Source: Chloroflexi bacterium UBA5177 (GTDB lineage: Bacteria > Chloroflexota > UBA5177). From it: a DNA stretch of 46,350 bases. Numbering within the stretch: position 1 is the stretch's first letter; each line of letters opens with the position of its first letter. The stretch spans positions 1 to 46,350 of the forward strand of contig DHWR01000054.1 in NCBI GenBank assembly GCA_002413265.1, in the 5' to 3' direction. The translations under genes were made by a program, and so were the position numbers. The notes under the pieces were generated by a model, which ran no database searches, was not told the DNA's origin, and saw only the letters and a program-made list of their open reading frames with translations. This document shows, piece after piece, positions 1-46,350 of this stretch.

Positions 1-49
1 CGCCCTCTCAAGGCGGAGATCACGGGTTCGAATCCCGTATGCGCTACCA
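1..49 (+). tRNA. tRNA-Glu(CTC), 3' part
   Basis: The 3' portion of a tRNA whose 5' half lies before the window. The anticodon stem CGCC/GGCGG encloses the loop CTCTCAA, giving anticodon CTC at 7-9. A five-base variable loop follows, then the T arm ACGGG-TTCGAAT-CCCGT, the 3' acceptor strand, discriminator A and an encoded CCA at 47-49. The anticodon arm closely resembles that of bacterial tRNA-Glu. Confidence 0.93.
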
Positions 50-173
50 GTCAGGCCCCGGTCCAGGTGACACGGGACTTTTGATTCGGCGGCGGTCGTC
101 CGGGCTCGGGCCGGGCGAGGCACGGTCTGTGCCAGGTGCGACTATGGTGCGCACATGACGCGGTCCGCGACTT

Positions 174-202
174 TTGGCGGGCTCGGAACTGCGTGCTAGT
201 CT
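174..202 (+). promoter_or_regulatory. Candidate promoter of the etf/acyl-CoA operon
   Basis: TTGGCG at 174-179 and TAGTCT at 197-202 are separated by 17 bases, a sigma-70-like arrangement. Transcription would start near 209, leaving a leader of about 90 bases before the etfB TTG. The stretch 50-298 between the tRNA and etfB shows no coding sequence with a ribosome-binding site. This is a pattern match only. Confidence 0.4.
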
Positions 203-298
203 GCAGCGCGGTGCCGCCAACTGTGATTGGGGCTTCCATGCGGGCTGCCCCAGATCGCCGTACGACAGTGGCGGCGATGGGGAGTAGGAGGGACGCGC

Positions 299-1081
299 TT
301 GAACGTTGTCGTTTGCATGAAGCAGGTGCCGGACACCACGGCAAAAAAGGAGCTGAGTCCGGACTTCACGCTCAATAGAGAGGCCCTCGAAAAGGTAGTC
401 AACCCCTTCGACGAGTACGCGATAGAAGAGGCGCTTCGGATCAAGGAGAGGTCTGGAGGCGCGGTGACCATTCTCACGATGGGGCCGGAATCGGCGGAGG
501 AAAGCGTTCGCAAGGCGCTCGCCATGGGCGCCGATAGCGCCGTCTTGGTTTGCGATTCGGCTCTCCATGGAACCGACTGGTTCGGAACGTGCGTCGTTTT
601 GGCAAAGGCGCTAGAGTCGATCGAATATGATCTGATTCTCACCGGCATGGAGAGCACCGATGCTCGCATGGGTCTGGTGCCGGCCGGCCTTGCCGAGATG
701 CTCGATCTGCCCCTGGTCACATTGGTTTCAAAACTGGAGCCGCACGACGGTACGGTACGAGCCAATCGCCAGGTCAGCGGTGGTTATCAGGAAGTCGAAA
801 CGTCACTGCCGGCCGTGGTCAGTGTCGTGAAAGGGGCAAACGAGCCCCGCTATCCCTCGCTGAAGGGCATCATGGCAGCCAAACGCAAGACGATCGAAAA
901 GCGCGGTTTGAGCGACCTCGGGATTCCCACTGCCCAGGTCGGGCTCCAGGGCGCCAAGACGCAGGTGACCGCAGTGACTCCACGGCCGGAGAAAACGGCG
1001 GGACAAGTGGTCAAACCGGAGTCTCCGGAGGAAGCCGCCAGAGTTGTTGCGGACTTCCTCCAAGAGCGGAAATTTATCTAA
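299..1081 (+). CDS. etfB: Electron transfer flavoprotein, beta subunit
   Basis: EtfB is the small subunit of the soluble ETF heterodimer, which takes electrons from acyl-CoA dehydrogenases and passes them to a membrane ETF:quinone oxidoreductase. The 260-residue product has the family start NVVVCMKQVPD, the AMP-binding-type stretch NPFDEYAIEEAL near residue 36, and the EtfB motif region ANRQVSGGYQEVE followed by EPRYPSLKGIMAAKRK. The start is a TTG at 299, chosen because AGGAGG lies at 286-291 with 7-base spacing. An upstream ATG at 227 would add 24 residues unlike the family. First gene of the acyl-CoA oxidation operon; etfA follows after 26 bases. Confidence 0.96.
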   Translation: MNVVVCMKQVPDTTAKKELSPDFTLNREALEKVVNPFDEYAIEEALRIKERSGGAVTILTMGPESAEESVRKALAMGADSAVLVCDSALHGTDWFGTCVVLAKALESIEYDLILTGMESTDARMGLVPAGLAEMLDLPLVTLVSKLEPHDGTVRANRQVSGGYQEVETSLPAVVSVVKGANEPRYPSLKGIMAAKRKTIEKRGLSDLGIPTAQVGLQGAKTQVTAVTPRPEKTAGQVVKPESPEEAARVVADFLQERKFI

Positions 1082-1107
1082 TCGGCTGATCCGGGAGAGA
1101 GACGAAC

Positions 1108-2085
1108 GTGGCAGAGAACGTCCTTATCTATGTGGAGCACGAGGGGGGCCGGCCCAAACGCGCGGCTCTTGAGGCCGCGACCAAAGCTGCCCAGCTAGCC
1201 GATGGCGGAAAGGTCCATGCGGTCGCGCTCGGCAAGTCGGCTGCGGCGACTGCAGAGAGCCTGTGTCGTCACGGCGTCGACCTCGTCCACGTCTCCGAGG
1301 ACGCCGTTTTCGACGACTATCTGGTTGACCCCCACGTCGAGGTCTTGAAGCAAATTCTCGACGGCGAAAGCGTGTCCGCCGTAGTGCTCGCGGATACCGG
1401 CGACAGCAAAGACGTAGCCGCCAGGCTGGCTGCGAGGCTGGGAGGAGGGCTGGTTTCAGCCGTGGTCGACCTCGCGCCACACGACGGCCATCTCGACGCG
1501 AACGAGACGATCTTCGGGGGATCCTTCACGACGGTCGTCGAAACCAAGAACGCTTCGATCTCGGTCTACCTAGTGCGGCCGAACGCCTTCACTCCGGAGG
1601 AGAACCCGAAGCAAACAAACGTGACTCGCATAGAGTTTTCGCCGTCCGACAAGGCGACACGCGTCCGCCGGGGCAAGCGCGTCGAAGAGGAAGGAGCCTC
1701 CATGCCTCTCGAGGAGGCCGGCATCATCGTGTCGGGGGGCCGCGGTCTGGGTGGTCCCGAGCCGTTCCAGCTCCTGGCCGAGCTTGCAGCTGAACTGGGC
1801 GGCGTGGTTGGCGCGTCGCGCGCTGCCGTTGACGCCGGCTGGATCCCGTACGCTCACCAGGTCGGACAAACCGGCCGCACGGTAAAACCTCAGTTGTATC
1901 TGGCGATCGGCATCTCGGGCGCGGTCCAGCACCGAGTAGGCATGCAGACAGCCGACACGATCATCGCCATCAATCGCTCTGAAGATGCTCCGATATTCCA
2001 ACTAGCCGACCTGTCGGTGGTGGGAGATCTCTTCAAGGTGGTTCCGGCGCTTACCGAGGAGCTGCGTCGCCGGAAAGGCAGTTGA
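1108..2085 (+). CDS. etfA: Electron transfer flavoprotein, alpha subunit
   Basis: EtfA carries the FAD of ETF. The 325-residue product has an N-terminal adenine-nucleotide-hydrolase-like domain (to about 185) and the C-terminal FAD-binding domain. The family signature LYLAIGISGAVQH starts near residue 263, and the conserved IIAINRSEDAPIFQLAD and VGDLFKVVP stretches follow. The start is GTG, with a GGAGAG stretch about ten bases upstream. It ends three bases before the GTG of the next gene, so translational coupling is likely. The gene order etfB-etfA-acyl-CoA dehydrogenase points to beta-oxidation-type electron transfer rather than nitrogen-fixation Fix genes. Confidence 0.96.
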   Translation: MAENVLIYVEHEGGRPKRAALEAATKAAQLADGGKVHAVALGKSAAATAESLCRHGVDLVHVSEDAVFDDYLVDPHVEVLKQILDGESVSAVVLADTGDSKDVAARLAARLGGGLVSAVVDLAPHDGHLDANETIFGGSFTTVVETKNASISVYLVRPNAFTPEENPKQTNVTRIEFSPSDKATRVRRGKRVEEEGASMPLEEAGIIVSGGRGLGGPEPFQLLAELAAELGGVVGASRAAVDAGWIPYAHQVGQTGRTVKPQLYLAIGISGAVQHRVGMQTADTIIAINRSEDAPIFQLADLSVVGDLFKVVPALTEELRRRKGS

Positions 2086-2088
2086 GAG

Positions 2089-3237
2089 GTGGATTTCAGT
2101 CTCTCTGAAGAGCAGCTGATGATCCGCGATCTCGCACGGGACTTCGCTCGAAACGAGATCGCGCCGAAGGCTGAGCACTTCGATAAGGCCAGGCAGTTTC
2201 CGTATGAAATCGTCGCGAAGATGGCGGAGCTGGGCTTTCTCGGCCTGCCCGTGCCGGAGGATCTAGGCGGGACCGGCGCCGACACGCTGACCTACGCACT
2301 TGCCGTGGAGGAGATATCCCGAGGAGACGCGTCGGTCGGCATCACCATGGCGGCACACACCTCCCTCGGTACCATGCCCTTTGTCCTGTTCGGTACGGAC
2401 GAACAAAAACGAGAGTATGTGCCCCGACTGGCTTCAGGTAAGCAGCTCTGGTCGTTCGGCCTTACCGAGCCCAATGCCGGCTCCGACGCCGGGAACACTC
2501 AAACCCGAGCTGAGCTACGGGACGGGTCGTGGACGATCAACGGCGTGAAGTCTTTCATCACGAATTCAGGCACGACGCTCAGCGGCGGTGTAACCATCAC
2601 TGCCGTCACGGGCAGGCGAGACGACGGCAAGAAAGAGATATCCAATATCGTCGTGCCAACCGGTACCGGCGGGTACCAGGTCGCGAAAGACTACGACAAG
2701 ATGGGGTGGAGGGCGTCGGATACCCACGAGCTGTCGTTCCAGGATGCGCACGTTCCCGAGGAGAACCTGCTGGGGGTTCGTGGCGAAGGGTTTCAGCAAT
2801 TCCTTACCATCCTGGACAGTGGGCGCATCTCGGTAGCAGCTCTGAGCGTCGGCCTGGCCCAGGCCTGCTACGACGCCTCGTTTCGGTACGCTCGGGAACG
2901 GCAGCAGTTCGGCAAGTCCATCTCGAAGTTCCAGGCAGTTCAATTTCGCCTGGCAGACATGGCTACCGAAATCGAGCTGGCGAGGCTGATGACATACAAA
3001 GCTGCGTGGCAGAAAGACCAGGGCCACGACTTCCGCATGGCTGCCGGGATGGCAAAGCTCTATTCGACCGAAGTTGCCACGCGGGCCGCTAATCACGCTG
3101 TCCAGATCCATGGTGGATACGGGATCATGGAAGAGTTCCCGGTCGCCCGGTACTGGCGAGATGTAAAGATCGGTGAGATCGGGGAAGGGACCAGCGAAAT
3201 CCAGCGCACCGTGATAGCCAGGTTGCTGGGCGCATAG
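2089..3237 (+). CDS. Acyl-CoA dehydrogenase (first of three)
   Basis: FAD-dependent alpha,beta-dehydrogenation of an acyl-CoA thioester, with electrons passing to the ETF encoded just upstream. The 382 residues show the full family fold: an N-terminal helical domain (SLSEEQLMIRDLARDF), the middle beta domain with FGLTEPNAGSDAGNTQT, and the C-terminal helical domain with RERQQFGKSISKFQAVQFRLADMA. The likely catalytic glutamate is E366 in IGEGTSEIQ. That motif reads IGEGT, not the IYEGT of the two paralogues downstream, and the preceding strand has MGWRASDTHELSF, so it probably has a different acyl preference. The substrate cannot be read from sequence alone. GTG start. Confidence 0.93.
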   Translation: MDFSLSEEQLMIRDLARDFARNEIAPKAEHFDKARQFPYEIVAKMAELGFLGLPVPEDLGGTGADTLTYALAVEEISRGDASVGITMAAHTSLGTMPFVLFGTDEQKREYVPRLASGKQLWSFGLTEPNAGSDAGNTQTRAELRDGSWTINGVKSFITNSGTTLSGGVTITAVTGRRDDGKKEISNIVVPTGTGGYQVAKDYDKMGWRASDTHELSFQDAHVPEENLLGVRGEGFQQFLTILDSGRISVAALSVGLAQACYDASFRYARERQQFGKSISKFQAVQFRLADMATEIELARLMTYKAAWQKDQGHDFRMAAGMAKLYSTEVATRAANHAVQIHGGYGIMEEFPVARYWRDVKIGEIGEGTSEIQRTVIARLLGA

Positions 3238-3252
3238 GAGAGGGGCCGACAG

Positions 3253-4434
3253 ATGGACGAGGTGGTGCTGGCGGGCGTGGCGCGCACGCCATTCGGAAGG
3301 CTGGGCGGCTCTCTAAGCGCTCTGTCCGCGATCGATCTGGGCTCAGTTGTGATCCGAGCATCCCTGGAACGTGCCGGCGTTCCCTTCGATCAGGTCGACG
3401 GAGTCGTCTTGGGAACCGTGATCACCGCGGGCCTGGGACAGATTCCCGCACGGCAGGCGGCGCTGAAAGCCGGGCTCTCGAAAGAGGTGTCAGCACTGAC
3501 CGTGAACAAGGTGTGCGCCTCGAGTCTCAAGGCCATAAACCTGGCGGCGCAAGCGATCAAAGCGGGAGATGCGCAAGTGGTGGTGGCAGGCGGCATGGAA
3601 AGCATGAGCGGCGCCCCCTATCTGGTCGATGGGGCTCGCTTCGGCCTGAAAATGGGCGATGCCACGTTCGTGGATTCCATAATGCGTGATGGCCTCAACT
3701 GCCCGGTCGGGTGTGTTCCCATGCACGAGTACGGGAGCGATGTCGCAGCGGAGTTCGAGATAAGCAGAGAGGACCAGGATCGGTGGGCTCTATCGAGCCA
3801 ACAGAGGTGGGCGCAGGCGCTCGAGTCCGGCAAATTTGACGAGGAGGTCGTCCCCGTCGAGGTGCCGGGTAGAAATGGTGACCTTCAGTTAGTAAGCGTG
3901 GACGAAGCTCCTCGACCAGACACCACGCTCGAGGCTCTGGCTCGCCTGCGTCCGCTGAAATCGGGGGGAAGTGTCACGGCCGGAAATGCTCCGAGTGTCA
4001 ACGACGGTGCCTCGGCCCTGGTCGTGTTATCGCGATCGAAAGCCGAGGAGCTGGGGGTGCGACCCCTGGCGATCCACCTGGCGCAGGGAGAGGCTAACGA
4101 CGAGAATCGCTACCTCCACACTGTCCCTGCCGACGCGATCTGCAATGGTTTGAAGAAAGCGAATCTGCGGCTGCCGGATGTCGGCCTCTTTGAAATCAAC
4201 GAGGCGTTCGCCGCAGTCACTCTGAAAAGCACGCAAATGCTGGGCATCGACCCTGAGATTGTCAATGTCGACGGCGGAGCCGTAGCCATGGGGCATCCGA
4301 TAGGCGCCTCTGGTGCCCGGATTTTGGGCCATCTTGTTTTGGAGATGCAGCGTCGCGGGGTGGAGTACGGGGCGGCGGGAATCTGTAGCGGAATGGCCCA
4401 GGGCGAAGCAGCCATCGTCCGCCTCGCGCGGTAG
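3253..4434 (+). CDS. Thiolase (acetyl-CoA C-acyltransferase)
   Basis: Thiolase II family enzyme that cleaves 3-ketoacyl-CoA to acetyl-CoA plus a shortened acyl-CoA, or condenses two acetyl-CoA. The 393 residues match the family length. The nucleophile is C88 in NKVCASSLKAI, NEAFAAV is present, H348 lies in GGAVAMGHPIGASGARIL, and the second active-site cysteine is C378 in ICSGMAQGEA. That last motif departs from the usual C-x-G-G-G loop but keeps small residues at alternate positions. It lies between the first and second acyl-CoA dehydrogenase genes. No enoyl-CoA hydratase or 3-hydroxyacyl-CoA dehydrogenase is present in the window, so the cycle must be completed from elsewhere. Confidence 0.93.
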   Translation: MDEVVLAGVARTPFGRLGGSLSALSAIDLGSVVIRASLERAGVPFDQVDGVVLGTVITAGLGQIPARQAALKAGLSKEVSALTVNKVCASSLKAINLAAQAIKAGDAQVVVAGGMESMSGAPYLVDGARFGLKMGDATFVDSIMRDGLNCPVGCVPMHEYGSDVAAEFEISREDQDRWALSSQQRWAQALESGKFDEEVVPVEVPGRNGDLQLVSVDEAPRPDTTLEALARLRPLKSGGSVTAGNAPSVNDGASALVVLSRSKAEELGVRPLAIHLAQGEANDENRYLHTVPADAICNGLKKANLRLPDVGLFEINEAFAAVTLKSTQMLGIDPEIVNVDGGAVAMGHPIGASGARILGHLVLEMQRRGVEYGAAGICSGMAQGEAAIVRLAR

Positions 4435-4441
4435 TGGCAGG

Positions 4442-5584
4442 ATGGACTTCTCACTGAGCGGAGACGAGGAGGACATTCTCGACCTGGTTCGAGAATTCGC
4501 CACGAACGAGGTGCTTCCTCGAGCGGCTCAGATAGACGAGAAGGCCGAGTTTCCGGCGGATCTGGTCTCCAAGATGGGAGAGCTGGGCCTGATGGGGGTG
4601 CCGTTTCCCGAGGAGTACGGAGGCGCCGGCCAGAGCTATGTGGTCTTCGCGCGAATCGTCGAGGAGCTGTGCCGCGCCTGCGCCAGCACCGGCCTGATCA
4701 TGGACGTCAATATCTCACTGTGCGGAGAACCGATCATGGTGTTCGGTTCTGAGGCACAAAAGCAGAAGTATCTCGTGCCGCTGGCGACCGGCGAGAAGCT
4801 TGGCGCTTTGGCGATGACGGAGCCCGAGGCGGGCTCCGATGCCGCTTCGATCAAGACCTCCGCGGATCGCAGGAACGATCATTACCTGCTCAACGGGCGT
4901 AAGATCTTCATCACCAACGGAGAGGTGGCGGATACCTACGTGGTGACCGCCGTCACGGACAGAGACAAGGGAACCAGTGGCATCACCGACTTCATAGTCG
5001 AGAAGGAGATGCCCGGCGTCTCTTTCGCCACCCACTACGACAAGATGGGAATCCGAGGCGCGCCAACCACCGACGTGGTGCTCGAGAATGTGGAAGTTCC
5101 GGTTGACAACGTTCTTGGTGGCGAAGGTAACGGCTTCAAGGTCACGATGGACACGCTCGACGCCGGCAGGATTGGTATCGCGGCTCAGGCGGTAGGCATA
5201 GCGCGTGCGGCCCTGGAGGACGCGACAGACTACGCCAGGACGCGCCGGCAATTTGGTGCGACCATCAGCACTTTTCAGGGTTTACAGTTCATGCTGGCCG
5301 ATATGGCGACCCAGGTTCATGCATCCCGGGCACTGATGCTGCGGGCAGCGTACCTGCGCGATCAGGAGATCGCTTGCGCTCGCGAGTCCTCGATGGCCAA
5401 GCTATTTGCCGGGGACACGGCGATGCAGGTGACGACCGATGCAGTCCAGATTTTCGGTGGTTACGGCTACATGCAGGAGTATCCGGTCGAGCGCCACATG
5501 CGGGATGCCAAGATCACGCAGATCTATGAGGGAACTCAGCAGATCCAACGTGTGGTCATCGCTCGGCAGGTGATCGGGCGATGA
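4442..5584 (+). CDS. Acyl-CoA dehydrogenase (second of three)
   Basis: Short- or medium-chain acyl-CoA dehydrogenase of 380 residues, counted from the ATG at 4442. The longer open frame from 4313 would overlap the thiolase gene by 120 bases, and the product from 4442 begins MDFSLSGDEEDILDLVREF like its paralogues. Conserved parts are MTEPEAGSDAASIKT, KIFITNGEVAD, the MGIRGAPTTDVV strand and ARTRRQFGATISTFQGLQFMLADMA. Catalytic E363 sits in QIYEGTQQIQRVVIARQ. It overlaps the next gene by the four bases ATGA. ETF from the same operon is the likely electron acceptor. Confidence 0.94.
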   Translation: MDFSLSGDEEDILDLVREFATNEVLPRAAQIDEKAEFPADLVSKMGELGLMGVPFPEEYGGAGQSYVVFARIVEELCRACASTGLIMDVNISLCGEPIMVFGSEAQKQKYLVPLATGEKLGALAMTEPEAGSDAASIKTSADRRNDHYLLNGRKIFITNGEVADTYVVTAVTDRDKGTSGITDFIVEKEMPGVSFATHYDKMGIRGAPTTDVVLENVEVPVDNVLGGEGNGFKVTMDTLDAGRIGIAAQAVGIARAALEDATDYARTRRQFGATISTFQGLQFMLADMATQVHASRALMLRAAYLRDQEIACARESSMAKLFAGDTAMQVTTDAVQIFGGYGYMQEYPVERHMRDAKITQIYEGTQQIQRVVIARQVIGR

Positions 5585-6726
5585 AATTCGAGCTTAGCGA
5601 AGATCAGCTCATGATTCGAGATGCGGTGCGCGAGTTCGCGCGTGAAGTGGTCGAGCCACGGGCCGAGGAGATCGATCGTGAGAACCGCTTCCCCACGGAG
5701 CTCGTGCAGCGGGCGGCCGAGCTTGATCTCTGCGGCATCGTCGTGCCTGAGCGGTATGGCGGGCCCGGCCTAGATCACATCGCCTTCGCAATCTTCGTGG
5801 AGGAGATAGCTGCGGTTTCCGGTACCCTCGCGGTCATTCTGGACGTGCATACATCGGTCGGGACGGAGCCGATCATTCAGTTTGGAAGTGAGGAGCAGAA
5901 AGAGCGGTATCTGCCGGAGCTGGCCAGCGGCCGCATTCTTGGCGCTTTTGCCCTCACAGAGCCGGAATCGGGTTCAGATGCGGCAAGTCTTGGCGCAACC
6001 GGCGTCCGCGACGGCGCAGACTTCGTGCTCAACGGGACCAAGACGTTCATAACCAACGTCGGCCATGCCGGCCTGTACATCGTCATGGCCCGCACCGAAG
6101 ACCAGCCTGGAGCTCGTGGCATTTCAGCCTTTTTGGTGGATGCAGACACCAGTGGAGTTCGTTTCGGGGAACCGATGCACAAGATGGGACTTCGCGGCTC
6201 GGCCACGGGTGAGCTCATTCTGGAAGATGTTCGGGTGCCCGCCGGCAACATGTTAGGGAGACCCGGCGAGGGTTTCGCGATCGCCATGAAGGCGCTTGAC
6301 AGTGGGCGCATTGGGATCAGCGCTCAGGCAATTGGTCTGGCTCGCGGCGCTCTGGACTACGCCGTCAACTACGCGAAGGGCCGCGAGCAGTTCGGCCAGG
6401 CGATTGTCCGCTTCGAGGGCATCCAGTTCATGATTGCCGACATGGCAACCGCTCTCGATGCGGCCAGACTGATGACCTGGCAAGCCGCAGACGCCTGCGA
6501 TCGTGGCCTTCAGTTCTCGCAGCTCGCATCCATGGCAAAGCTCTTTGCTACGGACACGGCGATGAAGGTCACAATCGACTCTGTTCAAATATTGGGTGGG
6601 TACGGATATATCAAGGAGTTCCCCGTGGAGAGAATGATGCGGGATGCCAAGGCGACACAAATATATGAGGGCACGAACCAGATTCAGCGCATCGTGATCG
6701 CTCGGGAGCTCCTCAAGGTTGACTGA
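5581..6726 (+). CDS. Acyl-CoA dehydrogenase (third of three)
   Basis: Third paralogue, 381 residues, starting within the stop of the second (ATGA overlap at 5581-5584). It has ALTEPESGSDAASLGAT, KTFITNVGHAG, the MGLRGSATGELIL strand, AKGREQFGQAIVRFEGIQFMIADMA, and catalytic E363 in QIYEGTNQIQRIVIARE. It looks closer to the second than to the first, suggesting a tandem duplication that then diverged. In this operon the three enzymes could cover different chain shapes, such as isobutyryl-CoA before and butyryl-CoA after the mutase step. That assignment is inference. Confidence 0.94.
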   Translation: MKFELSEDQLMIRDAVREFAREVVEPRAEEIDRENRFPTELVQRAAELDLCGIVVPERYGGPGLDHIAFAIFVEEIAAVSGTLAVILDVHTSVGTEPIIQFGSEEQKERYLPELASGRILGAFALTEPESGSDAASLGATGVRDGADFVLNGTKTFITNVGHAGLYIVMARTEDQPGARGISAFLVDADTSGVRFGEPMHKMGLRGSATGELILEDVRVPAGNMLGRPGEGFAIAMKALDSGRIGISAQAIGLARGALDYAVNYAKGREQFGQAIVRFEGIQFMIADMATALDAARLMTWQAADACDRGLQFSQLASMAKLFATDTAMKVTIDSVQILGGYGYIKEFPVERMMRDAKATQIYEGTNQIQRIVIARELLKVD

Positions 6727-6767
6727 GCCCCCGAGTCGCGCACCGAGGCCGGCAACGCCGCACACGC

Positions 6768-7724
6768 ATGGCGTCTGAGCCGAGCCTACTGGTCGCGAGT
6801 GCGCTGTCCGGCAATCGACGGGCCGCGGGGCGACTGATCTCAATGATCGAAGATGATGCCCCTCAAGTGGAGCAGATCATGAGAGCCGTCTATCCGCATA
6901 CCGGCAACGCGTACCTCATTGGATTTACGGGACCGCCTGGAGCCGGCAAGAGCACGCTGGTGGACGAGCTCGTGCGCGTAGTACGCACGTCTGACCAGTC
7001 GGTCGGCATTATTGCTGTTGATCCAAACAGTCCGTTCACGGGCGGGGCGATCCTCGGAGATCGAATACGCATGATGCGCCACGCCACGGACCCCCAGGTG
7101 TTCATTCGCAGCATGGGAGCGCGAGGCCACCTAGGAGGCCTTGCGGTGGCCGCACAGAACGCGAGCTTCTTGTTCGACGCAATGGGAATGAGCCTGGTTC
7201 TGGTGGAGACCGTAGGCGTCGGTCAGTCCGAGCTCGAAATCGCAGAGATGGCGGACACGACGGTCGTGGTGATGCCGCCTGGTTTCGGTGACGGCGTGCA
7301 GGCTATTAAGGCCGGCATCATGGAGATTGCGGACATCTTCGTGGTCAATAAGGCCGACGACCCCATGGCATCGAAGGCCGTCTCCGATATTCGCGACGTG
7401 CTTCGCATGGATCTCGAGCATCGAGAGTGGACGCAGCCGATCGTTAGGACCATTGCGACGTCCGCCGAGGGACTCGAGGACTTGTGGATGCGAATCCAAC
7501 AGCATCGGGGCTACCTCGAGCAGAGTGGCGAGCTTCGAAGAAGGCGCAGAGCAAGAATCGAGCGAGAGATCATGCGCATTGCCGAGCGGAAGCTTCTGGA
7601 GAGGGTGCTGCAGCCGCGTACCGAGAGCCAGGAGTTCGAGACTATGCTTGACCTGGCACTGGAGCATCGCATGGACCCATACGCAGTTGCGGACCACATT
7701 GTGTCGTTTCGGGACGGCCGGTAG
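6768..7724 (+). CDS. meaB: MeaB/ArgK-family P-loop GTPase, chaperone of the B12-dependent mutase
   Basis: G-protein chaperone that gates cobalamin loading into, and protects, adenosylcobalamin-dependent acyl-CoA mutases. The 318 residues carry Walker A GPPGAGKS at 55-62, the DPNSPFTGGAILGDRIRM magnesium/switch region, the VETVGVGQSE switch and the NKAD guanine-specificity motif. It lies just before the mutase large subunit gene, as in many mutase operons. The fused enzyme IcmF combines exactly these three parts (B12 domain, G domain, mutase domain) in one chain. The ATG at 6768 has only a weak ribosome-binding site. A function in arginine transport, implied by the old name ArgK, is not supported here. 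Confidence 0.93.
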   Translation: MASEPSLLVASALSGNRRAAGRLISMIEDDAPQVEQIMRAVYPHTGNAYLIGFTGPPGAGKSTLVDELVRVVRTSDQSVGIIAVDPNSPFTGGAILGDRIRMMRHATDPQVFIRSMGARGHLGGLAVAAQNASFLFDAMGMSLVLVETVGVGQSELEIAEMADTTVVVMPPGFGDGVQAIKAGIMEIADIFVVNKADDPMASKAVSDIRDVLRMDLEHREWTQPIVRTIATSAEGLEDLWMRIQQHRGYLEQSGELRRRRRARIEREIMRIAERKLLERVLQPRTESQEFETMLDLALEHRMDPYAVADHIVSFRDGR

Positions 7725-7733
7725 GGGGAGCGA

Positions 7734-9386
7734 ATGGACAAGGACGGAGCTCTGACACCGGACTTCGAGGAGCGGAGGGACAATCCTGCCGGCCGCGAGA
7801 GAGACTTTTCTTTCACCACTCTGTCCGATCAACCGATAAAACCGCTATACACCCTTGGCGACCGCGAGGACGCAGACTTCGCCCTCGACATCGGCTTCCC
7901 CGGCGAATACCCGTATACGCGTGGCATCTACCACAACATGTACCGCGGCCGGCTCTGGACGATGAGGCAATTCGCCGGCTTTGGCGCCGCCTCCGACACC
8001 AATCGGCGCTTTCACTACCTTCTGGAGCACGGAGTGACGGGGCTCTCCGTTGCCTTCGACAACCCGACGCTCATGGGTATGGACTCCGACGATCCCCGGT
8101 CATTTGGAGAAGTTGGCCGCACCGGGGTGGCGATCGATTCACTGGCGGACATGGAGACCCTCTTCGACGGCATTCCGCTGGACCAGGTCAGCACGTCGAT
8201 GACCATCAACGCGCCGGCGGCGGTGCTGCTGGCGATGTATGTGGCGGTGGGCGAGAAGCAGGGCGTGGCCGCAAGCAAGCTGACCGGCACTCTGCAGAAC
8301 GACATTCTCAAGGAATACATTGCCCAGAAGGAGTGGATCTACCCTCCAGCCGCCGGCGTAAAGCTAATAGTCGACACCATAGAGTTCACCTCCCGCGAGA
8401 TCCCCAAGTACAACCCGGTGAGCATCTCCGGCTACCACATTCGAGAAGCGGGTTCGACGGCCGTCCAAGAGCTGGCGTTCACGATCGCAGATGGCATGAC
8501 GTACGTCGAAAGCTGCGTCAATCGCGGGCTTGCCGTCGATTCGTTTGCCCCGCGCCTGTCGTTCTTCTGGAATTCCCACATCGACTTCTTCGAGGAAGTT
8601 GCGAAGTTCCGAGCGGCGCGCAGGATCTGGTCTCGGCTGATGCGGGAGAAGTACGGAGCCAAGGACCCGAAGTCCTGGCTCATGCGATTTCACACGCAGA
8701 CGGCTGGAGTCTCACTCACGGCTCAGCAGCCGGAAAACAACATTGTCCGAACAGCGCTTGAGGCGTTGGCAGCGGTTCTGGGCGGTACTCAGTCTCTTCA
8801 CACCAATTCCATGGACGAGGTCCTGGCACTTCCCACCGAGAAGGCCGTGGAAATCGCGCTGCGAACGCAGCAGATCATTGCATTCGAAACGGGAGTGGTG
8901 AACACCGTCGATCCGCTGGGTGGCTCGTACTTCGTCGAAGCTCTCACCGATGAGATGGAGTCCGGAGCGCTTGAGTACTTCGCCCGTATCGAAGAGCTCG
9001 GAGGGGTGCTTCCGGGGATCGAGCAGGGCTTTTTCCAGCGAGAGATAGGAGAGGCCGCATTCAGATATCAGCAACAGCTGGAACGTAAGGAGAAGGCGAT
9101 GGTGGGGGTCAACGAGTTCGTGGACTCAGCTCCGATCGACATACCGATCCTTCGCATCGATCCGGATGTCGAGCGGTCACAGAGGGCCCGCCTGGCAGAA
9201 GTGAAGACGAGTCGAAACCATCCTCAGGTCGCCGGAGCTCTCGACCACCTGTCGGCGGCCACCCGGCGGGAGGAAAATGTCATGCCCTACATTCTCGACG
9301 CGGTTCGAGGGTACGCGACAGTGCAGGAAATCTCCGATGCTATGAAGGTGACACTCGGAAGCTATCGTGAGCCCGCCTTCGTTTAG
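7734..9386 (+). CDS. icmA: B12-dependent acyl-CoA mutase large subunit, isobutyryl-CoA mutase-like (methylmalonyl-CoA mutase family)
   Basis: Catalytic TIM-barrel subunit (550 residues) of an adenosylcobalamin-dependent carbon-skeleton mutase, without the C-terminal B12 domain, which is the next gene. The family core is clear: [46 protein letters not shown] (Y234, H235) and [18 protein letters not shown]. In Propionibacterium methylmalonyl-CoA mutase, Tyr89 (in RQYAG) and Arg207 (in FMVRN) contact the substrate carboxylate. The aligned residues here are Phe80 (RQFAG) and Gln198 (YIAQK), the pair known from isobutyryl-CoA mutase. The predicted reaction is isobutyryl-CoA to n-butyryl-CoA, or a close relative such as the pivalyl/isovaleryl-CoA pair. 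The family is certain; the substrate is inferred from these two residues. Confidence 0.88.
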
Positions 9387-9405
9387 CGAGCGGGGAGGAG
9401 CAGCA

Positions 9406-9825
9406 TTGACAGAATCGGGAAGAATCAGGGTACTGATGGCCAAAGCCGGCCTGGACGGCCACGACCGTGGAGTGAAGGTTGTTGCTCGCGCGCTGCGCGA
9501 CTCCGGGATAGAGGTGATCTACACGGGCTTACATCAGACGCCGGAGCAGGTTGTCGCGGCTGCGGTGCAGGAAGATGTGGATGCTATCGGGCTCTCCCTC
9601 CTCTCCGGGGCGCACATGACCATCTTTCCCAGGATCCTCGACTTGTTGAAATCGGAGGACGCAGGCGACATCGTCCTTTTCGGGGGTGGCACGATACCAG
9701 ACCCCGATGTTGCCGAGCTCAAGAAAGCTGGCGTTGCCGAGCTCTTCACGCCGGGATCCTCGACCCTGGACATCGTGGACTGGGTGCGAAACAACCTCCA
9801 GCACAAGAGCCATGCGAGCGCCTAG
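9406..9825 (+). CDS. icmB: B12-dependent acyl-CoA mutase small subunit (cobalamin-binding)
   Basis: Stand-alone cobalamin-binding domain of 139 residues partnering the large subunit upstream. It has the base-off/His-on signature D-x-H-x-x-G in [14 protein letters not shown], the S-x-L motif in [12 protein letters not shown], and the glycine turn [12 protein letters not shown] before TPGSS. The start is a TTG at 9406, preceded by GGAGGAG at 9394-9400. The open frame extends back to 9367 inside the large-subunit gene, but that adds 13 residues with no ribosome-binding site. Size and separate coding match IcmB and split methylmalonyl-CoA mutases. Last gene of the operon. Confidence 0.94.
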
Positions 9826-9836
9826 GGTTTGTCTGT

Positions 9837-10136
9837 CTACAGGAACTGGCCGGCCATCACGATCAACAACATCACCCCCAGAGACGCGAAGGATCCGACC
9901 ACTACCGTGAGCATCGGCGCCAAAGACAGGTATCGCCAGCGAGCCGCGTCTCCCCGCGCGTCGTCTCGGCGAAACGCCAGTATGAGTTGCCGCACAACTG
10001 CCACGTACACCAGGACGTAGAAGATCGCTGCCCCGGTGGTCTGCAGCAGCGTAAATCCCAGGAACTTACTGAAAAGGAAGCCTTCCACGAACCAAATTGA
10101 TCCCGCTAGAAGTAGGTAGAAGGTGGCGCGAAACAT
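9837..10136 (-). CDS. Small three-helix membrane protein, unknown function
   Basis: A 99-residue product with about three hydrophobic segments (YLLLAGSIWFVEGFLF, TTGAAIFYVLVYVAVV, and a long C-terminal one ending IVMAGQFL), separated by a charged loop RRDDARGDAARWR. I do not recognise a family. It is convergent with the mutase small subunit and ends only 11 bases from it. It lies downstream of tRNA-Leu on the same strand, with a hairpin between. The ATG at 10136 is used; a TTG two codons upstream is also possible, and no clear ribosome-binding site is seen. The coding call rests on the hydrophobic pattern and tight packing. Confidence 0.6.
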   Translation of the reverse strand: MFRATFYLLLAGSIWFVEGFLFSKFLGFTLLQTTGAAIFYVLVYVAVVRQLILAFRRDDARGDAARWRYLSLAPMLTVVVGSFASLGVMLLIVMAGQFL

Positions 10137-10148
10137 CGGCAATCAAAG

Positions 10149-10173
10149 GGCCCTGCCGGTATAGGGCAGGGCC
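10149..10173 (-). terminator. Hairpin between tRNA-Leu and the small membrane protein gene
   Basis: A perfect 9-bp stem (GGCCCTGCC paired with GGCAGGGCC) with a 7-base loop. On the minus strand it follows the tRNA-Leu 3' end by about 20 bases, and the next bases are TTTGATT, a poor T tract. It may terminate tRNA-Leu, or it may be a leader hairpin of the membrane protein gene that starts 13 bases on. Confidence 0.5.
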
Positions 10174-10194
10174 AAGGTTACGTCCTTCGCAATC

Positions 10195-10282
10195 TGGTGC
10201 GCCCGACTGGACTCGAACCAGCACTCCCTTGACGGGAACTAGGCCCTCAACCTAGCGCGTCTACCTGTTCCGCCACGGGCGC
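10195..10282 (-). tRNA. tRNA-Leu(GAG)
   Basis: An 88-base class II tRNA on the minus strand. The 7-bp acceptor stem GCGCCCG/CGGGCGC is perfect, the discriminator is A, and CCA is encoded (TGG at 10195-10197 on the plus strand). The anticodon stem CTAGG/CCTAG holds the loop TTGAGGG with anticodon GAG, and the long variable arm with a CCC/GGG stem is typical of leucine tRNAs. Confidence 0.96.
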
Positions 10283-10294
10283 GCAACGCTCATA

Positions 10295-10325
10295 AGTATA
10301 CGGGACCCGTCGACGAGACTGTCAA
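10295..10325 (-). promoter_or_regulatory. Promoter of tRNA-Leu
   Basis: On the minus strand a perfect TTGACA (10325-10320) is followed after 19 bases by TATACT (10300-10295), ending 12 bases before the tRNA 5' end. The spacing is slightly long, but both boxes are strong and correctly placed for a tRNA gene. Confidence 0.6.
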
Positions 10326-10337
10326 CGGAATCTGCCC

Positions 10338-10362
10338 CGGCAAACGGTGTGGTAGTTTGCCG
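10338..10362. repeat. Inverted repeat ahead of the adenosyltransferase gene
   Basis: CGGCAAAC at 10338-10345 and GTTTGCCG at 10355-10362 form a perfect 8-base inverted repeat with a 9-base centre. It lies 21 bases before the adenosyltransferase ATG, just upstream of its ribosome-binding site. It could be an operator or a leader hairpin. The short region does not resemble a cobalamin riboswitch. Confidence 0.45.
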
Positions 10363-10383
10363 TACTGGGTGGAGGTGACGGTC

Positions 10384-10911
10384 ATGGCGCGGGTCACTAC
10401 GAGAACCGGAGACGACGGCTACACCGACCTTCTCGGCTCGGGTAGAGTCCCGAAGTATCATCGCCGTCCGGAGGCCTACGGCACGGTCGACGAAGCGACC
10501 TCTGCCCTGGGTCTGGCGCGGGCCCTGTCAACGTCGGCCGAACTCAAAGAGATTGTAGGAAAGGTTCAAAGCGATCTGTACGTGCTGATGGCCGAGCTCG
10601 CCACGGCCCCCGAAAACTACGACAAGGTCGATTTCAAGATTAAGCCGGAGGATGTCCACAGGATCGATGCCGAGAGTGAGAGGTTGAAGGGTCAGGTGGA
10701 GATCGGCAACCGATTCATCATTCCTGGAGACACGGTGGTCGGTGCTTCCCTGGATGTGGCACGAACCATTGTTCGACGGGCCGAAAGACAGGTGGCGCGC
10801 CTGTACCACGAAGGCGACGTCAAGAATGCTGACGCGCTGGGCTACCTGAATCGGCTGTCGGATCTGCTTTTCATCCTGGCCCGCTGGGAAGAAGCCGCCT
10901 CGAGCAGCTGA
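10384..10911 (+). CDS. pduO: PduO-type corrinoid adenosyltransferase (ATP:cob(I)alamin)
   Basis: Transfers the adenosyl group of ATP to cob(I)alamin, making the adenosylcobalamin needed by the mutase encoded about 600 bases upstream. The 175-residue product has the N-terminal ATP-binding motif TRTGDDGYTDLLGSGR and the VDEATSALGLAR helix. The C-terminal signature is RTIVRRAERQVARL followed by LNRLSDLLFILARWEE. The ATG at 10384 is chosen because GGTGGAGGTGA lies just upstream; an in-frame ATG at 10357 would add nine residues. The enzyme belongs to the PduO/MMAB fold, not the CobA or EutT folds. It is a separate transcription unit from the mutase operon, beginning past tRNA-Leu. Confidence 0.93.
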   Translation: MARVTTRTGDDGYTDLLGSGRVPKYHRRPEAYGTVDEATSALGLARALSTSAELKEIVGKVQSDLYVLMAELATAPENYDKVDFKIKPEDVHRIDAESERLKGQVEIGNRFIIPGDTVVGASLDVARTIVRRAERQVARLYHEGDVKNADALGYLNRLSDLLFILARWEEAASSS

Positions 10912-10948
10912 ACAGGCGCTCGGCTACGGATTCACCGTATACTGAGCA

Positions 10949-10976
10949 GAAGCCAGGGCCGGTGGCCGCTGGCTTC
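10949..10976 (+). terminator. Hairpin after the adenosyltransferase gene
   Basis: GAAGCCAG at 10949-10956 pairs perfectly with CTGGCTTC at 10969-10976, and an inner GGCC/GGCC stem extends the hairpin. It starts 38 bases past the adenosyltransferase stop. Only a short mixed stretch (GTTAGG) follows, so it lacks a U tract; termination or transcript stabilisation are both possible. Confidence 0.5.
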
Positions 10977-11009
10977 GTTAGGCTGGGCGCTGGTAGCGGT
11001 CACTTTGCC

Positions 11010-11086
11010 CAGCTCTTAGAATTCTGTATGAGAAAACGATACTTTTCGACGTCCGCGCGAAAAGTAAGACGGAAAGTCGAGAGCTG
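11010..11086 (+). promoter_or_regulatory. Structured leader of the zinc-ribbon protein gene
   Basis: A perfect 9-bp hairpin (TACTTTTCG at 11040-11048 with CGAAAAGTA at 11058-11066, 9-base loop) is enclosed by a second possible stem, CAGCTCT at 11010-11016 with AGAGCTG at 11080-11086. The 3' arm of the outer stem ends three bases before the ATG at 11090 and would cover the ribosome-binding region. This suggests translation control through leader folding; no known riboswitch class is recognised. Confidence 0.4.
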
Positions 11087-11089
11087 AGA

Positions 11090-11506
11090 ATGGCTAAGAA
11101 TTTTGGCGGCAGGGCACAGCGAGTGCCCGAGGTTTTCGCCCCGGATGACAGGACGGGAGCCGACGCCTTTGTGTATTGCAAGGGCTGCGGGACGCAGCTT
11201 GACGGGCATCCGCGGCACATGAGCGGGCGCACGCCGGTGACGGTCATGATGTGCGACGACTGCCGTGAGAAATATGGCCACGATCTGATTCCGCCCGCCG
11301 ACGTGCCCACCTTCTGCTACCGCTGCGGCGGAAAAGACGAGATCTTTATCAGCCGCGGGCAGGCACCAATCACCTACCACGTCTGCCCGCGCTGCGTGCC
11401 GGACCGTGCCGCCCGCTATCGCTCCGGCGACTTCGAAGAGGTCGTTGCACCGGTACCGGAGCCGGCGGAGACCACAGAAACCGCTCAGCCACAGGCCGCA
11501 AAGTAG
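11090..11506 (+). CDS. Double zinc-ribbon protein, unknown function
   Basis: A 138-residue soluble protein with four CxxC knuckles: C30/C33 (CKGC), C55/C58 (CDDC), C76/C79 (CYRC) and C99/C102 (CPRC). These should form two zinc ribbons in tandem. Between them are PRHMSGRTPVTVMMC and ISRGQAPITYHVCP. The C-terminal 25 residues are acidic and proline/alanine-rich and probably disordered. Zinc ribbons of this kind bind nucleic acid or ribosomal or RNA polymerase partners, but no specific family is recognised. It has its own structured leader and stands alone, followed by a convergent minus-strand gene. ATG with a weak GAGAG ribosome-binding site. Confidence 0.8.
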   Translation: MAKNFGGRAQRVPEVFAPDDRTGADAFVYCKGCGTQLDGHPRHMSGRTPVTVMMCDDCREKYGHDLIPPADVPTFCYRCGGKDEIFISRGQAPITYHVCPRCVPDRAARYRSGDFEEVVAPVPEPAETTETAQPQAAK

Positions 11507-11544
11507 CCGAGCGCTGCCGCCAGGCCCTGGTGAGCCCTGAAAGG

Positions 11545-11922
11545 CTACGCCGTGGCCGCGAGACCCGGGGACGGGGCTGTGTCCAGCAGCGACGACGCCT
11601 GCCGCGCCGCGCGTCTCAACGCCCGCATCCGGTTGGCGGCCGGCATGCCGGACCACGAGACTTTTAGCCTGCGAAGATTGTCACGAAGCGCGCCGACATC
11701 GCTCCGTGGCTGATTGGACGTCTCCTTTTCCAAGGAACGCGTGTCCCTCGGCGCCGCACCAGCGCCGGCACGTGGAGACCGGCTCAGAAGCTCCATCTGT
11801 CCGGCGACCGACATGAGCACGGTGAGCACGTCCAACTGCAGGTCCCCGTTGAGGTCATCATGCTCCAAGATGAGATCGAGCATATGAAGGCGGTTCTCCA
11901 TCTGAGCCTTTGACAGAGCCAT
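11545..11922 (-). CDS. Small protein of unknown function downstream of tsaD
   Basis: A 125-residue product with an N-terminal helical part (ENRLHMLDLILEHDDLNGDLQLDVLTVLMSVAGQMELL), a polar linker rich in Arg and Ser, and a basic C-terminal helix (RMRALRRAARQA). No signal peptide or membrane segment is seen, and I recognise no family. AGGGAGG lies 6 bases before the ATG, which supports real translation. It follows tsaD on the same strand by 64 bases. A possible own promoter (TTGTCC, 19 bases, TATACA at 11973-11968) lies in that gap, so co-transcription with the t6A genes is possible but not certain. Confidence 0.7.
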   Translation of the reverse strand: MALSKAQMENRLHMLDLILEHDDLNGDLQLDVLTVLMSVAGQMELLSRSPRAGAGAAPRDTRSLEKETSNQPRSDVGALRDNLRRLKVSWSGMPAANRMRALRRAARQASSLLDTAPSPGLAATA

Positions 11923-11986
11923 GGAAACCTCCCTCTACCGAGCTCTTCAGCAAGATATATGCCTTAGTGTATACCGGGAGAGAAGC

Positions 11987-13030
11987 TTATAGGGACAAGC
12001 TCGGGTGGACATCGGGATCCTGGGCAGCGGCTGGAACAAAATGGCCGGCCGAGGCGATCATCGCCCCGTTGTCCGTGCAATATTCGAGTTCAGCCAGGCA
12101 GAGCGGGAGCCTCGCGGCCGCCTCCATGCGCCGGCGCAACGCACTACTCGCGGCCACACCTCCGACGACGGCCACAGACGCGGCTTTCATCTCGAGAGCG
12201 GCTTGCCAGCATTTTGTAGCGAGAACGTCCACCACACTTTGCTGGAATCCAGAGGCGATGTTTGCGATCTGTTCTCTTGACAGATCCGCGGAGAGACCGA
12301 CCGAATGCAACGATGCTCCTCGCGACGGCGTCTCACTGCCGTTGGCCGCGTGAACGGTGTGTAGCACTGCCGTTTTCAATCCGCTAAAGGAAAAATTGTA
12401 GGTTCCCGGCAGCCAGGCCCGCGGGAATTGCACCGGATTGGTCGCCTCCCTAGATACGGCTTCGATGCTCGGTCCCCCGGGGTACGGAAGCCCGAGGAGT
12501 CGCGCCACCTTGTCGAACGCTTCTCCAGCCGCGTCGTCCAGGGTGCGACCGAGCACCTGGTACTCTCCATGATCCGTGACCAGCACAAGCTCGGTGTGGC
12601 CGCCAGACACGATCAAGGTCAGCATCGGTAGCTCTGGGCCGGGCTGAGGTGGATCTGCCCGCGTCAACCACACCGAGTGCAGGTGTCCCTCCAAATGGTT
12701 TACCGCAACGAAGGGACGCCCAAGAGCTAGCGACAAGGCTCGCCCGAACGTCAAACCTACTAGCAATGCGCCAGCAAGGCCGGGTCCTTGTGTGGCGGCT
12801 ACGGTGTCGATGTCTTGTTTCTGGATGCCGGCACTAGCCAGCGCAAGCTCGACCACGGGGATGATGGAGCGAACATGCTGGCGGCTGGCGATCTCGGGAA
12901 CCACGCCACCAAACTCAGCATGCAGCTGTACCTGCGAAGAGACCACGTTCGAACGGACCAGGCGACCGTCCTCGACAACTGCCGCGCTCGTCTCATCACA
13001 CGAAGTCTCGATGCCGAGAGTCAGAGTCAC
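11987..13030 (-). CDS. tsaD: tRNA N6-adenosine threonylcarbamoyltransferase TsaD
   Basis: Transfers threonylcarbamoyl from TC-AMP to A37 of ANN-decoding tRNAs, working with TsaB and TsaE, which are encoded upstream in this operon. The 347-residue ASKHA-fold product begins TLGIETSCDETSAAVVEDG. It has the iron-binding histidines H112 and H116 in NHLEGHLHS, the GPGLAGALLVGL loop at 82-93 and LTLIVSGGHTELV. Near the C terminus are VVGGVAASSALRRRM and YCTDNGAMIA. The ATG overlaps the stop of the acetyltransferase gene by four bases. No tsaC/sua5, the TC-AMP synthase, is present in the window. Confidence 0.96.
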   Translation of the reverse strand: MTLTLGIETSCDETSAAVVEDGRLVRSNVVSSQVQLHAEFGGVVPEIASRQHVRSIIPVVELALASAGIQKQDIDTVAATQGPGLAGALLVGLTFGRALSLALGRPFVAVNHLEGHLHSVWLTRADPPQPGPELPMLTLIVSGGHTELVLVTDHGEYQVLGRTLDDAAGEAFDKVARLLGLPYPGGPSIEAVSREATNPVQFPRAWLPGTYNFSFSGLKTAVLHTVHAANGSETPSRGASLHSVGLSADLSREQIANIASGFQQSVVDVLATKCWQAALEMKAASVAVVGGVAASSALRRRMEAAARLPLCLAELEYCTDNGAMIASAGHFVPAAAQDPDVHPSLSL

Positions 13031-13716
13031 GCGTCTTTGGCGGCCTCTTCCGAGTGCGCCTCGAGAGAGCCACCTGGAAGGTGAATAAACAGATCACCCG
13101 CTTCGCCGAGTCGTTTTTGAAGTTCCGTCACGTGCTCCTCGAACCGTCGCCGATATTGCTCGTCTCGTATGTCGGGCGTGGTCATGATGTAGGCGTCTTC
13201 ATTGTTGTCGCTGTAGTAACGAGGTCTCAGACCCTCGGTCTCAAATCCGTACTTCCGATAGAGCCTTTGAGCCACGTCGTTAGACATCCGCACCTCGAGG
13301 GTCAGGCGGTGGGCACCCATGTCCTGAGCTGCCTCCAGCAGCGTCGCCAGAAGAAGTTCTCCAAGCTTTTTGCCTCGCCACTCGGGACGCACCGCAATGG
13401 TCGTGATGTGCGCCTCGTCGATCATCAGCCACATTCCGGCGTATCCGGCTATCTGGCCTGTGCTTTGACGATCTTCTTCGTTGCGCTGCGGTCTAAAGAG
13501 AAACCCGAGAGGGAACCTGGGACGACTGGGCTCCCGTGGTACGGGAACCGGTCTCCCCTCCGGAATCTGGCGTAGCACGAAGTACCGCGCGTTGCGATTG
13601 TGCAAAATCTCACGCCGGTAGGCGCTTGCCGGCCAGGGAAGGGAATAGCTCAGCCGATCCACTTCCAGGACTTCGGGAATGTCGGCGAGATCCATGGCCT
13701 CGACAAGGAGTCTCAT
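13027..13716 (-). CDS. rimI: RimI-like GNAT N-acetyltransferase with insertion and C-terminal extension
   Basis: GNAT-fold acetyltransferase related to RimI, which acetylates the N terminus of ribosomal protein S18. The acetyl-CoA loop is in AVRPEWRGKKLGELLLATLLE (around 108-128), followed by LEVRMSNDVAQRLYRKYGFE and a YYSDNNEDAYIM strand typical of RimI. At 229 residues it is longer than usual RimI (about 150): residues 51-87 are a proline/arginine-rich insertion between two core strands, and the last 55 or so residues form a charged helical tail. Its position between tsaB and tsaD is the common RimI context. Whether it still acetylates S18 is not shown. Confidence 0.88.
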   Translation of the reverse strand: MRLLVEAMDLADIPEVLEVDRLSYSLPWPASAYRREILHNRNARYFVLRQIPEGRPVPVPREPSRPRFPLGFLFRPQRNEEDRQSTGQIAGYAGMWLMIDEAHITTIAVRPEWRGKKLGELLLATLLEAAQDMGAHRLTLEVRMSNDVAQRLYRKYGFETEGLRPRYYSDNNEDAYIMTTPDIRDEQYRRRFEEHVTELQKRLGEAGDLFIHLPGGSLEAHSEEAAKDA

Positions 13717-13719
13717 CGC

Positions 13720-14397
13720 TCACCCTTGAGCCGCATCCCGCTTTTCCTCCGCGGCGGAGCGCCGGAGATACAACGGCTCTGCCTCGTGCGATTCGTCCCG
13801 TCCACCCTGCGCAAAGTACGCTCTGCCCAATTCTGCCAGAAGGGATGCGCGCCTCAGGCTCGCCCACGGCTCGCGAGAAACGGATATTCCGTTTGCGGAG
13901 AGATACTCAGAGACTTCAGGGAGCTCCTCGCCGCAGAGGCAGTCGCCCTCGTAGACGTGCGCGGCCAGCTGGCTCAGTGAAAGCAACAGGTACTCGCTGG
14001 AACGCACGACGCGGCTCTGCTGGACCTGGTATCGGGCCAGATAGTATTGGCCGCGCCCGGCCGAAATGAGCGCACAGACGCTGGGCCCGCGAGAGCCCGC
14101 GGCCAGAACATCGAGCGTGCTGACTCCAGCCAGGGGAATGTCCAGAGCCAAAGCGAAGGCTTTGCTTGCACTCATTCCGACTCGGATGCCGCTAAACGAG
14201 CCCGGTCCAGTGGCAACCGCCAGCGCGCCGACGTCCTTGATGTTTGAGCCGGAAAGTTCAAAAAGCGTGTCGAGAGCTCGGAACAGCTGCGTCGAGTGAT
14301 GTGATCCGGCGGTCCAGGAAATCTCCGCCTGCACCCCGGACTTGTTACTCAGGGCGACGCTCGCTTGGGCCGTCGATGTATCGATAGCAAGGATCAC
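13720..14397 (-). CDS. tsaB: tRNA threonylcarbamoyladenosine biosynthesis protein TsaB
   Basis: TsaB is the scaffold partner of TsaD in the bacterial t6A complex. The 225-residue product opens MILAIDTSTAQASVALSN and has HSTQLFRALDTLFELSG. The glycine-rich loop AVATGPGSFSGIRVGMSASKAFA follows around 62-84, and then GVSTLDVLAAG. The C-terminal half is variable, as usual for the family, and ends with a charged tail. It lies two bases after tsaE and three bases before rimI on the same strand, so all four genes are probably one transcript. Confidence 0.94.
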   Translation of the reverse strand: MILAIDTSTAQASVALSNKSGVQAEISWTAGSHHSTQLFRALDTLFELSGSNIKDVGALAVATGPGSFSGIRVGMSASKAFALALDIPLAGVSTLDVLAAGSRGPSVCALISAGRGQYYLARYQVQQSRVVRSSEYLLLSLSQLAAHVYEGDCLCGEELPEVSEYLSANGISVSREPWASLRRASLLAELGRAYFAQGGRDESHEAEPLYLRRSAAEEKRDAAQG

Positions 14398-14399
14398 TC

Positions 14400-14849
14400 T
14401 CAGACACCCTCCCGGTACTCGCGTATGCGCAAGCTGCGTTCATTTGCCGACGTGTGCTGAAGCCAGACGTCCACGAGACGCGATGTGGCCAATCCCCGAA
14501 GGTACTCCTCGGCTCGCTCGGGCCACTCACAGACCAGCACGCTCTCTCTCGTGGCGTACTCCTCCAGCCCCAATCCCTCAGCTTCGGCGCCGGTCAGACG
14601 GTATAGGTCCGCATGATAGAGACGCGGAGTCGTTTCGTACTCGTGTATCAGCGAATAGCTTGGACTTCCCCGCCACGCAGCCGCGTCAAGCCCGGCCGCG
14701 AGACCGCCGGCAAACACGGTCTTCCCCGCGCCCAGCGCTCCATGCAAGAGGAGGATCTCGCCGCCGCCAAGGGTGGCGGCAAGCCTTGCGCCCCAGGATG
14801 CCGTCTCTTCTGCCGACACAGTTACGAGTTCGGTCAATGCGCGATTCAT
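14400..14849 (-). CDS. tsaE: tRNA threonylcarbamoyladenosine biosynthesis ATPase TsaE
   Basis: P-loop ATPase of the t6A pathway that resets the TsaB-TsaD complex. The motifs are LLHGALGAGKTVFAGGLAAGL (Walker A) and YSLIHEYETTPRLYHADLYRL, with the family's H-x-D-x-Y-R element, then LVCEWPERAEEYL. From the ATG at 14849 the product is 149 residues, the usual TsaE length, with GAGGGG about 12 bases upstream. Another ATG at 14879 would add ten residues, and the open frame continues to 15044, inside the divergent kinase gene, which is unlikely. First gene of the minus-strand t6A operon. Confidence 0.92.
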   Translation of the reverse strand: MNRALTELVTVSAEETASWGARLAATLGGGEILLLHGALGAGKTVFAGGLAAGLDAAAWRGSPSYSLIHEYETTPRLYHADLYRLTGAEAEGLGLEEYATRESVLVCEWPERAEEYLRGLATSRLVDVWLQHTSANERSLRIREYREGV

Positions 14850-14900
14850 TTGCTCGCTCAACCCCTCTGTACTGAACATGGATGTTGAGGTGGTGACCGA

Positions 14901-16547
14901 ATGTCGAGGCCGGTGACGGGGCGACGAAGACGTGGGTTCAAGATTCTCAGTCTGTTTTTCGAGCTGGTTTCCGGCTTCTTTGTGCGCTGGCTCGGTGCTC
15001 GCCTGGTGGGCCGCAGCTACGATTTCTTTGGCGACGAGGAACACAATCGGCGGCGCGCAATCAAGATACGAAAAGCGGCACTGGAGATGGGCGGAGTTCT
15101 TGTCAAGGTTGGTCAGTTCCTCAGCACTCGTGTCGATCTACTGCCACCTGAATATATCGAAGAGCTCTCTTTACTTCAGGACGAGGTGCCTGGCGTGGCG
15201 TTTCCAGAGATCAAGCGCGCCGCCGAAGCGAGCCTTGGACAAAGCCTGGATGCGGCCTTTTCAGATTTCGATCAGTTGCCGGTGGCAGCGGCATCTCTCG
15301 GCCAGGTGCACCGCGCTCGACTGCGAACGGGCGAGATAGTTGCCGTCAAGGTCCAGCGACCCGACATTGCTGTGATCGTGGAAGCCGACCTTGCGGCGTT
15401 CCGATACATCGTTCGATGGCTCGGTCGCTTCCGCGCGATTCGCCGTCGAGCGAATCTTCAGGCCGTGCTGCGTGAGTTCGAAACAACGCTGCGCATGGAG
15501 CTGGACTACGTGCGAGAAGCGCATCACGCGGAGCGCCTTTCGGTGATGTTTTCGAACTCGAAGGAAATCGCCGTGCCTCGCGTCTACTGGTCGCATACCA
15601 CCACGCGTGTGATCACACTGCAGTTCATGACCGGATACAAGATCACCGATTTTGAGGCATTGGAGCAGGCCCAGATCGACCGAGCCGTGGTGGCTCAGAT
15701 CCTCATGCGCGCATACCTCTTGCAGGTTCTCGAGGACGGCTTCTTTCACGCCGACCCACACCCGGGTAACGTTTTAGTTCGCCCCGGTCCAGTGGTCGTG
15801 CTCCTCGATTTCGGCATGGTCGGAGAGATGACGCCAGCGGTTCGGGACAACATTCGCCGGGTATTCCTGGGAGTGATCCATCGCGATTATGAAGACATGC
15901 TGTCCGCGCTGCAGGCGATAGGGTTCTTCGGCCCGAACGCAGACCGTCGAGTGCTGAAGCGAGCCCTCGCCTGGTGCATAGACACGTTCTATGAGATGTC
16001 CCTCGGCGAGCTGCGCACCATCGATCCACGCGCCGTGCTGGCTCAAATCCAAGACGTCCTTTACCTCGAGTCGTTCCAAATACCTGCGAATTTCGCTTTC
16101 TTGGGACGTGCCCTCGGCACCCTGAGTGGTCTCGCCACCGCGCTGGATCCCAGTTTTCAATTCTTCACCGTGGCCGAGCCCTACGCCCGCAAGCTGATGG
16201 GCGCGGAGAGCGGCTGGAGAGGAATGGTAGAGGTGGCCGTGCGGGAGATGCGAACCATGGCGCACACGGCGTACGAGCTACCCCTGTTGACGAGGGAAGC
16301 CTTACATGCGGTCAATCGTGGCGAATACGATCTGCGGCAACAGTTTGAAGGCGTTGAGCGCGCAGTAATCCGACTGGACGTGGCGATGCACCGCATGCTG
16401 TACGCCCTTCTGGTCCTGACCTTCGTACTGGCCGGCGTCATCATCTTCCCTACCCACTACTCCGCGCTGGCCGTGCTTGCGTTTGTTGTTTCCTTGCTCT
16501 TTCTGGGTGGTGTTTTTTTCGGCGGCGGGAGGAGGCGCCGACGCTAG
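14901..16547 (+). CDS. ubiB: UbiB/ABC1 (AarF)-family atypical kinase
   Basis: ABC1/ADCK/UbiB proteins are membrane-associated atypical kinases or ATPases linked to isoprenoid quinone synthesis. The 548 residues show the family's inhibitory K-x-G-Q motif (KVGQ at 69-72, then FLSTRVDLLPPEY) and the alanine-rich loop AAASLGQ at 129-135. Also present are the lysine K150 in VAVKVQRP, the catalytic loop HADPHPGN at 283-290 and D303 in LLDFGM. Two hydrophobic segments at the C terminus (about 490-540) end in an arginine cluster, a usual membrane anchor. It is divergent from tsaE with about 50 bases between starts. The quinone link fits the respiratory genes in this window, although they are not adjacent. 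Confidence 0.92.
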   Translation: MSRPVTGRRRRGFKILSLFFELVSGFFVRWLGARLVGRSYDFFGDEEHNRRRAIKIRKAALEMGGVLVKVGQFLSTRVDLLPPEYIEELSLLQDEVPGVAFPEIKRAAEASLGQSLDAAFSDFDQLPVAAASLGQVHRARLRTGEIVAVKVQRPDIAVIVEADLAAFRYIVRWLGRFRAIRRRANLQAVLREFETTLRMELDYVREAHHAERLSVMFSNSKEIAVPRVYWSHTTTRVITLQFMTGYKITDFEALEQAQIDRAVVAQILMRAYLLQVLEDGFFHADPHPGNVLVRPGPVVVLLDFGMVGEMTPAVRDNIRRVFLGVIHRDYEDMLSALQAIGFFGPNADRRVLKRALAWCIDTFYEMSLGELRTIDPRAVLAQIQDVLYLESFQIPANFAFLGRALGTLSGLATALDPSFQFFTVAEPYARKLMGAESGWRGMVEVAVREMRTMAHTAYELPLLTREALHAVNRGEYDLRQQFEGVERAVIRLDVAMHRMLYALLVLTFVLAGVIIFPTHYSALAVLAFVVSLLFLGGVFFGGGRRRRR

Positions 16548-16584
16548 ATACAATCTTTTGGGATCTATTCTGAGGAGGAAGCGC

Positions 16585-16794
16585 TTGAGTCTTCGAGCTC
16601 TGATCGACGTGACAACGGCTCTCATGACGGATGGAGACTTTCGAAATCTCCTCGTACATGACCCGGATCGAGCTTTGGATCGGTACAGTCTGACTCCAGA
16701 GGAGACAGAAGCACTGAAATCGCGCGATCGGTGGCTGCTCGAAGACTGCGGTCTGGAAGAGTGGACTGCTCGATGGGTGTCTGCTCTGCGCTAA
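16585..16794 (+). CDS. Small LigA-like helical protein
   Basis: A 69-residue protein starting at a TTG (16585), with a perfect AGGAGG at 16573-16578 and 6-base spacing; the open frame from 16477 overlaps the kinase gene and has no such site. The sequence DFRNLLVHDPDRALDRYSLTPEETEALKSRDRW resembles the small LigA-type domain seen beside extradiol dioxygenases and as an accessory in many bacteria. No LigB-type catalytic subunit is nearby, so a dioxygenase role is not supported. TACAAT at 16549-16554 could be a -10 box, but no good -35 is seen; read-through from the kinase gene is also possible. Confidence 0.72.
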   Translation: MSLRALIDVTTALMTDGDFRNLLVHDPDRALDRYSLTPEETEALKSRDRWLLEDCGLEEWTARWVSALR

Positions 16795-16800
16795 AACCCA

Positions 16801-16830
16801 TTGACTCGTTGCTAAATAGGCGGCTACAAT
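16801..16830 (+). promoter_or_regulatory. Promoter of tRNA-Pro
   Basis: TTGACT at 16801-16806 and TACAAT at 16825-16830 are 18 bases apart, placing the transcription start near 16837, about 18 bases before the tRNA 5' end. Both boxes match the sigma-70 consensus well. Confidence 0.7.
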
Positions 16831-16854
16831 TCGGCGCCGTCATTGCGGCTTTTT

Positions 16855-16932
<78 letters not shown>

Positions 16933-16936
16933 CAGG

Positions 16937-16965
16937 TAGGGTCTGTGCCACGTGCACAGACCCTA
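16937..16965 (+). terminator. Terminator after tRNA-Pro
   Basis: A perfect 12-bp stem runs from 16937-16948 to 16954-16965 with loop CACGT, beginning five bases after the tRNA CCA and followed by TTTCA. It also lies two bases beyond the end of the minus-strand membrane protein gene, so it may serve both directions. Confidence 0.8.
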
Positions 16966-16967
16966 TT

Positions 16968-18338
16968 TCACTGTAGGGGCTTCTCAGCGGTTGCCGGCGG
17001 CAGCCACACCACCGAACTTCTCGTGTCCAGTCGGCGATAACGACGATTCAACCACCGAGCAAACCCCGCGGGAAAACCGCTGCTGGCACCGTGGCTCATG
17101 ACGACCGCGCGCGCTTTGCGTACCTTCTGTTCCAGGTAGTGTGCATTCACCAGCACGCCAACGTTCCAGAAATAGTCGTCCAACGCCGGACGACGCGCAA
17201 GATATTGATACTCCAGCTGATCGGCCAGAACCGGATCTTCTGGACGCGTCGTACGTTCGAGGATGCTTACTGCCGGCTGGACATCAGAGAGATGGGCCGC
17301 GGTGACATAGAGCGGACTGGGACCACCAAGATTGAGCAGGCCGGCCCAGAACGCCGTCAGCCCGACGCCGAGCGCCACGAGTGCGCGGAGCGGGATGCGA
17401 GAGAGGCGAGCGACAAACGGAGCGCCCAGCAGAGCGGCGAATGGAGCGACCGGCACGAAGTAGTGATAGTAGACCTGAGAGGAGAGGAGGAAAACAGCGC
17501 CCGTGAGAAAACCAACCTTGAGCCAGAGGGGGCGCCGGCTCGTCAACGCAAGGACGGCCACTAGATTTACCCCGAGCCACCAGATCAGAGCAGTAAGCAG
17601 CCGCACGTCGAGCATCATCTTCCACCTGGAACGCTGGAAGTCGACGGTTTGCTGGTAAAGCAAATTGAGCTGGTCGTGAAAGGGCAACAGGAGGAGGACG
17701 AAAGCGGCGCAGGCGCCGAGCACCAGGAGCGGTGCACGGCGCCGAGCCAGCAGGCAAAAGGTCGGCAGAAAAGCGAGCGCAGGGTATTTCATCCACACCG
17801 CTGCCGCGAAACACATGCCCGCCACAACCGCGCTAAGGTTCGAGGTGCGCGACACCATCAGAGCGAGACCGGCGACAAGGAAAAAGGTTAGGAGGGGATC
17901 CTGACCAACGCGTACGGCGGAGACGAGTGTCAGCGGAGAGAAGGCGTACAGAAGGCCCGCGGTCAGCCCTGACCGGCGGTCATAGATTCGCAGTCCGATG
18001 AGGCAGACGAGACCCGCGGTGACCGAGTCCAGGAAGAACATCAGCACCCTGGAGGCAGGCCACCAGAGGTCTGTCAGGGGCTGGACCACCCGAAATAACA
18101 AGAGGGCTCCCGGAGGGTGAAAGAACTTGAACTGCGAGTAGGGAGCTGCACCGTGGGCGAAATCGCGACCCAGCTGCAGGAGCACGAACTCGTCGAAGTC
18201 GTAGGTGTTGGCTGTGGCGAGCGCAAACAGCGCGCGTAGAGCAAGAGCCGCCGCGAACACGAGGGCCATGTCTGCCAGCGGCGAGCGATCAGGCCCTCCC
18301 CAGACGGGAATCGATGATTGAAAACTGGAGTCCTTCAT
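16968..18338 (-). CDS. GT-C-type membrane glycosyltransferase (family 39-like)
   Basis: A polytopic membrane protein of 456 residues with about ten hydrophobic segments. The first external loop, after the first segment, carries an acidic motif NTYDFDEFVLLQLGRDFAHGAAPYSQFKFFHPPGALLLF (acidic residues near 47-50), in the position of the catalytic D/E motif of polyprenyl-phosphate-sugar-dependent GT-C enzymes such as ArnT and PMT. The hydrophilic C-terminal part (about 350-456) would be outside the membrane. It probably adds a sugar from a lipid carrier to an envelope acceptor; the substrate is unknown. The open frame ends at the tRNA-Pro terminator, and it is divergent from the PAP2/AUR1-like gene. 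Confidence 0.8.
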   Translation of the reverse strand: MKDSSFQSSIPVWGGPDRSPLADMALVFAAALALRALFALATANTYDFDEFVLLQLGRDFAHGAAPYSQFKFFHPPGALLLFRVVQPLTDLWWPASRVLMFFLDSVTAGLVCLIGLRIYDRRSGLTAGLLYAFSPLTLVSAVRVGQDPLLTFFLVAGLALMVSRTSNLSAVVAGMCFAAAVWMKYPALAFLPTFCLLARRRAPLLVLGACAAFVLLLLPFHDQLNLLYQQTVDFQRSRWKMMLDVRLLTALIWWLGVNLVAVLALTSRRPLWLKVGFLTGAVFLLSSQVYYHYFVPVAPFAALLGAPFVARLSRIPLRALVALGVGLTAFWAGLLNLGGPSPLYVTAAHLSDVQPAVSILERTTRPEDPVLADQLEYQYLARRPALDDYFWNVGVLVNAHYLEQKVRKARAVVMSHGASSGFPAGFARWLNRRYRRLDTRSSVVWLPPATAEKPLQ

Positions 18339-18378
18339 TCCCGGGAGCAGTCACAACTCGCTACAATGGCCCGTCTCC

Positions 18379-18410
18379 TAGGTGCCGGTAGTACGCCTGC
18401 CCGGCACCTA
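18379..18410. repeat. Perfect 10-base inverted repeat between divergent envelope genes
   Basis: TAGGTGCCGG at 18379-18388 pairs perfectly with CCGGCACCTA at 18401-18410 around a 12-base centre. It lies about 12 bases after a TACAAT (-10-like, 18362-18367), so it would form an RNA hairpin at the 5' end of the PAP2/AUR1-like transcript, or be a DNA operator. The annotated-looking ATG at 18410 begins on the last base of the repeat. Confidence 0.5.
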
Positions 18411-19471
18411 TGTTATTGTGCGGACCCGAAACTGGAGAACGCTTGCTCGCCCATTACAGGAAAGCTATGCCGTATGTACTGGGTACGTACATCCTGTTGG
18501 TCGCCGCGGGCTTCGTCTTTCTCAACCTGCGCCTTACCGTCGAGTGGGTAGCAATCATTCTCTTCGTGGCAGCGGTTCTGTCTGGTCGGGCGATGCTCTT
18601 CCTCCGCGACTGGGGCGTTTTCATCGTGGTGTTGCTGGCCTGGCAGCTCACCTCCCCTCTGGCCACCCGCTTCTCATTCCCATGGCATTTGAAGGAGCTC
18701 ATAGACGCGGATAAGCTGCTCTTCTTCGGCAGAGTTCCGCCCGTCTGGCTGCAGCAGCACCTCTATCAGCCGGGAAGGGTGCGTTGGTGGGATGTGATGG
18801 CGGCGTGCTTCTATCTGTTGCACTTCCTGGCGCCGCTGGCGGCAGGATTCGCCCTGTGGATGGTCAACCGCCCGCTGTTCCGAAAGTACATGGTCACGTA
18901 CATCGTCGTCTTTCTTGCCGGCTTCGCAACGTACGTCCTTTATCCGGCCGTCCCGCCCTGGATGGCCGCGCAACCTCTCGTCGCTGTGGGACACGAATAC
19001 CTGTTTCCCTGGGTGGCGGCAAAGCAGGGTTACCCCGGCGGACTTCACGCTGCCTGGCAGCATTCACATGTCTATCTTCCTCACGTGCAAAACCTGTTCG
19101 GCATCATCATGAAGAACTGGTACAACCCCTACAACGGCACCATCTTTTTCGGGTTCTTGCACCTCAGCTACGACCAGGTCGCTGCCGTTCCGTCCGAGCA
19201 TGCCGCCTATCCGCTGCTTTTCTTTCTGTTTCTGAGACGGCAGTTTGGAAAGTGGTCCTATCCGTCGCTTATCTACATCGGGGGCTTGTTGTTCGCGATC
19301 ACGTATCTCGGGCAGCACTACGTGATCGACGCCATTATTGGCTTCGCGTACGCTGGGATCGGCTATGCGCTCGTGATGCACGCCTGGCCGGCGGTGATGC
19401 GGCTCCGTGAAAGTCGTGAGCCTGAAGTCTCCCCTCGATATCTCGCCAGGCCGGAGCTGGAGGAGGCATAG
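18410..19471 (+). CDS. PAP2-superfamily protein resembling inositol phosphorylceramide synthase (AUR1-like)
   Basis: A polytopic membrane protein of up to 353 residues. Two motifs of the AUR1/PAP2 phosphotransferase active site are present: PSEHAAY at 261-267, and H303 to D307 in GQHYVIDAIIGFAYAG. The longer family feature LYPAVPPWM is at 178-185. AUR1-type enzymes move a phospho-alcohol headgroup, such as phosphoinositol, between lipids. A true start may be the TTG at 18443 (GGAG five bases upstream) or the ATG at 18467 (AGGA five bases upstream), because the ATG at 18410 lies in a hairpin and has no ribosome-binding site. Its stop overlaps the next gene's GTG by one base. Confidence 0.83.
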   Translation: MLLCGPETGERLLAHYRKAMPYVLGTYILLVAAGFVFLNLRLTVEWVAIILFVAAVLSGRAMLFLRDWGVFIVVLLAWQLTSPLATRFSFPWHLKELIDADKLLFFGRVPPVWLQQHLYQPGRVRWWDVMAACFYLLHFLAPLAAGFALWMVNRPLFRKYMVTYIVVFLAGFATYVLYPAVPPWMAAQPLVAVGHEYLFPWVAAKQGYPGGLHAAWQHSHVYLPHVQNLFGIIMKNWYNPYNGTIFFGFLHLSYDQVAAVPSEHAAYPLLFFLFLRRQFGKWSYPSLIYIGGLLFAITYLGQHYVIDAIIGFAYAGIGYALVMHAWPAVMRLRESREPEVSPRYLARPELEEA

Positions 19472-21075
19472 TGGCCGAGGGGAGGCAGCGACGCGCCCGA
19501 GGCGGCACGCTGCGGGTCTTCTTTCTTGCGTTCGTGGTTTTTGCCTACTTCATGCCGCAGTGGGCCGACTGGAACATCGACTCGCGGCTCGATCTGGTGC
19601 ATGCGCTGGTCGATGGGCACACCGTCCGGATCGACCGCTATCACTTCAACACCTGGGATAAGGCGAAGTTCAAGGGGCACTTTTACAGTGACAAAGCGCC
19701 GGGCACAGCCGTGATGGGAGCAGCGGTCTATGGAGCGTACGTCCTTGCCAAGAGTGCTCCTCTCCTTGGTGGAGGAATCAGCGCTCTGCAGGCCAACTCG
19801 GCATGGAATACGGCAATTGCTTTGGGGAGAACGGACACCCAGCTGAGTCCGGCAAAAAAGGGCAGAGTGTTGGGCGGATGTCAGCGCTCCGGGATCGCGG
19901 GAAACGTGCAGGTCATACCTTGGAACAACCGCTTGTATCCGCCTTTCCGCGACTGGGCGCTTTCGAAGTACGTGACCAGCGTGGGGCTCGTGGCTCTCTT
20001 CTCAGCCGTTTTCATAGCGTTATTTTTCTGGTTTCTGGGGAAGTTTGCGATTCCACCGTTGATCCGCTGGGGCGCTACGTCGCTCTACGCCTTTGCCACT
20101 GTTGCTCTTCCCTATTCCACGGTCTTGTATTCTCACCAGCTCGTGGCCGGGTTCCTCTTCACCGCCTTCGCTCTGCTCTATTTGAGGTCTCGAGGAGAGG
20201 TGGGCGCGTGGTCGCCCCCGGTAGCCGGGCTGCTACTCGGCCTCTCGATCTTCACCGAGTACACGATCGTTATCGTGGTCGCCGCCATCGGCCTATACGC
20301 GCTCTGGCTGTTTCGCCGCAGCTACCGCTCCGCAGTGGCTCTCTGCGCTGCGGCCGCCGTTCCCGTCGCCGGCCTGATGGTCTATAACGCTGCTAGCTTC
20401 GGCAATCCTTTGGATACCGGGTATTCTCACGACTTCTGCTGGTCCTCGGCGCAGGCCGCCGGCATAGCCGGGTTCACGTACCCGCATCTTGGCCCACTCT
20501 GGGATCTGACCTTCGGCTCGTATCGCGGGCTGTTCTTCATGTCTCCGTGGCTGCTACTTGGAATTTCGGGCGTGTACGTGCTGGCGCGCAGCGGGTTCAA
20601 GATCGAGGCGGGTTTGTGCGCCGCCATCGGGCTCATCTTCATCGTGACGATCAGCGCCTACTGGGGATGGAACGGCGGGAGAACCGATGGACCGCGTTAC
20701 CTCGTTCCCATCGTGCCGTTTCTTGCCTTTTTAGGTGCGTTTGGCCTGGAGGCTGCCTGGTGGCGGAAGCGAACGCGCCTTATCGCCGCAGTCCTAGCCG
20801 CCTGGTCGGCGGTGGTCACCTGGGCTTTATTTCTGGGGGGCCAGCAGTTCCCGATTTCGTGGCTGAGAAATCCGCTCTTCGACTATTCCCTTCCGGCGTT
20901 GCGCCACGGAGTTATCGAGTCAAACGCGGGAATGTTCCTCGGGTTGTCCAGCTGGGCGAGCCTGATTCCTCTCGCGCTGTTGATCCTCCTGATTCTTGCG
21001 TGGCGGCCGCCGTCCGAGCTACTAGGACGCGGAGTGCTTTCGGCTCAAGCTTCACGAGCGGGGCACAGCGCGTAG
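19471..21075 (+). CDS. Polytopic membrane protein, probable GT-C glycosyltransferase
   Basis: A 534-residue membrane protein with roughly ten to twelve hydrophobic segments. The region after the first segment reads DWNIDSRLDLVHALVDGHTVRIDRYHFNTWDKAKFKGHFYSDKAPGTA, an acidic external loop characteristic of a family of putative GT-C or PMT-like transferases in terrabacterial genomes. The acidic residues in DWNIDSR, near 33-38, are candidates for the sugar-phosphate-binding motif. GTG start, overlapping the stop of the AUR1-like gene by one base, so the two are translationally coupled and probably work on the same envelope lipid or glycan. The product is unknown. Confidence 0.75.
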   Translation: MAEGRQRRARGGTLRVFFLAFVVFAYFMPQWADWNIDSRLDLVHALVDGHTVRIDRYHFNTWDKAKFKGHFYSDKAPGTAVMGAAVYGAYVLAKSAPLLGGGISALQANSAWNTAIALGRTDTQLSPAKKGRVLGGCQRSGIAGNVQVIPWNNRLYPPFRDWALSKYVTSVGLVALFSAVFIALFFWFLGKFAIPPLIRWGATSLYAFATVALPYSTVLYSHQLVAGFLFTAFALLYLRSRGEVGAWSPPVAGLLLGLSIFTEYTIVIVVAAIGLYALWLFRRSYRSAVALCAAAAVPVAGLMVYNAASFGNPLDTGYSHDFCWSSAQAAGIAGFTYPHLGPLWDLTFGSYRGLFFMSPWLLLGISGVYVLARSGFKIEAGLCAAIGLIFIVTISAYWGWNGGRTDGPRYLVPIVPFLAFLGAFGLEAAWWRKRTRLIAAVLAAWSAVVTWALFLGGQQFPISWLRNPLFDYSLPALRHGVIESNAGMFLGLSSWASLIPLALLILLILAWRPPSELLGRGVLSAQASRAGHSA

Positions 21076-21077
21076 AG

Positions 21078-21845
21078 TCAGAGAATCGGATTATTGGTTG
21101 CCATCCCAACTCTGCGAGGAAACCTGGACGCAGTTTCGCCGCTCTTCTCGTAGACCACCAGCGCCCGTTGCTCACCCAACCCAAGTGAAGTCGGGATGGG
21201 TACGAGTGGCCTCGGTCTCACATTCAGCGCTCGAGCAGCGGATTTCGCCTCCAGAAGCTCGTTCTCCAGGGCTCCACTGCGCGGGAAGACAAGAAGGCCA
21301 CCGGTTCGTACCAAGGGAGCGCAGAGCTCGATAAGAGACGGCAGCGATGCCACGGCTCTGGCACAGCAGAGGTCCATTGAGGCCCTCATCTTCTGCTCCG
21401 AAGCGACAAGCTCCGCCCGAGCTGGGAGGATATTCACGCCTGCGATCGACAACGCTTCGACCACTTCTTTGAGAAACGCGGCTTTCTTACCTATCGACTC
21501 AATCAGCGTGAGCTTCCAGGCTGGGCAGGCAATCTTTAGGGGGAGGCCGGGAAGGCCGGCTCCCGCTCCGACGTCACAGACCGCGATTGGTTTCGACACC
21601 CAGCCGTCGGGAAGTGCCAGCAGCGCGGTAAGCGAGTCGAGGAAGAGCGTGGTCATGGCCTTCTCCGATGTGCGCACACCGGTGAGATTCACATGCCGGT
21701 TGCGCTCCAGCAAAAGCGAGCAGTATGAGACAAAGGCTTCCTCCTGGGCTATTTCCAGGCGTATTCCGAGACGGCGCACTCCTTCCAGGAGCAACGGAAG
21801 AGCGGCTCGACTGCTCGAGTCATCTCTTGTCAAGCGGCCTCCCAT
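21078..21845 (-). CDS. rsmG: 16S rRNA (guanine527-N7)-methyltransferase
   Basis: RsmG (GidB) methylates G527 of 16S rRNA using S-adenosylmethionine. The 255-residue product has LERNRHVNLTGVRTSEKAM (about 47-64), the AdoMet-binding glycine loop VCDVGAGAGLPGLPLKIACP at 89-108, LTLIESIGKKAAFLKEVVEAL, and VARAVASLPSLIELCAPLV. The longer N terminus includes a possible TTG start at 21830, preceded by GGGAGG at 4-base spacing; the ATG at 21845 has no clear site. It is convergent with the membrane protein gene, only two bases apart. The usual partners mnmG, parA and parB are not here. Confidence 0.94.
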   Translation of the reverse strand: MGGRLTRDDSSSRAALPLLLEGVRRLGIRLEIAQEEAFVSYCSLLLERNRHVNLTGVRTSEKAMTTLFLDSLTALLALPDGWVSKPIAVCDVGAGAGLPGLPLKIACPAWKLTLIESIGKKAAFLKEVVEALSIAGVNILPARAELVASEQKMRASMDLCCARAVASLPSLIELCAPLVRTGGLLVFPRSGALENELLEAKSAARALNVRPRPLVPIPTSLGLGEQRALVVYEKSGETASRFPRRVGMATNNPIL

Positions 21846-21886
21846 TCAGCCCAGCGTCCCAGCACGTCCAATGAGTAGAGTGAGCG

Positions 21887-22282
21887 ATGAAACCCCTCGG
21901 CGAGCCAGAGTATGCCCAATTTTGGCAGCGTGCGGCTGCGTCGCTCGTAGACATCGTACTTTTCGCCGCGCTGGCCTTCGTCGTTTATCTAATGGCCGGA
22001 TTGACGGTTTCCCTCGTTCTCGCGGGCGCCGGCTACGTCGCCTATTCGGCGGTGCTTGAGGGATCCTCATACAACGCGACGTTCGGGAAATATCTCTTTG
22101 GGTTGCGAGTGACCGATCTGGATGGAGGGCCAGTATCGCGCCTTCGGGCCGCCGGCAGGTCACTCGCCAAACTGGTCTCAGTCTCCGTGTTCCCGCTCGG
22201 TCATGTAATCGTGAGCTTCACCGATCACAAGCAATCTCTGCACGATCTTCTGGCCGGCACGTTGGTGGTCGTAAGAAAGTAA
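21887..22282 (+). CDS. RDD family membrane protein
   Basis: A 131-residue RDD-domain protein. FWQRAAASLVDIVLFAALAFVVYL gives the Arg and Asp of the family signature in the first membrane segment. YNATFGKYLFGLRVTDLDGGPVSRLRAAGRSLAKL is the conserved cytoplasmic loop, and FTDHKQSLHDLLAGTLVVVRK closes the domain with the HD motif typical of the family. RDD proteins are of unclear function; some act in ion exchange or envelope processes. Divergent from rsmG with 41 bases between. It stands alone ahead of the L,D-transpeptidase gene. Confidence 0.87.
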   Translation: MKPLGEPEYAQFWQRAAASLVDIVLFAALAFVVYLMAGLTVSLVLAGAGYVAYSAVLEGSSYNATFGKYLFGLRVTDLDGGPVSRLRAAGRSLAKLVSVSVFPLGHVIVSFTDHKQSLHDLLAGTLVVVRK

Positions 22283-22379
22283 CCGCTCGGCCCGCGCCGG
22301 CGTTGCACTGACAAGACTTCCTCGTGTTGAACCGTGGGGACCAAGTCTCCATAATGAACCAATTGTCAGGGAGGCTCAT

Positions 22380-23621
22380 GTGAGTAAGCGCGTCGCGCTC
22401 CGGGTGGCCATTGCACTCGTCGTCCTGCTTCTTGCGACATTTTCGACGGCTCGAGCGCGACAAGTTTGGAGCGAGCGCCAAGCCCAGAGCCGTGTGGACG
22501 CGGCGAGAGCCGGAGCCCTTGACGAGCTCCATTATTCGGTCGGTATAGGCGTCCTCAATACCGAGTTGGCCGCATCTCGCTCACGACTGCGCCAAATCGA
22601 AGGCAGTGGCCCGCCGGCCAGCTCCCCACTGTGGGACACCGAAACGCAGGCTTTTTACAGTAACCAGGCAGGGCGGTATCAACGACTGAGCCGGCAGCTC
22701 GAGTTGGTGGTGATCAAGAGTACGGCCACCGCGCGAACGGAGGCCTCGGGCGCGGATTCGCGCCTCAGCCAAGCCATCACCTCGGCACAGAAGCTTCTTC
22801 TCGACGTAACGGCCGGCAGAACCGTTCTCGCCTCGGGGGCACGCGCGTCCCAAGCCGCCAAAGAAACCCCGGCACAGCTTCGTACCATGGCCGCGACGGT
22901 GACCGCCGCCGAGTTGAAGCTCTCGGCCGCGGCGACAACGAAGCGTCAGATGGTGGAGCAAGTTGCCGCGGCCGTTCACGGCTCTTTGCCAACCTTGCTG
23001 GCCCAGGCCGACGCGGTAGCCGCTTCCGCACATGCAAACCTGGACCTGCTCTCTATCGTGTCGAAGCCTGACTCGAAATACGGGGCTGAGGTGGATGCGG
23101 CGCTGTCCGCCGTACACGCCCAACCAGACGTGTTCTCGGCTGCTCTTCGAATGGATGCGCTGCAAGGCGAAGCAAACGCCGTCCAGACGCACTTTGCAAC
23201 CGACCTTCCCGCGAAGCTGGTCGTCGTCTCGACAGAAAGTCAGGAGGCTCGGATGTACGAGGGGGGAAAACTCGTCGATTCCACGCCTGTGACGACCGGA
23301 GGGCCCGAGCTGCCCACGGATCACGGCATCTTCCACATATACGCCAAGATCAGTCCCTTCACCTTCCACTCTCCGTGGCCGCCGGGTTCGCCCTTCTACT
23401 ACCCGCCCTCGCCCGTGAGCTATTGGATGCCATTCGATGACGCCCAGGGCCTGCACGACGCACCGTGGCGGTCAAACTTTGGGCCGGGTTCCAATCTGGC
23501 GCCCACAAATCTGGGCGGGCACTACATCCTGGGAACGCATGGCTGCGTCAACATGCCACCCGCGGCCGCGCAGTTCCTATGGGACTGGGCCCCGATAGGA
23601 ACAACGGTCGCCGTGATCTGA
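22380..23621 (+). CDS. L,D-transpeptidase (YkuD domain) with coiled-coil stalk
   Basis: Peptidoglycan cross-linking enzyme anchored in the membrane. The 413 residues comprise a short basic N terminus with a hydrophobic segment (about 6-24), a long alanine-rich helical region (about 35-270) likely to be a coiled-coil stalk, and the YkuD domain (about 280-413). The latter carries KLVVVSTESQEARMYEGGKLVDSTPVTTGG and the active-site motif HYILGTHGCVNMPP with nucleophile C389. The usual Arg after the Cys (HGCxR) is Asn here, as in many related enzymes. The GTG at 22380 is supported by AGGGAGG at 22368-22374. It probably acts outside the cell on tetrapeptide stems. Confidence 0.9.
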   Translation: MSKRVALRVAIALVVLLLATFSTARARQVWSERQAQSRVDAARAGALDELHYSVGIGVLNTELAASRSRLRQIEGSGPPASSPLWDTETQAFYSNQAGRYQRLSRQLELVVIKSTATARTEASGADSRLSQAITSAQKLLLDVTAGRTVLASGARASQAAKETPAQLRTMAATVTAAELKLSAAATTKRQMVEQVAAAVHGSLPTLLAQADAVAASAHANLDLLSIVSKPDSKYGAEVDAALSAVHAQPDVFSAALRMDALQGEANAVQTHFATDLPAKLVVVSTESQEARMYEGGKLVDSTPVTTGGPELPTDHGIFHIYAKISPFTFHSPWPPGSPFYYPPSPVSYWMPFDDAQGLHDAPWRSNFGPGSNLAPTNLGGHYILGTHGCVNMPPAAAQFLWDWAPIGTTVAVI

Positions 23622-23630
23622 CGCTACGAC

Positions 23631-25292
23631 CTAGTCGAGCATCGGAATATCTACGCCCCGCGTCTTCGCCGTTTCGATGGCGAGCTCGTATCCGGCGTCA
23701 GCGTGGCGCATGACCCCGGTACCCGGATCAGCCGTTAGCACTGCCCGCAGACGCTCGTCGGCCTCATCCGTACCGTCGGCAACTATGACCATCCCCGCAT
23801 GGAGTGAATAGCCGATCCCGACGCCCCCGCCGTGATGAACCGAAACCCAGGACGCCCCCGCGGCGGTGTTGACCAGGGCATTGAGGATCGGCCAGTCGGC
23901 TATGGCGTCGCTGCCGTCGCGCATCGATTCGGTTTCCCGGTTAGGGGAAGCAACCGAACCGGCGTCGAGGTGATCACGGCCGATGACTATCGGGGCGGAG
24001 ATTTCTTTGTTGCGGACGAGCTCGTTCAAGGCAAGTCCGAATTTGGCGCGATCTCCGTAGCCCAGCCAGCAAATTCGAGCCGGAAGCCCCTGGAATTCGA
24101 TCTTCTCCCGTGCCAAGCGAATCCAACGCGCAAGAGGCTCATCGTCGGGAAACAATTCCAGAACCAGCTCGTCTGAGCGGTAAATGTCGCTTGGCTCTCC
24201 AGAAAGCGCCGCCCAGCGGAACGGACCCTTGCCTTCGCAGAAGAGGGGGCGAATGAACTCTGGAACGAACCCCGGAAATTGAAAGGCGTCCGCATAGCCC
24301 GCGTCAAATGCTTGCTGCCTGATGTTGTTTCCGTAGTCAAAGACTACGGCTCCGGCGTTCATGAGCCCCACCATGGATTGGACGTGCTCGCGTACGCTCT
24401 CCTTCGATAGCTCGACATAACGAAGAGGATTTGTCTCGCGCAGACGTGAGGCTTCCGGCACCGAGACGCCGGCAGGGACATATCCATTTAAGAGGTCATG
24501 AGCGGAGGTCTGATCGGTGACCACGTCAGGCACGATCTCCCGTTGCACCAGGGCCCTCAAAAGATCGACCGCGTTCGCTTCAACCGCGATGGAAACCGCT
24601 TCTCCGCGACCCCGTGCTTCAAGCGCCCTGGCAATTGCGGAGTCGACGCCCACAGCCTTCTCGTCGAGATATCGACTGGACAGCCGTCGATCGATTCGCG
24701 CCGGATCCACCTCGGCGATCAGTGCTACGCCCCCGTTCATGGTGACTGCGAGTGGCTGACCTCCGCCCATTCCACCCAGGCCCGCGGTCACCACAAGACG
24801 GCCTCGCAACGACCCGTCGAAATGCTGCCGCGAGAGCTGCGCCAGCGTCTCGTACGTGCCCTGCACTATTCCCTGGGAGCCGATGTAAATCCAGCTTCCG
24901 GCCGTCATCTGACCGTACATGGTCAGTCCCTTGCGCTCCAGCTCGCGAAAAGTGTCCCAGTTCGCCCAAGCGGGCACCAGAAGTGAATTGGCGATGAGGA
25001 CCCGCGGCGCCCGCTCGTGCGTTCGAAATACTCCGACCGGCTTGCCCGATTGAACCAGCAGTGTTTCATCTTTCTCGAGGCGCCGAAGCACGCGGACGAT
25101 GGCATCGAATGCCTCCCACGACCGAGCGGCCTTGCCGGTGCCGCCGTACACGACAAGGTCCTCCGGCCGCTCGGCGACCTCCGGATCGAGGTTGTTCATC
25201 AGCATCCGTAGCGCTGCTTCCTGCTGCCAGCCCTTGCACGAGAGCTCAGTGCCTCTTGGAGCCCGGACCGTTCTGACTCGCTCGTCGAGCAT
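23631..25292 (-). CDS. hutU: Urocanate hydratase
   Basis: Second enzyme of histidine degradation: hydrates urocanate to imidazolonepropionate using tightly bound NAD. From the ATG at 25292 the product is 553 residues, the normal family length, with AGGAG five bases upstream; the frame stays open to 25430 but that part is not family-like. Conserved stretches include [18 protein letters not shown], the NAD-binding [33 protein letters not shown] and [41 protein letters not shown] and [22 protein letters not shown] complete the set. No hutH, hutI or hutG lies in the window, so the pathway is split or partial. Convergent with the L,D-transpeptidase gene. Confidence 0.96.
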
Positions 25293-25300
25293 GCCTGCTC

Positions 25301-25777
25301 CTAAGCAGACCTGGCGGGGGAGCGTGAGCTCCAGCGAACGATCGCTCCGACTATGTACACCAGCGAGGCAATGAGACCCAACCAAATTCCAAACCCGCGG
25401 CTCGTTCCGGTACCCGCGCAAAGAACGCACGAGTACTTACCAAGCTGGTAATCGAACAGCAGAACCAGCACGATCCCCATGCAGAGGTAAACCAGAGGAG
25501 TGGTGAATGGCAGCGGAGGAAGGCCGTTGGTCGAGGCGAGTCCCGGGTAAATGACCAGAAAGAGAGTCGCCAGGAAGAAAACAATTACGACGACCGATGC
25601 CGCCTCAGAGTACGTAAATGCCCATTGTGACCCGGGCCCACCAGGAGTATTGCTCACGAACCAGGGCAGGAAGAGACTGACCAGGGTTACCAAACCCGAA
25701 GCAAGAACTAGATAATCGCCAAGAGTCACACGGCGCGCGTCGAAAAAGCCGCGCCGCCTGGATCGAACAGCTCGCAT
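25301..25777 (-). CDS. Four-helix membrane protein of unknown function
   Basis: A 158-residue product from the ATG at 25777, with GGGAGG ten bases upstream; the frame is open to 25885. A basic N terminus ([12 protein letters not shown]) precedes four hydrophobic segments: [57 protein letters not shown] and [20 protein letters not shown] pair of cysteines (CVLC) lies in the last external loop, next to GTGTSRGFG. The pattern of a loop with [15 protein letters not shown] resembles small actinobacterial and chloroflexal membrane proteins of no known role. It ends eight bases before the hutU start on the same strand, so the two may be co-transcribed. Confidence 0.72.
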
Positions 25778-26013
25778 CCTTCCCGGACCTCCCAACCACT
25801 GTTCGTGGGCGCGGGCAAGCTCAGCTCCTAAGCCCGTTCCGAGCCAGTGTACACGGAGACGACGGGAAGCCATGCGGACAGGCAAAAACAGACCACTATG
25901 GTAGTGTGAAAGTAGCTTAAAGACGCCTGAAATCAGCCACTTGCAGCGCGGTCACGACCCGCTCTAAAGCCGAGTCTCTAGTGGCGCGCGTCGGGCGATG
26001 GAGTGGGGGAACG

Positions 26014-26370
26014 GTGATCCAGGCGTACGTACCGCTGCTCATTCTCGCGCTTGTCGCCGGCGGGTTTGCAGCTTCAAACATACTCATCACTTTCGTGGTG
26101 GGGCCCTACCGGCCGACTCGCGAAAAGCTTTCTCCCTACGAGTCGGGAATGACGGAGATTGTCCCGCCTAGGCAGCGCTTCCCAATCAAGTTCTATGTGA
26201 TCGCGATGCTGTTCTTGTTGTTTGACATTGAGGCAGTCTCGTTTTATCCCTGGTCGATTCTCCTGCGCTCTCTGCACTTTGCCGGCTTTATAGAGATGCT
26301 GATTTTTGTTGCCATTTTGCTGGTAGGTTTCATCTACGTATGGAAGAAGGGAGCGCTCGATTGGGAGTAG
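26014..26370 (+). CDS. nuoA: NADH-quinone oxidoreductase subunit A
   Basis: Membrane-arm subunit near the quinone site of complex I. The 118-residue product has three membrane segments and the conserved loop [40 protein letters not shown], with the family's E/D residues. The start is taken as the GTG at 26014, preceded by GGAGTGGGGGA; a GTG at 25981 would add 11 residues but has no ribosome-binding site. The stretch 25778-26013 before it holds no further gene; it should contain the promoters for this operon and for the divergent membrane protein gene, but I see no convincing sigma-70 match. First gene of the complete nuo operon. Confidence 0.93.
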
Positions 26371-26948
26371 ATCAGAAGCCCGATCCGAACGCCATTGAGA
26401 CCGTCACAATCGTTCCTGCACGACGATTGATCAGCGAGGAGGAGAACGCTTTCTGGCCGACGCATCAGGGAGCCTTCCTCACGACGCGCATAGCCGACAT
26501 TGGCCACTGGGGCCAGGCCAACTCCATCTGGCCTGCTCTTTTTGGGCTAGCCTGCTGCGCCATCGAGATGATGGCCATGAGCGCTTCGCGCTGGGACGTA
26601 GCACGCTTCGGGTCAGAGGTCTTTCGAGCGTCACCCCGTCAATCTGACCTGATGATTGTCGCCGGGCGCTTGTCGGTGAAAATGGCACCGATTTTGCGCC
26701 AGGTCTACGACCAGATGCCTGATCCCAAGTGGGTCATTAGCATGGGGGCCTGTGCCTCAACCGGCGGAGTGTTCAACAACTACGCGATAGTGCAAGGGGT
26801 GGATCAGATAGTCCCTGTAGACGTCTACGTTCCGGGTTGCCCTCCCACGCCGGACATGCTGATGTACGGGTTCACGATGTTGCAGGACAAAATCAAGCAG
26901 GGCATCCCGCCGGCATCGGACCAGTGGCTCAGCGGGCGCGGAGTGTAG
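26361..26948 (+). CDS. nuoB: NADH-quinone oxidoreductase subunit B
   Basis: Carries the terminal iron-sulfur cluster N2 that reduces quinone. From the TTG at 26361 the product is 195 residues, with cluster ligands C65 and C66 ([10 protein letters not shown]), C131 (MGACAS) and C160 (VPGCPPTPD). The TTG is preferred because GGGAG lies 7 to 8 bases upstream; the ATG at 26340 overlaps nuoA by 31 bases and lacks a site. The N-terminal 40 residues before the family core are longer than in E. coli. It lies one base before nuoC. Confidence 0.95.
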
Positions 26949-26949
26949 C

Positions 26950-27441
26950 GTGAGCCCGGAAGAGACCTCTGAAGCGCTCCGAGCGCGCTTCGGTGATTCG
27001 GTGCTCGACGTGGTGCATTTTCGCGGCGAAGTGACCGCTCTTATTCAGAGGGATCTCATAGTCGAGGTTGCCGGGTATTGCCGCGACGAGCTCCAGTACA
27101 ACTACCTGTCGGACGTCACGGCAACGGACTGGCTCGATCGTCGACCGCGTTTCGACGTCGTCTACCACCTGACGTCTCTTGAACACTGGAACCGCTTCCG
27201 GCTTAAGGTCCAGGTCGACGATGGACAGCAGGTGCCTACCGTCATTCCGGTCTGGAGAGCGGCAAACTGGGGCGAACGAGAGGTATGGGATCTCTTCGGG
27301 GTAGAGTTCGAAGGGCATCCAGACCTGAGACGACTCTTGCTTCCTGAAGGGTGGATCGGGCATCCACTGCGGAAGGACTACCCGCAGACGCAAATCGCTC
27401 TACCTCGACCAAAGTCCGACAAAGTGCTGCAGAGGGACTGA
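26950..27441 (+). CDS. nuoC: NADH-quinone oxidoreductase subunit C
   Basis: Peripheral-arm 30-kDa subunit of complex I, 163 residues, GTG start one base after the nuoB stop. Conserved elements are YLSDVTATDWLDRRPRFDVVYHL, VPTVIPVWRAANWGEREVWDLFGVEFEGHPDLRRLLLPEGW, and the terminal GHPLRKDYP. Here nuoC and nuoD are separate, unlike the fused nuoCD of E. coli. It carries no cofactor and supports assembly with NuoB and NuoD near the quinone site. Confidence 0.95.
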   Translation: MSPEETSEALRARFGDSVLDVVHFRGEVTALIQRDLIVEVAGYCRDELQYNYLSDVTATDWLDRRPRFDVVYHLTSLEHWNRFRLKVQVDDGQQVPTVIPVWRAANWGEREVWDLFGVEFEGHPDLRRLLLPEGWIGHPLRKDYPQTQIALPRPKSDKVLQRD

Positions 27442-27442
27442 A

Positions 27443-28627
27443 ATGGTAACGACGCCGTCTACCGGCGACACCATGGTCCTCAATCTAGGCCCTCATCATC
27501 CGTCGACTCACGGGGTACTCAGACTCTTGCTCGAGCTCGACGGTGAGTCGGTCATTAATGTGACGCCTGATATCGGCTATCTGCACACCGGCATCGAGAA
27601 GACCGGTGAGCGACTGAAATATCAACAGGTGATTACGCTTGCCGACCGAATGGGTTATCTCGACAACATGCTGGACGAGCTGGCGTACGTTCTAGCCGCC
27701 GAGAAGCTGCTGGGTATCGAAGTCCCGGAACGGGTGAAATGGATTCGCGTGCTTCTCTCGGAGCTCGAGCGAATCGGCAGCCACTGCGTTTGGTTGGGCA
27801 CCCATGCCCTCGACATGGGCGCACTGAGCATGTTCATGTACGGCTTCCGGGAGCGCGAGAAAATTCTCGACATCAAGGAGCTGATAAGCGGCGTTCGGAT
27901 GATGACCTTTTACTTCCGGATCGGTGGTCTCATGGCCGACCTGCCGCCCGAGTTCGAGCCGAAGGTGCGAGAGTTTCTTGCCTACATGCCGTCCAAGATC
28001 GACGAGTTCGAAGAGCTCTTGACCCTCAACGAGATATGGATTGAGCGAACCAAGGGCGTGGGACGTATCTCCGCTGAGGACGCGATCGCACTTGGCTGCT
28101 CAGGCCCGACCTTGAGAGCTTCAGGTGTCCCCTACGACGTTCGACGGGTGAATCCGTACTCCGGATACGAGAATTTTGACTTTGACGTAATCACCGGTAC
28201 GAATGGCGATGTGTACGATCGCTTTTACTGCCGAATGCAGGAGATGCGGCAGAGCCTTCGAATAGTCGAGCAGGCTCTCGACACGATGCCGGACGGTCCC
28301 TGGCGGATCGACGATCGCAAGATTGTGCCTCCGCCGAAGGACGAGCTGGTGAGCAGTATGGAGTCCCTGATCCACCATTTCAAGCTGTTTACGGAGGGGC
28401 TCAAGCCACCGCCAGGAGAAGTTTATGCAGCAATCGAAGGGGCACGGGGCGAGATGGGCATCTTTCTCGTGAGCAACGGAACCGGAAAACCGTATCGCTT
28501 CCACATGCGCGCACCGTCTCTTTACAATCTGCAGGCACTGCCTCACATGTCCCGTAACCACATGGTGAGCGACATCATCGCCATCATCGGAAGTATCGAC
28601 ATTGTTCTTGGCGAGGTCGACCGTTAG
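27443..28627 (+). CDS. nuoD: NADH-quinone oxidoreductase subunit D
   Basis: The 49-kDa-type subunit that forms the quinone-binding pocket with NuoB. The 394 residues include LGPHHPSTHGVLRLLLELDGE (quinone-site His near 18-22), DIGYLHTGIEKTGE, LERIGSHCVWLGTHALDMGA, and the C-terminal ARGEMGIFLVSNGTGKPYRFHMRAPS with GSIDIVLGEVDR. ATG start one base after nuoC. Length and motifs match the hydrogenase-like family, with no sign of a hydrogenase metal site. Confidence 0.96.
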   Translation: MVTTPSTGDTMVLNLGPHHPSTHGVLRLLLELDGESVINVTPDIGYLHTGIEKTGERLKYQQVITLADRMGYLDNMLDELAYVLAAEKLLGIEVPERVKWIRVLLSELERIGSHCVWLGTHALDMGALSMFMYGFREREKILDIKELISGVRMMTFYFRIGGLMADLPPEFEPKVREFLAYMPSKIDEFEELLTLNEIWIERTKGVGRISAEDAIALGCSGPTLRASGVPYDVRRVNPYSGYENFDFDVITGTNGDVYDRFYCRMQEMRQSLRIVEQALDTMPDGPWRIDDRKIVPPPKDELVSSMESLIHHFKLFTEGLKPPPGEVYAAIEGARGEMGIFLVSNGTGKPYRFHMRAPSLYNLQALPHMSRNHMVSDIIAIIGSIDIVLGEVDR

Positions 28628-29179
28628 ATGGCCGTGCTCACCGACGAGTCTTTGCGGACAATCCGGTCCCTGGCGGAGCGTTACCCGGACCAGCGCTCCG
28701 CCCTCTTACCCGCGCTGCACATCGCTCAGAACCAGCTCGGGTGGGTCAGTGGACAGGCAATGGAAGAAGTCGGCAGCGTTTTGGGTATCGAGCCCGACCA
28801 GGTTCAGGAGGTCGCGACTTTTTACAGCATGTATTACACGGAACCGGTGGGAACGTACGTGCTCGAAGTCTGCAAGACGGCGCCCTGCTCGTTCATGGGG
28901 GCCGACGAGATCATCGACTACGTCTCGCAGAAACTTGGCATAGAGCCCGGTGAGACGACGCCGGACGGCATGTTCACCTTATTGAGGGTCGAGTGTCTTG
29001 CGGCGTGTCATCGAGCACCAATGATGCAGGTGAATCACCGCTACTACCAGGATCTAACGCCGGCGAAAGTGGACGCGCTGATCGAGGCGGCTCGTCAGCA
29101 ACAGCTTCGAGCCGAGCATCTCCCGGGTTTCAACATTCGGCGCACCTGGTCCGAGACGGTCCAGGCGGATGTGACATAA
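28628..29179 (+). CDS. nuoE: NADH-quinone oxidoreductase subunit E
   Basis: The 24-kDa-type thioredoxin-fold subunit of the NADH dehydrogenase module, binding a 2Fe-2S cluster. The 183 residues have the four ligands as C-x4-C (VCKTAPCSFMG) and C-x3-C (ECLAACHRAPMM), preceded by the helical N terminus with YPDQRSALLPALHIAQNQLGW and the VATFYSMYYTEPVG strand. The ATG immediately follows the nuoD stop, and nuoF begins at the base after its own stop. Confidence 0.95.
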   Translation: MAVLTDESLRTIRSLAERYPDQRSALLPALHIAQNQLGWVSGQAMEEVGSVLGIEPDQVQEVATFYSMYYTEPVGTYVLEVCKTAPCSFMGADEIIDYVSQKLGIEPGETTPDGMFTLLRVECLAACHRAPMMQVNHRYYQDLTPAKVDALIEAARQQQLRAEHLPGFNIRRTWSETVQADVT

Positions 29180-30469
29180 GTGGATCCTATTCTCTTCAAG
29201 CACGTGTCGTCCCCAGATATTGGCGAGCTCCCCGTTTACGCGGACAGCGGCGGATACTCGGCATTTCGCCAGGCCGTCACCGAGATGCAGCCAGCTGAGG
29301 TTACCCAGGTAATTTCCGACTCGGGACTGTCCGGACGGGGCGGGGCCGGCTTTCCCACCGGTCGTAAATGGAGCTTCATCCCGAAGGGCATGCTCCCTAC
29401 ATATCTCGTGATCAACGCCGACGAAAGCGAGCCCGGCGCCTTCAAGGACCGGGAGCTTATGGAGCGCAACCCTCATCAACTGCTGGAAGGCGTTGCCATC
29501 GCGGCTTATGCCATAGGCTGCCGTACCGCCTTCATCTACATTCGCGGGGAGTTTCTGTACATCGGGGAAATTCTCGAGGCGGCAGTAGGGGAGGCCCGCA
29601 AAGCCGGTTTCCTGGGCGACAAGGTTTTTGGGTCAGATTTCGATATCGACATCGTGGTTCATAGGGGCGCGGGCGCCTATATCTGCGGCGAGGAGAGCGC
29701 GCTTCTCGACTCTCTGGAGGGCTACCGAGGCTTTCCACGCCTGCGACCTCCCTTTCCTGCCGTCAAGGGCCTGTACGGCCAGCCCACAGTCATCAACAAT
29801 GTCGAAACGATTGCCAACGTCCCGCATATCGTCAAGAACGGTGCGGACTGGTTCAAGGAGTACGGGACGGACAAGAGCTCCGGGACCAAGATCTGTTCGA
29901 TCAGCGGACCGGTGAACCGACCCGGTAACTACGAGATGAACATGGGGACTCCGTTTCGCGTTCTGCTGGAAGAGCGGGCCGGTGGCTTAAGTGACGGAAA
30001 GAAGCTGAAGGCCTATATTCCCGGCGGAGCGTCGGCGCCCATGCTACCCAACCGACCTGAGTTTCTCGACATTGCTCTTTCATACGAGGCATACCGTGAG
30101 GCGGGGTCGGCCTTCGGGTCCGCCAGCTTCATCATCATCCCCGACGATGTGTGCATTCTCAGGGTTCAACAGCGCCTAAGCGAGTTCTTCGCGCATGAAT
30201 CGTGTGGAAAGTGCATACCATGTCGCGAGGGCACTCCTTGGCTTGCCAAGACCGTGCAGAGGATCGAGAACGGACAGGGGCGCGAGGAGGACCTTCCTCT
30301 GCTCCTGGATATCTGCGACAACATCTTGGGACGATCATTTTGCGCGCTGGGCGACTTTGCTACCTCCAACATCGTGGCCACGGTCAAATATTTCTACGAC
30401 GAATACGAAGAACATATCCGCAGCCGCGGATGCCCCTTCCATCCCCGGCCGGCACAGGCCGTAGCCTAA
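29180..30469 (+). CDS. nuoF: NADH-quinone oxidoreductase subunit F
   Basis: NADH- and FMN-binding subunit of complex I. The 429 residues include the FMN/NADH loop SGRGGAGFPTGRKW, INADESEPGAFKDRELME, GAGAYICGEESALLDSLEG, and the cluster N3 ligands ESCGKCIPCREGT plus RSFCALGDFA. GTG start directly after nuoE. The length is near the E. coli protein (445). The presence of E, F and G shows that this complex takes electrons from NADH, unlike the 11-subunit forms of some Chloroflexota and Archaea. Confidence 0.96.
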   Translation: MDPILFKHVSSPDIGELPVYADSGGYSAFRQAVTEMQPAEVTQVISDSGLSGRGGAGFPTGRKWSFIPKGMLPTYLVINADESEPGAFKDRELMERNPHQLLEGVAIAAYAIGCRTAFIYIRGEFLYIGEILEAAVGEARKAGFLGDKVFGSDFDIDIVVHRGAGAYICGEESALLDSLEGYRGFPRLRPPFPAVKGLYGQPTVINNVETIANVPHIVKNGADWFKEYGTDKSSGTKICSISGPVNRPGNYEMNMGTPFRVLLEERAGGLSDGKKLKAYIPGGASAPMLPNRPEFLDIALSYEAYREAGSAFGSASFIIIPDDVCILRVQQRLSEFFAHESCGKCIPCREGTPWLAKTVQRIENGQGREEDLPLLLDICDNILGRSFCALGDFATSNIVATVKYFYDEYEEHIRSRGCPFHPRPAQAVA

Positions 30470-30530
30470 TGCGGTGCTTTGTGCAGGCGCGCCGATTCAC
30501 TCAGCGAAGCGCTCCTCGCCGGAGGTTTTC

Positions 30531-32642
30531 TTGGAAGACCTGGTAACGATCACCGTCGACAGCCAGGAAATGCAGGTGCCGAAGGGCACACTCCTGTGGG
30601 AAGCATGCAAATCTCACGGCATCGACATCCCGATCTTTTGCTACCACACCAAACTCGGCCCTGTGGGCGCATGCCGCACGTGCCTGGTGGAGCAAGAAGG
30701 GATCGCGAAGGGCCCCATTACCGCGTGCTCCACGCCGGTCTCCGACGGAATGAAGATACGAACGCGAAGTCCTGTCGTGCAGAAGGCGCAGAAGGGCATC
30801 TTCGAGTTTCTTCTACTAAATCACCCGCTGGATTGCCCGATCTGTGATCGGGGCGGGGAGTGCCCTCTTCAGGATCAGACTTTTGCGTACGGCCCTGGCT
30901 CCTCTCGCTATGTGGAGCCTAAGAGACACCACGTGAAGCCGATCCCATTGGGGCCGACCATAGCCCTCGACCGGGAGCGCTGCGTGCTCTGCTGGCGCTG
31001 CGTGCGGTTCACTTCGGAGATCGCAGAAGACAAGTCGATAGTGCTTCTGGATCGAGGCGACCACAGCTCCGTGGGGACGTTTCAGGATGAGCCTTACATC
31101 TCCAACTTTTCTGGAAATGTTGTCGAGCTCTGTCCGGTCGGTGCGCTTACCAGCCGCAAACAGCGGTTCCATTTTCGACCATGGGAGCTGCAGAATCGAC
31201 CGAGCATCTGCCCTCACTGCCCGATGGGCTGCAATATCAATGTCTCCGTGCGAAAGAATGACGAGGTCATTCGTTTTCTCTCGCGAGACAACCCGGACGT
31301 GGACAACAGCTGGCTGTGCGACCGGGGACGGTACAACTTTGAGTTCATCAATAGTCCCGAGCGTCTCAAGGCGCCGCTGCTAAGGCGGGACGAGGGGTTC
31401 GTCGAAGTCTCATGGGATAGGGCACTGGGGTTCATAGCCGCGCGAGTAAAGCAAATTCTGGTCGATAGCGAACCCGAGGCCATCATTGGAATCGCTTCCC
31501 CGCGGCTCAGCAATGAGGACCTGTGGGTATTCAAGCGCTTCATGAACGACGTCATCGGAAGTGATGCCGTCGATCATTTCCCACGACCGTCGCAGGCACT
31601 CACCGGTTCCGGTGAGCGAGCCATGAACCGGCTGGATGAGGCGCTCATGCCCATCTCCGACCTGCGCAAGGCGAAGACCATCTTGCTTCTGGGGGCGGAT
31701 CCAAGCGCACGAGAGCCGGTCCTCGAGCTTCACATTCGCGACGCGGTGAACAAGCACGGTGGTCGGTTGGCGGTCATGGCGCACGATGAGATAACGCTTT
31801 CCTCAAAGGCTCACGCCACACTTTCATACCCAAACGAACAATTCGAACAGTACGTGAGGGCTCTCGCTTCGGGCCTCGCCGACGCGCGTGCCGTCGGCCC
31901 GTCTCAAACGGACACTGGACTGGATGCATGGGCCGGAGGCTCTGAGATTCGAGACTTTGTGGGGAAGGCCTTTGCAGAAGGGCCGGTCGCCGTTATCTAC
32001 GACGATACGTTCAAGGACATCCGCGATCCGAGTGGAGCGCTAGAGGCAATCGCGCAGCTGATTGAGGTGCTCGCCCAAATCGGTCCCGTTGGGGTGCTCC
32101 CGATGCTCGACGATTGCAACTCGATGGGCGCCCGAGATCTGGGTCTACTTCCTCCAATGTCCAACGGAGGCAAGTGGGGTCCGCCCCTCACTTCCCAATT
32201 CGGAGGCGCGACTTCGCGGCTCCGCGGAGCGTTCGTTCTGGGCTCCAATCTCGCGGAAGATCTTCACGACACCAATCTCATCGCCGGCCTGCGAGATCTG
32301 GAGCTGCTGGTGGTCAGCGAGCTGATCCTAACCGACACGGCAAAGCATGCTGACGTCATTCTTCCGGCGGCCAGCTTCGCCGAGAAGGCAGGTACTTTTA
32401 CCAACACCGAGCGCAGGATCCAGCGCATCAGCGAGACGGTGCCGTCCCCAGGCATTGCCAGGTCTGACTGGGAGATGCTTGTCGACCTGTCCCAATACTT
32501 CGACCGGCCTCTCGAGTTTGCGGCGGCCGAAGAAGTCTGGGACGACATCCGGCGAGCCGTCACCGCGTACTCCGACATTTCGTATGAAGATGTGGGTCTT
32601 GCTGGAGTACGGCCCAACGCCGGCTCCTTGCAGCCGGCGTGA
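30531..32642 (+). CDS. nuoG: NADH-quinone oxidoreductase subunit G
   Basis: The 75-kDa-type subunit with several iron-sulfur clusters. From the TTG at 30531 the product is 703 residues, chosen because GGAGG lies at 30521-30525 with 5-base spacing; an ATG at 30474 would add 19 residues unlike the family. The 2Fe-2S ligands are C37, C48, C51 and C66. HPLDCPICDRGGECPLQ carries the His-ligated cluster, CVLCWRCVRF with CPVGAL the next, and CPHCPMGC plus WLCDRGR supply the extra N7 cluster known from E. coli and Thermus. The molybdopterin-like domain that follows is degenerate, as usual in the family. Confidence 0.95.
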   Translation: MEDLVTITVDSQEMQVPKGTLLWEACKSHGIDIPIFCYHTKLGPVGACRTCLVEQEGIAKGPITACSTPVSDGMKIRTRSPVVQKAQKGIFEFLLLNHPLDCPICDRGGECPLQDQTFAYGPGSSRYVEPKRHHVKPIPLGPTIALDRERCVLCWRCVRFTSEIAEDKSIVLLDRGDHSSVGTFQDEPYISNFSGNVVELCPVGALTSRKQRFHFRPWELQNRPSICPHCPMGCNINVSVRKNDEVIRFLSRDNPDVDNSWLCDRGRYNFEFINSPERLKAPLLRRDEGFVEVSWDRALGFIAARVKQILVDSEPEAIIGIASPRLSNEDLWVFKRFMNDVIGSDAVDHFPRPSQALTGSGERAMNRLDEALMPISDLRKAKTILLLGADPSAREPVLELHIRDAVNKHGGRLAVMAHDEITLSSKAHATLSYPNEQFEQYVRALASGLADARAVGPSQTDTGLDAWAGGSEIRDFVGKAFAEGPVAVIYDDTFKDIRDPSGALEAIAQLIEVLAQIGPVGVLPMLDDCNSMGARDLGLLPPMSNGGKWGPPLTSQFGGATSRLRGAFVLGSNLAEDLHDTNLIAGLRDLELLVVSELILTDTAKHADVILPAASFAEKAGTFTNTERRIQRISETVPSPGIARSDWEMLVDLSQYFDRPLEFAAAEEVWDDIRRAVTAYSDISYEDVGLAGVRPNAGSLQPA

Positions 32643-32657
32643 CCGAGGGCCCCAACA

Positions 32658-33698
32658 GTGCGAGACGCCATCGACATCATCGCCGAATCGCTTATCAAAA
32701 GCGTCGTGGCGATTGGCTTTCTGTTCGCCTCGTTCGGATATTTGACCTACGCCGAGCGCAAGATTCTGGGACGAATGCAGTCCCGGTATGGTCCGAATCG
32801 GGTGGGGCCGTTTGGCCTTCTACAGCCGCTCGCCGACGGACTAAAGCTGCTGCTTAAGGAGCAAGTGACGCCGCGAGAGGTGAAGACCTTCGTCTATCTG
32901 GCGGCCCCCGCCATCTCCATATTCGTCGCTCTCATGGCCTTCGCAATCGTTCCCGTCGGCCCGCCTTTTTTTCTTTTCGGCAAAGAGCGGATCATGGCGA
33001 TCGCCAACGTCAACATTGGGCTGTTGTATCTGGTAGCGATTCTCTCTCTCGGTGTGTACGGGATCGTTCTTGGTTCGTGGAGCTCGGCTAACCGGTATTC
33101 GTTGCTCGGTGGACTTCGATCCAGCGCGCAGATGATTTCGTACGAGCTCTCACTTGGACTTGCCCTCATCGCAGTGGTCGTTTTGGCCGGAACCCTCAGC
33201 CCCATGGGGATCGTGGCGGCTCAGAACCAGACGGGAATGTCCTGGTTTTTCCTGCTGCAACCGATCGGTTTTCTGCTGTTCGCAATCGGAGGGTTCGCGG
33301 AGACCAATCGCGCGCCCTTCGACCTGGCCGAAGCCGAGCAGGAGCTCGTCGCGGGTTATCACACCGAGTACGCAGGTATGCGCTTCGCCCTCTACTTCGC
33401 GGCTGAGTACATCAATATGGTGACGATCAGCGCGCTCGTTACGACGCTCTTCCTTGGCGGCTGGGTTGGCATAGGCAATGGAATCTTTTTCAACATCACC
33501 TCCGCACCCTGGGCCCAGCTAATCGGCGTATTCTGGTTTCTTTTCAAGAGCGCGGCCTTCCTCTTTCTCTATATCTGGATTCGGGCGACCCTGCCCCGAC
33601 TCCGCTACGATCAGCTCATGTGGTTCGGTTGGAAGATTCTGCTGCCGGTGGCCGTTCTAAATCTGGTCGTAACCGCTCTGTATGTAAGCTTGATTTGA
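32658..33698 (+). CDS. nuoH: NADH-quinone oxidoreductase subunit H
   Basis: Membrane subunit that joins the peripheral arm to the proton-pumping arm and forms part of the quinone channel. The 346 residues have about eight to nine membrane segments, with [38 protein letters not shown] in the first loop and [28 protein letters not shown] in the conserved acidic loop. GTG start, 15 bases after nuoG. It ends with the usual [21 protein letters not shown]. Confidence 0.96.
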
Positions 33699-33759
33699 AG
33701 CAGGACCACAGCCCCGCGGTCCCGTTTCCCGGTTCCCAATCCGTAAGTGTGAGGTCTTA

Positions 33760-34206
33760 GTGGCGTTACTCGAAATCGCGCGCGGCCTGCGCGTGACACT
33801 GAAGAACATGGTCCGGCCGGTTCACACCGTCCAGTATCCGGAGGAACGCAGAATTCTCCCAGAGAGAACGCGCGGTCGGCATGTCCTGCACCGCTACGAG
33901 AACGGACTCGAGCGCTGCATCGGCTGCTACTTATGCGCGGGGGCATGCCCGGCCGACTGCATCTATATCGAGGCCGCTGAGAACACCCCGGAGAACCGAG
34001 TTTCCGCGGGAGAGCGGTATGCAAACGTTTACGAGATCGATTTACTGCGTTGCATTTTTTGCGGATTCTGTGAGGAGGCGTGTCCGACCGGCGCAATCAC
34101 GTTGGAACCGATACTCGATCTCTCGGACTATCAACGCGGACCTCTGATCTATTCGAAGGACATGCTGTTGGAGCCGGCGCGAGATCTGGATGCGCTGCCG
34201 GCATAG
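33760..34206 (+). CDS. nuoI: NADH-quinone oxidoreductase subunit I
   Basis: Ferredoxin-like subunit with two 4Fe-4S clusters (N6a and N6b) that pass electrons to NuoB. The 148 residues have the ligand sets C53-x2-C56-x2-C59-x3-C63 in RCIGCYLCAGACPADC and a second in RCIFCGFCEEACPTGA. GTG start with GTGAGG just upstream. The 61-base gap from nuoH is the widest in the front half of the operon and includes a short GGACC/GGTCC hairpin, not obviously a terminator. Confidence 0.95.
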   Translation: MALLEIARGLRVTLKNMVRPVHTVQYPEERRILPERTRGRHVLHRYENGLERCIGCYLCAGACPADCIYIEAAENTPENRVSAGERYANVYEIDLLRCIFCGFCEEACPTGAITLEPILDLSDYQRGPLIYSKDMLLEPARDLDALPA

Positions 34207-34236
34207 AGGCCCGGCACGAATGAGGAGGACGGTGGG

Positions 34237-34890
34237 TTGACGCCTGTTGAGAGCGTCGTCTTTTGGGTGGCCTCGGCGCTGGCTATAGCTGGGGGACTGG
34301 GAGTAGTGTCCTCCAGAGGAGCCATTTACAGCGCTCTCTCGCTCATCCTGACGCTATCGCAGCTGGCAGTGCTCTTTTTGCTCCTGAATGCTCAGTTCAT
34401 AGCCGCCGCGCAAATTTTGATTTACGCCGGAGCAGTGATGGTGCTGTTTCTCTTCGTGATTACCCTGCTGGGCGTACAGGAGTACGAGTTCATGGGCCGG
34501 CACCTTCCCGGTCAGCGGGCGTTCAGCATGATTTTCGCGGCACTATTGCTGCTCAGCGTCGTCTATTTCGTCGGGCAGACTCCGCACAAGCTTGCCGCCG
34601 TCCACGGCAACTTCAACGCGCAGCTTGCCTCGGGTAATGTGGCCGCCTTCGGAAAGCAGCTCTTCACGACCTTCGTCTTTCCTTTCGAAGCAACGACGCT
34701 GCTCCTGATCGTGGCAATGATCGGCGCCGTCTCGCTGGGCCGACGACAGCGACCCAACGCCGAGGGCTCACTGTTGGAGCAGCGTCGCGACACACTGCTG
34801 CCCCTCGCCCCCCAAACCACCACCGACCGGGCCGACGACGGCATACCCCGCGCTGCCACGGCGGGGGCGGAAGCGCGGCGCGAAGAATGA
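34237..34890 (+). CDS. nuoJ: NADH-quinone oxidoreductase subunit J
   Basis: Membrane-arm subunit with a helix that rearranges during turnover. The 217 residues contain five hydrophobic segments, including SRGAIYSALSLILTLSQLAVLFLLLNAQFIAAAQILIYAGAVMVLFLFVI, the most conserved part of the family. The TTG start at 34237 is supported by AGGAGG at 34223-34228 with 8-base spacing. The last 40 residues are polar and variable. Its stop overlaps the nuoK ATG by four bases. Confidence 0.94.
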   Translation: MTPVESVVFWVASALAIAGGLGVVSSRGAIYSALSLILTLSQLAVLFLLLNAQFIAAAQILIYAGAVMVLFLFVITLLGVQEYEFMGRHLPGQRAFSMIFAALLLLSVVYFVGQTPHKLAAVHGNFNAQLASGNVAAFGKQLFTTFVFPFEATTLLLIVAMIGAVSLGRRQRPNAEGSLLEQRRDTLLPLAPQTTTDRADDGIPRAATAGAEARREE

Positions 34891-35192
34891 CGCCGAGCGC
34901 CGATCACTTCCTTGTTGTCAGCGCGATCCTATTCACGCTCGGCACCGTTGGGGTTCTCACACGGCGTGACCCGCTCGTCGTCTTCATGTCTATCGAGCTC
35001 ATGCTGAACTCCGTGAACCTGACCTTCGTCACCTTCTCTCATTATCTGAGCTCGCCGGATGGGCAGATCTTCGTGTTCATCATCATGACGGTCGCGGCGG
35101 CTGAAGTAGTCGTCGGCCTGGCGCTGATAGTGTCGATTTTTCAAACGCGGCAGCGCATCGACGTCGATGAGCTCGACGAGATGCGGGGCTAG
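34887..35192 (+). CDS. nuoK: NADH-quinone oxidoreductase subunit K
   Basis: Small three-helix proton-channel subunit, 101 residues, the normal length. It has the family motif SIELMLNSVNLTFVTF with the key glutamate in the second helix, and a second acidic residue in the third (AAAEVVVGLALIVSIF). The ATG lies in the nuoJ stop (ATGA), and nuoL follows after two bases. Confidence 0.95.
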   Translation: MTPSADHFLVVSAILFTLGTVGVLTRRDPLVVFMSIELMLNSVNLTFVTFSHYLSSPDGQIFVFIIMTVAAAEVVVGLALIVSIFQTRQRIDVDELDEMRG

Positions 35193-35194
35193 CC

Positions 35195-37114
35195 ATGCAG
35201 CAGCTGGTGTGGGCCGTCCTCTTTTTGCCGCTGGCCGGGTTCGCCATCAACTCGCTCGGAACTCGAATGAACGATCGACTGGTTCAGTGGCTGGGTCCGG
35301 GCAGCGTCGGACTCGCCTTCATCTGCGCGGTGGTCTGTTTCCTCTGGCTGCAGGGGCGCGCCGAGGGAGTGAGGAGCGTTGACCAGCTGGGCTGGACGTG
35401 GACCGTCGCCGGCACGTTTTCTCTCAATTTTGGGTTGATTCTTGACCCGCTCTCTTCACTGATGACGCTCGTGATCACGGGTGTCGGGTTCTTGATCCTC
35501 GTCTATGCCACGGGCTACATGGGAGGAGATACCGGCTACCGTCGCTTTTTTGCGCAAATGGACCTCTTCATCTTCACCATGTTGCTGCTGGTCCTTGCCG
35601 ACAATTACCTCTTTCTACTCGTGGGCTGGGCGGGTGTCGGACTCACTTCGTACCTGCTGATTGGCTTCTATCTGGATCGCCCATCAGCCGCCGCGGCGGC
35701 GCGGAAAGCGCTCGTCATGAACGTCATCGGCGATGTCGGCATCATGATCGCGCTGTTCATGATGTTTGTCCTCTTCGGAGGCGTCGAGTTTCACACCGTG
35801 TTTTCCCAGGTGCGCTCGCTGCCGTACAACGGACAGATCATCACGGTCTTGTCGCTGATGTTGCTCGTCGGCGCCGTAGCCAAATCGGCTCAACTTCCTC
35901 TCTACACGTGGCTGCCGGACGCAATGGAGGGGCCGACCCCCGTAAGCGCCCTCATCCACGCCGCGACCATGGTCACAGCGGGCGTCTATCTGGTGGCCCG
36001 CTCCTATCCCATCTATCAGCAAACCCCGATCGGGCTGCACACGGTCGCATTCGTCGGGGCCATAGGCACCGCTTTCGCGGCAGGCATGGGACTGGCAAAC
36101 AACGACATCAAGAGAGTGCTTGCCTATTCGACGATGAGTCAGATTGCGTACATGTTCGTTGGCGTCGGCGTGGCCGTTTATTCAGCCGGCATGTTTCATC
36201 TCGTCGAGCACGCCTTCTTCAAAGCCCTGCTCTTCATGGGCGCGGGGGCGGTCATGCATGCCCTTCATGACGAGCTGGACATCAGGAAGATGGGTGGTTT
36301 GCGGCACAAGCTGCCCTTTACCTGGGTGACATTCTGGATCGGTGTCCTGGCGATCATTGGGTTTCCGTTCATGTCCGGCTTCTTCAGCAAGGAGGACGTG
36401 ATCGGGGCCGCATATAGTCGGGCTTACAACGGCGACGGCTGGCTGTGGATCGTCTGGGCTCTGACAGTCGTCACCTCTCTCTTGACCGCCGCGTACATGT
36501 TCCGGCTTCTGTTCCTCGTGTTCCATGGAGAGCCGCGAGATCGAGAACTGTACGACCATGCACACGAGCCCGGCCTGTCGATGAGGGCGCCGATGGCCGT
36601 GCTGTCGGTCCTCTCGATCGTCGGCGGATTTCTGGCCTTTCCCGGCCGCTACAACAAGATAGAAGACTGGCTGCGACCGTATTTCCAGCAGTTTGCCGTC
36701 AACGGACCGCCTCTGAAAACGCAGCCTTTCTATCTGACGTCAATGGTGGTCACGCTGGCGGCGACTGCAGTCGGCTTCCTTATCGCCTACAGCGTCTACA
36801 TTCGGAGCAGTCCAAGCAGAGAACGAGTAGCCGCCATGTTTCCAGCCGTCTACCGTTTCCTACTGAATCGGTACTACGTAGACCAGCTTTACGACATGAT
36901 GTTTGTCCGCCCGGTCAAATGGGGCAGCAAGATGATGGGCAGGTACGTGGAGCAGGACGCGTTGGACTTTACGGTGGACGGCGCGGGCCGACTGACGCGA
37001 CTCGCAGCGCAGACCTCGCGGGCCGTTCAGACCGGCTACGTTCGAAACTACGCGCTTGGAATCGTACTCGGCGCGGTGCTGTTGGTCGGCTACTACTTCG
37101 TGGGGGGCCGCTAA
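35195..37114 (+). CDS. nuoL: NADH-quinone oxidoreductase subunit L
   Basis: Largest antiporter-like proton-pumping subunit at the far end of the membrane arm. The 639 residues have about 15 or 16 membrane segments, with LVGWAGVGLTSYLLIGFY, the pumping-core lysine and glutamate stretch QLPLYTWLPDAMEGPTPVSALIHAATMVTAGVYL, and HLVEHAFFKALLFMGAGAVMHALHDELDIRKMGG. The C-terminal region includes the long lateral helix of the family and ends with LGIVLGAVLLVGYYF. ATG start two bases after nuoK. Confidence 0.95.
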   Translation: MQQLVWAVLFLPLAGFAINSLGTRMNDRLVQWLGPGSVGLAFICAVVCFLWLQGRAEGVRSVDQLGWTWTVAGTFSLNFGLILDPLSSLMTLVITGVGFLILVYATGYMGGDTGYRRFFAQMDLFIFTMLLLVLADNYLFLLVGWAGVGLTSYLLIGFYLDRPSAAAAARKALVMNVIGDVGIMIALFMMFVLFGGVEFHTVFSQVRSLPYNGQIITVLSLMLLVGAVAKSAQLPLYTWLPDAMEGPTPVSALIHAATMVTAGVYLVARSYPIYQQTPIGLHTVAFVGAIGTAFAAGMGLANNDIKRVLAYSTMSQIAYMFVGVGVAVYSAGMFHLVEHAFFKALLFMGAGAVMHALHDELDIRKMGGLRHKLPFTWVTFWIGVLAIIGFPFMSGFFSKEDVIGAAYSRAYNGDGWLWIVWALTVVTSLLTAAYMFRLLFLVFHGEPRDRELYDHAHEPGLSMRAPMAVLSVLSIVGGFLAFPGRYNKIEDWLRPYFQQFAVNGPPLKTQPFYLTSMVVTLAATAVGFLIAYSVYIRSSPSRERVAAMFPAVYRFLLNRYYVDQLYDMMFVRPVKWGSKMMGRYVEQDALDFTVDGAGRLTRLAAQTSRAVQTGYVRNYALGIVLGAVLLVGYYFVGGR

Positions 37115-38773
37115 ATGGCGCCTTATATGCTCTCACTGGCAGCAGTTCGAATCAGCACGACGGCCGCGACACACTTTTCAATATTCAGTACTAGGTTGAC
37201 GCTTTTGACGGTCGTCTTGTTTCTTCCGGCCGTCGGAGCCGTGATCGGCTTGCTGTTGGAGGACGAGCGCCAGGTCCGGATAGTCAGCGTGGTTGCGGCC
37301 GCGGCAGACCTGGTACTCGCCATCATGCTGCTTCTGATGTTCAAGTACGGATCCGGCCAGGCTGGATGGCAGTTCCAGTTCGCCGATAGACATAACTGGG
37401 TTTCCACCCTCGGCATCAGCTACTGGATCGGTCTCGACGGTGTCAGCGTCTGGCTGGTTACCCTGACCGCCTTGATGAGCTGCATAGCCATCCTTGCAGC
37501 TCAGTTCATGATCGCCGACCGCACAAAGACGTTTCTGATTTTCATGTTGACGCTCGAAACGGCACTGTTGGGCGTCTTCATGTCGCTCAACCTTTTCCTC
37601 TTCTTCATTTTCTGGGAGGCAATGCTCATCCCAAGCTATTTCCTGCTGGGCATATGGGGAGAGGAACGGCGCGTTTACGCGACGATGAAATTCCTCGTCT
37701 ACACGATATTCGGCAGCTTTTTCATGTTGGTCGGCATTTTTGTCTTGTGGGCGCGCGTCGGAACCCTCGATATGGCGGGCCCTCATGGCCTCATTGCGCA
37801 TCCGGTCGATCCAACTACGCAAAATTGGCTCTTCCTGGCCTTTGCGATCGCGTTCGCGATCAAGCTGCCCGTGTGGCCCTTCCACACTTGGGCCCCCACC
37901 GCGTACACGGAGTCGCCCGTACCGTTCGTGATCGTGCTGTCGGGGCTGATGTCGAAAGCCGGTGCTTTCGGCTTTATTCGCTACTGCCTGCCGCTCTTCC
38001 CAGCGGCATCACGGCATTTTGCCGCCCTGATCTCAATTCTCTGCATCATCGGCATGGTCTACGCCGCATTGCTTGCGCTCGTGCAGACTGACATTAAGCG
38101 GATCGTGGCGTATTCGAGCATTAGTCACATGAATTTGCTCTGCCTCGGCATCTTCGCGCTCAATCCAATCGCTCTGGACGGCTCCGTGCTCCAGATGATC
38201 AACCACAGCCTGATCATCTCGGGACTCTTCCTCGCGGTGGCCTACATTGCGGCGCGAACGGGAACGAGATTGCTGCCCAGCATGGGGGGCTTGGGGATGC
38301 GCCGGCCGTGGTTGATGTGGCTGTTCTTCATCTTCATCCTCGCTGGACTGGACCTTCCTGGGACCAGCTCATTCGCGGGGGAATTCCTCATCCTCCTCGG
38401 AACGTTCGCCTACAACGCCTGGTACGCGAGCATTGCGACGATCACGGTCATCCTTGCCGCTTGGTACATGATCAGACTGTTCCAGGACAGCATGAATGGC
38501 CCGGTGTCCGTGGCGCCGCGTGAACTCGCCGAAACCGGTCTTGATGCGCGCCGGACTCCGTATCAGTATCCGGTCCTCCAACGCCTGTTGCCCGGAGATA
38601 TTCAGCTCCGCGAGGCCCTTCTTTGGGTCCCCTTGGCGGTGGTTCTGCTCTATCTCGGAGTCCAGCCCCAGCCGGTCACGCAGCGGTTGAATCCCACCAA
38701 CACCGCAATCTCCGTGGTTGTCCACACGCACGCGACCCGGGGACCGGCGGTAGCACTGGGAGGCTCTCCGTGA
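37115..38773 (+). CDS. nuoM: NADH-quinone oxidoreductase subunit M
   Basis: Antiporter-like proton-pumping subunit. The 552 residues contain the conserved glutamate segment FLFFIFWEAMLIPSYFLLGIWG and the channel core AIKLPVWPFHTWAPTAYTESPVPFVIVLSGLMSKAGAFGFIRYCLPLFP, followed by QTDIKRIVAYSSISHMN. The first 25 or so residues before the first segment (up to STRLTLLTV) are unusual, so the true start may be internal; the ATG directly after the nuoL stop is kept here. It overlaps nuoN by four bases (GTGA). Confidence 0.95.
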   Translation: MAPYMLSLAAVRISTTAATHFSIFSTRLTLLTVVLFLPAVGAVIGLLLEDERQVRIVSVVAAAADLVLAIMLLLMFKYGSGQAGWQFQFADRHNWVSTLGISYWIGLDGVSVWLVTLTALMSCIAILAAQFMIADRTKTFLIFMLTLETALLGVFMSLNLFLFFIFWEAMLIPSYFLLGIWGEERRVYATMKFLVYTIFGSFFMLVGIFVLWARVGTLDMAGPHGLIAHPVDPTTQNWLFLAFAIAFAIKLPVWPFHTWAPTAYTESPVPFVIVLSGLMSKAGAFGFIRYCLPLFPAASRHFAALISILCIIGMVYAALLALVQTDIKRIVAYSSISHMNLLCLGIFALNPIALDGSVLQMINHSLIISGLFLAVAYIAARTGTRLLPSMGGLGMRRPWLMWLFFIFILAGLDLPGTSSFAGEFLILLGTFAYNAWYASIATITVILAAWYMIRLFQDSMNGPVSVAPRELAETGLDARRTPYQYPVLQRLLPGDIQLREALLWVPLAVVLLYLGVQPQPVTQRLNPTNTAISVVVHTHATRGPAVALGGSP

Positions 38774-40278
38774 GCGTTCTAGCGGCTGCAACTATTCACG
38801 TCCGGGTAGGAGCTTCGGACTGGGGAGCGGTGGGTCCGGAGTTGATCCTGGGAGCGACGGTGCTTGTCCTACTGCTGGTCGATGCGTTCGTCCCACGGCG
38901 GGTGCGCGAGGTGAGCACCTGGATCAGTCTGATCGCCTTAGTCGCCGCGTTCCTCGACGTTTACTTCCTGTGGTCACACGGCGACTCGAATGCACTGTAC
39001 GGCCAAATTACCAGCGACAAATTCGCGATCTTCTTTGACGGCGTCATCATCGTCTCCGCCGTGCTCGCCGTGCTCCTATCCGAAAGTTACATCGTGAGCT
39101 CCTCATTCGACCCGGGAGAGTACTATGCCCTCCTGCTGGCGTCGGCCGTTGGAATGATGCTCATGGCAGCCGGCAATTCGCTCATGATCCTGTTTCTGGC
39201 CCTCGAGCTGCTGTCGCTCTCCCTCTACATCTTGGCCGGCTTCGAGCGCTCGAGCCCGCGGTCGCAAGAATCAGGGTTCAAATACTTCCTGCTGAGCTCG
39301 TTTGCGTCCGCGTTTCTGATCTACGGAATGGCTCTGATTTATGGCGCGACCGGATCGACGCAACTTGTAGCAATCGGACACTGCCTCCATGGGTCAGGCT
39401 GTCCGGCGAATGTCACCGAAAACCCGCTCCTGCTAGTCGGAATCGGGCTGATGGTTGTCGGCTTCGCTTTCAAGATCTCGGCAGTGCCTTTCCACATGTG
39501 GACACCAGACGTCTATGAAGGAGCGCCGACGCCAATTACCGCCTTCATGTCGGTGACCACCAAGGCCGCGGTTTTCGCGGCGTTCGTGCGCGTGTTCAAT
39601 TTCTCCCTCAACGCCGCTCACAGCCACTGGTTCCCGTTGTTGTGGGGGGTGGCCGTCGCCACGATGATCTTCGGCAATCTGTTCGCGCTCGCGCAGTCAA
39701 ACATGAAGCGAATGTTGGCCTACTCGGGTGTGGCTCACGGGGGCTACATTCTGGTCGCCCTGCTGGCAAACAGCCCTGCCGGCGCAACCGCCGTCGTCTT
39801 CTATTTCCTGGCGTACGCGTTCATGAATATCGGCGCGTTCATGCTGGTCAGCATCCTCGAGAGCAATGGGCAGGTCGGCGACGACATCAGCAGCTATCGG
39901 GGCCTTTGGCAGCGGAACCCGTTTCTCGCGGGCTGTACCACGGTCTTTCTCTTCTCGCTCGCCGGCATCCCACCCTTCGCCGGCTTCTTCGCCAAGTACC
40001 TCGCGTTAGCGGCGATTGTCCAAGCTGGACACACCGAGCTGGCCATTATTGCGGTGCTCACCAGCCTGATCTCTGTCTATTACTATCTGCGAGTCGTCGT
40101 CGTGATGGTATTGCAACCCGGTGAGGTGCAGGCTCAGGAGACGAGAATGTCAGGGATGGCTGAGATGGCCGTCACGGCCTCAGTGGCCGGAACCATTGGC
40201 CTCGGCATCATTCCGACCGGCTTCTACAACCTGGCTACTCAATCGGTCGACGCCTTGCGCACTGCTTTCGGGATCTAG
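38770..40278 (+). CDS. nuoN: NADH-quinone oxidoreductase subunit N
   Basis: Third antiporter-like subunit of complex I. From the GTG at 38770, which overlaps the nuoM stop, the product is 502 residues, the usual size; the frame extends back to 38623 inside nuoM without family similarity. It shows about 14 membrane segments, LMILFLALELLSLSLYILAGFERS, the core KISAVPFHMWTPDVYEGAPTPITAFMSVTTKAAVFAAFVRV, and the conserved QSNMKRMLAYSGVAHGGYIL. Last of the 14 nuo genes. The flavoprotein gene follows 22 bases later. Confidence 0.95.
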   Translation: MSVLAAATIHVRVGASDWGAVGPELILGATVLVLLLVDAFVPRRVREVSTWISLIALVAAFLDVYFLWSHGDSNALYGQITSDKFAIFFDGVIIVSAVLAVLLSESYIVSSSFDPGEYYALLLASAVGMMLMAAGNSLMILFLALELLSLSLYILAGFERSSPRSQESGFKYFLLSSFASAFLIYGMALIYGATGSTQLVAIGHCLHGSGCPANVTENPLLLVGIGLMVVGFAFKISAVPFHMWTPDVYEGAPTPITAFMSVTTKAAVFAAFVRVFNFSLNAAHSHWFPLLWGVAVATMIFGNLFALAQSNMKRMLAYSGVAHGGYILVALLANSPAGATAVVFYFLAYAFMNIGAFMLVSILESNGQVGDDISSYRGLWQRNPFLAGCTTVFLFSLAGIPPFAGFFAKYLALAAIVQAGHTELAIIAVLTSLISVYYYLRVVVVMVLQPGEVQAQETRMSGMAEMAVTASVAGTIGLGIIPTGFYNLATQSVDALRTAFGI

Positions 40279-40300
40279 GGCAGACCAACGAAGGTTGTAC

Positions 40301-41596
40301 GTGGACGACGATAAATTCGACGCAATCGTGGTGGGAGCCGGGCCGGCGGGCAGCGCGGCGGCTTTGACGATGGCCAAAGCCGGGCTGAGCGTGGTGCTGA
40401 TCGAACGCGGTGACAAGCCGGGAGCCAAGAATGTCATGGGAGGAGTGCTATTTCGGGAGGCGACCGAGGCCGTTTTCGGTCCTCTCTGGGGCAACGCCCC
40501 GCTCGAACGATACGTGATAGAACAGAAGCTCTGGCTGTTGGGAGCGAACTCTGTTGTAAACGCGGGATATCGCACGCAAGATTTCGAAAGTCCGCCTTAC
40601 AACGCCTTCACGGTACTTCGAGCCCATCTCGATCCCTGGTTTGCAAAGCAAGCGGAAGACGCCGGCGCATATCTGATTCCAGAAACTCAGGTCACCGATC
40701 TGCTCTCTGAGAACGGCAAGATAACCGGAGTCCGCACCGGACGCGAGGGTGATCTCTTCGCCGACGTCGTGATAGATGCCGAGGGCATCAACGCCTTCGC
40801 CGCGGTCAAGGCCGGACTTCGCAAGGACTTCACGATGGAAAACGCCGCCCTGGCCGTCAAGGAGGTTCACGCTTTGCCGGCAGAGACGATAAACCAAAGG
40901 TTCAATGTGCGAGGAGACCAGGGAGTGACCATTCTCCTGACCGGAGAGTTCGCCCACGGAATGATGGGGAGCGGCTGGATCTACACCAACCGGGACACCG
41001 TTTCCATCGGGTTCGGAGCAATCGTCAGCCACATGGTTGAAACGAAGATCCGTCCCAACGATTTGATCGAAGAACTGAAAGCACATCCGGCGGTCAAGCC
41101 GCTATTGGAAGGTTCGGAAATCAAGGAGTACATGGCTCACCTCATTCCGGAGGTCCGGTTCGAGGAGCTGCCTCGACCGTATGGCGACGGATACATGCTC
41201 GTAGGGGATGCCGCGGGATTCGTGAATTTCATGTATCAAGAGGGCTCAAATCTGGCCATTGCGAGTGGAAGAATGGCCGGCGAGACCGCTGTGGCAGCTA
41301 AGGAGAAAGCAGACTTTTCGGCCCGGTCGCTAGAGCTCTATGGACGAAAACTGGACGACAGCTTTGTCATGAAGGACCTGCACGACCTGCGAAAAGCGCC
41401 AGCATTCTTCCGAAGTCACCGTCAGTTCTTCGATGTTTATCCGCGGATCCTAAATGAAGCCGCCAGGATGTTCCTCACCGTAGACGACACTCCGAAGAAG
41501 GTTCGCCGGGGAGAGATTTTCCGGATGCTCCGGTCGAAGCGACCCCTCTGGAAGATCGGCAGAGACATGGTGGACGCTCTGCGCGCGCTCTGGTAG
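40301..41596 (+). CDS. fixC: FixC/ETF-quinone oxidoreductase-like flavoprotein
   Basis: FAD-dependent geranylgeranyl-reductase-fold protein of the FixC/ETF-QO family, which passes electrons from ETF to quinone at the membrane. The 431 residues start at a GTG with GAAGG six bases upstream. They have the FAD-binding GAGPAGSAA at 12-20, IERGDKPGAKNVMGGVLF, and the second FAD motif VGDAAGFVNFMYQEGSNLAIASGRMAGE. FixC lacks the 4Fe-4S domain of full ETF-QO and normally needs the small ferredoxin FixX, which is absent on both sides here. Placement 22 bases after nuoN suggests co-transcription with complex I. The ETF partner is probably that encoded at 299-2085. Confidence 0.9.
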   Translation: MDDDKFDAIVVGAGPAGSAAALTMAKAGLSVVLIERGDKPGAKNVMGGVLFREATEAVFGPLWGNAPLERYVIEQKLWLLGANSVVNAGYRTQDFESPPYNAFTVLRAHLDPWFAKQAEDAGAYLIPETQVTDLLSENGKITGVRTGREGDLFADVVIDAEGINAFAAVKAGLRKDFTMENAALAVKEVHALPAETINQRFNVRGDQGVTILLTGEFAHGMMGSGWIYTNRDTVSIGFGAIVSHMVETKIRPNDLIEELKAHPAVKPLLEGSEIKEYMAHLIPEVRFEELPRPYGDGYMLVGDAAGFVNFMYQEGSNLAIASGRMAGETAVAAKEKADFSARSLELYGRKLDDSFVMKDLHDLRKAPAFFRSHRQFFDVYPRILNEAARMFLTVDDTPKKVRRGEIFRMLRSKRPLWKIGRDMVDALRALW

Positions 41597-41601
41597 CGCG
41601 G

Positions 41602-42942
41602 CTACGAGTAGTAGACGATGCCGAGGCCGGCCGCCACCATCGAGAGACCCATCAGCACCAGCGTGGCAGGCGTTCCGACTATCGAGGCCAGCCCGCCGAC
41701 AAGAATGAGGGGCGGGATCGCCATGGCGGCGGTGATGGTTTGCTGCATGGCCAGCACTCTGCCGCGAATGTGCGGCGCCGCGCGCTGTTGAACGATTGTC
41801 TGCACCGGCGCGTTGATGAAGGCAACCTCGATCCCCATCAAGGCGGCGAGCGGAACCATAGTGAAGGTAAGCCCGACTCCCTGGGGCAGGGGGAAGCCGG
41901 CTTTGCTCAAGCTCGCCCAGAATCCCCCAATGGATGGAACTGACGCCAGCCCAATAACGGTCACGCCCAGGCTAATCAAGGCCACGAGGACCAGGCGATC
42001 CTTCTTAAGCCGATACCCCCACTGACCGAGAATCAGCATGCCGGCCGCCAGACCGACCCCTGCCGGCGCCAGCAGGAAAAAGAGCGAGGTGCTGGTTTGG
42101 CCTATGTGCAGGCCGCGAGTTAGGTAATCCGGACCAATTTCCGCCAGGACCAGCAAGAGCGTCGGTGCCAGAGCAATTTGGAAGAGCGCGATTGCGAGTG
42201 GAGGGTCGTCGAGGATGAAGCGGGAGACCTCCCTTAGGTCTCCCCAGGCGTGACCCGCAAGCTCCTTCAACGACGTCGCCTCGCCGGACACTCGCTGATT
42301 GGTAATTGCCGGCAGCGGTGTGAGGACCAAGGCCGAGAAAGCGAAGAGTGCGGCCAACAAGATGAGGGTGTTCTGTATGCCCAGCAGTCCAATAGCAATC
42401 GGACTGAGCGCGAAACCGACTGCCTGTGAGCCCATGAAGGTGGTCTGAAACAGTGAGTTGGCCGTAATCAGCTCTTCGTTCTTCACCAGGAGTGGAAGTG
42501 TCGATCCCTCCGCGGGTGCAAAAGGCTGGCTGACCACCGCAACGAAGAACGTCACCAGGTACAGACCACCGACGTGCGACTGGAACACGATGTACAGAAG
42601 CACGCCGACGACTCGAATGACGTTCGTGCCGATCAAAATCCAGCGCTTGGAAAGCCTATCCACCAGAACACCGGACAAGCCGCTAAACAGGACGGTTGGG
42701 AGCTGGACGAGGATGATCGTAAAACCGATGCCGGCGGGGGTCTGCCCCGTGAGATGGCCGACCATGATGATCAGGGCGTACCAGAGGCTGTTTTGGGCAG
42801 TCTGCGAGGCGACCTGTGCCAGCCAGATCGACAGAAATGACCGGTTCCTCAGCACACCGAAGAAGCCGCCTCGTGACTTGTCATCCGGGCCTGCGGCGAC
42901 CTCGCCCGGCTTGCCCGGCTCGGAAGCGATAGGTGCGTTCAT
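41602..42942 (-). CDS. MFS transporter
   Basis: Major facilitator superfamily protein of 446 residues with twelve predicted membrane helices. The MFS loop signature between helices 2 and 3 is GLSGVLVDRLSKRWILIGTNVIRVVGVLL, and SIWLAQVASQTAQNSLWYALIIMV opens the first helix after a polar N terminus. It resembles the EntS/drug-efflux type (MFS_3) more than sugar importers, so an exporter is likely; the substrate is unknown. It lies seven bases downstream of the GT4 gene on the same strand, suggesting a role in exporting or trafficking what those enzymes make. Convergent with the flavoprotein gene, five bases apart. Confidence 0.88.
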   Translation of the reverse strand: MNAPIASEPGKPGEVAAGPDDKSRGGFFGVLRNRSFLSIWLAQVASQTAQNSLWYALIIMVGHLTGQTPAGIGFTIILVQLPTVLFSGLSGVLVDRLSKRWILIGTNVIRVVGVLLYIVFQSHVGGLYLVTFFVAVVSQPFAPAEGSTLPLLVKNEELITANSLFQTTFMGSQAVGFALSPIAIGLLGIQNTLILLAALFAFSALVLTPLPAITNQRVSGEATSLKELAGHAWGDLREVSRFILDDPPLAIALFQIALAPTLLLVLAEIGPDYLTRGLHIGQTSTSLFFLLAPAGVGLAAGMLILGQWGYRLKKDRLVLVALISLGVTVIGLASVPSIGGFWASLSKAGFPLPQGVGLTFTMVPLAALMGIEVAFINAPVQTIVQQRAAPHIRGRVLAMQQTITAAMAIPPLILVGGLASIVGTPATLVLMGLSMVAAGLGIVYYS

Positions 42943-42949
42943 GCCGTCC

Positions 42950-44113
42950 TTACGCTTGGTTTGCTACGGTCAGCAGGAAATCTTCATACGCATCAATAGT
43001 CTGATCTAAACCATGACGAAGTGCGATATCCCTGCTGTGCTTGCCCATTCTCGCGCGTTGGCTGTCATCCTGCAGGATAGCGATCAGAGCAACCGCAATC
43101 GCACTGCTGTCGCCGGGGGGCGCCAGGAAGCCGTTCTCGCCATCATGGATAAGCTCCGGAAGCGCCTGGGCGGCCACGCCGACAGCAGGAAGTCCGGAGG
43201 CGAGGGCTTCCAGGGTCGCAATGCTTTGAAGCTCGACTCTTGACGTGACGCAATAAACCTGAGCAAGCGAGTACACGTCGGCAAAATCTTCGTGGGATAC
43301 ATAGCCCGTGAAGTGCACATCCGTGTCGATGCCTAGGGTTCGGGCGAGCTGTTCCAGACGCTGTCGCTCGGTCCCCTGCCCGCCGATCAAGAACTGAACG
43401 TCCGCCTTCTCGCGGACAATCGCCGCGGCTCGCATCCAGACATCCATTTCTTTTTCAGCATCGAGCCGGCCCGTGTAGAGCACAACCGGCCTTGCGTCCA
43501 AACCGAACCTGGCCTGCAAGTTCCCAGCAGCCGATCGGGGACTGAAGCGGTCAGTGTCCACGCCGTTTGAAATGGCGCGAATCGGCCGTCGATAGCCCAT
43601 CAGGCGAAGTGCGGTTGCTGCTGTTTCAGTAGGGGTGGCGACTGAGTGGCAGCGGTTTAAGAGGCGTAGAATCCAGAATCCGAATGCGGCCTCTGACGCC
43701 CGGTAAGCGATTGGCACGTTCCGAATGCCCCACAGGGAACACTCCGGAATCGTGTGGTTGGTAGCCGCCAGTGGGATCCCACGCTTCACGGCGGCGGAGG
43801 CCGACATCCAGCTCAGGGGGAAAGGGTGATGGATGTGAACGACATCTGGAGCAGTCCTCGCCATCCAGGTCTCAACTTCGTTCTTCGGCCACAGGGCCGA
43901 TCGAAGCTCGAAACCGAATGGAACGCGCGACGTACTCGCGCGTGTAATGGACATGGGACCACCCGCCTCGACGCCAGGCTCTCCGCTGGGACTGGGGGCC
44001 AGAAGGAAGACGGAGTGGCCGCGGGCTGCCAGGCCGTTGCCGAGGTTTTGAATGACGGTTGATGGGCCACCGACCCACGGGTAGTAGAAGTCGGTGACGA
44101 CGCCGATTCTCAC
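42950..44113 (-). CDS. GT4-family glycosyltransferase
   Basis: Retaining GT-B glycosyltransferase, 387 residues, similar to the PimA/lipid-mannosyltransferase group. The N-terminal domain begins MRIGVVTDFYYPWVGGPSTVIQNLGNGLAARGH with the acceptor-side GG loop, and has DVVHIHHPFPLSWMSA at 90-105. The C-terminal domain starts near ISNGVDTDRF (181-190), with VLYTGRLDAEKEMDVW and the E-x7-E donor motif from E294 to E302 (ELQSIATLE). The nucleotide-sugar donor and lipid or other acceptor cannot be read from sequence. The start overlaps the radical SAM gene's stop by four bases. Confidence 0.91.
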   Translation of the reverse strand: MRIGVVTDFYYPWVGGPSTVIQNLGNGLAARGHSVFLLAPSPSGEPGVEAGGPMSITRASTSRVPFGFELRSALWPKNEVETWMARTAPDVVHIHHPFPLSWMSASAAVKRGIPLAATNHTIPECSLWGIRNVPIAYRASEAAFGFWILRLLNRCHSVATPTETAATALRLMGYRRPIRAISNGVDTDRFSPRSAAGNLQARFGLDARPVVLYTGRLDAEKEMDVWMRAAAIVREKADVQFLIGGQGTERQRLEQLARTLGIDTDVHFTGYVSHEDFADVYSLAQVYCVTSRVELQSIATLEALASGLPAVGVAAQALPELIHDGENGFLAPPGDSSAIAVALIAILQDDSQRARMGKHSRDIALRHGLDQTIDAYEDFLLTVANQA

Positions 44114-45186
44114 CCGGCGGCGAGAGCCTCGACAGCAAGCGACTTGCGGCGTTGTCGCTCTATTCGATGTCGCTCCTTCATGTACCTGATGTCTGCCAGA
44201 GCACTCAGCACAAAGTTGCGATCGAACTGGTAGTAGAACGACGGATGGATATAGCAGAGATTGCTGCAGTCGTCGCAGAACTTGAACTTGCCGGCTTTGT
44301 CCTGCATCTGCTTCCAGCGATCGGTCTTGAAGAAACTGATGATGTTTCGGTCGAACTTTATGCGCTGAGCGATTTTGTGATAGCAGGGATACAGCAGATA
44401 GCCATCAGGCGAGATCGCGAGGACGGCGTTTCCCGCTCTGCAAGCGGGCTTCTCGGCACGATTCCCGCCGGCCTCGAAGACTCGAAGCTCACCCCAGTTG
44501 ACGTAGACGTTTTTCTCGCGTGCCACGTCGCGTGCCTTTTGCAGGTTTTTGATGTCCACGCCGTCGTTACCGAAGTACTCCCACTCGGGCTGGATCTTCA
44601 AAATCGCTTGCTTCTCTCGGCAAAGATCGATCATTCCGGGCAGAAGGTCAGCATTGTCGTTCGTCAACACGAAGATAATCTGATACGGCTCACCGAGGCG
44701 GCGTGCGATCTCCATACTCTCGATGACCGAGTCGTACGAGTTGTCTCGCCGCAGGGTATTGTGCGGCTCAGGTCCAGGTGAGCACAGCGAGAAGCAAAGA
44801 ATGTCGATGAGCCCTTGAAGCTCTTTCGCCCGCTTCGGATAGAGGGTGCAGTTTGTCGTCATCTGGGTGCGGAAGCCGCGCTTCTTGGCCTCGCCGAGAA
44901 GGAAGCCCATGTCCTTACGCAATAGTGGTTCGCCCCCGGTGAAGTCGATCAGCCGAACACCCAGCTCCTTGAGAATGTCGAGGTGCTCGAGGGTCTGCTC
45001 CTTCGAGCTGTACTGGGACACAGGAAGAACATCCATGGGGCCGTCGGGAATATTGCAGAAGACACAGCGCGCGTTGCATTTGTACGTAACGTAGTAATAG
45101 GCCATGACCGGCTTGCCGAGCATGGGTCCGAGGACAAGATCCGCCATCGCGGGCGCTCTGGTGGGAAGGAGCGTCTGCAGCTTCAA
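44110..45186 (-). CDS. Radical SAM protein with SPASM-like C-terminal domain
   Basis: Radical S-adenosylmethionine enzyme, 358 residues. The first 4Fe-4S ligands are C37, C41 and C44 (YKCNARCVFCNI), followed by LIDFTGGEPLLRKD, the GGEP AdoMet loop. The C-terminal half has more cysteines, CRAGNAVLAISPDGYLLYPCYHK and FCDDCSNLCYIHPSFYY, as in SPASM or twitch domains that bind auxiliary clusters. The start is a TTG at 45186 with AGGAGG at 45199-45194 and 7-base spacing; the ATGs at 45258 and 45243 lack a site, and one coincides with a TATAAT box. The substrate is unknown; pairing with GT4 and MFS genes suggests a lipid or peptide modification. Confidence 0.88.
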   Translation of the reverse strand: MKLQTLLPTRAPAMADLVLGPMLGKPVMAYYYVTYKCNARCVFCNIPDGPMDVLPVSQYSSKEQTLEHLDILKELGVRLIDFTGGEPLLRKDMGFLLGEAKKRGFRTQMTTNCTLYPKRAKELQGLIDILCFSLCSPGPEPHNTLRRDNSYDSVIESMEIARRLGEPYQIIFVLTNDNADLLPGMIDLCREKQAILKIQPEWEYFGNDGVDIKNLQKARDVAREKNVYVNWGELRVFEAGGNRAEKPACRAGNAVLAISPDGYLLYPCYHKIAQRIKFDRNIISFFKTDRWKQMQDKAGKFKFCDDCSNLCYIHPSFYYQFDRNFVLSALADIRYMKERHRIERQRRKSLAVEALAAG

Positions 45187-45241
45187 AAACCACCCTCCTG
45201 CGGCTGAATATCGCGGAATTCGCGTCGCGAAAGTCTCCGAC

Positions 45242-45247
45242 ATTATA
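45242..45247 (-). promoter_or_regulatory. -10 box of the radical SAM operon
   Basis: A consensus TATAAT on the minus strand; transcription would start near 45235, leaving about 50 bases before the TTG at 45186. No good -35 box is seen: TTGGCC gives 15-base spacing and TATTGG gives 17. It lies between the two divergent genes and supports the internal TTG start. Confidence 0.4.
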
Positions 45248-45309
45248 GGCAGAGGCATGGCGGGCCAATATCAGTGAAACTACGCAGATTTCGCGCCCAG
45301 GAGCACGAT

Positions 45310-46110
45310 TTGAAGATCGAAGACGAAATGGCTACCGCGGCCCGAGTCGCCCAAGAAACTGGACGGATCCTGCTGAAACACTTTGCAGACACTGCGCTGA
45401 CCATTCGGGCGAAAGGTGAACGCGACGTCGTCACTGCCGCGGATATGGAGAGCGAGGCCCTTCTGCTCCAGCGATTGGGACAGGAGTTTCCGGCCGATGG
45501 CGTCATCGGCGAGGAGGGCACGGACACCTCAGCGAATCGCAAGCGCGTTTGGTACGTGGACCCGCTTGATGGAACCCTCAACTTCTCCAGAGGGGTGCCT
45601 GTTTGGTCAGTGAGTCTAGGTCTGTTCGAGGGAGACGAAGCTCTGGTTGGAGTCGTGCATGATCCAATTCGGGGCGAGACCTTCTGTGCAGGTCGCGGCA
45701 TGGGAGCCTTTCTTAATGGCAGCCCTATTCGTGCAAGCCGGCTCACGGAACTTTCACGCGCCTTCGTCCACGTCACGGTCGACTTCAATGACTCGAGCCA
45801 GCTCGCGGGTCTGGACGATATTCAACGCCTGGCTCCGGCGGTACTCCGCACGCGAAATCTCGGCTCCGCCGCGCTTGGTCTTGCCTACGTCGCGGCAGGC
45901 CGCATGGACGTGATGCTCCATCGCCAGGCAAACCCGTGGGACTACGGAGCGGGCGTGCTTCTGGTCAGGGAGGCGGGTGGCTCGGTGTCCGGAATGGACG
46001 GCGCGCCGTGGGTGCCGGCGGACGCTTCGGTGGCGGCTGCGGCCACGGAGGCGCTTCGCGCGAGCCTGCTTGATACGATCCGATCCTCGGCGGATAGCCA
46101 ACTACAATAA
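45310..46110 (+). CDS. Inositol monophosphatase family protein
   Basis: Mg-dependent phosphatase of the IMPase/FBPase/CysQ superfamily, 266 residues from the TTG at 45310, preceded by AGGAG with 6-base spacing; a GTG at 45274 would add 12 residues without a site. Metal ligands are in GVIGEEG (E68, E69), WYVDPLDGTLNFSRGVP (D84, D87) and NPWDYGAGVLLVREAGG near the C terminus. The VWSVSLGLFEGDEALVGVVHDP stretch is typical of inositol-1-monophosphatase. It would make free inositol or dephosphorylate a related sugar phosphate or nucleotide; the family does not separate these by sequence. Divergent from the radical SAM gene. Confidence 0.92.
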   Translation: MKIEDEMATAARVAQETGRILLKHFADTALTIRAKGERDVVTAADMESEALLLQRLGQEFPADGVIGEEGTDTSANRKRVWYVDPLDGTLNFSRGVPVWSVSLGLFEGDEALVGVVHDPIRGETFCAGRGMGAFLNGSPIRASRLTELSRAFVHVTVDFNDSSQLAGLDDIQRLAPAVLRTRNLGSAALGLAYVAAGRMDVMLHRQANPWDYGAGVLLVREAGGSVSGMDGAPWVPADASVAAAATEALRASLLDTIRSSADSQLQ

Positions 46111-46145
46111 TCAGTGGCTCCAACCCTTCACGTCGGGGCGGCGTA

Positions 46146-46350
46146 GTGCGCCCTCTCGTTCGCGGTTCCGTCTACCTTGCGCTTGCCCTCAGTCTGCTCG
46201 CGGCGGGCTGGCTCGGCTATCAGGTCTACGACGTCTACACCGGTTTGCACGATATGCTCGGCCAGCCAGCGCCCCTCGTGGAGGGGGAGAAGAAGGTCGC
46301 TATCCCGCCGATTAACGGGAATAGTCGAATCAACTTCCTGATTCTGGGCA
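46146..46350 (+). CDS. LytR-CpsA-Psr family protein, N-terminal part
   Basis: Partial frame of 68 codons running off the window, from a GTG at 46146. It has a basic start (RPLVRGSVY), one hydrophobic segment (LALALSLLAAGWLGYQVY), a linker, and NGNSRINFLILG, which matches the opening strand of the LCP catalytic domain (usually RINFLILGSD). LCP proteins attach wall teichoic acid, arabinogalactan or capsule to peptidoglycan outside the membrane. It lies 35 bases after the inositol monophosphatase gene on the same strand. The domain's arginine and aspartate catalytic residues lie beyond the window, so this is a call from the N terminus only. Confidence 0.72.
   Translation, partial: MRPLVRGSVYLALALSLLAAGWLGYQVYDVYTGLHDMLGQPAPLVEGEKKVAIPPINGNSRINFLILG

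Follow-up and report, generated by a model that had tools for sequence, protein, structure and literature searches.

A probable two-subunit isobutyryl-CoA mutase in a beta-oxidation operon of Chloroflexota, and a small subunit that it may share with a methylmalonyl-CoA mutase

Which acyl-CoA does the B12-dependent mutase of this locus rearrange? The window, by which we mean the whole stretch of 46,350 nucleotides from Chloroflexi bacterium UBA5177 that was analyzed, encodes a mutase in two parts next to genes of acyl-CoA oxidation. The name that automatic annotation gives to its large subunit, methylmalonyl-CoA mutase (MCM), points to propionate metabolism; the preliminary description read the enzyme as an isobutyryl-CoA mutase. 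The genes that bear on the question are the following.

227..1081, + strand: ETF beta subunit (PF01012)
1108..2085, + strand: ETF alpha subunit (PF00766, PF01012)
2089..3237, + strand: acyl-CoA dehydrogenase 1 (PF02771/02770/00441; PDB search)
3253..4434, + strand: thiolase of the acetyl-CoA acetyltransferase type (PF00108, PF02803; top PDB chains so named)
4442..5584, + strand: acyl-CoA dehydrogenase 2, start ATG at 4442 (Pfam; best substrate-named PDB chain 1buc)
5581..6726, + strand: acyl-CoA dehydrogenase 3 (Pfam; among substrate-named PDB chains, short-chain acyl-CoA dehydrogenases score best)
6768..7724, + strand: MeaB-type GTPase chaperone (TIGR00750, 339.5 bits, cut-off 240.75; P-loop GPPGAGKS)
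7734..9386, + strand: mutase large subunit, IcmA-like, 550 aa, with F80/Q198, A107, N110 and H235 (residues, trees)
9406..9825, + strand: B12-binding small subunit, IcmB-like (TIGR00640, 158 bits, cut-off 57.45)
10357..10911, + strand: PduO-type cob(I)alamin adenosyltransferase (TIGR00636, 153.6 bits, cut-off 108.45)

Residues of the large subunit

In a profile search the large subunit matched PF01642 at 729.6 bits. This is the sole domain of the 550-aa protein and the B12 domain (PF02310) lies in the next ORF, an arrangement that defines the split form of the enzyme. Positions 80 and 198 are Phe and Gln (F/Q), exactly where the preliminary description had placed them, and alignment with PDB sequences puts Tyr and Arg (Y/R) at these sites in human and mycobacterial MCM. 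HcmA (4r3u) carries Ile and Gln there (I/Q), a pair that differs from F/Q as had been claimed. In the Propionibacterium entry 5req, which we take to be the Y89F mutant of the MCM of that organism, chain positions 88 (F) and 206 (R) lie opposite the two sites, the chain numbering being one below the usual 89/207. The PDB MCM sequences also have His at the site of H235. A passage of PMC7238569, which cites the two specificity sites from Jost 2015, makes Tyr plus Arg the mark of an MCM; the window protein carries Phe and Gln in their place. Of 7999 homologues scored, 120 were listed; 119 of these carry RQFAG (the remaining one gives no motif match) and 117 the Q198 motif, in either of two 14-letter forms (three without match), and none of the non-matching ones was seen with the MCM form of the motifs.

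The expectation that automatic annotation would call this protein an MCM was borne out by TIGR00641, the NCBIfam 'methylmalonyl-CoA mutase N-terminal domain' model, which scores 757 bits against a cut-off of 303.8. The same name is attached to many named homologues of the window protein among the matches listed, including IcmA-type proteins of Streptomyces. Many of these Streptomyces proteins, which are ~88-95% identical to an IcmA query, go under methylmalonyl-CoA mutase or under acyl-CoA mutase family, a few under isobutyryl-CoA mutase. IcmF is misnamed in the same way according to a passage of PMC7764203. The misnaming is common, and pathway reconstructions then show propionate metabolism in cases where a conversion between isobutyrate and butyrate is the likelier process. 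In a scan of 80 genome loci, based on peptide patterns that favoured F or I, and N or M, at the sites, the F/Q type occurred in 23 named phyla among the 71 loci of known phylum; the scan favoured F/Q, and its residue types do not represent frequencies.

A further residue sets the window protein and its nearest relatives apart. Position 110 is Asn in all six sequences of this clade, but Met, Leu, Phe or Tyr in the other F/Q sequences of the alignment (108/108; Met in those of IcmA type) and Leu in the sequences of R type (29/29). The motif VAFDNPT is present in 119 of the 120 listed homologues (of 7999 scored). Asn110 lies three residues past A107, whose column holds the Asp of HcmA. As judged from the alignment, the Asn110 of the clade is unusual, the other mutases compared being hydrophobic at this site, and it may leave room for another acyl-CoA substrate.

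Relationships of the mutase

A FastTree reconstruction of 146 sequences (116 F/Q, 28 Y/R, one I/Q from HcmA and one F/R from 5req) placed all 114 split F/Q sequences in one set with support of 91, IcmA-type proteins of Streptomyces included. A mixture-model tree of 59 sequences united the window protein with its five nearest relatives (100/100) and nested this clade within a set of 26 sequences, all F/Q (98/91), whose members include IcmA-type proteins of Streptomyces, Carboxydocella and two Syntrophomonadaceae (L044, L072). When HcmA was left out, the window protein was recovered in a set of 26 sequences, again all F/Q, with the same support. The F/Q sequences as a whole do not form one clade in the mixture-model trees, and a single origin of F/Q, suggested by the FastTree set, was dropped. 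An AU test left standing a grouping of the window family with Chloroflexota Y/R sequences (p 0.099 with HcmA in the group, 0.108 without). The tree of IcmA, HcmA and MCMs proposed in the preliminary description gave the expected company of Streptomyces IcmA, but did not exclude a grouping with Chloroflexota MCMs. As a separate observation, two mutases of one genome (G164), L232 and L233, share 41 and 31% identity with the window protein and, in a tblastn alignment, carry F/Y and I/Y opposite positions 80 and 198; these divergent proteins possibly act on other substrates.

Identities of the large subunit run from 55.8 and 55.5% with two Streptomyces IcmA-type proteins (P0121, P0186), through 53.2% with the Y/R mutase of its own genome (contig C290) and 51.0% with HcmA, to 44.4-46.1% with three classical MCMs (human 45.1%, Mycobacterium 46.1%). 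The Streptomyces proteins, taken here to represent IcmA, share with the window protein the F/Q pair, the split large subunit and the same tree set, and differ in Met at site 110. Passages of PMC2847961 make IcmA known from the supply of polyketide precursors, whereas the window gene is set among genes of beta-oxidation. HcmA also has a split large subunit and Gln198, but its residue at site 80 is Ile and at site 107 Asp, where the window protein has Phe and Ala. The MCMs (human, Mycobacterium and the C290 copy) have PF01642 and, in the PDB sequences, His at the H235 site in common with it, but differ in Tyr/Arg. Finally, IcmF shares the F/Q pair (Chloroflexota copies L146, L147) but is a fused protein, only 35.9% identical in the case of L146. 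The window large subunit scores 358.5 bits with the IcmF profile, for which the cut-off is 1500, and 2 of 151 Chloroflexota genomes have an IcmF that exceeds it. Since the B12, G and mutase domains are three separate ORFs without fusion, identification as IcmF was rejected.

The closest known system is that of the isobutyrate degrader Syntrophothermus lipocalidus, for which passages of PMC5017805 describe an isobutyryl-CoA mutase cluster (Slip_0757-0760), with homologous clusters in other prokaryotes. As in the window, separate N- and C-terminal mutase proteins, an adenosyltransferase and a MeaB-like protein are found together in that description. With L044 and L072 as stand-ins for the S. lipocalidus sequence, the identity is ~61%, within the same 26-sequence set. 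The window differs in having ETF, three dehydrogenases and a thiolase added to the run, and in Asn at residue 110. Because the S. lipocalidus cluster has already been described as an isobutyryl-CoA mutase, the window enzyme is a new member of a described kind, and the residue of its clade and the probably shared small subunit discussed below make the arrangement a variant. A literature search combining isobutyryl-CoA mutase and Chloroflexota met the mutase, in the passages it returned, in a Syntrophomonadaceae bin; another, on metagenomes and valine, found nothing, and one on the two HcmA residues brought up unrelated work.

The operon and the substrate

The genes, in the order etfB-etfA-acd-thl-acd-acd-meaB-mutL-mutS, all lie on the same strand, and the gaps between them as called measure -20 to 41 bases. 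The small subunit probably starts at TTG 9406, which a GGAGG-like site precedes, rather than at the GTG 9367 of the ORF list; with the TTG start the mutL-mutS gap is 19 bases. The adenosyltransferase begins 531 bases past the small subunit; between the two lies a 101-aa ORF of the opposite strand (9837-10142, -), hydrophobic by eye. Profile searches recovered the ETF pair, the three acyl-CoA dehydrogenases and the thiolase that had been listed for this operon. Among substrate-named PDB chains, dehydrogenase 2 scores 375.7 bits with butyryl-CoA dehydrogenase 1buc, at most 305.4 with isovaleryl-CoA dehydrogenases and 276.1 with ACAD8, and dehydrogenases 1 and 3 are closest to short-chain acyl-CoA dehydrogenase 1jqi (327.7 and 355.5 bits). 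In each of the three dehydrogenases the xEGT motif has its Glu. The ETF alpha subunit (1108-2085) scores best with 4kpu, 6fah and 5ol2, presumably electron-bifurcating ETF systems. Elsewhere in the window are a cluster like those for tRNA t6A synthesis (11987-15044, -), in which a GNAT acetyltransferase, TsaE and a second, TsaB-like protein with a TsaD domain accompany TsaD (11987-13030), and a urocanase (23631-25430, -) followed by complex I (nuo) genes (26340-37114, +).

The gene order is identical through to the adenosyltransferase in loci L135 and L136 and is kept from the thiolase onward in L133 and L137; the adenosyltransferase follows the cassette in L133, L135 and L136. In L134, etfB, etfA, one dehydrogenase and the thiolase stand next to meaB, without the other two dehydrogenases. 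We counted loci with at least one beta-oxidation gene (acyl-CoA dehydrogenase, ETF, thiolase or hydroxyacyl-CoA dehydrogenase) within 5 kb. Such genes accompany 11 of the 15 Chloroflexota F/Q loci that have enough flank, as against none of 12 Y/R loci (Fisher p 0.00018, a guide only, the loci being related). In the wider set 29 of 67 F/Q loci have them and 38 of 67 have none.

We regard the window enzyme as quite probably a two-subunit isobutyryl-CoA mutase that feeds the oxidation of butyryl-CoA, the reading put forward in the preliminary description; its residues, its tree position with Streptomyces IcmA-type sequences, the content of the operon and a separate Y/R mutase in the genome all favor it. 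The residues, tree position, gene order and gene counts are observations; the substrate and the direction we infer. Three features expected of IcmA and IcmB were found: F/Q at the MCM Tyr89/Arg207 sites, a large subunit of ~550-570 aa with a separate B12 protein, and a grouping with Streptomyces IcmA (98/91). The large subunit (7734-9386) would bind the acyl-CoA and the small subunit (9406-9825) adenosylcobalamin, which MeaB (6768-7724) and the adenosyltransferase (10357-10911) would help to deliver. By the radical mechanism that is textbook for the B12 mutase family, a 5'-deoxyadenosyl radical would bring about migration of the thioester carbonyl and so interconvert isobutyryl-CoA and n-butyryl-CoA, with F80 and Q198 in place of the Tyr and Arg that bind the free carboxylate when methylmalonyl-CoA is the substrate. 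Butyryl-CoA would be oxidized by the acyl-CoA dehydrogenases of the operon, with ETF as acceptor, and later steps may fall to the 3-hydroxyacyl-CoA dehydrogenase and crotonase that adjoin on contig C79, followed by the operon thiolase. The Y/R large subunit of C290 would most likely use the window small subunit. Isobutyryl-CoA could come, for example, from valine. With regard to the classical valine route, the best matches in the genome are 258 bits for HIBADH (cut-off 291.6) and 340 bits for MMSDH (cut-off 448.5; above it in 3/6 genomes); a search aimed at the absence of this route did not demonstrate it.

How do other substrates fare against this evidence? An F/Q mutase whose main substrate is another acyl-CoA (pivalyl-CoA, isovaleryl-CoA, a longer 2-methyl-branched or a polar one), with Asn110 as a new specificity residue, is unlikely. 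In its favor, Asn110 is fixed in the six clade sequences and set against all other F/Q and R-type sequences compared, IcmF is reported in a passage of PMC10481361 to take pivalyl- and isovaleryl-CoA as well, and three acyl-CoA dehydrogenases exceed the needs of butyryl-CoA alone. However, dehydrogenases 2 and 3 score higher with butyryl- and short-chain enzymes than with isovaleryl-CoA dehydrogenases. Pivalyl-CoA mutase activity, moreover, is reportedly favored when the Tyr89 site holds something smaller than Phe; the window protein has Phe at this site, position 80.

Both remaining identities appear very improbable. An enzyme converting 2-hydroxyisobutyryl-CoA to 3-hydroxybutyryl-CoA would accord with 4r3u being, by sequence, the nearest of the solved structures (568 bits), with the common Gln198, with the thiolase of the operon and with a passage of PMC7888143 on sulfate reducers whose mutases of this type are annotated as MCM; yet neither acyl-CoA dehydrogenases nor ETF are needed past 3-hydroxybutyryl-CoA. 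We take the signature residues of HcmA to be Ile90 and Asp117, and the HcmA type was rejected because F80 and A107 stand opposite this Ile and Asp. An MCM that tolerates Phe and Gln would vindicate the automatic names (TIGR00641, PF01642) and suit both the MCM epimerase found in the genome and the grouping that the AU test leaves standing. However, both residues that contact the carboxylate are altered and the genome has a Y/R mutase of its own beside sucC and a biotin carboxylase subunit, with similar surroundings, including an adjacent carboxyl transferase, in L131 and L127. These residues, the Y/R copy and the surroundings of the genes led us to discard the MCM identity in favor of the isobutyryl-CoA mutase.

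Two large subunits and one small subunit

The second PF01642 gene of the genome, on contig C290, is of Y/R type. Its neighbors are sucC and the biotin carboxylase subunit (Pfam), together with sucD as read by eye. In L131 (genome G003) a pccA-like gene and then a carboxyl transferase precede the Y/R mutase, which sucD and then sucC follow, and in L127 (G005) the Y/R mutase is flanked by sucC and a carboxyl transferase. The MCM epimerase is above cut-off in 6/6 genomes, that of the window included. Given the Y/R mutase, the biotin carboxylase subunit and the epimerase, propionate metabolism is present in this organism via another enzyme. The earlier contention that the window enzyme does not imply propionate metabolism holds as far as its residues and operon are concerned, but the propionate genes are there, elsewhere in the genome.

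The genome of the window and its five nearest relatives have two large subunits but a single small subunit and a single MeaB above cut-off each, both beside the F/Q gene. In the genome of the window these are the window genes, and a profile search with cut-off found no small subunit for the C290 Y/R mutase. Out of 41 Chloroflexota genomes, 10 gave no large-subunit match and two gave fragments only. Both large types occur in 25 of the 29 that could be classified, and the number of small subunits equals that of large subunits minus exactly one in all 25, 17 of which (one, G010, a single contig) are at least 95% complete. Three of the genomes (G018, G032, G038) have three large and two small subunits, the third large subunit being a Y/R protein of ~48% identity (L129, L130, L208). 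Four genomes have one large subunit, and three of these have one small subunit; the fourth (G006, 83% complete) has none above cut-off and a short small-subunit piece at a contig end.

Judging from these gene counts, the window small subunit probably serves the C290 mutase as well. We further think it rather likely, again from gene counts, that one small subunit and one MeaB from the isobutyryl-CoA mutase operon serve F/Q large subunits in beta-oxidation and Y/R large subunits in propionate metabolism, and that this plug-in arrangement is widespread in bacteria. If so, propionate metabolism would rely on a gene in the operon of another pathway, the B12 supply and the expression of two carbon pathways would be coupled, the 'missing' small subunit of many MCMs would be accounted for, and specificity could be changed by exchanging the large subunit alone. 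A literature search covering titles, abstracts and some passages found no description of a shared small subunit, which does not prove its absence from print.

Thirty further genomes were reached via loci of other phyla and unnamed bins, and gaps in these assemblies would inflate any count of deficits. F/Q and split Y/R mutases occur together in 26 of them, with fewer small than large subunits in 21/26 and equal numbers in 5/26 (G151 Carboxydocella, G152, G158 with a partial second small subunit, G166 and G179). Carboxydocella illustrates that the search finds two small subunits where two exist. Of the other four genomes, two have one F/Q mutase only, one lacks Y/R and one has a fused Y/R. In G153 the mutases lie on one 2.6-Mb contig, with two F/Q, one Y/R and one small subunit, and in G159 (L080, L221, L222, L223) one small subunit was found for one F/Q and three Y/R large subunits.
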